Source of the DNA: Ceratodon purpureus | Taxonomy: Eukaryota; Streptophyta; Bryopsida; Pseudoditrichales; Ditrichaceae | DNA: 64,000 nt | Direction: 5' to 3' | Assembly: GCA_014871385.1 (NCBI GenBank) | Contig: CM026429.1 | Coordinates: 1,090,554-1,154,553 of the forward strand | Part shown: positions 1 to 64,000 of the stretch, piece after piece | How the letters are laid out: each line of letters opens with the position of its first letter | Numbering within the stretch: the stretch's first letter is position 1 | Notes under the pieces: generated by a model | What the model was told of the DNA's origin: nothing | Database searches by the model: none | What the model saw: only the letters and a program-made list of their open reading frames with translations | Position numbers and translations under genes: made by a program

Positions 1-185
1 CAACACCTTTACTGCTGCCAACATTGCCACCAGGGTTTCCTCCAAGTTCTTCACCAACACCTTTACTGCTGCCAACATTGCCATCAAGGTTTCCTATACC
101 GTTGACATCATTGTTCACAAGGTTTCCTACACCGTTGACATCATTGCTCACAAGGTTTCCTTCTCTACCTCCATGAACACCAATA
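1..185 (-). repeat. In-frame coding minisatellite in the C-terminal part of the F-box/zinc-finger gene
   Basis: Two alternating unit types repeat in frame on the minus strand: one encoding a Gly-Asn-Leu-Val-Asn-Asn-Asp-Val-Asn-like segment and one encoding Gly-Gly-Asn-Val-Gly-Ser-Ser-Lys-Gly-Val. Reading frame is kept throughout, consistent with a real coding repeat that continues past the window edge. Confidence 0.6.
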
Positions 186-2391
186 CTTCTGCCATCATTT
201 TGGTCCCCCAAAAAAGCTTTCCAATTCACAACACCGTCAACTTTGTGGAGGAATTTTGCAAACCTGGACTCAGAATCATTCTCAATAATTCTCTCGAGAG
301 CATCGGCAGCTGCCATTTGTTTAGGGCTTTTCTGCTTACCATGAGGAACTATAGCTCCAAACCCCTTGACATGAGGACCGACGGCTCCACGAGAAGCTCG
401 AGGTCCAACAATTGCAATAACTTCACCAGTTTTACGCTCGTAGTTTACTTCAAGAAGACAGCCGGTATGTGAAATATAATCATTCAAGATTGCAAGAGGA
501 TATTTTGGCCCCTTTCGCTTCCATAGCTCTTCAACAATTCCATGTACTTTTGTTTTTTTATGGGCTTCGTACTTATCAGGACAGTCTGACTCAAAGTAAC
601 ACTTTGCACACTCAAACTTTGACTTGAGAACAATTTCAACAACTTTGACAGGAGATGGTTTTGCAACTTTCGGTGCAAGAGAAGGCTTCACAACCATCTT
701 CCCAATTGTAGCAGACAAGTTTCCAACTTTCGCAGCAAGAGTGAAAGGAAGATTAGGCTTCCTATCAATAGTCTCCACAGTAGAAGGCAACTTTTGAGCA
801 TCGGGAAAATTAGGCTTCCTGATAATATTATTCCCCACAGTAGAAGGCAACTTCTGGGCATCTTGGATCTGCACACAGAATGCAAACTTTGACAATTAGA
901 ATCCATTCTCTTATGATAGTGTTTTCCTTAAAACCATTTTTCTACTTCAGGTTTGCTTACCATAGCAAGTTGAAATTCACAATCCACGGCCGGCAGACTA
1001 TGTGCAATTTTTGCAAGGACGGTGTCTTTTCCTTCTTTTCGTTGACAGTTCACTTTTGTACGCCAAGGTTTCCGTCGAATGCGAAGGGCTCGTGGTGCAC
1101 AAACAGGTTTTGAATCTTCACTTTCAGTATCTTCATCTTCTTCTGAATCTTCTTCTGAAACTGCAAAAACTTCATTGAAATATTCACGGCTTTTCTCACG
1201 GCCTCCCTCAATGTCAGAATCTTCTTCCTCCGCTTCATGCCATTCTTCCATGTCAGAGTCTTCTTCAGCAACTTTCTGAATTGCCATTGTCCGGGATGGA
1301 AAGTGTACCTTTTCCCACTCATGAGTTGCAAGGTTTAACATCCCCATTGCGTATGATCGACAATTGGTGTAATGCCAATTATAAAGCAGCAAATATCCAT
1401 TGCAAAAGCATGGATATACTCTCAGGTTCTCATAACCACTTGGACACTCGTTGAGCATATTATAATTAGCACCAGAGATAACAACATATTTTGCCCACTC
1501 TTCCCTTATTGGATCTACTAGCTCCCACACCGTGACATTTCTTTCTCTGCAATCCTCTCGGGTAGTGAAAATCCGGCCCTCCCAGACCCCCAGGGTATGG
1601 ACATCGCACCCATCCTCTACCGATCCTAAGACCTCCGGAAAATCCATTATAGTCCATGTGTCTCTTTCCATGGAGTACATCAGTAGAATTTCACACCCTG
1701 CGGATATGTACACACTTCCATTGTGGCACATACAGTTGACAATTTGATATAGTAGTCTTCTTCCCATCGCCGGCTTTGCCAATTGCTTCAAACGGGATGA
1801 TGTAGTAGTCCATAACCGGCTCTGAGAATCATAGATTTGTGTCTCTGTGTCAAGGCTGCCCACAACAAGCTTGAAGGAATAGGGTCTCTTAGAAGTGTCC
1901 ACCATCATGCCAATGGCTGATCTGTACTCGCTCTCCTTCGGAGCTGGAGGTACAACATGCCACGTTTTGTTGTGAATATTGAATACACCTTGCTGCTTCA
2001 AGTTGTCAGGATGATCACAAAAGATAAGACCTTCTACTTCAAATGGATCAGTCGTATATGTATATGGGATAGGAAAGCGCTGCCGTTTGAAACTGTACTT
2101 CTTAGAAGCAACATCATAACACACAACTCCATTCAAATACTCAGTGTCATTGCCATAATCATATTCGCCGTGAGGCATGATCACAAAGAATGGTTTCGGT
2201 TCCAATCTTTGCTTTGCCGCATGATTCCACGCTTTGCAGACAAGCCGCAGCCGGAAGAGTTCCTCGAAAGGGAGCTTTTGGTACACATCCTCAAGCTGGA
2301 TGTGATGTTGCAGTTGGCCCCATACTCCTGCATCCAATTCTATGCCATTGTCCTTTGATACCCGACTACGCTTGGAGATCTTTATGTCCAT
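1..2391 (-). CDS. F-box protein with kelch-like body, spliced to a C2H2 zinc finger and dsRNA-binding-like domain (3' end off the left edge)
   Basis: Seen: exon 1 is 2391-961 (477 codons) and the open exon 2 runs 869-1 with no stop. An in-frame stop ends the unspliced reading at 928, but GTAAGC follows the codon for M477 and TGTGTGCAG precedes position 869, so a 91-bp phase-0 intron (960-870) joins two long open frames. Domains: F-box about residues 24-62 (core VYQKLPFEELFRLRLVCKAW); a kelch-like beta-rich body about 70-390; an acidic Glu/Asp/Ser stretch; two near-identical ~20-residue repeats starting DAQKLPSTV; a zinc finger with C564, C567, H580, H586 (CX2CX12HX5H, the U1/JAZ type that binds dsRNA); then about 600-672 an alpha-beta-beta-beta-alpha pattern ending in KSPKQMAAADALERI, as in double-stranded RNA-binding domains; then Gly/Asn repeats. 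The start M at 2391 is preferred to 2466 because the upstream residues look like untranslated sequence. Known: F-box proteins select substrates for SCF ubiquitin ligases. Inference: an RNA-linked substrate adaptor; the fusion depends on the predicted intron. Confidence 0.7.
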
Positions 2392-2593
2392 CGAGACTTG
2401 AATACAAGAGCATAAGAAGAAGAAGCTAGCATGTACTTCCGAAAATGATCCCGACCTTTGTTTCACACTCCTTCAATTCAAACTCTCCGTCCGATCCACT
2501 AATCCTGGCACCACAAAAATCCACCACAGGCGCAATGAAAAACAAGCGCGGAAACTAAAAAAAAAAAAAATCAACGAGAAAGAAGAAACGGCA

Positions 2594-2972
2594 ATGCGCA
2601 GATCCACATCCCTGGAGTTAGAGCTATACTATCTAGCATACTTAAAGTTCCTAGTTTTCCCGAGTCTTTTAAGGAAACAAAAGAACCCTAAGAGATTAAA
2701 TCCTCATGGGAAGTGCCTCACGTCTGAAGAATTCATCCTTGAAAAGAGGTTGAAAGTTGCTAAAGTAGAAGAAGACAAATTCAATGAGAAGCAAGAAAAG
2801 AAGTAGAAGAAGGCAGAGCTTGCAAAATCTAAAAGGGAAGCAAGAATTCAAGTCCAATTTGAAAAGAAGTTAGCTTTGGAGAATAGGAAGAAGAAACTGT
2901 TACAACCTACTTCACTTGTAAAGCGACAAGCTACTTTCATCACCCCTCTAATAAAGCCAGTGATGCACGGTT
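2594..2972 (+). pseudogene. Charged coiled-coil remnant resembling the C-terminus of a pogo/JERKY-type transposase
   Basis: A 70-codon frame (2594-2806) ends in a stop but the same frame continues to 2972 with a Lys/Glu-rich helix. The block CLTSEEFILEKRL followed by long KKAELAKSKREAR-type helices resembles the C-terminal tails of pogo/CENP-B-type DDE transposases. There is no catalytic domain nearby. Recognition is weak; it could equally be a random basic fragment. Confidence 0.25.
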
Positions 2973-3498
2973 AATGGATCCTAGCGTAAATATAGAAGGC
3001 CTTATACATGTGTTCACTATATCTAAGAAAGGTTGCAACTTTAGGACTAGAAATGCCTTTTCATTGTTGACTTCCAATGCAATCCCATGTACTTACCAGT
3101 CACAATCTTACGAAAAAATCAGTAAACAAACTAAACCCACTTTTTGCAATATGTTTCTGAATCCAAATATGCACGGTAAGTGGCATGCTTACGATATATA
3201 AACTTTTGATCAAACAGCCAGACCAAAATCTTTGCTATCTATATATACATATATCCAGTCCTGCGTTTCAAACATGAGGTTCAAGTATCAGTCAAGGAAT
3301 CGTAGCTAAACACTGCACAAAGTAACTTGTGACCCAATTTCCCTCTTCAAAACAATAAGTATCATAATGAAAACAAAATCTAACAATGCCTCTTTGCACA
3401 ACTCAACGCTATCTCTTCGTCTTCCTTGTCTCGTCAAGAATGAAGGGTAGTCAGGCGTTTTTTTAATTCAGGGTTTGAAATGGATTGAAATAACAGCA

Positions 3499-4830
3499 AT
3501 GGAGGGCGGGGGATCACTAATCGCTCTGCCCTTGGGCTTGATGTTCTTCTTCTCGGGGCTCATACTCAATTTCTTACAGGTTTGCAACGACGAATACCCT
3601 GGTTTTAATTAGTCTGGGATTTTTGAATAGAATGCTGATGCTTACGTTTTTTTATCAGGTGCTCTCGGTGATTTTCATATTGCCGTTCTTGCGGAGGGCG
3701 TACAGGGTGGTGAACTACTTCATGATGGATTCCTTGTGGTCTGAGCTTATTTGGCTTGTGGATTGGTGGGCAGGAGTGGAGGTAAGCCTCTTTTTCCACT
3801 TTGCTAATATGCTAAAGTTTGCTTATCCTTGGATATCATTCAATATCTTTGTGGTGCTCTTGTTCAATTTTGGACGCCAATACTGTTGTTATCACAGATG
3901 CGGCTGTACAGTCAGGCAGTCATGGGAGGTTTTAGGTGAGTGGTTTTCATTTCTGTTTCATTGATTGATTTATTTCGTATAATAATCAGTTTTAGCAATG
4001 GAGTTCGTTTGTATTCTGTAGGAAAGGAGCATGCGTTAATCATCGGTAACCATCGGAGCTACATCGACTGGCTCGTAGGCTGGACTCTAGCTCAGGTTTC
4101 TGCCATCTTCTTGTTTTGAATATGTAAATACAAGAGGAAGAGAAACTCCTTTTGGGACTATTCATTTGACTTATCCTTGGATGAATCCGAAGTTTAGGGC
4201 TACTAATATATGTAGTTAAGGTAAACACTATACTAGTTTCGATTAACAAACAACAGATGTGTATACAAGCAGATGGGCTAACACGGTGATGGTGTGCTTG
4301 ATGTTGTTGTAGCGAGTGGGCTGTTTAGGTGGGACTCGGGTTGTCATGAAGAAATCTGGTCCATGTGGTTCTCGGAGTATGTGTTTTTGTCAAGGGATTG
4401 GAAGTTGGATGAAAAGGTTTTGAAGGTAAGGTAGTGTTCTTGAGTTGTTTTTGTTCAGGAATCAAACTGCACTTTACTTACAGAAGTTTCATTGCAGGAT
4501 GGCTACTTTCCGAAAACCTTGTGGGTGGCTCTCTTATCGGATACACGAAGGCGAGGCTTCTGGCTGCACAAGAATTTACAACTAGCTCAGGACTACGTGT
4601 TCCAAGACACGTTCTCGTTCCTCGAACAAAGGTACCTTCAGTCTATCTGAAAGCATTACAGTACAATATATGAATGAGCCTTTTTTTGCACCTAATTATA
4701 TGGTTACAGTTTACAGTCAATCAACATTGGTATCATGACTCCAGGGATTCGTATCAGCTGTGGAGAATCTGCGGGATTTTGTACTACGAAGTTCCCGATG
4801 AACTCGTGAGACAATCTTCATCTCCATGCA
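3499..4830 (+). pseudogene. LPAT2-like 1-acyl-sn-glycerol-3-phosphate acyltransferase pseudogene
   Basis: Seven exons can be followed: 3499-3579, 3659-3781, 3898-3928, 4022-4095, 4313-4425, 4498-4631, 4745-4830, nearly all with GT-AG borders. The first four read cleanly: a hydrophobic N-terminus (SLIALPLGLMFFFSGLILNF), LIWLVDWWAGVE, and the catalytic HX4D box in [13 protein letters not shown]. Known: this family acylates lysophosphatidic acid to phosphatidic acid at the ER. Breaks: exon 5 is 113 bp where intact homologues need about 138, a frameshifting loss just after VMKKS; exon 6 lacks the stretch carrying the EGTR substrate-binding motif and changes frame before YTKARLLAAQEF; exon 7 changes frame after GFVSAVENLRDFV. 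The C-terminal third is absent. Splice sites are better kept than the frame, pointing to a once-normal gene that decayed in place, not a retrocopy. Confidence 0.8.
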
Positions 4831-4878
4831 ACCATCATGATCGATCATGTTTGTTTGTACTCTCATTAATATGATCAT

Positions 4879-6032
4879 TTTCCGCGCCGCACAAACTCTG
4901 CTCCCCAGCGAGACTGCTCCTCAAGGCCCCGGACCTTCACCCGCCAGTTTCTGAAGACCAAGTACGAGAATCAGGAATGCTTCGACAATTGGATCATCGC
5001 CAAGGACCTTGCCGGCGAGGTATGGCACATGACCTTGCAGACTTGGTCCGAGGCTAAGGTACGTATGCAGGGGTAGTTGCATGCTTTTCTCTTGGGACCT
5101 TTCTATCGGGTTTTTAGAGCATCGCACCTGTTTCTTACTTAAATAAATGAGCCTGATCTTTTAGTTGGAAGGATGAGGAGTATTGTGAGCAGTCATCTAC
5201 GGAGGTTTCTCCCACAATCACTCCACTTATCACTCCTACCGACGTAGAACCAACTTCTTCTCCGACGGAAGTTGAAGTTGAAGTTGAGGTGAACTTTGAT
5301 ATGATCATAGCTTCGTCTCTAAATTTAAGAAGTGTATCATGTCCATTGAAGGTAATCTGAAATGACAGAGGTTATGTTTACCCTTGAACGTATCATTCAA
5401 TTGCACTCGTCTTTGATTGAAGGAGAAGGAGAGTCCTACGCAGACATCCAATGGGGCTTCTACCTCAACCACTTCACTTGGCACTCAAACCATAGAACCA
5501 GCTCATTCTCTGACCACAATCGAGATGCGCATTTTAATATCATGACCTTGTTCTGTGTAAATTCTTTGTGTAGATACAAGAAGAGTATTATGCCCACAGA
5601 TTGAAAGTAATCCGAGCTGATGTTTCATAATGAAAGTCCCATTCAATAATTGCTCTCGTCTTCGATTGAAGCAGATGGAGAAGCTTGGGCAGTCCGCCGA
5701 CGGGGCTTCTACCTCAGCCACTCCACTTCGCACTCATACCGTAGAACAAGCTCCTTCTCCGATGGAAATTGAGGTGTGCATTTTGATATCATAGACTCGT
5801 TTTGTGTAACAGTCCAGTCTCTAGATTTAAGAAGTGTTTGGTAGAATGACTCATTCGGGACCCAGACCATGGATGTCACTCATGCGTACTTATGAACCAT
5901 CTTGAATATATTGCACATGCTGAATTGGTTGTTAGGGGTTTATGCTTGGATCTTGAGCTGTATGCAGCTAGGTTGATTCAACGAAGGTGTACTGTGTCAG
6001 AGGGGTTTTGGGCAGTTCAAGAGTTGTTGTAA
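4879..6032 (+). CDS. Unidentified multi-exon gene (possibly decayed) with a triplicated Ser/Thr-rich exon
   Basis: I do not recognise the family. A GC-richer exon around 4879-5059 reads through FLKTKYENQECFDNWIIAKD and ends AAG|GTACGT. Three phase-0 exon copies follow (5172-5288, 5423-5524, 5672-5773), each preceded by a conserved AAG acceptor and encoding Thr/Ser/Glu-rich low-complexity sequence. A possible last exon reads HAELVVRGLCLDLELYAARL to a stop at 6032, before AATAAA-like 3' sequence. The middle triplicate copy has lost its donor (GAG followed by AT instead of GT), so the present transcript may be defective. It may include the true 3' part of the locus next to the LPAT pseudogene, but the first exon does not resemble LPAT. 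Confidence 0.35.
5172..5773 (+). repeat. Tandem triplication of an exon-intron unit (~250 bp)
   Basis: Units share the intron segment before the acceptor (CTCGTCTTNGATTGAAG), the exon body (GGGGCTTCTACCTCA and related) and the segment after the donor (TTTGATATCATAG). Exon copies are 117, 102 and 102 bp, all multiples of three with phase-0 borders. Confidence 0.7.
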
Positions 6033-6044
6033 TGTGATGTAAAT

Positions 6045-6260
6045 AAACTTTGTAATACGTGTGGAGTTTTTTGTTCGTCGGTCTTTGTAAGGGGAAATCC
6101 CATTTGCATCGCGCAGTGTGCTATAGTACCATTTACATTGAATTCTCAGAGATGTTGGAAAGCCCCCTTACATCGCGTATTGCGGTCTAGTACTTCAATC
6201 TTAGACCGTTCAACAGATTATTCTAGTCACGGTATTACAATGATTACTTATAATACATAA
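6045..6260 (+). repeat. Dispersed repeat, first copy (partner at 23800-24010)
   Basis: Shares long blocks with 23800-24010, including GCATCGCGCAGTGTGC, TACATCGCGTA and CTAGTACTTCAATCTT. At the second site this block runs straight into the next repeat (24050 on); here the two parts are separated by the minisatellites at 6420-7590, so this copy has been interrupted. Confidence 0.7.
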
Positions 6261-6419
6261 CGGCAACTTCTGATCTCACAAATGGCACAGTTCCAATTAG
6301 TTAAAGTAATATTTTGTGATAACAACTAGGCGTAAGATCCTACAATTGAAGATTCAAAACTCCTAAAAAAAAAAAAAAACAAACCACACATTAATTTCCA
6401 CTACGTGAATAAAAATTGC

Positions 6420-6712
6420 AGATTTTGGGAGTCGGACGGGGCTCTGTGGACAAGGGTGGACAGGGCGGACGGGGCCCTACGGAAGAGTGGGGGTCGGACG
6501 GGGCCCTGCGAACGAGCGGGGGTCGTACGGGGCTCTGTGGACGAAGGTCGGACAAGTCGTACGGGGCACTGCAGACGAGCGGGGGTCGGACGGGGCGCAA
6601 CGGACGAGCGACGGTCGGACGGGGCGCAACGGACGAGCGACGGTCGGACGGGGCTCTGCGGACGAGCGGCGGTCGGACGGGGCCCTGCGGACGAGCGGGT
6701 TAGACAGGGCGG
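6420..6712 (+). repeat. GC-rich minisatellite (GGTCGGACGGGG family), ~29-30 bp period
   Basis: Core GGTCGGACGGGGC followed by GGACGAGCG repeated about ten times. The same core recurs at 8095-8175, 8870-8970, 12930-13075, 14455-14560 and 24780-24965, so it is a dispersed family. Open frames through it on both strands are by-products of a stop-free GC-rich unit. Confidence 0.85.
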
Positions 6713-7254
6713 ATGCTGGAGCGGATAAGGCTTCGACATAGTTCACGTAGAGGGCCTGACTAGGTTCAGAGTAGACCTATGGAGAGTTGATTTCTTGTAC
6801 ATTTTGTTTTTGTTCTTTTTCTTTCTGTTTTTGAACATAAAGAAGTTAGCCCAACTTGTTGATGTGATTTTCTCTTCTCACGTGGGGTGGAGCACTCTTT
6901 GTACAGAGAAGTTTAATTAGAATATGTCGGTACTTTCCGGGCCATTTATAGGAGTGATTTTCCGGCCAATAATTCCAATAAGGTGATTGTTGCAATGGAA
7001 TAGCACTAAGTGCATTGACAATTGTAAGTTTCTCTTTTTGCAGATACATCTTCTCGATACAGAAAATATTTCAGCCTATGGCAAACAATGCAAGTGATAT
7101 AATAGTATAACAGAGTCTGTCTGCTTGTATGATCAGCCTAGATGCATCAAGTAGCTTCTACCCCTGGTCAGACAACACTAAGTGTCAGAACTCACTAGTA
7201 CAGAATGTTAGTATCAATTCTTGTTTTGTAGTGAGTAAACCCAGTTCGGTAGTA

Positions 7255-7590
7255 TAATTCAGTTCCAGTATCGTTCCGTTCGTCCAAGTCCGTTCCGTTC
7301 TTCCAAGACCATTCAATTCGAATCCGTTCCTTCAAGTCTGTTCAAGACCGTCTAGTTCGCAATAGTCCATTCCGTTCATCCAAGTCCAGTTTCAGTGTTG
7401 AACCGTTCTTCCAAGTCCGTTCCGTTCCGTTCTTCCAAGTCCGTTCCGTTCCGTTCTTCCAAGTCCGTTACCTTCTTCAAATCCGTACCGTTCCGTTCTT
7501 CCACGTCCATTCCGTTCCGTTCCGTTCTTCCAAGTCCGATTGTCCAAGTCCGATCCGTTCCGTTCCGCTCTTCCGAGACCGTTTAATATG
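7255..7590 (+). repeat. Pyrimidine-rich minisatellite (TTCCAAGTCCGTTCCG unit)
   Basis: About fifteen imperfect copies of a 15-20 bp unit, strongly biased to C and T on the plus strand. Related TCCGT-rich sequence appears at 30870-31290. Confidence 0.8.
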
Positions 7591-7960
7591 TCCGTGGGCA
7601 TCTTTAGAATGTAGAAATTTATTTATTTTGGCTTAAAGCATGCTTTCAAGCCGTGGAAATGGAGGTTTCAGACTTAAGGATGCGGAAGAGAACATTTCCC
7701 GTAACGCGGATGCGGTGAGCAGGTCCCGTAGCAAAGGGACCTAAACCTCCGTAGGTGAAGGGTGCTCCGTAGGAGGCCCCCCGTACTGAAGATCAATGGA
7801 ACAAGGAGAGTGGATTTCCGTCATACAGTTGTGGTGAGCTGGTCCCGTAGGAAAGGGTCCATCACCTCCGTAGGTGCAAGGTGCTCCGTAGGACGCCCCC
7901 GTACTAAAGGCCAATTCAACACGGATGACCGGAGTATCCGTTTGGATGTAATGTTCAACC
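7570..7960 (+). repeat. Dispersed repeat containing CCTCCGTAGGTG units (partner at 24050-24790)
   Basis: Matches 24050-24400 plus 24616-24790 closely (for example ATGTCCGTGGGCATCTTTAG and GCTTAAAGCATGCTTT). Internal sub-repeats carry ACCTCCGTAGGTG, CTCCGTAGGAGGC and AAAGGCCAATTC. This copy supplies the empty site for the MITE at 24403-24613. Confidence 0.8.
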
Positions 7961-9066
7961 GTGAGAGACGGCTGGCGTACGGATTGCAAGAAGCCCTATT
8001 TACTAGTATACTTCCGTTATGTTTGTTTTCTAACACACATGTATCTTAAGAAGATCAATAGACAAAGGGTTTCAATTTAAAGAGACGTCAAGGCGGACGA
8101 AGGAACGGACGGGGCGGAAAAGGGGTCAGACGGGGCAGACCATGGGTGGAAGTGGGCAGATCAGGGGTTGGACGGGGCGGTTTAGGGTTGTAATTCCACG
8201 GGGCGAATTCCCTGTTTGTACTATACAGTGAATAGGTAGATTAGTGTTGGAAACAATAATAACCAACGGTATCACGGTTCCACCTAAATTCCATGGATGC
8301 GATATAGTATTCAACTCGAATCCTATGTTTACACCAATGTAACAAAGCCGAATTCCATGATGACACCACTCTAACTGGGGAGAGACTTGTGTGGAGAATT
8401 CCTCGTCTACGGAGTTTCTACGGAGTTTGAATTTGGGGTGCAGTTTTTTTACGAAAGGAAGGAGCGTAGCCGACGGAACAGATGCTCAGTTAGCATAGTT
8501 CCGTAACAGCAATCGAGTGAGCAGATTATGGTAGTTTGCGAATCACGGGTAGACAACGGAGTCGGAGATTTGAAAAAATGTTTCCTATCGAGATGAGCGT
8601 ATTGACGGCGGACGAACTCCGCGGAAGAATGGATAGCCACGGAAGTAGGTGCAATCAGTTAAATTTTAATTCAGAATTTAATCATATTGTTTGGGTTTGT
8701 TGGAGGATTGACTTGAGCGGTTGAGCTCGTATTCTGATGTTCACTGACAATACATCAGAACAACCTATTGTATGGAATTTCAAAATGAAACATGAGAATA
8801 GGAATACTACATTGTATAACCAAAAAAACTGCATGCATTAGGGTTTCAAGGTTGAGGGTTTAGGCATGGACCGGTCGGACGGGGCGGGCTGGTCCGCCAA
8901 TGCGGACTGGGCGATGCGGACAGGGCGGGCTGGTCCGCCAAATCGGACTAGGCGGACAGGTCGAACGGGGCGGAAAACCGTGGTGACCTGTACACCTGTT
9001 TGAATAAGTAATAAGCAATAGTTGCTTTAAACCAAAAATTGAAATAACAATCCTACTCATTTGGTA
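7961..9066. other. Gene-free stretch of mixed repeats
   Basis: Contains short GGACGGGGCGG runs (8095-8175, 8870-8970). Flanking sequence is shared with 12846-13155: TTAGTGTTGGAAACAATAA on one side and AAACCGTGGTGACCT on the other, so this is a second copy of the same minisatellite-bearing segment. No supportable gene. Confidence 0.6.
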
Positions 9067-10870
9067 AAGTCAAATTCCATGGTTACACCGGTGTGTTCAA
9101 GTCAAATCCCATGGTCACACCCGTGTTAGTGAGTAGAATGTCGTGGTACACCGGTGCGACCACAACAGGATTCCATACTTGCACCGGTGTTACTAAGAGG
9201 AAGGTACACGGGTGTAACCGGGTGTAACCGGGTGTATTATATTGGTTACACTAGTGTATCTTAGCAGAGTTCCATGGTCACACCTGTGTATCCCAGTCAA
9301 ATCCGACGGTTACACTGGTGTATTCAATTCAAATTCCATGGTAACACCGGTGTGTTCAAGTTTAACCCCATGGTTACACCGGTGTCTCCAAGTCAAATTT
9401 TATGGGTTACACCGGTGTATTCAAGCCAAATCCTATGGATACACTGGTGTAACCAAGCCAGAGTTCGTGATGACACCGGTGTAACCAAGCCAAATTCTAT
9501 GATAAACACCAAAGTAGGTCAATAGAGCCTTCTGGGTATATGCCTGTAACTCGGGAGCACTGCACGATTATGATAGTGTACCTGAGTGGTATCTCCTCCT
9601 AACATTTCTATCACCTAGCAAAACTCCATGGTTACACCGGTGTAACAAAGCGGGATCTTGTAGTTTCCAGGGTGTAACCGAGTGAAATATCTTGGTGACA
9701 CCGGTGTATTCTACCCATATTCCATGGTTACACCTGTGTATTTTAGTCGAATTCCCTGGTTACACCAATTTTACTAAGTAGAATCGGGTGGTACACCGAT
9801 GCTACCCATCAGGATTCCATTATTACACTGGTGTTGCTAAGTGGAAGGTACACGGGTGGAACCGGGCAAAGCATAGTGGTTACACCTGTGTATTTTAGTG
9901 GAATTCCCTTGTTACACCGGTGTACTCAAGTCAAATTCCAGGGTTACACTGGTGTATATTAGTCAAATTCCATGGTTACACCGGTGTGTCCGAGTCAAAT
10001 CCTATGGTCACTGGTGTATTCCAACCAAATCCGATGGTTACACCGGTGTGTTCGAGTCAAATCCCATGGTTACTACTGTGTTACTGAGTAGAATCTCATG
10101 GTACACCAGTGCTACCACAACAGGATTCCTTACTTACACTGGTGTTGCTAGGTGGAAGGTACACCGGTATAACCGGGTGCAGCATATTGGTTACACCGGT
10201 GTATATTAGCCAAATTCCCTGGTTACACCGGTATATTGAAGTAAAATCAGATGGTTACACCGGTGTATTCCAACCAAATCGGATGGTTACACCGGTCTAT
10301 TCGAGTCAAATCTCATGGCTACGCCTGTGTTACTGAGTAGAATCTCGTGGTACACCGGTCTCACCCATCAGGATTCCATGATTACACCTGTGTTGCTAAG
10401 CGGAACGTACACGGGTGTAACCGGGTGCAGCATATTGGTTACACCGGTGTATATTAGCCGAATTCCCTGGTTACACCGGTGTACTTAAGTCAAATTCCAT
10501 GGTCACACCGGTGTATTGAAGTAAAATCTGATGGTTACACTGGTGTATTCGAGTCCAATCCCATGGTTACACCAGTGTATTCGAGTCAAATACCATGGTT
10601 ACACCTGTGTTACTGAGTAGAATCTCGTGGTACACCGGTCTCACCCATCAGGATTCCATGATTACACCTGTGTTGCTAAGCGGAACGTACACGGGTGTAA
10701 CCGGGTGCAGCATATTGGTTACACCGGTTCATATTAGCCGAATTCCATGGTTACACCGGTGTATTCAAGTGAAATTCCATAGTTACAGCAGGGTATACAC
10801 GTCAAATACCATGGAAACACCAATTTTTACTGAGTGGAATCTGGTGCTACACCGGTGCTACCGGACCTCC
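9067..10870. repeat. Satellite array, block 1 (~32-bp monomer with palindrome TTACACCGGTGTAA)
   Basis: Monomers of 32-33 bp such as GGTTACACCGGTGTATTC plus a CAAGTCAAATTCCAT-type spacer repeat with 10-25 percent divergence. The 14-bp core TTACACCGGTGTAA is a perfect palindrome holding an ACCGGT. Higher-order repeats are visible: a ~280-bp set of monomers starting TACTGAGTAGAATCTCGTGG at 10331 recurs at 10611 almost unchanged. Frames reading VTPVYSSQIPWLHRC are translations of the array, not genes. Confidence 0.95.
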
Positions 10871-11285
10871 GAATTTGGATACACGAGCGTTTGTAAGAGC
10901 CAGCCTAACTAATGGGCTTTTTACTTCAAAAACCTTGAAATTTTCGAATTTTGGGCCCCCCCTAGATCATTTTTGGTGAATTTGAATTCAAAAGTAGGGC
11001 CTGCGGCCCAAAATTACTCTAAGAGCATACCTCTATGAATTTTAAACTAAAACATAAAAACTAGGAGGTTCATCAAGCCTCCTCCCCAACCAAATCCTTG
11101 AAATGTTTCAATTTTGGGCCCTCATCTAGACCATTTTTGATGATTTGGAATTCAAAAATGGGGCATGCGGCCCAAAATTACTCTTGGAGCATATCTCCAT
11201 GAATTTTAAACTAAAAACCTAAAAACTAGGGGGTTCATCAACCCTCCTCCCCGCCAAAAAAAACGCTCGTTGGTGTAATTTCCGG
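10871..11285. mobile_element. Non-autonomous element A nested in the satellite (internal ~185-bp tandem units)
   Basis: Ends contain ATACACGAGCGTTT on the left (10880-10892) and AAACGCTCGTTGGTGTAAT on the right (11261 on), an imperfect inverted repeat. Inside are two ~185-bp units with GGGCCTGCGGCCCAAAATTA. The direct repeat CCGGTGCTACC flanks both sides, compatible with an 11-bp target duplication of satellite sequence, as made by MULE-type elements. Confidence 0.65.
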
Positions 11286-12236
11286 TGATCCGGTGCTACC
11301 GATCAGGATTCCATAATTACACCGGTGGTGCTAAGAAGAAGGTACACAGGTGTAACCGGGTGCAGCATATAGGTTACACCCGTGTATTTTAGCCAAATTC
11401 CGTGGTTATACCGGTGTACTCAAGTCAAAATCCGATGGTTACACCGGTGTATTCAAGCCAAATCCCATGGTTACACCGGTGTATTCCAGTCAATTCCCAT
11501 GGTTACACCCATGTTACTGAAAAGAATGTCGTGCTACACCGGTGCTACCGCAACAGGATTCTTTACTTACACCGGTGTTGCTAAGTGAAAGGTACACGAG
11601 TGTAACCGGGTGCAACATATTGGTTATACCTGTGTATTTTAGCCGAATTCCCTGGTTAAACCGGTGTACTCAAGTCAAATTCCATGGTCACACCGGTGTA
11701 TTGAAGTAAAATCCGATGGTTACACCGGTGTACTCCAGCCAAATCCCATGGTTACACCCGCGTTCATGACTAGAATCTCGTGGTACACCGGTGCCACCAC
11801 CAGAGGATTCCATAATTACATCGGTGTTGCTAAGCGAAAGGTACACGGGTGTAACCAGGTGTAGCATATTGGTTACCGCTGTGTGTATCAGTCAAATTCC
11901 ATGGTTACACCGGTTTATTCCAGCCTAAACCCATGGTCACACCCGTGTTAATGAGTAGAATCTCGTGGTACACCAGTGCGATTACAACAAGATTCCATAA
12001 TTACACCTTTGTTGCTAGGAGAATGTTACACGGGTGTAACCGGGTGCAGCATATTGGTTACACCAGTGCATATCAGCCGAATCACTTGGTTACACTAGTG
12101 TACTCAAGTCAAATGCCATGGTTACACCGGTGTATTCAGGTGAAATTCCATGGTTACACCAGGGTATATACGTCAATTACCATGGAAACACCAATTTTTA
12201 CTAAGTAGAATCTGGTGGTACACCGGTGCTACCGGA
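11286..12236. repeat. Satellite array, block 2
   Basis: Same ~32-bp monomers and higher-order order as block 1, including the GTACACGGGTGTAACCGGGT variant near each higher-order start. Confidence 0.93.
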
Positions 12237-12590
12237 CCTCCGTAAATTCAATTTTGGGCCCCTCCTAGACCATTTTTGGTGATTTAGAATTTAAAAATGA
12301 GGCATGCGGCCCGAAATTACTCATGGAGCATACTTCCATGAATTTAAAACTAAAAACCTAAAAACTAGGGGATGCATCAACCCTCCCCCCCAACCAAAAC
12401 CGTGAAATTTTCAATTCTGGGCCCACCCCCTAGACCATTTTTTGTGATTTTGAATTCAATAATGGGACCTACGGCCCCAAATTACTCTTGGAGCATACCT
12501 CCATAAATTTTAATCTAAGAACCTAAAAATTAGGGGGTTCATCAACCCACCCCCCCCCCTGCAAAGACGCTCGTGGGTGTAATTTCTGGT
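12237..12590. mobile_element. Non-autonomous element B, related to A, left end truncated
   Basis: Two internal ~165-185 bp units with GGGGCATGCGG/GGGACCTACGG and CTAAAAACCTAAAAACTAGG. The right end AAAGACGCTCGTGGGTGTAAT matches elements A and C; the left ATACACGAGCG terminus is missing. Confidence 0.6.
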
Positions 12591-12845
12591 CATCCGATGC
12601 TAGCCATCAGGATTCCAAAATTACACCAGTGGTGCTAAATGGAAGGTACACGGGTGTAACCGGGTGTATTATATTGGTTACACTGGCGTATCTTAGCCGA
12701 ATTCCATGGTGACACTGGTGTAACCACGGATAATCAGTCTAGTACACTGACTGGTGTAACGGAGTAGAAGTCCGTGGCTACACTGGGGAAATTTGGCGAA
12801 ACCTTTTGGCTACACCGATGTAACCCATTGTAATTCCATGGGTTG
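12591..12845. repeat. Satellite array, block 3, short and diverged
   Basis: Diverged monomers. Contains AATCAGTCTAGTACACT (about 12732-12749), the empty site for the Stowaway-like MITE at 21997-22216. Confidence 0.85.
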
Positions 12846-13155
12846 AATTCCCTGTTTGTACTATATACTGAATAGGTGAATTAGTGTTGGAAACAATAAA
12901 CGGAAACACGGTTCTACACAGACAGTCGGACGGGGGGGGGGCTGGTCCGCCAATGCGGACTGGGCGATGCGGACAGGGCGGACGGGGCGGGCTGGTCCTC
13001 CAATGCGGACTAGGCGGACAGGTCGGACTGGGCGATGCGGATGGGGCGGACACGCGGATTGGTTGAACGGGGCGGAAAACCGTGGTGACCTCTACACCAA
13101 TTTGAATAAATAATAAACAATAGTTGTCGAGAACGAAGGATTAAAGAAACGACCT
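12846..13155. repeat. Insertion of GC-rich minisatellite segment within the satellite
   Basis: Framed by TTAGTGTTGGAAACAATAA and AAACCGTGGTGACCT, as at 8190-9010. The interior is a GGACGGGGCGG-type array with GGGCTGGTCCGCCAATGCGG units. Confidence 0.7.
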
Positions 13156-14350
13156 CACTCAATTGTTTAAGTCAAATCCCGTGGTTACACCTGTGTTACT
13201 GACTAGAATGTCGTGGTACACCGGTGCGACCACCAAAGGATTCCATAGTTACACCGGTGTTGTTACGAGGAAGGTACACGGGTGTAACCGGGTGTATTGT
13301 ATTGGTTATACTGGTGTATCTATTGTTAGCAGAATTCCATGGTTACACCGGTGTATCCAAGTAAAAACCCTTGGTTACACCGGTGTACTCAAGTCAAATT
13401 CCATGATAACACCGGTGTGTTGAAGTCAAATTCTATGGTTACACCGGTGTATCCAAGTCAAATTTCATGGTTACACCGGTGTATTCAAGCCGAATTCATG
13501 GTTACAGTGGTGTATCTTAGCAGAGTTCTATGGTTACACCATTCTATCCAAGTCAAATCCGATGGTTACACTGTTGTGCTCAATTCAAATTTCATGGTAA
13601 CACCGGTGTATTAAAGCCGAATTCATGGTTACACCGGTGTTCTGAAGTCAAATTCCATGACAACACCAGTGTATTCAAGTCAAATTCCATGGTTACACCG
13701 GTGTATCCTGGTCAAATCACATGGTTACACCGGTGTATTCTGGTCAAATCACATGGTTACACCGGTGTATTCTACCTACATTCCGTTATCTCACCGGTGT
13801 ATTATATTGGAATTCCATGGTTACACCGGTGTGTTCATATAAAATTCCATGGTAACACCGGTGTATTTAAGCCGAATTCATAGTTACACCGGTGTATTCC
13901 AGTCAATTCCCATAGTTACACCCGTGTTATTGAGTAGAATGTCGTGGTACACCGGTGCTACCCAGCAAGAATCCATAATTACACCGTATTGCTAAGTAGA
14001 AGGTACACGAGTGTAACCGGGTGTATTATATTGGTTACACCGGCGTTGCAATCGAGTAAGTAGGCGGAATTCCATGGTGACACCGGTGTAACGGAGGAAA
14101 ATCTTGTAGTTACATATTGGTTACACTGGCGTTGCAATCGAGTAAGTAGGCGGAATTCCATGGTTACACCGGTGTAACGGAGCAGAATCTTGTAGTTACG
14201 TGGGTGTTACGGAGTGCAAAATATTGGTTACAACAGTGTATTTGGGCCAAATTCCATGGTTACGCGGGATAATTCCAGTGAAATTCGATGGTTACAGAGG
14301 TGTAACCGTGCCGAATTACATGGTAACACCGGTGTAACCAAGCCAACTTC
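13156..14350. repeat. Satellite array, block 4
   Basis: The most regular stretch (13330-13870), with monomers ending ATGGTTACACCGGTGTAT. It ends with a local duplication around GTTGCAATCGAGTAAGTAGG (14044 and 14125). Confidence 0.94.
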
Positions 14351-15249
14351 TGAAAACACAAATGTAATTGAATGGAAGATTCAAAAATTCTAAAAAAAAT
14401 ATAACCATACCTGGAATTTCCACTAGGTGAATAAAAATTACAGATTAACATAAGGGTCGGACTGATATCTGCGGACGAGGGTCAGATAGGGCGGACGGGG
14501 CTTGCGGACGACAGGGGGTCGGACGGGCCGTGCGGATGATTGAGTGGGGGTCGGACGGATTCCAACACATTTTTGCATGGATCATTTTACACTAATTGCA
14601 CAGGCTATGAGATTCGGAGCGAAACTCACATATTTGTAATGCCTGACCAGTCGATAAGCTTGCATGTGGGATTAATTTTGTGATTCTCTTTTAGAAGCAG
14701 TGAGGGTCGATTCTATCAGGATGTAGAATTTTAGTGTCATGCTCTTGATCTGTACAAAGTCGATTGTTACAAAAGTCTATCAGGATGGATATGAGTTCTC
14801 TCATTAGGGTGTGGTATCTCGTGTACTCAGTTGTGTTAATCTCTTGGACATCAAATTGGATGATTGTATCTTATATTGTGCATTCAAAGACAGGAAGTGA
14901 AGAAATTCAAGAATTGAGATGAGTGCCTGCCGAACGTGATGTGTTGAAGCTCCCGTGGGCTGTTCTTCTCTGGATGATTGGAACAAGGCGGCCACTGTCA
15001 GCTTCATGGGCATTCTAGTGTGTCACCTGCACTTATCCTACTGTTTCAAGTTAATGCATTCGATCTACCCGATTACCAATTTTACAAGGGGAGCCTTCAA
15101 AAGTGTGAAAAAAAATCTTCACGATGCCCAAAACCCCAGAAACCGCTAAAAATGCAAAAACAGAGTAACGACCAGAAGGTGTGACCGAAAAACTAAAATT
15201 TGACTCGGTTGGAATCAGCAGTTGAGCCTTATATCAATGGAAAGATCAT
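14351..15249. other. Mostly featureless stretch
   Basis: Short GC-rich minisatellite (14455-14560) followed by AT-moderate sequence with only short frames; nothing with a recognisable domain or convincing splice structure. Confidence 0.5.
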
Positions 15250-15560
15250 GAAAAAGCGCACGCAATGGAGCCAAGAAATGTGAGAATTGGGCAAGACTTG
15301 CAGGAGATATGGGTCGCCGAAGTTTGCCGCAGCGCTCGAAAACAGCGTCAAACAATGGGCTGTAGAAATCGATTGGTGAGGAATTCGGGGACGGCGATTA
15401 CATATTTGGAATCAGCGCGCAAAATGAGTCAAGATAGACTCAAGAAATGCCCCAATCGGGCAAGATTTCCGTGATTTACATGCATTCGTGACACAGGTGA
15501 CTCCCTTTGTAAAACAGGTGTGTCCAAATAACACGAATGCACTGCATTCCGGGACCGTAT
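15250..15560 (+). repeat. Dispersed repeat, copy 1 of a retroelement-like module (partner at 25650-25980)
   Basis: Shares ATGGAGCCAAGAAAT, GGGCTGTAGAAATCGATTGG and GTGTGTCCAAA with 25650-25980. Both copies read as short broken frames. Likely an old non-coding or degraded retroelement segment. Confidence 0.6.
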
Positions 15561-16033
15561 AGCTATAGGGTTTGGGATGGAGGACATACTCCTCTAAACC
15601 CTAAACCTTGGCTGCTTTTAAAATACCACCAAAACACTTTCGTGAGCAAGCCCAAAGCCTCCTTTCACATGCTTTCAATGCCATGATTAAGCATCAGCAA
15701 CATCAGGAATTTCGCTTTTATTCAGATTGAGATTAACCTACCTCAATCAACTTTTAATAGAGTCCAATACTACCACTAAGTACTGCGTTACATCCCAGAT
15801 GATCACATGCCGCATTGCAATAAATACAACCGGTGTTGTTTAAGGAATTAACCCTGTTACATTGATTAATTTGCAATGCTTGTTTGACTGCTTCTGTCAA
15901 GCTACCAAGCAGTTCAATGTAGGTTGTTACCCCAGTAATACCAGTAAGATCATCCCCGAAGAAATTTATTTAACAGACAAATCCTTAGGAGGACAAATCT
16001 TTCCATTCATAACCCTAAGCCCGAAAGCATCCT
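15561..16033. other. No gene seen; telomere-like AAACCCTAAACC at 15594-15605
   Basis: Intergenic-looking sequence with one AAACCCTAAACC motif. It may hold the 3' untranslated region of the minus-strand candidate that follows. Confidence 0.4.
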
Positions 16034-16190
16034 TCAGATCAGTCTTTGCAATTCATCGGCGTTAGTTGCCCTCCAAGTTAGGGTCGACAAACCTGAAGCA
16101 ATCCCGGTGGTAGATAGATAGATAAGAACTCCAATCGTCAAAATGAAGATTGGCGTGAATACAGTGTCTGTTCGTAATGTCTTTACCTCA
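16034..16190 (-). CDS. Possible last exon of a small membrane protein, family not recognised
   Basis: On the minus strand a pyrimidine-rich tract ending in CATTGAG precedes about 50 codons that read VKTLRTDTVFTPIFILTIGV and on through a single hydrophobic helix (about FTPIFILTIGVLIYLSTTGI) to a TGA at 16034. A CT-rich leader with an ATG and a GTGAGT donor lies at about 16800-16930 on the same strand and could be the 5' end, but the exons between do not join cleanly in phase. It may be a genuine small gene or a remnant. Confidence 0.3.
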
Positions 16191-16259
16191 ATGGCCACAG
16201 GACAAAGAGGGAAAGGAACAAAAACTACTAACCCCTTTCGAGAATAGACACTAAACATA

Positions 16260-17159
16260 ACGGAAATATGGAACTAAACTACACTAGAGGTGGTACCAGA
16301 ACCGGTGGACCCCTTTGCCTTGAATGTGGAACCTAACTTTGTGAGTCCGCAAGGGAGAATAACAAAGGAGCTGCTGGCAAGCACATCCGATTTCAAACTC
16401 AACAAACTTTTAAACCCTTCATAATCTCTAGCTAGCTTCCTCCGCAAATGTCATAAAACATGTCGAAACTCAGCAGATGAGAACATCACCAGTAAACCGA
16501 GCAACTACATTTGAATTTCTCATCTCAGGCTTTAGCATCAACAACATCAAAGATCAACTACAACTGGCAACAGAAACAAGCGATCAAAGCAAATCCTGGC
16601 ATAATGAGAAGCTCGCTTCAGGCAAAAGCTCCATCAATTTTCAAAGACAACGAAAACATTTCACTAGGAAATTAATTTAAAACCTGACAACTTGACCCGC
16701 TCTCACGCTATAAGAACCAAAAACATGCATCAAGCATTCGGACACAATTAACCCCAGGAAGTGACGCCAGATCGAGACTAGAAACTGAAAACGCAATTAG
16801 AGATTGACTATTCCACTCACCGTAAAACATGCTGTTCAGTTAACGTACTCCCAAGCGTCAAAACGAAGCCTCCATATGGCCATCGACAAACAAAGAGCTG
16901 ATGCAATGCAGCAAGAGAGAGAGACGGAGATCGATGCAATTGAGGCGCATTGATCTGCATGTATTAACCCCTAAAGGCCCAAGGGGTTTGAAGAAAACTT
17001 AGATGTGTTATAAAATATGCATTTCGTACTTCTTATGAAGTTTTGCCCCAAAGACAATATGAAGACCTTAATGCTTAAATTAGATCGATACGGTTGAATT
17101 TCCTAAATAGTAAATATTTATTTTATGATGAATTAAAAAGACTAGTACTTTGAAAATCA
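16260..17159. other. Stretch without a supportable gene
   Basis: Possible 5' exon and CT-rich leader of the minus-strand candidate near 16800-16930. The part after 16990 resembles 37860-37960 (dispersed repeat). AT-rich beyond 17040. Confidence 0.35.
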
Positions 17160-17221
17160 ATATAAAATGCACTTTCTAAGAGAAGATTTATTATGTCTTA
17201 TTTTATAAATCATTTCCACGG

Positions 17222-17253
17222 CTTTAGGGTTTAGGGTTTTTAGGGTTTAGGGA
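17222..17253 (+). repeat. Interstitial plant-type telomere repeat
   Basis: Contains TTTAGGGTTTAGGG, a one-base variant, then TTTAGGG again, the Arabidopsis-type heptamer. Shorter relatives lie at 15594, 19567, 19924, 21511, 22428 and 22688. Confidence 0.8.
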
Positions 17254-17606
17254 AAAGGATTTATAATATTATATGACTAAATCACTTATGATTGTGATGA
17301 TATATAGTTCATCGGAAAGTAAATATTGAGAGCCTTGAGAATATGTATTGTACATATCAAAATTGTTCATCTATAATGAGATATGACATATATAATTTAA
17401 GTGTAAAATAAGACGCAGGGGTGTGACGACAAGAAGGTCATTTTCAATTTTAAGACATATGATAAATTTCATCATGAACATAATAAAATAAATTCATAAT
17501 AAGGGCATAATCAATGCGTAGTTATAGGATTCTATCTATTACAAAATTTGATTCTAGATGACAAGGGGATTTGTATATTCTAGTGTGAGCAAGTCGTCAA
17601 CTCCAA

Positions 17607-17731
17607 CACTAGGCGGAAAACCATGGCCTCTTGAACCAAAGTTTTTGGTCAAGTTGGTCACAAGTGACCAACGAGTGACCGACTTGACCCAAAAACTTTG
17701 GTCAAAAAGGCCATCATGGTTTCCACTAGTG
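17607..17731. mobile_element. CACTA-type MITE, 125 bp, TSD CAA
   Basis: Starts CACTAGGCGGAAAACC and ends in TTTCCACTAGTG; the two halves are inverted over most of their length (TTGACCAAAACTTTGGTC-type stem). Flanked by CAA at 17604-17606 and 17732-17734. The paralogous unit has the unoccupied site CTCCAACTGCCC near 18365, which confirms the borders and the 3-bp duplication. Confidence 0.9.
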
Positions 17732-17884
17732 CAACTGCCCATTCAACATGTCACGTAGATTTACATGTCATTGAGCTGAAGCCTAACCGCTCTCATCTTC
17801 CCATTTAATAAGAGCAATTCCTCAAGCTCGTCCATTTTTCTACAGTGACAGTTTTCGTTACAGAATTTGGAGGTGAGAGCAGCA

Positions 17885-17926
17885 ATGGCGCATATGCAGT
17901 CTGACCTGAAGAGCTGGAGAGCTTAG
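17885..17926 (+). pseudogene. SINA-like first-exon fragment with early stop
   Basis: Reads MAHMQSDLKSWRA then TAG. The same start MAH(S/L)QSDLKS opens the SINA-like loci at 34119 and 18514. The rest of the exon is cut by a hAT MITE end (CCCGAGGAGGCAAC) at 17965. Confidence 0.6.
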
Positions 17927-17964
17927 TACCCTTTCGAAATCTTTAGAGTGGCAAGAGAGAAAGG

Positions 17965-18340
17965 CCCGAGGAGGCAACTCCCACTTATTATGAGAAGCTC
18001 TATTTATTATGTCTTATCTTACAAAATACTATGACTAAATCACTTATGATTGTGATGATATATAGTTCATCGGAAAGGAAATATTGAGAGCCTTGAAAAT
18101 ATGTATTGTACATATCAAAAATGTTCATCTATAATGAGATATGACATATATAATAAGTGTAAAATAAGATGTTTTACTACGCAGGGGTGTGACGACAAGA
18201 AGGTCATTCAGTTTTAAGACATATTATACATTTTATTACGAACATAATAAAATAAAGTCATAATAAGGGCATGATCAATGCATAGTTATAGGATTCTACC
18301 TATTACAAAATTTGATTCTGGATGACAAGGGGATTTGATA
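17965..18340. mobile_element. Truncated hAT MITE, inverted relative to the 34 kb and 36 kb copies
   Basis: Left terminus CCCGAGGAGGCAACTCCCAC and the body match the reverse complement of 34290-34746. The other terminus is missing beyond about 18330. Confidence 0.75.
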
Positions 18341-18513
18341 TTCTAGTGTGAGCAAGCCGTCAACTCCAACTGCCCATTCAACATGTCACCTAGATTTACA
18401 TGTCGTTGAGCCGAAGCCTGACCGCTCTTCCATTTAATAAGAGCAATTCCTCAAGATCGTCCATTTTCTACAGTGACGGATTTCGTTACAGAATTTTGGA
18501 GGTGAGAGCAGCA

Positions 18514-18600
18514 ATGGCGCACTTGCAGTCTGACCTGAAGAGTTGGAGAGCTAGTAAAACTCTTTCGAAATCTTTAGAGTGGCCGAGAGACAGGCGGGGC
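18514..18600 (+). pseudogene. Second SINA-like first-exon fragment
   Basis: Reads MAHLQSDLKSWRASKTL and then loses similarity as satellite sequence begins at about 18600. No RING residues remain. Confidence 0.5.
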
Positions 18601-20690
18601 ACAATCTTGTGGTTACATGGGTGTAACCGAGTGCAATATCTTGGTTACACCGTTGTATTCCACCCAAATTCCATGCTAACACCGGTGCATTCCTGTGAAA
18701 TTCGATGGTAACACAGGTGTAACCAAGCCAAATTCCATGATAACACACTAGAAGGAGAAGCGTCGTTTCTGATCCGATCAGAAGCGTCAGTGGTTGAAAT
18801 CGATCGGTCACAATAGACAAGAACTGGGTCCCGCTCCAGCCAAATGGCAACCAAACGCGAACACAAAAAAACGTCAAGGTGCCGTGAAAGTAGGAATCAA
18901 ATGCGACGGTTCTGCTACTAGTGACACCTGCGTAACCAAGCCAAATTCTATCATGTAACACCAATGTAATTGAATAGAGTCTCTTGGGTATAGTGGTGTA
19001 ACCCGGAAGCTCTCCACGGTCATCGATCGTAGAGTAGCTGACTGATATCTCCAGGTTACACTCGTGTGACCTTGCGGAATTCCATGGTTACACCAATGTA
19101 ACCGAGCAGACTCTTGTAGTTACATGGGTGTAACCGAGTGCAATATCTTCGTTTGTACACTGCTGCATTCAAGCCAAATTCCATGGTTGCACCGGGTGTA
19201 TTCCGGTGAAAATGTGATGGGTACACCGGTGTAACCAAGCCAAATCTTATGAACACACTGGTGTAACGAAGCCAATTTCTATGGTTACACCAATGTAACT
19301 GAGTAGAATCTCGTGGCTACACCGGTGCTACATGACAGGCTTCCATGGTAACACCAGTGTTGATGAGTGGAATCTCCTAGTTACACTCGTGTGACCTTGC
19401 GGAATTCCATGGTTACATCGCTGTGACCAAGCAGAATCTTCCAGTTACGATGGTGTAGCTGATTGGTATCTCCTGGTAACACTCGTATGACTTCGCAGAA
19501 TTCCATGGTTAAACCGGTGTAACCAAGGAGAATCTTGTAGTTTCCCGGGTGTAACCAAGTGAAATATAAACCCTAAACCTGTGTATTCCAGCCTAAATCC
19601 ATGGGTGCACCAGTGTATTCGAGTGAAATTCGATGGTAACACCGGGTGTAACCAAGGCAGATTCCATGATAACACCACTGTAACCAAACCAAATTCCGTG
19701 ATAACACCGGTGTAACCGAGCCAAATTCCGTGATAACTCCAAAGTAGGTCGACAGAGTCTCCTGGGTATACACGTGTAACCCGGAAGCACTGCAGGATTA
19801 CGATAGTGTAGCTGAGTGGTATCTCCTGGTAACACTTGTATGACCTTGCAGAATTCCATGGAATACACCGGTGTAACCAAGCAGAATCTTGTAGTTTCCT
19901 GGGTGTAACCGACTGAAATATAAACCCTAAACCGCTGTATTCCAGTCAAAATCCATGGGTGCACCAGTGTATTCTAGTAAGATTCGATGGTTACACCGGT
20001 GTAACAAAAGCCAAGTTCCATGACAAATTTTATGATGACACCTGTGTAACCTGAATGGAGTTTCATGGGTTTATCGGTGTAACCGGGAAGCACTTGATCG
20101 TTATGGTAGTGTTGACAAGTTGAATCTTTCGATTGCAATCGAGCAATCAGGCGAAATTTCATGTGTTGCACTGATATAACCAAGCAGAATCTTGTAGTTA
20201 CATGGGTGTGACCGAGTGCAATATCTTGGTTAGAACGGTGTATTTGAGCCGAATTCCATGGTTACACGGGTGTATTCCAATAAGATTCGATGGTTACACC
20301 AGTGTAACCTTGCCGAATTTCATGATAACACCGGTATAACCAAGCCAATTACTGAAAACACCAATGTAAATTGAATAGAATCTCATGGGTATACTGGTGT
20401 AACCCGGAAGCACTCCATGGTTATAGTAGTGTTGACAAGTCGAATCTTTAGGTTGGAATCGAGTGATTAGGCGGAATTCCATGGTTACACTTGTGTAACC
20501 AAGCGGAATCTTGAAGTTACACGGGTGCAACCGAGTGCAATATCTTGGTTACAACGGTGTATTCCACCCAAATGCCATGGTTACACCGGTGTATTCAGGT
20601 GAAATTCCATGGTTACACAAGGGTATACACGTCAAATACCATGGAAACACCAATTTTCACTGAATAGAATCTGGTGCTACACCGGTGCTA
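18600..20690. repeat. Satellite array, block 5, more diverged; mostly the inverse orientation
   Basis: Monomers here read mainly ACACCGGTGTAACCAAGCC plus AAATTCCATG. Two monomers have AAACCCTAAACC in place of the usual palindrome half (19567 and 19924). Confidence 0.9.
18746..18923. mobile_element. CACTA-type MITE, 178 bp, TSD ACA
   Basis: Left end CACTAGAAGGAGAAGCGTCG; right end reverse complement CACTAGTAGCAGAACCGTCG, so about 26-bp inverted ends. ACA flanks at 18743-18745 and 18924-18926. Removing the element and one ACA restores an ordinary satellite monomer (GATAACACCTGCGTAACC). Confidence 0.9.
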
Positions 20691-21106
20691 CCGGACCCTC
20701 CGTATTTTGGATACACGAGCGTTTACAGGAGCCACCCCGACTAATGGGCTTTTTTCTTCCAAAACCCCGATATTCTTCAATTTTGGGCCCCCCCTAGATC
20801 GGTTTTGGTGATTTTGAATTTTGAAATGGGGCCTGCGGCCCGAAATTACCCTTGGAGCATCACCTCCATGAATTTTAAAACCAAAAACCCAAAAACTAGG
20901 GGATTCATCAACCCTCCCCCCCCCCACCAAAACCCTGAAAGTTGGGGCCCCCCCCCTAGACCATTCTTGGTGATTTTGAATTTTGAAATGGGGCCTGCGG
21001 TCCGAAATTACTCTTGGAGCATACCTCCATGGATTTTAAACTAAAAACCTAAAAACTAGGGGGTTCATCAACCCTTCCCCCTCGAGAAACGCTCGTGGGT
21101 GTAATT
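20691..21106. mobile_element. Non-autonomous element C, best-preserved relative of A
   Basis: Left TTTTGGATACACGAGCGTTT (about 20705-20724), right AAACGCTCGTGGGTGTAATT (21088 on), two ~185-bp internal units with GGGGCCTGCGG(C/T)CCGAAATTA. CCGGTGCTACC is present on both sides as in element A, so A and C share an insertion site and probably spread with the satellite. Confidence 0.7.
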
Positions 21107-21713
21107 TCCAGTGATCCGGTGCTACCCACAAGGATTCCATAATTACACCGGTGTTGCTAAGTGGAAGGTACACGGGTGTAACCGGGTGCAGCATATTGGT
21201 TACACCGGTGTATATTAGCCGAATTCCCTGGTTACACCGGTGTACTCAAGTCAAATTCCACGGTTAAACCGCTGTATTGAAGTAAAATCCGATGGTTACA
21301 CCGGGTGTATTCCAGTCAATTCCCATGGTTACACCCGTGTTACTGAGTAGAATGTTGTGCTTCACCGGTGCTACCGCAACAGGATTCCTTACTTACACCG
21401 GTGTTGCTAAGTGGCGGGTACACGGGTGTAACCGGGAACAACATATTGGTTACACCTGTGTATTTTAGCCGAATTCCATGGTCACACTGGTGTATTGAAG
21501 TAGAATACTAAAACCCTAAATTGGTGTATTCCAGCCGAATCCCATGGTTACACCCGTGTTACTGACTAGAATCTCGTGGAACACCGGTGCGACCACCACA
21601 GAATTCCATAATTACACCGGTGTTGTTAGGGGGAAGGTACACGGGTGTAACCGGGTGTATTATATTGGTTACACGGGTGTATCTTAGCCAAATTCCATGG
21701 TGGCACTAATGGT
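21107..21713. repeat. Satellite array, block 6
   Basis: Same monomers and higher-order pattern as block 1 (GTACACGGGTGTAACCGGG variants). Confidence 0.92.
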
Positions 21714-21965
21714 TCGTAGCAGCTACCAAGAGGATGAAAAAGTGCCACCCCATCCTCCCTCCCATCCCTGGAATTTTCAATTTAGACCCCCCAGGGCCAT
21801 TTTTGATGATTTTGAATTAAAAAATGGGGCCTTCGTCCCCATATTACTTTAGAAGTACACTCCATGACAATTTTAATCAACACATTATAAACTAGGGGGC
21901 TCCTTTACCCCTCCCCCAAGAAACGCTCATCCTCATCTTCATCCTCTTGGTAGCTTCCATGAACG
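21714..21965. mobile_element. Non-autonomous element D with inverted ends GCTACCAAGAGGATGA
   Basis: GCTACCAAGAGGATGA at 21722-21737 is matched by TCATCCTCTTGGTAGC at 21939-21954. The interior is a single diverged ~185-bp unit of the A/B/C family. Confidence 0.65.
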
Positions 21966-21996
21966 CTTAGGCGTGTAACCACGGAGAATCAGTCTA

Positions 21997-22216
21997 TGGT
22001 TGAGGCACCTAAAACCACCAGCGCACCCAATTCCACCAACATCTATTGATGGCCTACACTATGGGATGAGAATGTTCCCATGGAGCTCATGTGTTAACTT
22101 TTTATATGTAAAACGCTAAGTCATGTACCCTTGGATAACATTCTTATTATAAAATGACTCTCCAGTGTAAATTCTGGTGGAATTGGGTGCGCTGGTGGTT
22201 TTGGGTGCCTCAACCA
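21997..22216. mobile_element. Stowaway-like (Tc1/mariner-type) MITE copy 1, 220 bp, TSD TA
   Basis: Ends TGGTTGAGGCACC(T/C)AAAACC, inverted for about 41 bp with one mismatch before AT-rich sequence. TA at 21995-21996 and 22217-22218. The unoccupied site AATCAGTC-TA-GTACACT occurs at about 12740. No coding capacity. Confidence 0.92.
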
Positions 22217-22513
22217 TAGTACACTATCTCGCCAAAATTGCGAACGCGCCCCCAAAACCAGGGCCGCATTTTCATGCGGGCAAAGCAGTCGTGGTGGTAG
22301 CGAGGTTGTGACGCTATCGGTTACCCTAAACCTGCCGCTCATGCAAGTGGCGAAGTAGTTGCTGCACTTGCGCAACCTGATCCGTTCCATGAACAACCAT
22401 CTTGTCTTCGTCCGTCTCCAGGACTGGGTTTAGGGTTTTAGATACAAAGGACGCTCGGCCGCTACCTAGCTAATGCCCTTGACCCAGATTCCTATGCAGC
22501 ACCCCGAGTCAAA

Positions 22514-22648
22514 ATATCAGCAATCCGATACTCTTTCGTGAGTATGTCGAGTGCGAACATCATTGCATGGGACCATGCAAACACCAGCACAGGATGCATT
22601 GGTGTTTGCACTCGACATACTCACGAAAGAGTATCGTATTGCTGATAT
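22514..22648. repeat. Long near-perfect inverted repeat (55-bp arms, 25-bp loop)
   Basis: Left arm 22514-22568 begins ATATCAGCAATCCGATACTC; right arm 22594-22648 is its reverse complement with four mismatches. Loop 22569-22593. It could be a foldback MITE or a microRNA-precursor-like hairpin; no clear target duplication was found. Confidence 0.85.
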
Positions 22649-22881
22649 GTTGAGTTTTGTTTCGAGATTGATGACCAGATATACCGTGTTTAGGGTTTAG
22701 GGTGCGTGTTCAAGTGCGTGCTTGGTATGGCAGGAATTGCAAATTTGAACTGACTGCCGGTGCCTGGTTCATTAATGGCCTGTGAGAGCCTCTTTCCAAC
22801 AGTCTGATTCTTCCCTCAATCAGCAGTCTATGTTTGCAGCTAAGATAATTCACTTCTAAACTGGTACCTGGTACGTTCTAG

Positions 22882-23117
22882 GGGTCTTGATTACCAAGGC
22901 ATGCGTGGTCAACTGGGTGACAGCGTAGCAGCTTTGCAGCATCTTCAATTACTGTGAGCAACTCTTTGTCAGAATTGTTTCACTTTTGCTGCTGTCAGGA
23001 GGATTTTAAGCCTGTTGTTAATGTTTATGATTTGCCGTTGCAGAAATATGAGCAATGATTTTGCTGACCGGAGCTATACCCGACGCAATTGGCAATCTTT
23101 CTATCGTAACAAGGACT
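22882..23117 (+). pseudogene. LRR receptor-like pseudogene fragment (two LRR exons)
   Basis: Exon 22882-22953 is exactly 72 bp, the size of the one-repeat exons of plant LRR receptor kinases, and reads GMRGQLGDSVAALQHLQLL. The next exon 23044-23117 is 74 bp: it starts in phase as NMSNDF but the LRR core ILLTGAIPDAIGNLSIV is in another frame, so a 2-bp shift broke it. Splice borders (TAG/GT, CAG/GT) persist. No kinase region was found downstream. Confidence 0.65.
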
Positions 23118-23799
23118 GTGAGTTCGTTTTTCCACCCCGGTCCTCTGTTATGGTACACTTGCAGGATATGGTCATGAACCGATAATTATCCAGCTTTTTC
23201 CAAACTTTTGGTATTCTATTCGAATAATCCAATTCAATCTCAATGTTGTAGTACCGCATGCACGGTTGCGAATTAAATAGCTGTGGCTGACATGCGTTCG
23301 GATTGCATCTATTTCGGGGAGATTTTTCTATCGGTGGTTTGATATGTCAATTTGATTGGCGTTTGTTGAATGTAGGAAGATAAAGATGTCGGGACAGCAG
23401 ACGGGCGCTCGGGTGCTCGTGACAGCATGGTTGCTCATTTATTGCAACAGGAGCCAGTATTTGTTTGCAGCGCAAGCTAGCCCGAAGGTGGTTGCCGTGT
23501 GAAGTTTTGCTTTTCATACTCGGATAGATTCTCACTAGATTTTCCAGTTTTCAAAAATTTCCTTCATATTTGTTTGTGTCAAATTACTCACAGGCATTGT
23601 AGTAACTTCATTTACTCCTGCAAATTCTATGACTCCGTTGATGAGGGTTAGGTTTCAGCCTCCCTTGTATTCTTTTCATCGGATGGACTATTCACTGAAT
23701 ACACTCCTGTCACTTGTAATTTTTGGCCGACAAATTATAAGAAAGTGTGTCGTGTTTTTGTCTGATGATTGATTCTACTACTTGGTTATTTCTGTAAAT
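23118..23799 (+). other. Downstream of LRR fragment, no confident exon
   Basis: A GT-rich/AT intron-like stretch, then a short GC-rich block (23376-23500) after a TGTAG acceptor-like site. It may be another decayed exon of the same pseudogene but has no recognisable motif. Confidence 0.3.
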
Positions 23800-24400
23800 A
23801 AATATTGTAATACGCCGCAGAGATTTTTGTGTTTTATCGGTGTTGGGAAATCCCACCTGCATCGCGCAGTGTGCCATGGTACCGTGTACACTGAGTTCTC
23901 GGAGTTGTTGGAAAGCCTACCTTTACATCGCGTACTGGGGTCTAGTACTTCAATCTTGGACCGTTTAACAAATCCTTCTGCTTCTTGTATTACGATGTTT
24001 ATTTCCATTACATTTTGCTATTTTTCCACTCGCTATTCGCTGGCACGGATCACACCGTTTAAAATGTCCGTGGGCATCTTTAGAATGTAGCATTTTTTTT
24101 TTAGTTTTTTTTTTTTTTTTTTTTTTAAATTTTGGGGGGGGGCTTAAAGCATGCTTTAAAGCCGTGGAAATGGAGGTTTCAGACTTAAGGATGCGGAAGA
24201 CTGGATTTCCCGTTCCGCGGATGCGGTGATCGGGTCCCGTTGCAAAGGGACCGTCACCTCCGTAGGTGAAGGGTGCTCCGTAGGAGGCCAATGGAACAAG
24301 GAGAGTGGATTTCCGTTACACAGTTGTGGTGAGCTGGTCCCGTAGGAGAGGGTTCAGTCACCTCCGTAGGTGCAAGGAGCTCCGTAGGAGGCCCCCGTAC
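23800..24400 (+). repeat. Dispersed repeat, contiguous copy of 6045-6260 plus 7570-7960
   Basis: Both blocks are joined here with only a T-rich tract (24090-24126) inserted. The internal CTCCGTAGGAGGC and AAAGGCCAATTC units continue after the MITE to 24790. Confidence 0.8.
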
Positions 24401-24402
24401 TA

Positions 24403-24613
24403 TGGTTGAGGCACCTAAAACCACCAGCGCACCCAATTCCACCAACATCTATTGATGGCCTACACTATGGGATGAGAATGTTCCCATGGAGCTCATGTGT
24501 ATATGTAAAACGCTAAGTCATGTACCCTTGGATTACATTCTTATTATAAAATGAATCTTCAGTGTACATTCTGGTGGAATTGGGTGCGCTGGTGGTTTTG
24601 GGTGCCTCAACCA
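24403..24613. mobile_element. Stowaway-like MITE copy 2, 211 bp, TSD TA
   Basis: Same ends as copy 1 and over 90 percent similar, with a 9-bp internal length difference. TA at 24401-24402 and 24614-24615. It sits in CCCCCGTAC-TA-AAGGCCAATTC, whose empty form is present at about 7895-7915. Confidence 0.93.
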
Positions 24614-24779
24614 TAAAGGCCAATTCAACACGCAGGGTCCATCACCCCCGTAGGTGCAAGGTGCTCCGTAGGAGGCCCCCGTACTAAAGGCCAATTCTAC
24701 ACGGAGGGTCCGTCACCCCCGTAGGTGCAAGGTGCTCCGTGGGAGGCCCCCGTACTAAAGGCCAATTCGACACGGACGA

Positions 24780-24965
24780 CCGGAGTGCGGACCAGGGGTC
24801 GGACGGGGTGGACCATGGGGCGGACGGGGTGGACCATGGGGCGGACGGGGTGGACCATGGGGCGGACGGGGCAGACCATGGGTGGGAGTGCGGCGGACCA
24901 GGGGTTGGACGGGGCGGACCATGGGTCGGACGGTGCAGACCACGCGTCGGACGGGGCGGACGTGT
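24780..24965. repeat. GC-rich minisatellite (GGACGGGGTGGACCATGGGGC), ~20-22 bp period
   Basis: Seven or more units of GGTCGGACGGGGCGGACCATG type; belongs to the family at 6420. Confidence 0.85.
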
Positions 24966-25980
24966 GTGTCCCAATATGTTTAACATACCGAAATTGTTTT
25001 CATGAATGCCCCACAGTCCCACGGAGAAATCCGTTTGTCTATTCTCTTTGTCCATTTCCTCTACTGGAAAATACGGAGTTGCCTTTCCATAATTGATTTC
25101 ATATTTTTCGGTGCAACCCTGAGTACTCATGCTTTCAAAAGGAGCTCCTCAATATAGACTGATAACCTTGGATTATATCCAACCTCTTGTATTGATATGT
25201 TCGTATCAGAGAGTAGCTACTGTGGCAGCATCCTCATTCTTTATTACAGAACCCAAAACCCATTTTCTCAGACGGGTAGAAAGAATTCTAGAATCGAGAG
25301 AGAATTGCATGAGATTCACAGAACACAAGGTTGCGGTAGTCCTCAAAAGAGCGTGTCAAATCTGGATGCACCGATTGATTGGCCGCGGTTTACGGAAGCA
25401 GGCTAATACGAACGGGTTCACCCCCAAAACCCTACAACCGCAAGAAAGGCTCGAGAGAATTGGACATTGGACAAAATGGAGGTGTGTCCAAAATACATGG
25501 AATGCAGTGCATTCCGGGAACGTCTACCTACAGGTAGACGCGACAGGAATGCACTCTATTTGGTGTCTTTTGGACAAGAAAACACGAGGTACACCCAAAA
25601 AATCCAAAACTTTAGTGAGGAGGAAGTAGCAGACGTGTATTGTACCAATGGAAAGAGGATGAAAACGCGTACGCGATGGAGCCAAGAAATTCCAGAATCG
25701 GGCAAGAATTGCAAACGATGTGGCTTGCGGAAAATGTTCGCAGCGTGCAAAAAGAGCGACCAAACAGAGGGCTGTAGAAATCGATTGGTGAGGAATTTAG
25801 AGGACGGGCATTACAGTTTTGAGATCAGCGCAAAAGATTCAGTCAGGATAGGCTCAAGAAGATCGTGAATCGGACGAAATTTGGAAAAAATGACGTGCAT
25901 TCGCAAAGGGAGTGTTGCACCGGTGTTTCTCTTTTTTGTTGGAGGTGTGTCCAAAAACACCGAATGCACTGCAGAGGAGG
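24966..25980 (+). mobile_element. Possible degraded LTR retroelement segment
   Basis: TTCGTATCAGAGAGTAGC at about 25200 resembles a methionine-initiator-tRNA primer site region (TGGTATCAGAGC), preceded by LTR-like ACCTCTTGTATTGATATG. Downstream an open frame to 25629 lacks recognisable gag or pol motifs. 25650-25980 is shared with 15250-15560. A small perfect hairpin CGTCTACCTACAGGTAGACG lies at about 25524. Confidence 0.3.
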
Positions 25981-26075
25981 CTTCCATGGTCACACAGGTG
26001 TAGGTGAGTGGAATCTCCTGGTTACACTCGTGTGACCTTGCGAAATAGCTAGAACCAAGCAGAATCTTCCAGTTA
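25981..26075. repeat. Satellite fragment left of the CACTA-like element
   Basis: Two to three diverged monomers (GGTTACACTCGTGTGACC), continuing at 26657 after the insertion. Confidence 0.7.
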
Positions 26076-26656
26076 CACTACACCAAATTTGATAATTAGT
26101 GTTGGATACACTAATTTTCGACCATAACACTAATTCTAATTTTTTAAGTTAATGTTAGATCAGTAAATGACAATTCTGACACTATATTAGCTCTTAAGAA
26201 AAAAATTTAGGCACTTCAACATTTTACAAGAGTACATTTTTGTGTTGGATGGAACCAAAATGTAGAAATTGGATAGAAGATTGAAATTAATGATTGTGTA
26301 TGTACATATGGAAATTGAAGAAAAACAATAATATTTACGGATTGCTAAATATAGAAACACTCTAAATATAGCAGCAGTCTGAATATACTTTGTCATGCTG
26401 AAACTTTGGTTTATTTTATTTATTTTATTTTTTTTGGCGTGTCCGGAGGACACGGGTACGTACTAGTAAAACACTAATAAAATATTTAAAAAATTAATAA
26501 AATGAATAAAATATTTAAAAATTAATGAAATGTTAAAATATGGATACTTATTATTATTATGCAACATTAAATTTACATTGAATGAAAATTAGAGTTGGAA
26601 GGTAAGTTGAAGGGACAACATCAAATATCATCCTACACTAATTATCAAATCTAGTG
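26076..26656. mobile_element. CACTA-like non-autonomous element, 581 bp, AT-rich
   Basis: Left end CACTACACC then AAATTTGATAATTAGTGTTG; right end reverse complement CACTAGATTTGATAATTAGT. Subterminal ACACTAATT motifs repeat, as usual in CACTA elements. The flanking trinucleotides (TTA and TAC) do not match, so the duplication has changed or the true border is off by a base or two. Confidence 0.6.
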
Positions 26657-26880
26657 TACTGTAACTGAGTGCAATATCTTGGTAACACCGGTGTATTCCA
26701 ACCAAAATCCATGGTCACACTGGTGTATTCCAGCCAAATTCCATGGATACACCGGTGTAACCAAGCCAAATTCCGTGATAACACCGGTGTAACCAAGCCA
26801 AACTCTATGATAAACACCAAAGTAGGTCAATAGAGCCTCCTGGGTATACGCGTGATATAACCCGGAAGCACCTAAACCGA
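26657..26880. repeat. Satellite fragment right of the CACTA-like element
   Basis: About six monomers with ACACCGGTGTAACCAAGCC. Confidence 0.85.
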
Positions 26881-27487
26881 ATTATTGAGAACTAGATGAA
26901 CTAGATGAAATAAGACGAGGGGCATTATTAAAGAACGGAGGCTATTCAAAAACGGAGGAAAAGCTATTATGATAGTGAATTATAAAGCCAAATACATTCG
27001 AAGTAAATGATTGGGTTTTACTTTATGATAGCCGTTATATGAAGTTCCCATGAAAATGTCAATTCCGCTGGCTAGGTCCTTGTAAAGTAACGGAAGTATT
27101 TCCCAACGGATCAGTGCAATTGGCAGATGTTAGAGGAAATTTATTTGTTACCAGAATTAGTGGAAATCGGTTGGAAAAAGTACTACACTTGACGGATAAT
27201 ACCCGACGGACGGGTATAGAGTCGGAACGGGGGAGGGTTAACCCCTGAAGGAGAAATCGACCCTGACAGGGTCGATTTGGGTCTGGGCAGCCTCTGAATT
27301 ACTAAATTTAGATTTCATGAAGTTGTAACTTTGGCAGATCGTAGAGTTTCCCCATACCTTTCCGGAAAGTCATTTCATGCTTCAAAATTCCTCATACTTT
27401 AGGAGATATTCACAGTCAAAGTTTGAAAACACTATCTGAAAGCTGCCCAAAATTGCCCAAACTGCGGTATATGCTCATTTATTCTCA
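26881..27487. other. Gene-free stretch
   Basis: Low-similarity sequence with a short hairpin TCGACCCTGACAGGGTCGA (27268-27286). It may extend the left end of the following element. Confidence 0.35.
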
Positions 27488-27879
27488 AAATCTGCCCAAA
27501 ATCAATTAGATCGCAGAAACTTTGGAAACTCACCAAGATTTGAGATTTTTGCTTTTTTTCGAGTTTTTGTTTTTTGTGCGTGCAATTAAGGTTTTGAGGC
27601 ATGATCCCACCGTTCGGATTTCCGATCCAAAAAATATTTCACATGACTTTTCTATTGTCAAAGACCGGCCTTTGTATTTGAATTTCAGCATACCCCCATG
27701 TGAAAAAGCAAGCATTTCTATAGGTTTTGTAGGTCCTATGAGGGTAAAAATTGCGTAGACATATTCCTGACTCACCCAAGAACAGGAATTTGGAGAGCCT
27801 CAAATCAAATTTACTCCAAAAAAGTGGTTATTTTGGCCCTCAAAACATTGCTTTCCCTTTTCTCAACAAGGGAAAAAAA

Positions 27880-27919
<40 letters not shown>

Positions 27920-28500
27920 CCAGCTTTGAACGTTATGATCTCACAAACGGTGAGGAATTTGAGTTCAAGCATTGGCATACATGATCTTGTACAAGTTATG
28001 TACTGGATCCTACGGTATATACTTCAAAATACTTCATAAAATGAAAAAATCTCACCTTGCATTGAAAGAGGGCAGTTTTGAGGGTAAAGCTTGCAAATAG
28101 TTTGATTCTCCTTTAGGGGCTAAAAAGAAACGGAAACAGTTCTAAAGTAAATTGGAAATTTAAAAAGGTTAAAGATACAAGGCAAAAAGGAAAAGGAAAA
28201 ACACGGACGCGAAGTGACGGCGCAGTAATGATGGAAAGGACAGAAAGGACAGTTAACCCATCGTGGGGGATTCAGGAATTGATGTTTTGAAAATGAAGGG
28301 ATTGAAGCTAGGTATGGCAATGGGCTGGGAGAGGTGGCAGCCTTTGCGAAGCTGAGTGTAGCAAATGTGATGCGAGCTTACACAAATTAGAGCGTTCAAT
28401 TTCTTCAGCAATTGCGTGTTGAGAGAAACGGTCAGTGAAGCGATTGTCGTGCGCGAAGGAGTTAGAGGTTTCGGTGGCGCGAGTGAGAAGTTGAGCGAAA

Positions 28501-29445
28501 ATGGCGAAACGGCAGGGTAAGAGAGCGGCGGCGACACCGCTTACGCGTAAGGCGAAGAAGCAGCGAGTTTATAGGGACGTGCCAGATCTTACCGAAGTCG
28601 CTTTTACGGCAATAGAGCCCATGAATGTCGAGATGCTTCGCAAGAGTCCGGCGAAGGATAATTTGAGGCTGGCGGAAGTCTACGGGTTTTTGAACTTTTC
28701 GACAAACCTGCCGGAGTTGGACATCGGGTTGGTGAGCAAGTTTTTGATGGGTTACAACATCAACGACGGGAGCAGTGTGGTGGACGGAAGGCGTATTTTG
28801 CTAACGGAGTCGCTGTTGAACAAGGCGCTGTATCTCCCGATCAGCGAGTTAGGAGTGGGTGACGCTAAGCCGCCTCCAGATTTCAATCCAGCGGAGTACT
28901 TCAAAACGGGGTTAGATGCCTTGGAAGAAAAACAGGGTTGGAAGACTGCTGAAGCCATCCGCCCTGGATTGGTAGAATGGATGCGTTTCGCCCAGAAACG
29001 GTTAGTTTTGGGAGTGCATGCCACATACTTGGCGCAAAAATATTTGTATGCAGTCACGCAGACCTTCAACGGAATGAAGTTCAACTGGGCGTTATTCGTG
29101 GTGGAACGGATTTACCACGAGTTGCAGAAAAAGAGGTTTAAGGGGAGGTTTGGTACCCTCTTGGGCGCGAGTTACATCTCCGTAGCGGTTAGGTATCAGC
29201 TGAACCAGCCGTTAACGGAATCAGACGAAGAAATGGCGGCGGAACGGGAGACACCGACACCAACGGAGAAGGAAGCGGCTCCGATAGAGCTGCAAGACCC
29301 GTCGGAAGGGGAACCGGAACCAGCAAGGAAGACGACGCAACAGTATGCAAGGTTGCGGAAGATGAAGCAGACGGTGGAGGCAAATGGCCCAGCAGTCGAG
29401 AGGAGGCACACGAATCGGCGACGGAATATCACCGGGACCGTTTGA
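28501..29445 (+). CDS. Plant transposon-type protein ORF 1 (retroelement gag-like region)
   Basis: A 314-codon ATG frame. The N-terminus is basic (AKRQGKRAAATPLTRKAKKQ). Residues about 90-230 (DGRRILLTESLLNKALYLPI, then WMRFAQKRLVLGVHATYLA) resemble the conserved region of proteins annotated in plants as putative transposon proteins upstream of gypsy-type polyproteins. The tail is Glu/Pro-rich. It overlaps the next ORF by 62 bp in another frame, so either a +1 shift or a mutation separates them. GC content is higher than in its AT-rich surroundings. Confidence 0.6.
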   Translation: MAKRQGKRAAATPLTRKAKKQRVYRDVPDLTEVAFTAIEPMNVEMLRKSPAKDNLRLAEVYGFLNFSTNLPELDIGLVSKFLMGYNINDGSSVVDGRRILLTESLLNKALYLPISELGVGDAKPPPDFNPAEYFKTGLDALEEKQGWKTAEAIRPGLVEWMRFAQKRLVLGVHATYLAQKYLYAVTQTFNGMKFNWALFVVERIYHELQKKRFKGRFGTLLGASYISVAVRYQLNQPLTESDEEMAAERETPTPTEKEAAPIELQDPSEGEPEPARKTTQQYARLRKMKQTVEANGPAVERRHTNRRRNITGTV

Positions 29446-30250
29446 GCAAAAGGTGGGGGGAGGTTCGGATTCTAAACCGTCAGTTTCGGAGGAGGCGATG
29501 AGGGTGGCAGAAGCACTTCACCAAGCCGCGAAGAAGCCAGGGAAGTTCAAACAACATGTTATGATAGGATTGGAGCAAGTAATGGAATGGGTCTCGAGCC
29601 ACGAGGAGGAGCCGGATCAGTCGGCCGAATTAGCGGATCTCCGAAAGAGGTCGAAACAGATGCAGGACGAGTATTTTCTGATGACTAAGGCGATGGCGAA
29701 ACTCAAGAAGGAGAAGGAGGAGGCAGAAAAGGAGAGAGATCTCCAAGCTGGGGAGGTCAAACGGGAACAAGACCGGAATGCAATTGCCCATCGGACATGG
29801 GAAGATGATAAGAAGAGGTTGGAAGATCGGATGGCGGATGAGAAGAAGAGCTTGGAGGATCGGATGAAGGCAAGTCAGGTCGAGCATCAAGAGATCAAGG
29901 ATGACTTGGATAATCAGCTGAGCACGGCCCTCCGTGAGAACTTGAAGCTTCGCGATACCGTCAGGGGACGGGAAAATGAACTGAGGCAGTTGGAACTGGC
30001 AAAACCCAAGGAGAAATCTGTTGTGAGTGTCGGTGTGCAGACTGAGTCATTGGGGAGTGCAGAATTGGATGCTGCAGCTCTCAGGCGCCGCATTGGGCAA
30101 GTCGAGGAGCTACTTGCGTCCCTTGGGCGATATAATCAAGAGCTGTTGGAGAAGTACGAGCCCGAAAGTGAATCTTCAGACGATGAGGAAGAGGATACGG
30201 GTGACGCTGATTCAGAGGAAGGAGAGAAAGAGCGGGCGGTAGTAATGTAG
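29384..30250 (+). CDS. Coiled-coil protein ORF 2, likely continuation of ORF 1
   Basis: 288 codons. A long coiled coil spans about residues 75-200 (heptads in KAMAKLKKEKEEAEKERDL and EKKSLEDRMKASQVEHQEIK), followed by a highly acidic C-terminus (SESSDDEEEDTGDADSEEGE). No enzyme motif. Such coiled coils commonly follow the N-terminal region in plant transposon-type proteins. Probably one ancestral reading with ORF 1 and ORF 3. Confidence 0.55.
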   Translation: MAQQSRGGTRIGDGISPGPFEQKVGGGSDSKPSVSEEAMRVAEALHQAAKKPGKFKQHVMIGLEQVMEWVSSHEEEPDQSAELADLRKRSKQMQDEYFLMTKAMAKLKKEKEEAEKERDLQAGEVKREQDRNAIAHRTWEDDKKRLEDRMADEKKSLEDRMKASQVEHQEIKDDLDNQLSTALRENLKLRDTVRGRENELRQLELAKPKEKSVVSVGVQTESLGSAELDAAALRRRIGQVEELLASLGRYNQELLEKYEPESESSDDEEEDTGDADSEEGEKERAVVM

Positions 30251-30252
30251 TA

Positions 30253-30774
30253 TTGGACCAGGCACCAGCAAGAAAGGTGGGCGACCGAGGGGAAAAGGGG
30301 AAGGCTGTTGATTACAAGGAAACGGGATCGGATGTGATAGCACCAACGGATTCTCCTTCGCCTGGTACGACATCAACGGGGATGAAGAGAGTAGTAGAAG
30401 CCACCGCGGCGACGGGGAGTTTGGGGTTGGTTTCGGGGGTGCAGAATCCAGATATACCCAAAGAATCAGAAGGCGATGATCGGATGGATGCAATTGATTC
30501 GACCCCGATCCAGGATTTAGCAACAGAGGCAACAGTTGCAGTAGTCGAGCCCACGGTAACCCCTACGACGGAGTCAGCGCGGATGGCAGACCAGAATCCA
30601 AGTTCGGCAGCAGTAGCAACAGAGGGGGAGTTGACACCAGTGGTAGCACCCGTAGCAGTAGAGCAGGCAGTAACGGAGACGCCAGTACAGGAAGAGGAAG
30701 TAGAATTAGTGGCCGTCCGGGCCAAAGATGGTGTTTTCGAAATTGTGTCACGGAATTGCGGGGACGCAATTTAG
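30253..30774 (+). CDS. Low-complexity ORF 3 (Ala/Thr/Val/Glu-rich)
   Basis: 173 codons, starting without an ATG directly after ORF 2's stop and returning to ORF 1's frame. Composition is disordered, ending VAVRAKDGVFEIVSRNCGDAI. Best read as the 3' part of a single broken long gene; no function visible. Confidence 0.4.
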   Translation: MDQAPARKVGDRGEKGKAVDYKETGSDVIAPTDSPSPGTTSTGMKRVVEATAATGSLGLVSGVQNPDIPKESEGDDRMDAIDSTPIQDLATEATVAVVEPTVTPTTESARMADQNPSSAAVATEGELTPVVAPVAVEQAVTETPVQEEEVELVAVRAKDGVFEIVSRNCGDAI

Positions 30775-30869
30775 AGGGAGTGGGGCTATGTAGAATGTGC
30801 TTTTCGAATACTCTTAAAACTGCCATTTTGTCAAGTGTTTTCCGTTTGTATGGATTAAGGAGTTAGAGT

Positions 30870-31300
30870 CAATTCAGGATCTGTTAAGTCAGTTAGCCCT
30901 AAGTCCGTTGCGCTACGGTTATTAAGCCAGTCCATGAAAGTCCGTCCTGGATGAGTCCGTTTCATGAGAAACTCAGTTGATATCCAATTCAGTTTCCGTT
31001 TTCGTCTTTGAGCAGTTCCAGTACGTCTAAGTCCGTTCAGGTCAATATCCGTCCCTTGTCTTTTTTCCATTCCGTTTTTTGAGTCAATGACCGTTTTAGG
31101 TTCATTTATCCGTTTTAAGTCCATTCAGTTTCTTGGGTTATGTTCCGTAGTGAAGTCCGTTCATGTCAGTTATCATTCCGTTCAGTGTTGAATGTACGTA
31201 TCCGTTCCTAGTTTTGTCACTTCCGTTGGTGTCAGTTTCTGTTCAATTCTATATAATTCCGTTCAGTCTAGAAGACACATACTTGGGTGGAAAGGCGGAT
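30870..31300. repeat. TCCGTT-rich region with a tRNA-like B-box
   Basis: Scattered AGTCCGTTCA and TCCGTTTT motifs about every 25-40 bp. Near 31295-31315 the minus strand has AGCGGTTCAAATCCGCCTT, which fits a pol III B box with a paired T-arm; no full tRNA can be folded, so a SINE or tRNA-like remnant is possible. Confidence 0.45.
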
Positions 31301-32009
31301 TTGAACCGCTGTCCCGAGGTAACCGTTCATGGGAGAGTGTACATAGCTTTTTGTTGGGTTTCATTGTCTTTTTTGTCAGACCATAAGGGATGGCAGGCCT
31401 ATATGGGATGGAAGTGGCTCCCTATTTTCTTACCTTTGTTGGTATGACTTAGAGAATAATTGTGTAATAATCGGTTCAGGAATCAATAAATACCATTAAT
31501 TGGATATTGAGATAACTTATGTGTATATGTTTGAATGCTTGATGAGAAAATTGAGCATTGATCCATTAAAACTACCTTCCAGGTGACATTTGCAACTTGA
31601 AAGCTTGATCACACGAATCCCTTACTAGTGTTCGAACTTTAGAGGGTGGAATCCGTTTCCGCTGAGATACTACTACACTTCTTCAATCTCATTTGTGCTC
31701 CAGTCCTCCTCAAAAGACAAAAGACTGCAGTATGTATTGCAGAGAGAAGTTCTGAAACATCCAAGCTTCCGCCTAATTTCTAGAGTAGTGAGATTTGCCA
31801 CACCGAGTTTGGGAGAAAAGTGAGCGAAAGATCGACTGGTGAGATATCAAACTCCGGTTGGGGTCTTATATACAGGTCAATTACACGCGGTCCGTTCATG
31901 TATCGCAATTTCGATGTGCTTGATGTTCGAGGTTTACTGATCTTGCTGGCGGTTGTTCACAAGAGGTTGGAAATCAGTGTGCATCTTCTGTTTAACCTCT
32001 TCAAACACA
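31301..32009. other. No gene seen between ORF 3 and the right inverted repeat
   Basis: Short frames only; probably element 3' sequence. Confidence 0.4.
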
Positions 32010-32590
32010 AGGCCTCAAAGCTGCCGAAAACCCTCAAAACTTGCCCTCTTCCAAATATGAGGTGAGAAAAATTTCAACCTTTCACGTGTTTCAAAATATG
32101 TAATCATAGGATCTAGTACCTAACTTGTATATGATTAGGTACATTAAATCTCAAATTTCGGTTCCTCATCATTTGTGAAATTGTAATTTCCACAGTCGAA
32201 AAAAATAAAGTAAAAAAGCAAAAATTCATTTGTTTTAGAATGGAAAATTAGTGTTTTGGGGGGTTATAAAAAACCATTTTTGAAAGTGAATATGAATGAA
32301 GGCTCTCCATTTTCTTCTTCCTAAGTGAATTGGGAATATGTTTATACAATCATTACCTCATAGGACCTGTAAAAGCATGATTTTCACATGGAGGTGTGCT
32401 GAAGTTCAAATACAAAGGGCGATTTTTGACGATAAAAATAGTGAAAACGTGTCTTAGCACGTTATTTTGGACCAAAAAAAATAAAATAATAATAATTAAA
32501 AAAAATAAATTGAAATAAGGTCTAATCTCAATCTTTGGTGAGTTATTGCAATTCCTTTTATTTTATTGGTTTTTGGGTAGGGCTCAAATT

Positions 32591-34020
32591 GGTCTTCATG
32601 TTATACGAGTAACATTTTATTATGCTTGATCGATACCCAAGTCACCTAAACACTTTATTGTTGTTAGTCTTAATTGAATTACGTGTGCACCACTATGGAG
32701 TGTGGTCACATGGAGGACAACCCTAAGGTTGCCAGGTGAACTCGTAATGAACGAACACTCTCATCCGATTGGATGCAAAACACTTTGGGTTGATTTTAGC
32801 ATTTGCTTTTACTAAGTTGATTGTGTAATCAACTATATTAAAATTGAAGCCTTTTAAGTCACCCTGTACATGTTTCACAAAACCAGGAAATCTTCTCATT
32901 TTACAAGACTTTTTTCTTGATTGTCTGACAAATGTATACTTTGGAATTTAATAGTGTATTATAAATAGTAATGCTTTAAGGTTTTCAAGAGTCGTCAAAA
33001 TATGAATCCAATCACTAAAATTCCGATGGGCTCATATCATTACTTTTCTTTTGATCTTCTACACATTCTTTAAAAAATAGCCATTTATAATGATTCTGTG
33101 TCCGTTTGTCTCTTGCTGCCTTTTCTAGAACTCGGTACCATTTATAAATATTAAATTAAAATTGAGCTTCTTTGCTTCTAATGAATTTTTGGTTTCTTAT
33201 TAGTTAGTTAACTTTTAATTAGCTTTGTATAAACATTATTTTTATAACTTTCAAATCTTAATTCGATACCAACTTTGTTTTTGTAACTTTTGGATCAATG
33301 ACAAATTAACATCAAGTCGATGGTAGAGTAGCTTCCAGAACTAAAATATAGAAGACGACAGTCAACTTTACTTTGTGAAATTTGCCGTTATGCAAGGGGG
33401 CAATAAACCATACAAACCTATTGACTGCATGGGGGATGAGACTACGTGAAGGGCGGGGAGCCATGAACGCCATTGAAGAAAAGTCACTACAAGAAGAAAA
33501 TAGATAGCAGAAATCTCTTTAGACTTGTAGCGATAGGGGCAAATATATATAATATATAGTATAAAAAAATGCACTACGTATTTGGATGGTACATGGTATT
33601 ATTTGATTCATGAACATGGACAATGCCATGTTTATTAATTGATGTAAAACTAAAAAGACTTCTTTAACCTTTAAAATGTGTTCGAATAAAAAAAAAAATT
33701 CAATTTGCAAGTGCAAAATTACAAATAAAATATTCTATACAAAAATCAGGTTTGTATGAGGATGAAAAAGCCTTCATGTTGCTATGAATGCACGTTGTAA
33801 ATGAATCCATCCAAAAATTGAAATGATTATAGTTTCTTATGAATGTTATATTAACAAAGTCACAAAGGTTTTTATGATATAGTTGGAATTATTCTAGTGT
33901 ACATAGTTGTGAAGAAAAATTGGGTACTTACATTTGTATTCATTTGGTATACTAATTTGCAGAAATGAGGATTTTAGATGAAACGGCGTCCAAATGTACG
34001 TTGCACTTCTTGGGTGCAAC
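32591..34020. other. AT-rich gene-free stretch
   Basis: No frame over 90 codons with any recognisable motif, no convincing splice sites, no tandem array. Confidence 0.5.
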
Positions 34021-34118
34021 TTTAACCAATTCGGTGTTATTAAGAGCAATTCTTCAAGCTCGTCCACTTTCTAGAGTGAGAGTTTTCGTTACAGAATTTG
34101 GGGAGGGTGAGAGCAGCA

Positions 34119-35134
34119 ATGGCGCACTCGCAGTCCGACCTGAAGAGCATCTTTACAGTGGCCGAGAGAAAGGGAAGTTACATATTCCCCACATCTACCG
34201 GCTGGAGCTGCGTCATTTGCAATGAAGAAATTCGTTCATGTCCGGATTACCAGGTTGGTTCTCGGAAACAACACAGAGCTCTAAGGATCCCCGGGGAGGC
34301 AATTCACCTATATTTTTGGCAGCGTTGTGCGGCATAATAAGTCAATTTAGACTTGTTATTCCATTTATAATAACTTATAATATGCTTTTTTCAATAGAAT
34401 CGAATTTTGTAATAGGTAGAATCCTACGACCATGCATTGATTATGTCCTTATTATGAATTTATTTTATCGTGTTCATAATAAAATTTATAATATGTCATA
34501 AAATTGAATGACCTTCTTGTCCTCACACCCCTGCATAGTAAAACATCTTATTTTACACTTGTTATATATGTCATATCTCATTATAGATAAACATTTTTGA
34601 TATGTACAATACATATTCTCAAGGCTCTCAATATTTACTTTCCGATGAACTATGTATCATTACAATCATAAGTGATTTAGTCAGAGTATTTTGTAAAATA
34701 AGACATGATAAATCTTCTCATAATAAGTGGGAGTTGCCTCCTCGGGTAAGGATCTATATGATCAGTAGGTGTTTAATATGTTGTAGCCATAGAATCTGGG
34801 TTGTTGCTAGATTTGCAGCTTTCTATCTGACAATTTTTGGATGATCATTGTTCGTGTCGGTTTGAAACACATACATTAGTACGGCCTTGGTCTTCTCTGA
34901 AATGAAAATCATTGATGTAACCGTGATGTTGTTTCAGTGTCAAAACGGGCATCTTGCGTGCCATTCGTGCTCTGGGAGTGGCAAGAAATGCACCACGTGC
35001 CCAAATGCTGTAGTGAGCCGCATCAGGAATGTGGAAGTAGAAGTGGCAGTACAAAATTATCTCATTGGCCCACACTTTTTAAAAAACAAGTCAATTTTGC
35101 AATTTCCCTTACTTTTTGAGACCATAAATACTTG
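34119..35134 (+). pseudogene. SINA-like RING E3 ligase, truncated after the RING (locus 1)
   Basis: Exon 1 is 34119-34253 (45 codons, MAHSQSDLKS to CPDYQ); exon 2 starts at 34938 after GTTTCAG and stops at 35134. Together they form a complete SINA-type RING: C31, C34, C46, H50, C53, C56, C63, C66 around CQNGHLACHSCSGSGKKC. Known: SINA proteins ubiquitinate substrates through this RING and bind them through a C-terminal TRAF-like SIAH domain. Here sequence after AVQNYLI is unrelated, so the zinc-finger/SIAH part is gone. The intron carries a 457-bp hAT MITE. It could still make a short RING-only protein. Confidence 0.7.
34290..34746. mobile_element. hAT-type MITE, 457 bp, TSD TAAGGATC
   Basis: Ends CCCGGGGAGGCAA and, inverted, CCCGAGGAGGCAACTCCCAC. 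Perfect 8-bp duplication TAAGGATC at 34282-34289 and 34747-34754. Lies inside the SINA-like intron. AT-rich interior without coding capacity. Confidence 0.93.
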
Positions 35135-35921
35135 AAAATCCCATAACTCTCGATTCACACATTGGATTTACAATCCGGTTGGTGCTTGTAGAACAACAAG
35201 AATATGCATTTCCGACCACACCTCTCGCTCCACCATTCGATGGGCGGTCCCCAAGATCTCATTGCATCCAAAACAAAACAAACAAACTATGTCCCTTAAG
35301 ATTATAGATAATATGGATGTTTTCTTTTAGGCACTTAATTTCTGTTGAATATCTCAACTTGGAATCCTTGTGTATCTCTTTTCAAAAGAATTTGAACAGT
35401 CATTAATTAATTAATTAATTTTTTTTTTTAAAAAAAAATAAATAAAAAAAATCCAGAATAGCCCTAACTTGTAGATGACGAATGTACAGTACCTCCATGG
35501 AGCTCTCTCTATGAACACGGTGGGTTTCACATGTGTAGTACATACAATTTGCTGATTTACTACCTCTCAGTACAGAATCATCTTGATGCTAATCATAAGG
35601 CCATTATGATACATCACATGTCACAATTCTGGTGACTGATGGTGACATCTTCAACGAATGAATGACAAGGTGATTGATTATTCTTGTGTGATGAAGTTGT
35701 CAACTCCGACGGCCCAACATGTCCCAAGTTCACATCTCATTGAGCGGAAGCATACCGGCCTGCAGCTCTTCCGTTCCTTACTACGTTTTAGAAGCATTAA
35801 TTCTCCATCTCGAAGCGCTTCAGATGTAAGAAGTGCTCAACCATCTAATATTTTCTACAACATTTTCGTCTCAAAAATTGGAGCCTGGAGAGAATTTGGA
35901 GGTGAGAGCAGCTAGCAAGCA
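35135..35921. other. Spacer between SINA-like loci
   Basis: AT-rich, TTAA runs near 35400. From about 35650 it resembles the 5' flank shared by all SINA-like copies (GTCAACTCC, GAGCAATT-type sequence), so the promoter side of locus 2 was probably duplicated with the gene. Confidence 0.4.
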
Positions 35922-36092
35922 ATGGCGCAGTTGTGGTCTGACTTGAAGAGTTGGGAGGCCTACTCTCGCGAACTCTTGAATGTGGCCGAGAGGAAGAGAA
36001 GTTACATTTTCCCCACCTCTATCGGCCGGTGCTGCATCATTTGCAATGAAGAAATCCATTCATGCCCGGTTTACCAGGTTAGCTACAGATCC

Positions 36093-36546
36093 CCCGGGGA
36101 GGCAACCCACTTATAATCGACAGGGATGTGCGACATAATAAGCCAATTTAGACTTGTTATTCCATTTATAATAACTTATAATATGCTCCTTTTGATAGAA
36201 TCAAATTTTATAATAAATAGAATCCTATGACTATGCATTGATTATGCCCTTATTATGAATTTATTTTATCGTGTTCATAATAAAATTTATATTATGTCTT
36301 AAAACTTAAGGTCCTCTCGTCCTCACACCCCTGCATAATAAAACATCTTATTTTACACTTATTATATATGTCATATCTCATTATAGATGAATATTTTTGA
36401 TATATACAATATATATTCTAAAAGATCTCAATGTTTACTTTCCAATGAACTCTATATCATCACAACCATAAGTGATGGAGACATAGTGTTTTGTAAAATA
36501 AGACATGATAAATCTTCTTATAATAAGTGGGAGTTGCCTCCCCGGG
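36093..36546. mobile_element. hAT-type MITE, 454 bp, TSD ACAGATCC
   Basis: Same family and orientation as 34290-34746 but a different target duplication (ACAGATCC at 36085-36092 and 36547-36554), so the two insertions are independent events in paralogous introns. Confidence 0.93.
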
Positions 36547-36843
36547 ACAGATCCATCATGTCTGCGAGTGTCGGTAGGGTTTTTCTAAGAGTTGTAGCAG
36601 CTCTTGATTATGCGTTGAATGTTACCCATTTTGCAGTTTTTAATCCATTGTTCAGGTCACTAGTAGCAAACCCGACGCTTGTGATTTTGCAGTTATCGCG
36701 TTTGACTCACTAAAAGGACCCTGCTTTCTTTTGTCAGTTAATTATGTGACTCTTGAGTTTTCGGAGTGGCTCGATATATGAATCAAAAGCGTCAAGGTTG
36801 CTATCGGTGGGTCGGACTAAGCCATCTCCAGATTTTTATTTTA

Positions 36844-36875
<32 letters not shown>

Positions 36876-37148
36876 TTATTTTTATGATTACCGGTATTAT
36901 TTCAGCGTCAAATGGGCCATCTTGCGTGCTGTTCGTGTTCTCGGAGTGGCAAAAAATGCACCAAGTGCTCAAATGCTGCAGTCAGAATGTGGCAGTGGAC
37001 GACATGTTGGAGGCCATATTGGTGACTTGCAAGAATGCTGCATTCGATTGCAAAGAAACCGGCGATTTCACGGACCAGAAGGAGCGCACAGAGCATGAGA
37101 ACAGTTGTGAGTACGCGCCGATTGTTTGTCCCATTCCCGGATGCCTTC

Positions 37149-37392
37149 TAATTAAAATCCTAATGAGGAGATCTCATACATTTGACTCAAAGAGACAAAT
37201 TGTTAAGTTTGTATATATTTTTTATTAGAAGATGAATATCATAGTACATTATTCCTCTCATGTACGAGGAGAAAGATAAGAGAACCAACACGAAGAGTCA
37301 CGCCTCAATTACAAGCTACTAGGAGACATGACTCCTAGTTGCTAAACTATCTATAACTTATCTAGAAAGTTCTAAATACTGTATTTCTAATA
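37149..37392 (-). mobile_element. Small solo-LTR-like insertion (copia-like), TSD CCTTC
   Basis: CCTTC at 37144-37148 and 37393-37397. On the minus strand it starts TATTAGAAATACAG and contains AACTTTCTAGATAAG and a GACTCTTCGTGTTGG block, in the style of plant copia LTRs. Removing it and one CCTTC rejoins the SIAH zinc-finger reading of locus 2 in frame. Confidence 0.65.
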
Positions 37393-37830
37393 CCTTCAAG
37401 CAGTTGCAAAAAATGGTTTGAATGGCCACCTGCAAACCAAACACAAGGGGCAAGCACCGTGGTGGATATGCCATTGAAAGAATTCGAGCTGAAAGATTTC
37501 ACGAGTACTTTGGTGGTTTTTGAGAGACCCAAAATCAGGTACTTTTTATATTCTCCATCAAGAGGGCACAACGTTGGGTGATACACTTCGAGTAACATCA
37601 GAATGTTGCAAGAAATCGTATGATCTGAAGGTGTCCATCGGCGAAGATGCTACAAAGTACTCCTTCACGGGTACATGAACTTCCAGCTCGCAAAAAGGCG
37701 GAATGTCGCTTATCCCAAAACAGGCCGGGAAATAACACAATAGATGCTTTGTCCTATGTCCTTGGAATATCAACATTGGAAATGACCAAATTAAAATATG
37801 ATTTTGCACCAACATAGTCATTCAAGAAGA

Positions 37831-37956
37831 CTCGGAGTTAAAAGTTCATTATTTCAATTGAATAAAATTTAACCCCTGGCTAAAGACACGAGAGGTTTGG
37901 AGATAAACTTGGATATGCTGTACCGTAATATGTGCCTTCAATCACCAACTCCCATG

Positions 37957-37987
<31 letters not shown>

Positions 37988-39204
37988 CAAAAAAACAAAA
38001 TAAATACTTTGATATTTGAGATGTTTTGAATGATATAATTTTTTAGTTAGACCAAATCCAGCAAGTAAAAACCTTCAATATTATTGGATTTTTTTTTTCA
38101 ATTAGCATTTGGGAATTTTTTTGATTGGCTACAATCACATATTAAATGATGAACCCTTCAACGCCCACACATTCATTTTTTGGACATTGTAAACTTTGAA
38201 TTGTTGTTTCTCCTTCCTCCGACCATTTTTTTCGATCGCCCAAAAAAACACATGCTATATATCTTTGAGCATACTACCATATGCAATGATTACGACAATG
38301 CAACACAATAATCTATGTTATTGTACTTGGACCCGTGTCCTTTGGACACACTCACAAAATCACAAACGGTAGTAATTATCAATGTGAGTTAAGAGTAGTT
38401 ACATGTTCTATAATTCATAAAGTAGGTATGGTAAGAAATTCACATGTTTCCCTTGTCGTTTTTATCTCCTAACTTGTCCTTTCGGATCCTCCAAGCAGGT
38501 TGCACTCCGAGACTTGGTCAAATGACCACTTATTCCATGTTGTAAAATGTCATGTGCAGACATACACACGAGAAAACACCCTTCGGTCTTCCTTATTTAC
38601 AGTCAATGCAATTTTGGCTTGATCAACACAACTAGACATACTTCTACACCTGTAATTTTAGAAAAAAAATATGTAATCGAGTATGACCACATCCAACCGC
38701 TAAATAGGCTGGGCAACAGCCTGGTGAAGGAATTCCAAATTTTTGGATGAGTTTCATCCAAGCATTGACGAGAACAAGTCCATACGCTGGGACGCTTAGG
38801 GGCTAAAGTCGTTGGAGTTTTATGAAATGGATGCTCCATCATTCTTATAAGTTTTTTTTCATTTTTTTTTTTTTTTTTTTTTTTTTTTTCCTAAATTAAA
38901 AAATCCAAACAAGAGTGGTTAAAAGATGTAAATGTTGTTCCTTTCGGTAGGGGAACAAAGAAGCGGGTTTGATATCACAATGTGATATCATAGAGATCGA
39001 AGAAAATGAGGGTGGACAGTTCTGCGTCAAAACATGTCTCATCCTCTTAAAGGAGCCTCTTGTCGTTACCTCCATTGATGTTTCCTCACCTCCGTTCAGA
39101 AGCAGTCTTTCACTCGGAAATGAAGTATGGAAAGCAGTCGTCGTTGCGAAAACGAAGGAGAGCAGTACCCTAAACCGTTTCCACACCTCGGTATTCACGC
39201 ATTG
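37831..39204. other. AT-rich gene-free stretch with long T tracts
   Basis: Poly-T runs at about 37961-37987 and 38859-38889. A perfect short hairpin GATATCACAATGTGATATC lies at 38971-38989. A weak frame around 38969-39238 has no recognisable motif. Confidence 0.4.
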
Positions 39205-39258
39205 TTCTAATATGACATATATAATAAGTGTAACATAAGATGTTTTTATTATGCAGGG
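39205..39258. mobile_element. hAT MITE internal fragment at the left edge of the 18-kb element
   Basis: TATGACATATATAATAAGTG then AAGATGTTTTTATTATGCAGGG matches the interior of the hAT MITE family and stops at GCAGGG, exactly where the large element begins. Confidence 0.6.
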
Positions 39259-39310
39259 AGCGTTGCTAGGGCATGAGCGTAGAGCGTAGAGCGTAGAGCG
39301 TAGAGCGGAG
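39256..39310 (+). repeat. Left terminus with TAGAGCG heptamer array
   Basis: Five direct copies of (C/T)(G/A)TAGAGCG-type heptamers follow GGGCATGAGCG. The right terminus has GAGCGTAGAGCGGTGAGCG in inverse orientation. Confidence 0.6.
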
Positions 39311-39741
39311 AAATTCAGAGATTTGAGCGGTGAAAATTTATTTTTACTAAAAATATTTTTAAAAATAATAAAAAACATTATTAAAAAGGCATATTCTCTA
39401 GAATATTCGAATATTCTGGACTTATGACCGTGGAATTTAGTACCCATGACCGTGGAAAATGGGCCTGATATTTAGAATAAAATGGACTGTGATCAATTTT
39501 TACAGCAATTGAAAAACTTCATTGAGTGGAGTTAAAGCGACATATTTTTTTACTGAAAGGCAGAAATGTAGCACTATGAGAAGTGATTCACAGATTCGAC
39601 AATGCCAAGAGAAAATATATATAAATTTATATAATTATATATATGTATTCAGTAATTTGTGGGAGTACATAGAGTGACGTTTGTCATACTCGTATATGTG
39701 GAAGAACAAATGTATAAGACTATTAAGGACAGCTTATGACT

Positions 39742-42700
39742 CTAAATGGAAGCGTGGGCTAGGATCCCGCTCTCAAGAATCGTCTTCACCTCATTGAAAC
39801 TGAGGGTAGGCGCATGAATGAAGAGGTCATGGTCAGCCTCTAGCTTACAGACCTCTACGTACACATAGTAGAGATGCTTGCATGGACGGAATGGTTGCCC
39901 GCGCCTACCAAACTTAGCCATGGTCTCCTTGAACGCCGGGCAATTGCAGTGCGGTAGGGCACTGATAGTCAGATCATATATTGACTCCGTGGGGGCTGGT
40001 TTGGACTGCAAAGTGACGATGCATCCAAAACCAGGTTGGGGTATCATTGTTACCTTTAAGATAGTTGCCTTCATCACCTTAGCAGAATCGATGTTTTGCA
40101 TGTGTTTGGAGCTCGCACACGTGATGTTACGGCGCACGGTCTTCGACTTCCTTGTTTTAGGGTGAGCGTCAGCACTATCTGGTACTGGAACCTGCGACAG
40201 ATCCGGTGGCAGGCCTAAAACGTTGAACGTGCGCCCCACAGGAACATTTCGCTTTTGGGGAAGTTGGAATCCCGCATTCTCCAACGCCTCAATCTCAGAC
40301 CGTGTGAGATTTGTACCTATCTTCACAGGCCAAACCGAGGGGATGAGAGGTCGGTCCTCGTAATCCGAGAATGGCTCTATCCATTTGCGTCGATGGCCCT
40401 TGACACACCTCTCAATGTCGTTTGCACAGAAGAAGAACTGCTCCACCACGGGATGGTTACCTCTATAAGATGGGGTATAAATTCCCGTGTATGTGGGAGC
40501 CGGGGTGCTCTTCCCGTTCTGGACAATTCGAGAGGTGCACTTCTTCCGAGTGACAGCCATCTGCGCCCAACAAGACTTCGCCGAATTCTTGTTAAGCCGG
40601 GCAATGTGCCACAGCTTCTCGTTCACAGGAGTCTCCTCAACAGCTGTCACGCGTTGAAAATCTATGCCACTTGGGGCAAGGGGTAGTGCTGGGCCATCCT
40701 CCACCTCCACCTCCTCACGGATGGTGCTCAAATTTTGAGCACGAGAACGTGTCACTCTACGTCCCATACGCGGTCGTGAAAAATTCACAGTGTCCGGTCT
40801 ATGGGTCTCTTCTTCAGCGCCAAGGGGGACATCCGCCTTCCGCTTCCTGGATCCAAAGATCTCAGCCCCTTCAAAGTGTGCGTCACGTGTACAGAAGTCT
40901 TGGGCTCCAGGCATCTTCAAGATGGCATCGTTCAAGGGCGTTGGATCCCCCGTTCGTTGAGCTCTACGTTGGACAGTCCGAAGTCGAAGTTCTTCTCTTG
41001 ACGGTCCAGAGCCTCCAGCTCCACCTTTTAGGAACTGATAATACCCCACCACTTGAAGAAATGCTCGAACATAATCGTCGACGGCCGCAACGTAAAGATC
41101 GGTACCCTTTTTGCCAGAGGCTTGCATCCATTTGTTGTGGATGGTCTCAGCAAGGTTGCAAGACAGCATCTCAGCCATTTCCTCTGGAGAATACTTCTTT
41201 TCCTGCACGAAATCGAAACACTTAGTACTGTCCCGGGTATGTTCGTCCAATTAATGGGACCTCATGTGGGTTAGGGTCAAACTGCGGAGATAAGTGAGAA
41301 AATTAAAGAAATATTTGGAAAGGGTAATTGCAACCTTACCAGTTCCATGAATCCACCCCACTGCCTGTAGCGGAAATGCCAAAACGCGAGCCATAGGTTC
41401 AAGTGGTAGAGACCTGCTTCAGTGGCCGCGCCCGAAGATGTCCACCACGCCTTGATTGCCTGGTAACGTGTTTCAGCTTCTGCCAAAGAGCTTGCATCTC
41501 TGTACTGCTTACAAAGTTTCTTGTGTTGATCTTGCAATTCGTGGACGATGTATCCTTTCGTGTGTTTCTCCATTGATTGCACCCAATGAAAATAACAGGT
41601 TCGCTCTCGGCCTTCCATGGGTATCTTTGGATCACCAGATCCGTATACAATACGTACAGCATTCCAGTTGGCTTGAGCGTTGTCCGCCATGAAACCTTTG
41701 AAGTGCGGCTTGTGAATTCCATGTCTAGCCATGACATGGTTGAGATTCCTCCAGAATATTGTTTGAGCATCTGCGGCCTCCGACATGAAATCACAGCAAG
41801 CAATGGTAAGTACGCGTTGGTAATTAGTGTCGTATACGTGGCAAGCCATAGTGGTCCAATTGGCCACTCTCTTGACGTGGTCAAACATCATCCACGCGTC
41901 CTCGAGGTCTCCACTAGGTTGCATTCGACGGACTAGGTCGACACCACTGCCAGGACCAACCTCTGACATCTTGAAGATGAAGACTTTGTCCGCGTCGTCA
42001 CCTTGCCCTGGAAACATGTTGCGCTGCACGTACGCCCAGTTGCTGAGGCCCCTGAGTTTGGTGATGCCATCAAGAATGCCGTAGCCACGTAGTTCCTTGA
42101 AAGTGTTGACACGGTTCTTTAAACTAGGCGAGTTGAGCTCCTTGCAGCATTCGAAGATAGGTTCTAGCTCTTCCAGAGTAAGCAAGGTTGGAGGGTCGCT
42201 TTCTTCGCGAATCAAGAGGTTACCTATGACATCCTTGCTAGTTTCTAATAGTATCTTAGAAAGGGTAGCTTCTGGTAAGCGCTCCACATGGTGAGCTAGC
42301 AAGTCATCTATCATCTTCCGAGTGCCCCTGTGGGCTCCTACTTTGACAGGATGTCTATGGTTGCCTACATGGACACAAGCACGCTCTTGGGTATCGTCCC
42401 CAAAGACATAAAAGATTTTTGCATCACAGGAGGCCACACAGACAGGAGGTTCTTTGCACATCTTACAGACAATCGTTGATGTGGAAGGTGGAGCATCTCC
42501 AACAGGGAAAACATCTTTGCATGAACCTTCAAACTCGACCTCGTTCACTCCTGCCACGCGCTGAGGCCTCTGTAGAAATCCACAGTTTTGATTGTGACAT
42601 TGGAGATGACCTACACAATTCGACGACCGGAATGACAGCCCGAGCGTATTACTGATGTTAGTAGTCACTGTCTTTGTCCATATATGGCCATCATAACGTT

Positions 42701-43454
42701 TGTCCATACCTTCCATGGATTTAGCATTCTTTAGGAGGGCAGACGGAGTAGTGGGAGGTAGAATGAAGATAACATCTCCATTGAAGGAAGGGGGCAGGAA
42801 ATCTACGTCCTTAGTGCGAATTGAATCATAGTTCAGTTTTTTCAGAACTGACTTGCTTCCAGGCATACTACCTAGTTTACGGAGGGAAGGAAAGATGTTT
42901 TTTTGTTTTGTAGACTGTAAATGCAGAACTGTAGGAGTAGTCTTCCGTGAATCTTGAGAAGAAGAGGGAGATGGTCGAATAACTGTAGGGCGGTCAGGTA
43001 GAAGAGAAGGGCTCCTCTCATCGTCTGAAGTATCTGACAAGTCAATGGTGAGACGTTGACCCGGTTCGATCTTGACACGAGATAGTAAAGGCGGTTCAGT
43101 GCACAGCGTCGAAGAGCTACGAGGGGTGAGAAGGACTGTAGAAGCATTCATGATGGACTCAGACATGCCATAAACGCGATACCTCCCAGGTTTTAATTTC
43201 CAAACTCGAACATTGTTGTCTAATGTTTCGGGCTGGACATAGATGGAGTAGAGGACACTTCGACTGTCTGGATCAAGAACATCTGCCTCTAACCACAAGC
43301 TATCAACATCAAAACCGTAACGAATGGATAGCCACTGGGGAGTAATACTAGCGGTTCCATCAGGGCCAGGAGGGATACATGTAGGGATGACAGATCCAGG
43401 AGACACAAATTCTATGACGTCGACGCGAAAAGCTTGAGGAGCGGAGGAATCCAT
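39742..43454 (-). CDS. MULE-type transposase with GCM/WRKY-like zinc domain and SWIM finger (two exons, intact)
   Basis: Exon 1 43454-41340 (705 codons), phase-0 intron 41339-41203 (GTAAGG...GTGCAG), exon 2 41202-39742; 1,191 aa, no internal stop. The M at 43454 is chosen over 43496 because the upstream residues look untranslated. About residues 256-376 form a Cys/His zinc domain of the WRKY-GCM1 type (NCVGHLQCHNQNCGF ... ERACVHVGNHRHPVK), the usual DNA-binding module of MULE transposases. About 526-706 is the RNase-H-fold MULE domain (FKGFMADNAQANW with the candidate catalytic D591, then the CYFHW motif). The C-terminus has a SWIM zinc finger C1124-X-C1126 ... C1146-X-H1148 (HCNCPAF, PCKHLYYVY). 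Known: MULE transposases bind terminal inverted repeats and make 8-11 bp duplications. Start codon lies 576 bp from the divergent gene at 44030, so a shared bidirectional promoter is likely. Confidence 0.85.
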
Positions 43455-44029
43455 TGACACAAATATTGAGAATGATAGGTGAGAATGAATTTGCAAAAGG
43501 GAGACGTAATAGAAGTGCAGGCATATATATATGGAAGATGTTGATTAAGTCATAAGGTTTGTGAGAAACATGTACAGCGTGCGTAGTCAGCAATTGTCTG
43601 TTTAATTATGGGAAATAGCCATACAAGGGGAATCTGATTGGATGATATTCTAGCGGCTAGATCATGGAGTGGTCTTAGAGAAAATTATCAAAATATACTG
43701 TATCGTATTAAATGAAATATGGAATGAAATGAAAAAGTTACGGCGGCCGCCGTTGTCAGGGAGGATGCCTAAATGTATTGAGTAATTCAAATTAGATTAG
43801 AAAAGCATGTCAGGAACGCGTTGTTATTATGTCAGAGATCTGAATCTCTGAACGCGCTTTTTAGTAAACGTTGGATAAAAAATGCAGGAGTGAGCAGGGG
43901 ATGAGATTGAGATATAAGGCGTGGAAGGAGGAGGGTTAGGTCTCTCATTTTCTAACTGTGATTCAGTGTAGTGTCTACTTTCTACAGCGTGTTGCGACAT
44001 TTAAAAATTAGAATTTTTACAGGCTCGTT

Positions 44030-44833
44030 ATGGAGGCTGTGAGTAGCCAAGCAGAGAGAGGGAAAGAGGGAGGGCGGGGGAAGAAGAAAAGGAGAGGGGG
44101 CATGAAATTCAGCGGTTCTAAGGCTATCCGACGAAACGCGATGCGAAAGAGGGATGCGTCGGGTTCTTTTGATGAGGATCGAATAGGAGATGAAGTAGAT
44201 ACGAACAATGTTGAATCTTTGCCAGAACGGTTTAAACGTGTTAAGATGCGACCGTTGAATTTGGATGCTGTTGTTGAGGGCGTTGAGGGTGAAGAAGATG
44301 AAGAGAGAAGTAACCAAAATGATGTGAACGAAGATGTGGAAGGTGTTAGGCGTTCAATATCGAGGAGCGAATCCTTGGGATCTGAGCAGGATAGTGAAGA
44401 TGATGGGATGGAGAAAATGGTAAGTTCCAAAACCTGAACACATCTAACAGTAGTTTTAACCATAAGTATTTGTCTTACTTGTCTCGATGTGTTTGTACAG
44501 TTCGATGAAATTGAGACATTAGTTGGTGATATTTTTGGGCAGCAAGAAACACAAAAAGGAACTGCAAGTGAGGGCGCAAGCTTGGACGATGAAGGCAAGC
44601 AACAAGAAAGGGACGACGGAGAGCATCAAGGGGGGCAAGAAGAATCTGGAGAGGTTGGTCCACCTGTACTCATTCAAAATCATGTGGAAGAGATAGATTG
44701 GAGTGTTCGTCCCGAGTTCATGATTTATCAACACCCGAACGGTTACATTCAACACTGGCTGATAGAGACCCCTGCTATTCCATGGGGAGACCCTTGCAGC
44801 GACCATCTGCTTGAAAGTCCACATCCAAATTGA
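44030..44833 (+). CDS. Element accessory gene A, 240-aa acidic protein, not recognised
   Basis: Exon 1 44030-44419 ends ATG|GTAAGT; exon 2 44501-44833 begins after TTTGTACAG, phase 0. The N-terminus is basic (RGKKKRRGGMKFSGSKAIRR), probably nuclear-localising or nucleic-acid-binding. The middle is acidic and Ser-rich. The C-terminus has an aromatic block (WSVRPEFMIYQHPNGYIQHW) that looks like a folded motif. Transcribed away from the transposase. It may be a transposition helper, but nothing in the sequence proves that. Confidence 0.65.
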
Positions 44834-47426
44834 TTCGTTCAAAGTTGTGTAACAGATGAGTAGTAACGAGCATGATGAGTTCAGTGAGATTAGTGAATGT
44901 TGATAATTATTTTACGACTCATTGTTTAGCATTGAACCCAAAAAAAAACAATTTTAAATGTCTTGGTCACTCTGTTGAACCGAAACAAGACCAAACTCAA
45001 TTGTCTAATTTAAATCCTCGTCATTCTCTCTTTTACCCTCCCATTTTCCTCCATTGTTTTGGAATAATTTATCATAACCCAATCAATTATTTTTCAGCGT
45101 GATGTTCTCATATGTTAAAGTTGAGTCTAGGCATTACGTTTAACTCAACTGTAATGTAGGAGACCTCAAATACAGTATCCACTATGCATAATTTAGCATA
45201 CTTTGGGGACCTCAAATTAAGAGGTCATTTTTGTTAGATCATGCTAGATCAGAAAGGGACTTAAAGATTATTCTTAACTCCATATTCTAAATAATTTGAT
45301 ATGAAAATTTATTATTTTTGGTTGTAATCTTTTGCTTAAAACATTTATATGAATTTTTTTTAAAGTTTTTTGAAATTTAATTCAAATTTTTTGAAATTAT
45401 CTTAAAATAAAAATTCTTAGTATCTTTATAAAACACATGGTGTCTATAATGATAGCAGTATATTCTTAACGATTTGAAATTTAGTCTAAAATGATATGAG
45501 TATTATTTGAATTTTTTTTGGAAATTATTTTAAATTTTTTTAGTAATTATTTCAACATTATGGGTATCTTTGTAAAACACAAGGTGATATTAACCCTTAA
45601 ACGCCCACAATGTCGAAAAACGAAATCTTGGATGTACTCTAGAAACTTTGAAGAGCCATAGCTTCTTCATCCGTACAAAAGGTATGAGATAAATATACGT
45701 ACAAAAGCTATGAGATAAGCTGTGTGATAAAAATTGCACACCCATACAATGAAGTATGTAATAATGGCATGCGTTTTAGTGAAGGCAGCTTTCATTTTTG
45801 GAATTTAGAACTTGGGGCATGTTTTACCATTGCAATCCAATTAAGTGAAATCAAATATAGTTTTTCATGATTTTTTTTTACATAATCATGATCTTAAGAT
45901 GAAATCTAAAAACTTTCTAATTGGAAGATTTTTGATTCAAATACTTTTAGTATGAGATTTGCAATGATGTTTCTACAATGAAAAAATTTAAAAAATGGAT
46001 GATTTTTGAGGAGCTAGATCTCCTTCATCCAACGTTGGATTTCGACTTTATTTTTTGGCATGGATTCCAAATCATGTATAATTATTATAGAGGGTCTAGT
46101 TTTGGACTATTCTTCCTTTGTAAATATTTTGGCAGAATTCACCATTGCAAAGCTAATATTTGAGCAATGAAGTTTTTTTGATGAAATTTTTTGGTTCAAG
46201 GTTATTGTTTAGATATAGGTTTACAACTTTCTAGTTGGAGTTTTTTTCATTGCAATAGGTCTAAAGTGAAAATGATGAAATTTTGTTGGCTGTTTTGAGT
46301 CCTAAATCTAGATAGCTTGCCTGCATTTTCATCACTGACATTGTTTTCAATAATGTGTTTCTAGGCTTGGGACATCTTCATATAACACAAGGTGTTAACA
46401 GAAACTGAATACTTATAACGATCATATGTGATCTTTTTATGTTAACATATTGTGTTTCAAATTTATTCTAAACTATTATGATTGTTATTTGAAATTTTTT
46501 TGGAAGATATTTTAAGTTTCAGGAAAGTAACTTATAATCTAAATTTAGGATATATTTATTAAACACACGGTGATATTAAGTATCACGCTATATTATTACA
46601 AATTCAGGGGTTTTTTAATTTTTTTTTTTGTAATCTTTTGTTTGAAATTTATTCTAAATTTTTTTGAATGCTAATTTTTTAAATTTTTTGAATGCTAATT
46701 TTATAATTTTTTTGAAAGGTAATTTTTCAAATTGTTTGAATGCTAATTTTTCAAATTTTTTGAATGCTAATTTTCTAAATTTTTTTAAATGATAATTTTT
46801 AAAATTTTTTTTTCTGAGTTGTCTTTGACCATCTTTGAACAAATTTTTTTAAATGATAATTTTTTCGACCCCTTGACCGTCCATTGTCCACCCTTGACCG
46901 TCCATCGTCCACCCTTGACCATCCATCAGGAACCCTTGACCGTCCATCGTCCACCCTTGACCGTCCTTAAGGGACCCAATACCGAGAGAGCAGATCCTCG
47001 TAGCAATGGTGAGAGACAGCGCGACTTGCCGATGCAGAGAGATAGCAGATCCTCGTAGCCGGTGGTGAGAGACAGCGCGACTTGCCGAAGGTGCTGTTTT
47101 GGAATTTCTCCAGTTTTCCTTACTGGATTGCATGATCTGTCCCTAGTAGTGGATTGCACGATCTGTCCGAGTAGTGTGTGGCGCGTCTGAGTGAGGGTTT
47201 TGAGCCACCAAAATCTATTCTTGAAGCAACTATTCTCGTGTGGTTGCAGACGTTGGAACCCTAGCGTATAATTTTAGCCTAGATTGAGAGTTGTGTCAAC
47301 AGCTAATCTTGGAGCAATTAGATTCCCGTGCCAATCTTGGAAGTATGGGTGTTCTAGTAGGGTGCTCGGTGAGAGAGTCACTTGGACCATTGCTTCAATC
47401 AGTTGGTGAGAGAGCATCTGAAAGAG
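44834..47426. other. Intergenic part of the element, AT-rich with local tandem repeats
   Basis: Recurrent AAACACA(A/T)GGTG motifs at about 45432, 45576, 46388 and 46560. A ~29-bp array with TTTTGAATGCTAATTTT (46650-46860). A CCCTTGACCGTCCATCGTCC minisatellite (46866-46975). A ~50-bp tandem pair with AGCAGATCCTCGTAGC (46990-47090). No gene recognised. Confidence 0.6.
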
Positions 47427-50400
47427 ATGGCAAATTTCGTGGGTGGGGAGGTGACACAGCTCTTGGAGGCAAGCGGCGACGTAGATATCGATCTAGAGAA
47501 CGTGAGTTGCGAATCTTCTACCATTTTCTTGATTTCAATTTGGCGCAAGCGACAACTGGAGGCTGTTCGAATGCAAGAAGCCAGGGATGCGTTGGAGCGT
47601 GAAGTGAAAGCGTATCATCACTTCCGCATACCACACGAGGTAACCGTTCATCACGAATCCTGGACCAGCATAAACTTTGCTCTGATCTTGCTCATCTCTT
47701 CAAATAGCTATTGTTCTCATTGTGATAGATGCAAGGTTTGTGGTTCACACAAGTATGCTCGAGTGTTCTTGCGGGTGATGGTTGCCATTTTCATTCAATT
47801 TTCTGCATTTTTAGGCCTCTTGTTCGAATGCTGTTTATGTCACCTTGTTCGCTTGCTGATTTTTCAATGGGCTTCTAGGCACCCTCGTCAACGAGGATGT
47901 AACTTCGGTGTCTGTTGTATTCGAAACCCGATTGGATTTGAGTTCTGGACTCCTCATCTTGCAAGTGCTGGACTCCTCATCTTGCAAGTGCTGGACTCCT
48001 CATTTTGAGCACTGAACTCCTCATTTTGCAAGCGCTGGACTCCTCATCTTGAGAACTGAACTGAGGCCTTAGAATCTGCTGACCTTGACCCTGGGGTTCG
48101 GGTAAGCTGCCAAGTGTGGCGTGGGTACAACCTGCTGTTCCGTAAGCTGAGGCCTTAGAATCAGTAAGCTGAGGCCTTAGAATCTGCTGATCTTATAAGC
48201 TTGACCCTGGGGTTCGGGTAAGCTGCCAAGTGTGGCGTGGGGTTTGGCCTGCAGTTCCGAAATTTTGATGCCTTCATCTCGGACCCTCGTCAACGAGCCT
48301 CTGCTCGAGATAGGCTTCAAAATTCGGAACCTTGTGATCTGGATTCATCGGTAGTTGTGTTCGACAGACTTTTCTGCTGCTGGTTTGGTCATCAATGCTG
48401 TTGGTTGATTTTTGTCACGCAACATTTGCAAAAATTGGGTGCCCAGATGAGCACTCTCGTCAATGAGGGTGTGATTCAAGGATTACACATTCTGACTTGT
48501 GAGTGATTCCAAGTGCTGGGTTCAGCTGATCGTTCAGCTGATTTTTCAATGGGCTTCTGGGCACCCTCGTCAACGAGGATGTAACTTCGGTGTCTGCTGT
48601 ATTCGAAACCCGATTGGATTTGAGTTCTGGACTCCTCATCTTGCAAGTGCTGGACTCCTCATTTTGAGCACTGAACTCCTCATTTTGCAAGCGCTGGACT
48701 CCTCATCTTGAGAACTGAACTGAGGCTTAAGAATCTGCTGACCTTGACCCTAAGGTTCGGGTAAGCTGCCAAGTGTGGCGTGGGTACAACCTGCTGTTCC
48801 GTAAGCTGAGGCCTTAGAATCAGTAAGCTGAGGCCTTAGAATCTGCTGATCTTATAAGCTTGACCCTGGGGTTCGGGTAAGCTGCCAAGTGTGGCGTGGG
48901 GTTTGGCCTGCAGTTCCGAAATTTTGATGCCTTCATCTCAGCCCCTCGTCAACGAGCCTCTGCTCGAGATAGGCTTCCAAATTCGAAACCTGGTGATCTG
49001 GATTGATCTGAAGTTGTGTCCTGCTTTAACTTCGATGATTGCTGTATTCGAAATCCTATTAGATCTTTAGTACTTGACTCCTCAGCTCGCAATTGCTGGA
49101 TTCCTCATCTTGAGTGCTGGACTCCTTATCTGAGTACTGGACTCAACAAGGATGCTCTGCTGATGGTGGTGGTTAACCTTTTGGTGGTGATTAACATTTT
49201 ATTTGATCAATTCTAAAATTTTTGATGTCTTCAAAGGAAGACTCGTCAACGAGGATGCTCTACTGATGCTCAAAAATCTGCTAATGTTGCTTACTGGTCA
49301 TGTTATTGGAGTCAAATGTTGTTAACTGGTCATGTAATTGGTCATGAGACTTGTTAGGTGGTGTATCACAGTTCATAATTTTTTTATGAGTATTTTGTTA
49401 TTCATTTCAACATTGAAGCTACCAGATTTAAGGCTTGACTGTACTCTATTACCTCTTAGTTTGGATCTTGTGCTGTGAGCACTTTGATTAGAGACTTATT
49501 GGCTGATGGTTCACATTTGTTATCCAATTTATGAAATTCAAGATTGCCTGTTGGGATGTCTCGTCAACGAGCCTGCTCTTACACATGCATTGATTTTAGA
49601 AATTTTGCTCTTGATTAATTATCATGTTATTAGGAATTTTGTTTCACTTTGAGATTAGATCGCTAATATAATTGTAATGCTTGAAGGCATTAGACTTGTT
49701 TATGAAAAGGTTGGGAGTGATGAAAATTAGAGAGCAAATTCGAATGCCAATGAAAATTCTTCATGTGAGTTTTGGTTGTTTTTTCAGTGTTAAGAGAATT
49801 ACATACCGTTCAAATGTATAGGCCACCTCTGAATTTATAACTCTAACATCTACATTTCTTTTCATACTAATTTTTCAACTTGGAATGTGAACTGAGCCTT
49901 GGGTTTTTTGTGAATAATTGGCTCCTGATCCAGAGTCAATTAGATTCTAGGCTTTCTTGTTTTGATGATGATATATCGATTTTGATGAATCACAGTCCAT
50001 TGTAAATTCATGAATATTTTGTTCACCCTTTCGTCAACGAGGCTGCTAGATTCAAGGCATGAATTTACTCTAATACCTCTAAATTTGGATCTTGTGCTGT
50101 GAGCATTTTGATCTTGATCAATTATCTTTTTGTTTGGAATTTTGTTTAACTTGAAATTAGATTGCTAATAAAATTGTGACGTTTGAAGGCATTAGACTTG
50201 TTAATAAATAGTTTGGGAGTGTTGAAAATTAGAGAGAATATTCGAATGCCATGTTACCATATTCGTTGACGAATGAAAAATCTTCATGTAATTTTGATTG
50301 TCGTTTGTATCTTTAGAGAATTGCATGCCTTTCAAATGTTTTGGCCACTCCTGAAATTATAACTTTCCAATATCAAGTGCCCCTTTGATACTATTTTTTC

Positions 50401-51561
50401 AAACTGAAATCTGATCTGAGCCTTTGGTTTTCTGAGAATAATTGGCCACTGATTCATATATCAATGCAACGTTCTGAAATTTTTGAAGGCTTGTCATGAA
50501 CTTTCGTCAACGAGGTGTCTATGATGCATGCCTTGATTTTGTTGATCACGCTCTATTAATCCTTCTCTAAACACTTCATGTTGTTTAATTTTTGGAAAAT
50601 GTCAAGTGAGATCTAAGCTTCAATTATGTTTTTTGCCTTCGTAATATTTTTGTTTTCTATTCATTTGCTGATTTTTTGAGAACGCTACTTAGATATCCAA
50701 CCCATGACACTTTTAATACTTTGTGTGAGGTTTCATTGCTTGTCATATGCTGATATATTAGCAAAGGAATTACAATAAGGATTGGACTTCATGTCTACCC
50801 ATTGCCCCTTCAGTACTAGGCATCATTTGAATTGTCTTTTTGATTTGACAGTTGATCTTATCATAGAATATTTGTCAACCATTATTATGCGTTTTATATT
50901 TGCTTGACCTATAATTGTTTGACGATTTTCTTGCCGGAAATTAGTGTAATAATTGGGAGTTAATTAGGAGTTTGGAGTACGTTCTTGGTTTCTCTCAAAA
51001 TTCTATTTCAATATCTATAATACTAATTATCTGTGTTTCTCATATAGCTTGATCGATACACTATTCCCGTTTCAATTCTTACTTGTCTACTATGTTAATC
51101 TTAGTTTGTCAACTATTTAAATTTCTTTTTCAATGAAATTTATGCTTAGATTAAGAGTTCTTCATATATCTCCAATTAACATACTGTAGTTTGAGTTCTA
51201 ACTTGAATCCTATGTTTATTTGGTGCAGGGAGCGATCGATTTTGAGCTTCAAGATCCCTACACGGAGTCAGACAGTGATAGTGATCTATCTAGCATGAGA
51301 GATCGAGTACTTGATGTAGTGACCACACGATCCTTAGTCCGTGCGCTTCCATCGGTTCATGTAGACACAAAATCTGAGTCCCCTGTCCGTTCTACTGCGA
51401 CCCCGCCGTCGATCGTTGATCGGGATGCCCGCTCAATTTACATGCAGGCTTGGAGAGCTCGCTCCAAACAGTTTCGCTTAGAGAATCGGGCACAAGCGAA
51501 GCTTGCCCCACGCCGTTCTCCTAGGCTTGCTGCTAAGGCTAGATATGCAGATACATCATGA
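47427..51561 (+). CDS. Element accessory gene B (~165 aa), long intron
   Basis: ATG at 47427. Exon segments 47427-47501 and 47550-47639 can be separated by a 48-bp GT-AG intron that is also open in frame, so it may be retained. Then GAG|GTAACC starts a 3.6-kb intron, and exon 51229-51561 follows GGTGCAG in phase 0, ending RYADTS. The protein is helical and charged (RMQEARDALEREVKAYHHF), then Asp/Ser-rich, then basic (RAQAKLAPRRSPRLAAKARY). Family not recognised; it looks like a small nuclear or DNA-associated protein. It is followed 135 bp later by gene C in the same direction. Confidence 0.55.
47840..50540. repeat. Diverged tandem repeats in the gene B intron, each with a TCGTCAACGAG motif
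   Basis: 47860-48330 recurs at 48530-49000 nearly unchanged. Older copies pair 49420-49960 with 50040-50470 (for example TTTGGATCTTGTGCTGTGAGCA and GAAGGCATTAGACTTGTT). The motif CTCGTCAACGAG(G/C) or its close variant sits at about 47884, 48285, 48448, 48567, 48945, 49232, 49560, 50030 and 50503. Confidence 0.75.
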
Positions 51562-51695
51562 ACTTGTCGATTACATTTTGACAAGATTATCTTTCCATCA
51601 AATTGGATAATCTATATGTTATGATCTTCTTATATTTATCATACTTAATGTTGTTTTGTTTCCTAAGCATAATTTCATTCGCACATCTTAAGCAG

Positions 51696-54600
51696 ATGAG
51701 ACTATCGGAAGCACCTGCACCACTTCCCAAGGTTCCCAACGACATGGCTCAAGATGTTGGGGAAACTGCGACACTTCAGCCACGACCGCCTCAGAGTGCA
51801 CCAACCCCACACGCAACACCACAATCTCCTGAAACGGGAGACGGAGATGATGACGACCTTGAAGAGATCATTCCGGACACACAACCTTCGCGCGAGAATG
51901 CTGATCTTGAAGAGGATGTAACCATGGTGGCCGCGGCTCCAGTTGAAAGATTGAGAGGGGAACCTCATTCCAATCCGGATATTGTGGAGGTGGCGCCCGT
52001 TGTCATGCCAACTCATTTGGCTGAGATGGACCCGATGTGGAGCGCCGACGAGTTACGAGCTCAGCAGAAGGGGAATTCTATCAACACCATATCCAGGTTG
52101 AGAATTAAACCTGTCGAAAAATCTCGTCTTCGCATTCCCCTTTGTCGCCTCTCATGTTACCCCAAGGTTCGTCCCATTATCGAAACCGACGTTTGTAAAA
52201 TGGCTAACGAGTTTGTCAAGGGCTACCGAGAGGGCGACCGTGTACTCTATGTTTCCCCATACAGCAAGAACGGGAAGCAGCGGCTGGTCAAGGACGATGA
52301 TGCGGTTTGGAATAACCCTCATTGGAAAGCGGCGAATGATCGCTTCGAAGAGTCTTTGGTAGCCGATCCGGACCTTTGCCAATTTAGTGGCAAGTACTTC
52401 TACGTTTACGAAGGAAATCATCGTGTAACTGCGTGGATGCGTTACATAGAGGAGATGCGCCGAGAAGACCCGGATTGGTATTTTTTTGTGGATTGCATTG
52501 TCCTCGATGGACGTGCAGAATACAAAGTACTGATCGACGCGATGAATGACATCAACTGGTGAGTATGAAATCTCAATCATTACATGGGTCATATTGTATA
52601 TTGTACACTTAATAGTTATTTCATAACTTTTTTCACGAACAGGTCCACAGAGCATGATCATGTTGAAGATAGCCTGCCATCGAGATTGCAACGCATGCGC
52701 AAGTTCGGCAAGATGCCACTTGATGAATGGAAACCCCTTATCTCTCCTGAGGACTGGAAGTACTGTGACTCTGCGAAAGATAAGGCCAGACCAACTTGGT
52801 ACTTCGTGACTAAGGACGTTTTCATCAAGTTCCTCTATGCGGTGCGTCAGACTTGATACCTACTTTATGAATTCTTTTTCTTTTGAAGTTTTTACCTTGT
52901 CTAACACGTGTCCTTTATTATTTTAGAGGCAATGTGCTAAGGTCGCCGACGAAGCCCAAGCCCAATACTATGAGGACACTCCCCTAAACAAAAGGACAGC
53001 GCACGGAGTTTGGACGGCCATGAACGAGGCTCTCACTACAGAGATCAAACGAATCCGAGGAAAGGACTTTGACAAAATGCTTGCCATTGCTAATCCAGAG
53101 TTAGGAAAAGCATTCGAGCAAGAGGTATGGTCTTCTATTAAATGACTCAGTGTTTCCTCTCGCTCTATTCTATACAGCTCTAAATAATTTTTCTCTCTTT
53201 CTTGTATTTCGATGTAGATCAACCTTCATCATAGCAGGCATAAGGAACCCGAGATGACAATGGAGCGCCTCCAGAAGCTCGCTACAACGAACGTTTCAAA
53301 GGAAGTGAAAACCATGTGGCTTCGTTGGTGGAACAACACTCCAGCATTCCGACGTAGTGTTTGCTTTCCGGATCCGTTCGAGATCAAAGACAGGGTCCTA
53401 GAGGCATGGCTTGCTCGTGCAGCACTGTGGTCACAGGTACTTATTCTCTACTCAATCATCTTCATTACACATTTATTCTACAGCAATTTATTCTTTACGT
53501 TACTAACTTCCATCGTTGACTACAGTTAGCGACGTCCCTTAAGGAGGAGGTGGAGAAGTTCTTCAAGCAGGAAAAGCCCCACATCCCGAACCTTGAGGCG
53601 GTTTTGATGCCCGAAGATTACGTCGAAAAATGGCGTCTTCTTTTATGGGATAAGGCTTTCGATGCTCATCTAGGCCCCAAGGCCAGCCCTAAGTTCATTA
53701 AAGGCTCCCACATCGACAAGCTTGGCGGCGGTGCTCTAACCAAAAAAAGATTGATGTTCAGGTTGGACCAAACTTTTCTTATTTCAATTTATCAATACTA
53801 TCAAATTCTTCCAAGTGTTTCTAAATGTTTTTACTCCATGCAGATATCTGAAACAAGAGCTTGTTGCTAAGGGTGGTCTCTCTACAACGGCCATTCCTTC
53901 TGAATACCAAGACACTGCGCTGAAGAAGAAACCATTGTTGATCTTCTCCAAAGATCAGAGAGAGCGGTTTAAGATGCCTTTATTGTTGACTGGTGGTTGG
54001 TTTCTAGAGTCTCAGACCCACCACGTTCATAAGGAGGAGAAGCATCTTGTGCAGATACCGGAAACGATCGATCACGCACCTGTGGCACTCCAGGTTGATG
54101 ATGATGACAATGACTTCTACATTCTTCCAGGTGCTCCACCGCCGCCCCCCCTTGCTGCACCGAAAGGTAGAGCTAACGCAGGTGGTAGTCGCAAACGTCG
54201 CAAGAAAGAGCCTACTCCTGAGCCAGAGGAGGTGGAACAACTCGAAGAGAACGCCGAAGACGATGCGGAGGAGGAGGGTGAGCATGGAGATGTTCCCATC
54301 CCCGAAGAGTTTGCAGGTAATGAATATTCTTTTATAGCGCAATTTTTCTTTTTTTTTCGTACTTCGTAATTCGTCTTACATGTGCTCACGTGTGTACAAT
54401 GTAGTTCGTGGAGATGTTGATATGACACAAGCTTCCCAGGGGACGGTTGTCGACACCGGTGGGCGTGGTGCAAGAAATCCACCAGCTTCAGAGAGGCCTG
54501 CAGTTCTGCAACGGAGGCATGCTCGGGGGTTGACTCAGGGTTCTGAGGGTGGCGTTTCCAATGTGCCATCTCCACCTCTGTCGTCATCGGCCCCTCGTGA

Positions 54601-56187
54601 TTCCCCTCACTCTCACGGACCGACGCAGTCCAAAGGACCCATGCGTCCCATACTCATTCCAAAAAATGTGGGTAGTACTTCCTCTTCTCCTACCACCGTG
54701 ACGCTCCCCATGTTTCTTGAGAAAGGAGACACGGCCGCCTTGGTTCAACAATCTACAAAGGGTGCAGGCTGGGTAGACGCAATTCAGGCTATGGTTCAAC
54801 ACATAAAAAAGGTAGTCCCCTCTCTGACTATGGATTGCTTGGTTACTCAAGTTACTCTAGAACAAATTTTTTTTAATAAACTTTGTGTCTAATCCACAGA
54901 TTGGAAAGGGTAAGGACTACCCTTGCGAGAAGATGGACTACAAGCCCAAACACCCAGGGATTGACCTCATCTTTGCAGACGTTCCCGAGAACTTGCCCGT
55001 GCTTGGTGTCTCGCCGGGCGCGATTCCTGTCTGGAACAAACGTGCTCCGTATTACTTCGAGTCAGTGTTTGTCTTCGCCTCATACCATTTGACTGACCTT
55101 GGTACTATACTTATTATGCACCCCAAGGACGTCAAAATTGACCGCATTCTGCACGATCGTGCCAGTACTTACAATTTCAGGATCGTGCGAGAGTGGTGGG
55201 CCTATAACCCCCTTCCTATGGTTAAACCTGGCGCTACCGCGAGAGAGGTATAATTCGAATATTGCACTTGATTTAATCTTTCTCATTTCAACAGTAGGTT
55301 TTCTTAATTCGAAGTGCTTATTGCAGACCCATAACTTTACCATCAAGGTCTATGCTCGTAAGGACTTCGTGAAGATGTTCAATATACGACAGGTGGCGCA
55401 AGCATACGCAGGAGTCGCCATCATACCTGACGAAGATGACATGGTCAGTAACTTTGCTGACGAGGGGTCCATCACCTATCGCACTGACGGGAAGCCGTGG
55501 CGCGGATCACGTGAGAAGGATCCATCGTTTTTGCAATGCTTCGTGGATTGCCTCACGGACGATGGGGGAATCGTATTTGACTTCAGCGCTAGTACAGGTA
55601 AAACTTCATGTTCCCATTTGAGTGCAGTATAAATATTGATTTTTTCAATACTCATGTGGATTTTCGTATGTGCAGGTGCTTCTATCATCGCATGTGCACG
55701 CTCCAATCGTCACCTCATTGCTTTTGAGGCTGATGAGGAGATTTTTGATGGACTCCTGGCTACCTTCAAGCACCCAAAACCGTTGGAAGAACAAAGTGGG
55801 GAATCAGCCTCTGGTGACGATTACGACTCTGATGAACCGTATCTAAAGAAGCCACGCACTTATATTGGTGTGTAGTCAATTCATTTCAATGTCTTGTTGT
55901 GAATTCAAAGTCTATACTAGATTCATAGCACTAACTGGTTTTGAATTTTTAGATAAGCAGGCATCTCAGGACACCTGACCAGAAACGCTCCTCTTTACAA
56001 CAGCCCCCCTTCGACACTTGTTCTACCATCCTACGCGGAGCACGTTGCTAGGGAGTTTGTTGCAGCTCCATCTCCTCCTATAAGGAACTCTTCACGCCGA
56101 CGCTTTAGACCTGGTGTGCTTAGGTACATTGACTTAGAGGCGGATCAGTGTGACCATCATTTTGATGGTGCTTCACCTACATCGTAG
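51696..56187 (+). CDS. ParB/sulfiredoxin-like domain fused to beta-class DNA-methyltransferase-like domain, 11 exons, 1,210 aa
   Basis: Exons: 51696-52558, 52643-52841, 52927-53124, 53218-53436, 53526-53761, 53844-54316, 54405-54811, 54900-55247, 55327-55597, 55676-55867, 55961-56187; all GT-AG, phases consistent, one open frame. Residues 1-125 are acidic and disordered. About 135-300 match the ParB/Srx fold: RLRIPLCRLSCYP strand, helix, then YVYEGNHRVTAWMRYIEE with the GXHRXXA box at 240-246. About 300-560 are helical. About 600-860 are low-complexity with a Pro/Ala/Lys hinge. About 876-1100 follow the beta-class methyltransferase order: IDLIFADVPENLP (892-895 replacing DPPY), GTILIMHPKDV, a REWWAYNPLP strand, SREKDPSFLQCFVDCL, then motif I-like GGIVFDFSASTG and HLIAFEAD (1061-1091). 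Known: ParB-methylase fusions occur in phages and bacterial mobile DNA. Inference: DNA-binding or modifying cargo; catalysis is doubtful with DVPE. The ATG directly follows an acceptor-like TTAAGCAG, so a 5' UTR intron is likely. Confidence 0.7.
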
Positions 56188-57196
56188 TGTGTTTTGATTT
56201 TTCTACTTCGGATTTGATTCTACGTAGGGCCAACTCTAATGAGTAGCCTAACCCCATTAGTCATTATTGAGATTTTCTTTACGTTTATATATATACGTGT
56301 TTATTTTCCATTAATCCTTTATCGTATTCAACTATTTCAATGTCAAATTCTTTTTTCAAACTATATGTTGGGTTATTTTCTCGCACCTCAATACTCCAAA
56401 TGACATTTATAAAATGGAAACGTATACAAGTTTCTATAGGTCATCGCTATTCTATACTTGTCAATGTTTGTGGGGGCCTTTATTGACACCCTGTTAGCTC
56501 AGGATAGCTGCCTGATTCGCAACGCGATGCTCAAACGAGGTCGATGAGGATCGAACCCGGACCTCCGCAGTACGAACGTAATGTCTTTCCGTCCACCTCA
56601 TATGGTGGCACAATGTGACAGTTTCTTATATTCTAAGTTGGATTATATACCCTTAGTCATTTAAATAATTGTAGTGAGGATCACCGTATACAAATGATGA
56701 CGTCAGCCTGAACTGAGCCCTAAACCATTAAACACAAGAAGAGTTTTCTGGATTAATTCAAACACAATCTCATATGAGCCATGAACAGTCATCCGTATTT
56801 AAATCGCTCTGTATTTTATGTGATGACGTCAGCCCTAATGTAAACACATTCACATATAATCTTCAAGACATTGCAAATTGAATTCTCATGCGTGGTGGGA
56901 CCCACAAGTAAAGAAGCCCCTAAACCAAGGAATCGGGGTTCTCATATCCTAAAAATAGGCATGTAAAAACAGAACAGTTGTAAATTTAGTGGTCATAGGG
57001 TCTCCAACTCTCTAAAGAAAATATTACACAGAATGTAAAAAAAAAAATTGCCATTAGGAGCTTATTCCACGGAAATGGGGTATTCTTTTGGCTAAAAATA
57101 AACATTTTTGGACCAAAATCAGTGGTCATAGGATCCTTATGTTTCCAAAAAAATTCAATAAGCGAGCGGAAAATTTCACAAAAAAGTACTAAAAAG
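56188..57196. other. 3' spacer of the element with a tRNA-like stretch
   Basis: At about 56547-56566 the minus strand reads GAGGTCCGGGTTCGATCCTC, a pol III B-box core, with a TTAGCTCAGGATAGC A-box-like sequence nearby on the plus strand (56495-56510). No canonical cloverleaf forms, so a tRNA-derived SINE remnant is likelier than a tRNA gene. The rest is AT-rich. Confidence 0.4.
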
Positions 57197-57239
57197 TACG
57201 CTCACCGCTCTACGCTCATGCTGTAACTTTTCCCCTACT

Positions 57240-58472
57240 GTGGAGACGGAACCAGCAGCAAGGACGGAGGAACCCCAGCCGGCGCGGACGGAGGAGGCGC
57301 CTAAGCCTGAAGAATCAACTCAACCGGGATCCAGGGCGGACCTGATTGAGTTAGGTGAGCAGTCCTCGCCTCAACCTCCGTCCTCCCCAATTCCGGCCTC
57401 TCAACCCGACCTCAGGCCAGCGCTATGGGAGCAACATCCGGACGCCATGATGAATGCGTGCATGGCGATCGGATATGCGAGGGCGGAGTACTTCGAGATG
57501 AAGACAGCGATCGATAGGTGCTGCCAACACTTCGGGGTCGGAAAGTTGGGTGATCTGCCCAAGGTATGGGAGACCAGAGTGAGCGCGGAGGATGTCCAGA
57601 AGATGGAGACGGACATGCTTGCCCACATGACGTCCTTGAAATCTTCACACGATCAGTACGTGAAGATGACCGAGGATGCCAAGGAGGAGTACGCGAGGAA
57701 CGCCGAGGCCGCGATGAGGGAGACGGAAGCTGCCCACAAGCTGGAGATCGAGACGCTCCAAAAACGCATCGTGGATCTCCAGTTCAGCAACACCCGGCTT
57801 AGGAAGACCACCAAACTCCAAGGAGGTGAGCTAGGACGGAACCGTATCCTCTTGGAGCAGGCTCATAAGGATGCCGTACGGATGGCGGAGATCTGTGAGG
57901 TGCCCGGAGAAGCGCGCCTGGATGCGAATCTCTACCGCCAAGGCATCACCCAGGTCGAAGCCTTTCAAGCGGAGGCCTTCAAGAAGTTCTACAAGATTTC
58001 GATGGGCTTCGCGAAGAAGGTGGAGAGGTCGGACAAGGAGGTGATCGAGATTCTCAATTCCGTCCGAGGACGGATTGACCAGCTGGAGACGGCTCCGACC
58101 CCACTAGCGGCGACACCTTGCAAGGCGTCCTCTCAACCCTCTGCGGCGCAACCTCAGGCCGAGCAAGCAGGGCCATCCACCAACCCTGTTAGTCCTAAGG
58201 ACAAAGGTAAGGATCCGGCCCCTGAACTTCCGGCCGACCCTGCCTCCCAAACTCCCACTGCCCCTGTCAAAAAGGGTGTAGTACGGAAATTGGGGGAGCA
58301 AGATTGGGAGGATTCGCCCAACAAGGAGGATTACGACCCACTAGCGGACCCAGAGAATTGGGAGGAGGAAGATGGAGTTAAGTATTTTGTGGGGAAGATT
58401 TCAGGGCCGACGCCAGACTACAAGCGCCTGAGGAAGATGCCGCAGCCACAGAACCGCATCAATCACCCTTAG
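57240..58472 (+). CDS. Coiled-coil transposon-type ORF, 5' end missing at the element border
   Basis: The frame is open from the terminus of the 18-kb element and has no ATG near its start (first codon GTG), so its N-terminal part is missing. After Pro/Glu-rich repeats (TEEPQPARTEEAPKPEE) come residues about 75-300, mostly helical with a coiled coil (LEIETLQKRIVDLQFSNTRL), then a Pro/Ala-rich linker and a C-terminus ending KRLRKMPQPQNRINHP. It resembles the coiled-coil portion of plant transposon-type proteins such as that at 29384-30250 in general type, without clear sequence identity. GC-rich compared with its surroundings. Confidence 0.5.
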   Translation: METEPAARTEEPQPARTEEAPKPEESTQPGSRADLIELGEQSSPQPPSSPIPASQPDLRPALWEQHPDAMMNACMAIGYARAEYFEMKTAIDRCCQHFGVGKLGDLPKVWETRVSAEDVQKMETDMLAHMTSLKSSHDQYVKMTEDAKEEYARNAEAAMRETEAAHKLEIETLQKRIVDLQFSNTRLRKTTKLQGGELGRNRILLEQAHKDAVRMAEICEVPGEARLDANLYRQGITQVEAFQAEAFKKFYKISMGFAKKVERSDKEVIEILNSVRGRIDQLETAPTPLAATPCKASSQPSAAQPQAEQAGPSTNPVSPKDKGKDPAPELPADPASQTPTAPVKKGVVRKLGEQDWEDSPNKEDYDPLADPENWEEEDGVKYFVGKISGPTPDYKRLRKMPQPQNRINHP

Positions 58473-60481
58473 GCAATTGTGAGGACAGGTAGGGTTAGGA
58501 GGACGGATTTCCCTTAGAATCCGGGCCTTAGTTTTGTCGTTTTGGTAAAGCAAGATGCTTTCCAGCACTTAGCTAATTTTGGATCTTTTTGACTTTTTTG
58601 TGATTTGGCGGCCGCAGTTAGGTTAAGCCACTTCATTCTAGGTTTATGCTTTTTGTACTTAAGGTGGTATGTTTAACCACCTAATCATCAATTACACTCT
58701 AATCTTTTGCGCAATTCAGTTGTGATCCTTGTGATGCTCACTGTTCGTCAGTTTAGAGCTCTAAGTCCGTATCCCTGGTTGTGGAAGTGGTGAAGGTAAG
58801 TGGTCCAGATTTCTTGTATGATCGTTTCTTGGTTTAGATTAGAAGTGTTGGGCGCTTTTGGGAATCATTACTGAAGGGAGAATTACTTAAGTCTAGAATC
58901 CGTCCACGGTCTGGAAGGTCTGGAAGTGAAGGGAGTAAGGACGGATTGATATCCGTACTCACCTCTAGCTTGGTGTTTTCCCCTTAGATTAGTCAGTAAC
59001 CTGAAATCCGTCCTGTCATCTAGGTCGGATTTGGATCTTTTAAATCTGTCGTTGTAATGGGCTTGGGACAATTGGGGCTTTCTGTGTGACCTACTGATTT
59101 GTTGTAATACATATTGGTTGTGAGAAGGTAACGAGCGTCTTGTGGTGTTTTGGGTGTTTAGATTAGACGTGGAGGCTTCCGCCACTCAAAAAGATAATGA
59201 AAGAGAGTTTTGTTCATCCCCTCTATACAAAGGGATACCCTTGCAAGTCAAGGTTTAAGGAGGACGGATTTAGAAGGACGGATACGGATTGAGGCTGTAT
59301 CCGGTTTGCTGGTGTTTGCTGTAGGTTGTTGGGGTTGGGAAGTGAGGAGATTGTGAGTTTAGACCAGTCCCCTTTGTTTAGTTACTTCACAGAATCCCTG
59401 AAACGATACACGAGTCACTTGAGGGTATTTTAGGCACTAATCATGCTTAAGGGAGTGTAATTTGTGTTTGAGGAATCCGACAAAGCCTGTTGCGGTTGGA
59501 GATAACTTATCAAAAAACTCCGAGTATGAAACCACCATCGCCATGAAGTTGATGGCACAATGGATGCTTACAAGCAAGGATTGTGTAATTTGTGTTATGT
59601 GGGTGTGGTCTTATATAAACCACATCACATCATCTATTCTGCTCCGTCCTACTACTTGTGAATGGCAATGTATCAAGCTTCATCATAATAGCTCATTGGG
59701 AAGAACGGAGCAGTCCCAACAAAGTAGTGCCGCGGATTGTGCTCGATGACCATCACTAGTAGGAATTGGCAAAAAAAAATAAAATCGATAAATGTTTTAA
59801 ATGACAGGATGTCACTTTGATGTCCAAAATGACGATGTTTGTGACAAGAGCCAAATTGCTAGGATCACTTTTTACACATGGGTTGCTACAATTGGATGAT
59901 GGGTTGACACAAATGACACAAATGTTGGTAATGACATGACCCGAATGACACAACTATGTCATTTTTGACACTTGGAGTGATGGGGATTGCGGTGACAATT
60001 GAGTTGTTAAGTAATCAAAATCTCATCCTGAATGTCAAAATTAAGTGAAGGAAAGTCAAGTGAACGATCTACTGCTCTGCTTCTTCTGATCATACTACAC
60101 AATGTGAAATCTTAACTGACAATAATACCTCTACCCTTCGTAAATCAGAAAAGAACAACTGTTTCTGATCCATCGAAGAGATCAGCTCAAACAATATTGT
60201 AGTTAAGGTTGAGGATACCACTGAAGCATTTCAAGAAAAATTTCTACGAAAAAGCAGAATCTTTTGAAGAGGGAGGTTTCTAAACTGATTGTGCCGCTAC
60301 TTCCTCGTCCCACTTCACCTTCTCCCGGTTGTCGGAATTGTATTCGTTCCACCGTTCATTTATTGAGCGACTTTCTAATTTTCGAAAGCCTGTACTCAAA
60401 AATTCCAGCATTAGGAGGATTGAGGCTTAAGCGAAGAATTACATTAGGTTTCAGATGGACTGATGTAGTGTATGCGTGCAG
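58473..60481. other. Gene-free stretch with scattered GGACGGATT motifs
   Basis: AGGACGGATTT-type motifs at 58499, 58948, 59261 and 59274 and their inverse suggest 3' sequence of the transposon-type ORF. 59450-60250 has short frames with no recognisable domain. Confidence 0.4.
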
Positions 60482-60812
60482 GTCATCGTAAGAGTGAGGC
60501 CAATGAACAAGAAAGAAGAGAGGGGAGGAAGCTGAACTAGTTGTGCACACAATTTCGTCTACGTGCGTATCTTTGGCTGATTAGTAGTTCATATATGATG
60601 ATGTGGCAGGAGAGGATTCGTCCTAGGTAAACTCTCACCTCGCACTAACCGTTTTTGTGTTTCTTACAACTGTTTGATAGATTTTCTTGTAAAATTTGCG
60701 TGAGAATCTTACTTTGTTCTGTTTGCAGGAAGCCGTCTTTCAAATGGTGGGGCTACCTATGGTTGAGAATTGCCTCGCCGGATTCAATAGCTCCATTTTC
60801 GCCTATGGGCAG
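60482..60812 (+). pseudogene. Kinesin-12-like motor domain pseudogene fragment
   Basis: Exon 60482-60626 starts VIVRVRPMNKKEE, the first strand of the kinesin motor, then changes frame to EEAELVVHTISSTCVSLAD, hits two TAG codons and ends DDVAGEDSS before a third TAG at the donor. Exon 60729-60812 is intact: [16 protein letters not shown] then [12 protein letters not shown], the segment just before the P-loop, typical of plant kinesin-12 (phragmoplast-orienting) motors. The next exon with GQTGSGKT is absent; a 51-bp tandem repeat follows. Clearly dead. Confidence 0.8.
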
Positions 60813-60825
60813 GTGTGAACCGCTC

Positions 60826-61018
60826 ACATTCTTACTATGTTAGAGCAAATTATTCTATAATTAAACAAGACTCTATGTTACTTTACTATGTCAGAGCAAA
60901 GTATTCTATAATTAAGCAAGACTCTATGTTACTTTACTATGTCAGAGCAAAGTATTCTATAATTAAGCAAGACTCTATGTTACTTTACTATGTTAGAGCA
61001 AATTACAGTTATTCATGA
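60826..61018 (+). repeat. 51-bp tandem repeat, about 3.7 copies
   Basis: Unit contains TACTATGTCAGAGCAAAGTA and AAGCAAGACTCTATG. Units are nearly identical, and the period of 17 codons keeps one frame open (YYVRAKYSIIKQDSMLL), which is incidental. Confidence 0.95.
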
Positions 61019-61529
61019 TATATCCTGCTTGGGTGGAACATGCCTAAAGTATATCGTGACTCTGTTGTACAGATGTTCGTCATCGTGACGTCACCTTCTT
61101 TTTTCCTGCGGTCAGTTTCTGGATGCTGCCGACGTGGCAGTGTCACGCATCCGTAGTGTCACGCGAAATGTAGTGTCTCGCGGGGAGCACGACGTAGTGT
61201 TCCGTGACGCGAAGAAAATTACCCCGTCGCTGGATGGGGGGGAAAACGGTTCGCGCCACGTTGGCGGGCGGGAGGCGGGACCCGCCAATGCTACATGCGA
61301 TTTAGCGTTCTCCCAAAGGAGCAGCGTCTGCGACAAGGTTAAGCTGGAAACGAAATTGCGCAGAAACCCTAATATTCGCTCTCGTGATATCAACATTGCG
61401 CTGAAGCTGCCATTCGCTCAAGTGTCCCGGTCCCTGGAGCGAGGGGGGGTGTTGGCGATGTCTTCCATCTCGTAACAACGTGGAGAGAATCTGATACTCG
61501 TTGAGTATCTGCAACGGCCGCTCAAGACT
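61019..61529. other. GC-rich stretch, gene not recognised
   Basis: An open frame 61134-61475 (113 codons) with no known motif. TGACGTCA palindrome at about 61086. Possibly transposon-derived. Confidence 0.3.
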
Positions 61530-61960
61530 GTTGGCATTCTGTTAGCAGATGCCTGATTAATGATTAGCTCGTAGGATATGGGATTGGTCCTAAGCTAGTA
61601 TAAAACCAGCCCCTGTAGTTAGGAATTTTTATCTGCGTTTATTTGCTTTTGGCTCATTCCTGAATCCTCCACAGTCCTCGTGGTCTCATCGAGTTCATCC
61701 CAAAGTCCGGAAGGTGTCCGAAATAACCCATGTTCATTGTCACAGATACTAGAGTTCCAAGAGTATAGAAACTCCGATCGCAGCTGTTTTACTCACTTAC
61801 CTGGGCGGGGTCTATCCATGATCCGGAAGGTGGATGGCCTAGGGAAATCTGCCCCATTGCACTTCGGGCCGGATGACTCTAGCATCTCTCCACGGAGGGC
61901 ATGCACGTCATAATTTGTGGCAGCGGGGGCTCGCGTTTGCGCGGCCCCCACCCAACTCAA
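61530..61960 (+). mobile_element. LTR-like sequence with promoter features
   Basis: Starts TGTTGGCATTCTGTTAGC. TAGTATAAAACCAGCCCC (about 61598) looks like a TATA box followed by a transcribed LTR region. TGGCAGCGGGGGCTCG at about 61918 could be a primer-binding site. No matching second LTR or pol reading in the window. Confidence 0.35.
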
Positions 61961-62962
61961 TCCCAAAACGAACACTTTCATTCTTCTGGATTTCTCTTAG
62001 ATTGGTCTTTAAGCATCACAGGTTGAATAGCTTCATCTCCCTGCCCCTAGATTGAAAGCTAGTTCTTGAAATTTTTCTCTAGTGAGCGGTCATTCATTTA
62101 GGGTTGCACACTTCTCGTTTACGGACTTCAATTTCGGAAGTGCAGAATTTCAGATGCTAGAACCGGGTGTTTAGGATCATGCCTGGAATCATCACGGCTT
62201 CCCTCTGCGGCAGATTCTTGCTGCTGTTGGGGAATCCTCCTAACTCGAGGCTTCCCCGTCCTCAGAGGGCGCCTTAAAATCACCAACCTACCGCACCATT
62301 AGCACGGTCACAGAGGTAGTGTTTCAAGAGTTTCTTTGATGGCGCTTGTATTTTTTTTTGGTTGACGTTAAACAAATGAATAATAGCGCGGCCCTAATTC
62401 ATCTCAAGACGCGCACATTCCAACTACCAGTAGTGGGCAAAGTGGAAGCAAATAGTGATGGCATTCAACAACCTGCAGACTATCTAAACAAAATCGATTC
62501 AATACGATACAGATCCAGCCTCCAACCCAATCTGAGCTAGACTTGTACTGGTACAGTAATATTGTCTGCAGGCCGACTAGGCCGGCCAGTTGGACGTCTA
62601 TACCCGGAATAGTGTTTTCAACGTCCTCTTCCTCCTTTACCGTTGATCCAAAAGCAAAGTCGGGAGCAGACAGAAGGTTACACTGAACGGCAAAATCCAC
62701 CAGCCCTGTGTGCCATCGTTTACGAGATCACATAAGCATTGCTCCCCATCTGTAAAACTCATCTTCATTTGTCCACACTGTCTGAGCTAGCCTGAGTGCG
62801 TCAAATTCTCAATTTTTTTCTTCTCAGTTCTGTAGGTGCCATTTCGAACGGTTCACATATTTTTTGATATACTCTCGTTTTTGTTTCCAACAGCATATCC
62901 AAGTTGATTCTGAAGGCCGATAGTTCAATTCTGGTTGCAGTTATAGATTGGGTTTGAGCACG
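61961..62962. other. Spacer with no supportable gene
   Basis: Short frames only. CAG at about 62941 preceded by a T-rich tract may be a 5' UTR acceptor for the locus that follows. Confidence 0.35.
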
Positions 62963-63311
62963 ATGTCAACTAAGGTCAGAACCATGATAGTGAACGCCAC
63001 GGAGCAGCCACTGACGATGAAAGTCGGCAACCGGAATTGCTTCTTTAGGCTCGCAAGTGTGAAGAAAGGCAAAGATGCACGCGATGGAGCTCTGTATGGA
63101 CTGGACGTACCAGGAGTTCATGTTGGAGGACAAGAGCGACTCGGGGAGGAAGCTCTTTGTCAATTCTGATGATTGCTGCGACTACGAGCGCATCACGGTC
63201 ACGGAATCCGATGGCAAATTACTTGTAGTTAGAGTTCCTCGAAAGCAGTTTCAATCTTGTGAGCAAACCTCGACGAAGAAGAGCAAGCTGACTTGGAGAT
63301 TTTGGCTCTAG
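62963..63311 (+). pseudogene. Small plant domain-of-unknown-function gene with a frameshift
   Basis: Frame 1 from the ATG reads TKVRTMIVNATEQPLTMKVG and reaches KKGKDA at about 63080. The family-like continuation MDWTYQEFMLEDKSDSGRKL, VNSDDCCDYERITVTESDGK and VVRVPRK to a stop at 63311 is in the +1 frame. The pattern (NxTxxPLTMKVG, KKGKD, TYQEF, SDDCCDYERITV) recalls a small domain family expanded in mosses (I believe the one catalogued as DUF7748, from memory and unverified). The shift lies in about GCACGCGATGG. One indel from intact, so recently broken or a sequencing error. Confidence 0.55.
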
Positions 63312-64000
63312 ATCTGTTGGTTCAGCAATGGGCAACTTTTCTCATTTTATAGTTGGTCTGCTAAATAGGCTTATTATCGATAAATTATTACACAATGTGA
63401 GGTGTATTAGCGAAACCATGGAGCTTCAAGGTAGCTTGTACATATATGTCCACGCTTGTATAAAATTGATCTTGCGCAATCGCATTGCCATACATTTTTG
63501 GAGAAGATCGTTTCTGTGCACGCCATTGCCTTCCATCCTCACGCTCCCTCCACTTGCAACACATTAATCTGTCACGCGCAATCTCTCTCCTGCTCTTTCT
63601 ATGATGTCACCTTGAGGGAAGCGTAATGCTTATGCACAATATGGCAAACTATACCTGCCAATCAAGGCAGGCTCGAAGGTCACAACTATTCATGCGTGAT
63701 CGACAGAGAGAGAAGGAGAATTTATCCAAGAACACTACCAATGCTAGATCGAATTCAAAACCCGACTGTAGCGGGGCTATGGCTTCCTCCAGACTTATCT
63801 ATGCCTGCTTGTGAGTCTCAGCATCCTTAACCCTTCACCGCCCAAGGGGACGGATTGTGTCCAGTGAAGATTAAAAATGGCCTCGGTGGAATCTCAGTTT
63901 TGAGCAAGCGGTGGGATAAATTTTGGAGAGGGATGTTAGAGTAGAGTGAACAGTGATTGTGGATTCCGATTGGAAAGGGCGAGTATATGGCAACTGGCTT
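63312..64000. other. No gene supported to the right edge
   Basis: Short frames without recognisable motifs; ordinary intergenic composition. Confidence 0.4.

Follow-up and report, generated by a model that had tools for sequence, protein, structure and literature searches.

A ParB- and methylase-like gene in the moss Ceratodon purpureus: a probable two-gene DNA transposon with palindrome arrays that track the ParB clade

Why would the nuclear genome of a moss encode a protein that joins a ParB/sulfiredoxin-like (ParB/Srx) domain to a DNA-methylase-like domain? Such a gene was predicted from the letters of a 64,000-nucleotide stretch of Ceratodon purpureus, which we call the window (G000:C9:1090554-1154553 in the 362.5 Mb assembly that we searched). 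Coordinates below are positions in the window unless a contig is named.

One spliced gene with ParB/Srx-like and methylase-like domains

A splice search over 51696–56187 reproduced the predicted gene: 11 exons on the + strand, separated by 10 GT-AG introns of 78–93 bp, all join in phase to give 1,210 amino acids plus a stop. These exon joins are predicted from sequence, and tblastn recovers a matching series of exons at other copies in the genome. The ParB-like part (~52122–52558) lies entirely inside exon 1 (51696–52558), so it can be read without any splicing. Exons 2–5 (52643–52841, 52927–53124, 53218–53436, and 53526–53761) are followed by exon 6 (53844–54316), which ends in a low-complexity linker, and by exon 7 (54405–54811), which is largely linker. 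The methylase-like part includes the motif IV region in exon 8 (54900–55247; DVPE at residues 892–895), the motif I region in exon 9 (55327–55597; IVFDFSASTG at residues 1063–1072), and a motif II-like HLIAFEAD in exon 10 (55676–55867). Exon 11 and the stop are at 55961–56187. Three Ceratodon protein records, all named hypothetical proteins, start near residue 386 of the window protein and do not include the ParB exon. Protein P0002, which is annotated in C. purpureus, matches copy c10_9234 at 99.6% over 276 amino acids.

A fold search identified residues ~143–287 as a ParB/Srx fold, including the strand-helix topology, and profile comparison with controls identified residues ~885–1100 as a beta-class N6/N4-methylase domain with motif IV before motif I. 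Both domain calls of the original prediction are borne out. The GxxR P motif of the ParB/Srx fold, as defined in PMC12704722, is present as GNHR at residues 240–243 and is at least 90% conserved among 50 sequences. According to the available text of the same survey, nucleotide specificity cannot be read from sequence even if GxxR is kept (PMC12704722). The PHROG library gave a ParB match on exon 1 (E = 0.0035), and the PADLOC library gave nothing on exon 1. Canonical ParB proteins have a helix-turn-helix (HTH) and a C-terminal dimerization domain; no HTH was identified after the moss ParB domain, in a protein where Pfam reported only PF01555 and where the middle region is poorly modelled.

A recent capture from a virus or a bacterium found no support at the sensitivity used: searches found no relatives of the ParB or methylase alignments in viral_contigs and no relatives of the ParB alignment in genome_contigs.

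For the methylase part, the Pfam match (PF01555) had E = 0.0019 and 18.6 bits, which is under the family cut-off of 26.7. Protein P0001 matched methylase PHROGs (E = 2.5e-5) and type II methylases in PADLOC (E = 4e-5), while NCBIfam gave only CcrM (E = 0.087) and one weak unrelated match. The predicted structure of this part is poor (mean pLDDT of 34.8). Foldseek with this model ranked CcrM first and M1.HpyAVI next, with E = 0.019 and worse. Because the model is too poor, the methylase assignment rests on the profile comparison. In six distant copies that may have fewer introns (G000:C13:3469373-3471241, C1:350694-352811, and four similar places), the methylase part was found in open frames of 667–726 amino acids; direct reading of two of the six gave frames of at most 547 and 250 amino acids.

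The methylase domain does not have the catalytic (D/N/S)PP(Y/F/W) motif. In the members that we read, the DPPY position is D-x-P-[EDS] and never DPPY, and this is also true of the distant L042 copy. In the six compared sequences where we read the motif I loop, it is S-x-[SNG]-T-G. Given the substitution at the catalytic motif in those members that we read, the moss protein probably does not methylate, and the earlier suggestion that it may bind rather than methylate has support from the sequences. The rival view is that the protein still methylates, as an N4/N6 enzyme, and thereby marks the DNA of its own element, as proposed for algal relatives. The homology to beta-class methylases is clear, the methylase exons have low dN/dS, and an algal ParB-methylase transposon protein is predicted, in the available text of its report, to make 4mC or 6mA (PMC12477816). 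But given D-x-P-[EDS] even in L042, and the altered motif I loop, we consider an active methylase to be quite unlikely.

The gene as part of a DNA transposon

Homology between copies of the gene extends well beyond its exons and stops sharply at GGACGTTACTCGGGTGTGAGCG... and ...CGCTCACACC..GTTTTTCCC. As judged by homology to copies with perfect target site duplications (TSDs), the window copy is a DNA transposon of ~17,979 bp at 39256–57234. Thus, the original prediction (51696–56187) was right about the gene and too narrow in extent. It recognized neither the limits of the element, nor the probable transposase beside the gene, nor the arrays of palindromes. The left (39256–39310, + strand; GGGAGCGTTGCTAGGGCATGAGCGTAGAGCG...) and right (57197–57234, + strand; ...CGCTCTACGCTCATGCTGTAACTTTTCCC) terminal inverted repeats (TIRs) were placed by homology to the ends of other copies. 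Within the window, the left and right TIRs match over 25 bp, with an alignment score of 21 versus a shuffle maximum of 25.5, which is no better than shuffles.

Ten further copies were selected by hand from the scored ParB matches, with ~10 kb on each side. Six copies, including the window, were read at both ends, which excludes c1_9127 (whose right end we looked for and did not find) and four others. Five of these six have perfect 10-bp TSDs: GGCGATTGAA, GCTGGAGAGT, CAGAGGTAGC, TTCTAAAGTC, and TCATCCTATC. The sixth, the window copy, has no perfect TSD, and its flanking 10-mers match at 6 of 10 positions. Sola elements have 4-bp TSDs. A duplication of 10 bp lies within the 8–11 bp range of Mutator-like elements (MULEs; PMC6446971); this likeness concerns a transposase that was assigned without an informative Pfam match and whose SWIM-like CxCx19CxH motif was found by pattern only.

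The probable transposase gene (39742–43454, - strand) has two exons (43454–41340 and 41202–39743) and encodes 1,191 amino acids, with no informative Pfam match at E ≤ 10. It is divergent from the ParB-methylase gene, and together they form one unit of ~18 kb. The earlier remark about mostly dead genes in the window overlooks this unbroken two-exon gene (43454–39742). Among the ten further copies, eight have the transposase upstream on the opposite strand: six are nearly whole (c6_4013 is gapped), and two are truncated by the end of the stretch. In c3_57 and c13_7464, there is no transposase in the stretches read (~10 kb on each side).

Across the genome, ParB exon 1 had 136 scored matches (of 1,884 candidates), just 5 of which contain stops, and the transposase had 63 scored matches (of 2,702 candidates). 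These form 19 ParB-transposase pairs within 12 kb, all head-to-head, and 22 pairs within 25 kb, of which 21 are head-to-head. With random placement (and contigs without known size set to 18 Mb), the number of pairs within 12 kb averaged 0.49 and was at most 4. On the other hand, 44 of the 63 scored transposase matches have no listed ParB match within 12 kb, which we count against the idea, discussed below, that the element marks itself.

The 136 scored matches to exon 1, together with the TSDs and the TIRs, lead us to reject a host gene. We conclude that the moss gene is half of a two-gene DNA transposon, with a probable transposase as the second gene. Rfam had no matches within 39000–58000. 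Elsewhere in the window, a 436-amino-acid open frame (57162–58472) starts in the right end of the element and runs outward, and has weak matches to coiled-coil families only. Another open frame (28495–29445) weakly resembles PF20167, a putative plant transposon protein (E = 0.099).

Both the ParB and methylase domains have low dN/dS in pairs of copies with dS of 0.2–1.5. The closest pairs (dS ≤ 0.11) have dN/dS of 0.18–0.76; such values are expected between copies with few changes. In-frame stops are present in 1/9 exon 8 stretches, 2/9 exon 9 stretches, and 5/9 transposases, and in none of the 12 ParB or 9 exon 10 stretches. Several copies are decaying.

Palindrome arrays beside the ParB gene

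Upstream of the ParB-methylase gene, the window contains an array of TCGTCAACGA near-palindromes (TCGT-CA-ACGA; 47884–50514), with nine exact sites, all within 47885–50513, and one with a single mismatch. In six sites, the arms CTCG/CGAG flank TCAA. The 11-mer TCGTCAACGAG occurs 8 times versus 0.02 expected in shuffles. Two of the nine exact sites stem from an internal duplication (93% identical), which leaves seven. The array is within the long intron of a possible small gene (47427–51562, + strand; exons 47427–47501 and 51230–51562; 135 amino acids). A homologue of this small protein (51%) was found at just one of the ten other copies (c3_57). The two exons may form a third gene or may instead belong to the ParB gene, as its 5' part.

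Other copies have different palindromes in the same place: type A is GCAGYCTRCG-N4-CGYAGRCTGC and type B is CCTACTGTCG-N4-CGACAGTAGG. Both are longer than the window sites, and both have a 10-4-10 layout with a variable centre. With up to 3 mismatches, type A matches 80 times upstream, in ten loci, 5 times in the gene or 3' parts, and never on the transposase side (50,000 bp from the ten copies and the window). With the same threshold, type B matches 63 times upstream, in five loci, with a further 10 and 15 matches elsewhere, which are the array of a second gene copy and arrays that extend further upstream. Exact sites across the genome number 64 for type A with a TTAA centre and 2,033 for type B, and the reversed controls gave 0 and 0.

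We read 21 ParB loci, which were hand-picked rather than random: the window, the ten copies, eight upstream stretches, L042, and L043. Arrays adjoin the ParB gene in 16 of the 21. In the stretches read at the other five (c3_57, L036, L039, L041, and L042), there is no such array, and we count these against self-marking. At c3_57, exon 1 alone was found, with 83% ParB identity to the window. At L042, 1.3 kb upstream was read, and eighteen copies of ATCCGACAGA, mostly spaced by ~74 bp, lie within an intron at L042:2950–4720; ATCCGACAGA has CGACAG in common with the type B arm.

The array regions are mostly unalignable between elements, yet the arms are kept. Could the palindromes be selectively neutral tandem repeats that are prone to form hairpins and have no binder of their own? 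Such repeats can multiply unaided, the type B sites lie within tandem units of ~201–242 bp, and in c1_9127 some of the type A sites lie within a 138-bp run. Also, of 18 type A clusters listed, 9 have a listed ParB match within 5 kb and 9 do not (although a P0001 match lies ~6 kb from one of the latter, at C6:23.48 Mb), and neither of the first two type B arrays listed has a listed ParB match nearby. Because half of the listed type A clusters lack a listed ParB neighbour, the self-marking idea is weakened and the neutral explanation, which fits such clusters, is strengthened. But neutral repeats would not explain why the arms are conserved (no more than 3 of 20 positions differ) while centres and surroundings differ between arrays, or why the spacing is irregular for most type A and window sites. 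We think that neutral repeats are very unlikely.

Of the 136 scored ParB matches, 42 are on contig C6 (110.5 Mb), which we take by its size to be the sex chromosome of C. purpureus and which also has 8 of the 10 type A loci. The C6 array clusters at 55.16 and 78.34 Mb have no listed ParB match. In the window itself, a ~32-bp repeat occurs over 100 times within 8300–26900, and many of its copies contain a TACACCGGTGTA-like palindrome; this may be another array of sites, from another element.

The type of palindrome arm tracks the ParB clade. In a tree of ParB sequences, the type A loci form one group (94/98) and so do the type B loci (85/96), in a tree that includes near-copies, which make clustering by arm type easy. 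Because the arrays adjoin the ParB gene and have arms that vary with its clade, the ParB-methylase protein appears to be the likeliest binder of the palindromes. However, the transposase also differs between clades: the window's is 63–68% identical to those of the type A loci and 54–55% identical to those of a larger group, so covariation alone cannot tell which protein binds.

The two halves of the element do not share one history. In 13 of 15 pairs among six copies, dS is 0.06–0.18 for the transposase and 0.67–1.7 (11 pairs) or saturated (2 pairs) for ParB. Since near-identical transposase halves adjoin diverged ParB-plus-array halves, we infer that halves have been exchanged between copies.

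These results bear on another rival, that the palindromes are binding sites of the transposase (of the subterminal type) and that the ParB-methylase protein is an accessory in another role. In En/Spm-type transposons, iterated sites are bound by element proteins, and the lineage dependence of the transposase sequence fits as well. But the arrays adjoin the ParB gene, and the transposase-side segments have no type A sites. Furthermore, c13_7464 has an array but no transposase match in the 20 kb read, and c7_4654 has two ParB genes, each with an array, and no transposase between them. The low divergence of transposases beside highly diverged ParB genes also argues against this rival, which we consider unlikely.

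A proposed role, and relatives in other systems

Rows of mirror-symmetric sites beside the gene suggest that the element recognizes its own copies. The window copy has unbroken genes, both genes are in one unit bounded by target duplications, and the copy number is high. We lean towards the view that this element-encoded and probably non-methylating protein marks its own element, for anti-silencing or for regulation, in the manner of VANC on VANDAL elements. Besides the points raised above, we count against this view the lack of an identified HTH, the decay of several copies, the dN/dS of the closest pairs, the poor model of the methylase part, and the imperfect flanks of the window copy. A dimer would be expected to contact a palindrome whose centre is free, so the ParB-fold and methylase-fold protein would bind, as a dimer, the clade-specific palindromes in the element's non-coding 5' region. 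It would occupy the array, and perhaps spread from it, and so mark the element; spreading would rely on the nucleotide-gated clamp behaviour of ParB. The mark would most likely keep host silencing off or set the element's expression. We infer dimer binding, nucleotide gating, and an anti-silencing role for the moss protein, the last by analogy. A more specific and more doubtful version is that the transposon brings into a plant nucleus a means of self-recognition that resembles ParB/parS: a ParB clamp, gated by nucleotide and joined to a repurposed, catalytically dead methylase, would load at the arrays, spread, and block silencing, and lineages would diverge by joint change of protein and site.

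The original prediction held that no plant transposon with this pairing had been described. We found no land-plant case in the literature that we searched, but algal transposons do carry the pairing, so this class of transposon proteins is already known (PMC12477816). In the available text of that report, the Ectocarpus element Sola1-1_Ec32 (21.5 kb) is a brown-algal DNA transposon with a ParB-methylase accessory protein, and green and red algal cases are cited (PMC12477816). As in the moss, ParB-like and N4/N6-methylase domains are in one protein (1,104 versus 1,210 amino acids), whose gene is on the opposite strand to the transposase (a putative one in the moss), in an element of ~20 kb. By description, which is how we compared them, the moss element differs in its land-plant host, 10-bp TSD, and SWIM-like motif. 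The moss protein has also lost DPPY (the algal state is not stated in that text; PMC12477816), and the moss palindrome arrays follow the ParB clade. As far as the literature searched goes, what is new is the land-plant host and moss element, the 10-bp-duplication unit, the replacement of the catalytic motif, and palindrome arrays that match the ParB clade.

The anti-silencing idea comes from the VANDAL elements of Arabidopsis. According to the available texts, VANC targets short motifs that are repeated in tandem within non-coding regions of VANDAL elements (PMC5735166), and VANC causes methylation loss (PMC10398659). The moss system is similar in having an element-encoded protein and short arrayed motifs, in non-coding parts, that vary between related elements (PMC5735166, PMC10398659). 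The likeness is one of description, as Pfam found no family beyond PF01555 on the moss protein. Also, the VANC21 motif YAGTATTAY is not palindromic (PMC5735166), and anti-silencing has been shown for VANC, whereas we propose it for the moss protein.

The pairing of ParB with N6_N4_Mtase is frequent in phages, and these fusions share the GxxR P motif with the moss protein (PMC12704722). Unlike the moss protein, the phage fusions are prokaryotic, and sulfiredoxin is the commonest eukaryotic form in that survey, whose main text, as available, does not mention plant, moss, or transpos* (PMC12704722). The moss protein resembles bacterial ParB/parS in its fold and in having palindromic sites that adjoin the gene. 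Unlike ParB/parS, it belongs to a nuclear transposon and has no identified HTH, and its type A and B sites are 24 bp with a free 4-bp centre.

The moss elements supply candidate target sites, which are absent from the algal report as far as its available text goes (PMC12477816). Each lineage offers a protein and a matching palindrome, so whether ParB-methylase proteins recognize the transposon that encodes them can be tested directly with simple binding assays. If our reading is true, then self-recognition like that of VANC evolved in plant transposons from unrelated proteins, in one case from a phage-type module that lacks the usual methylase motif.
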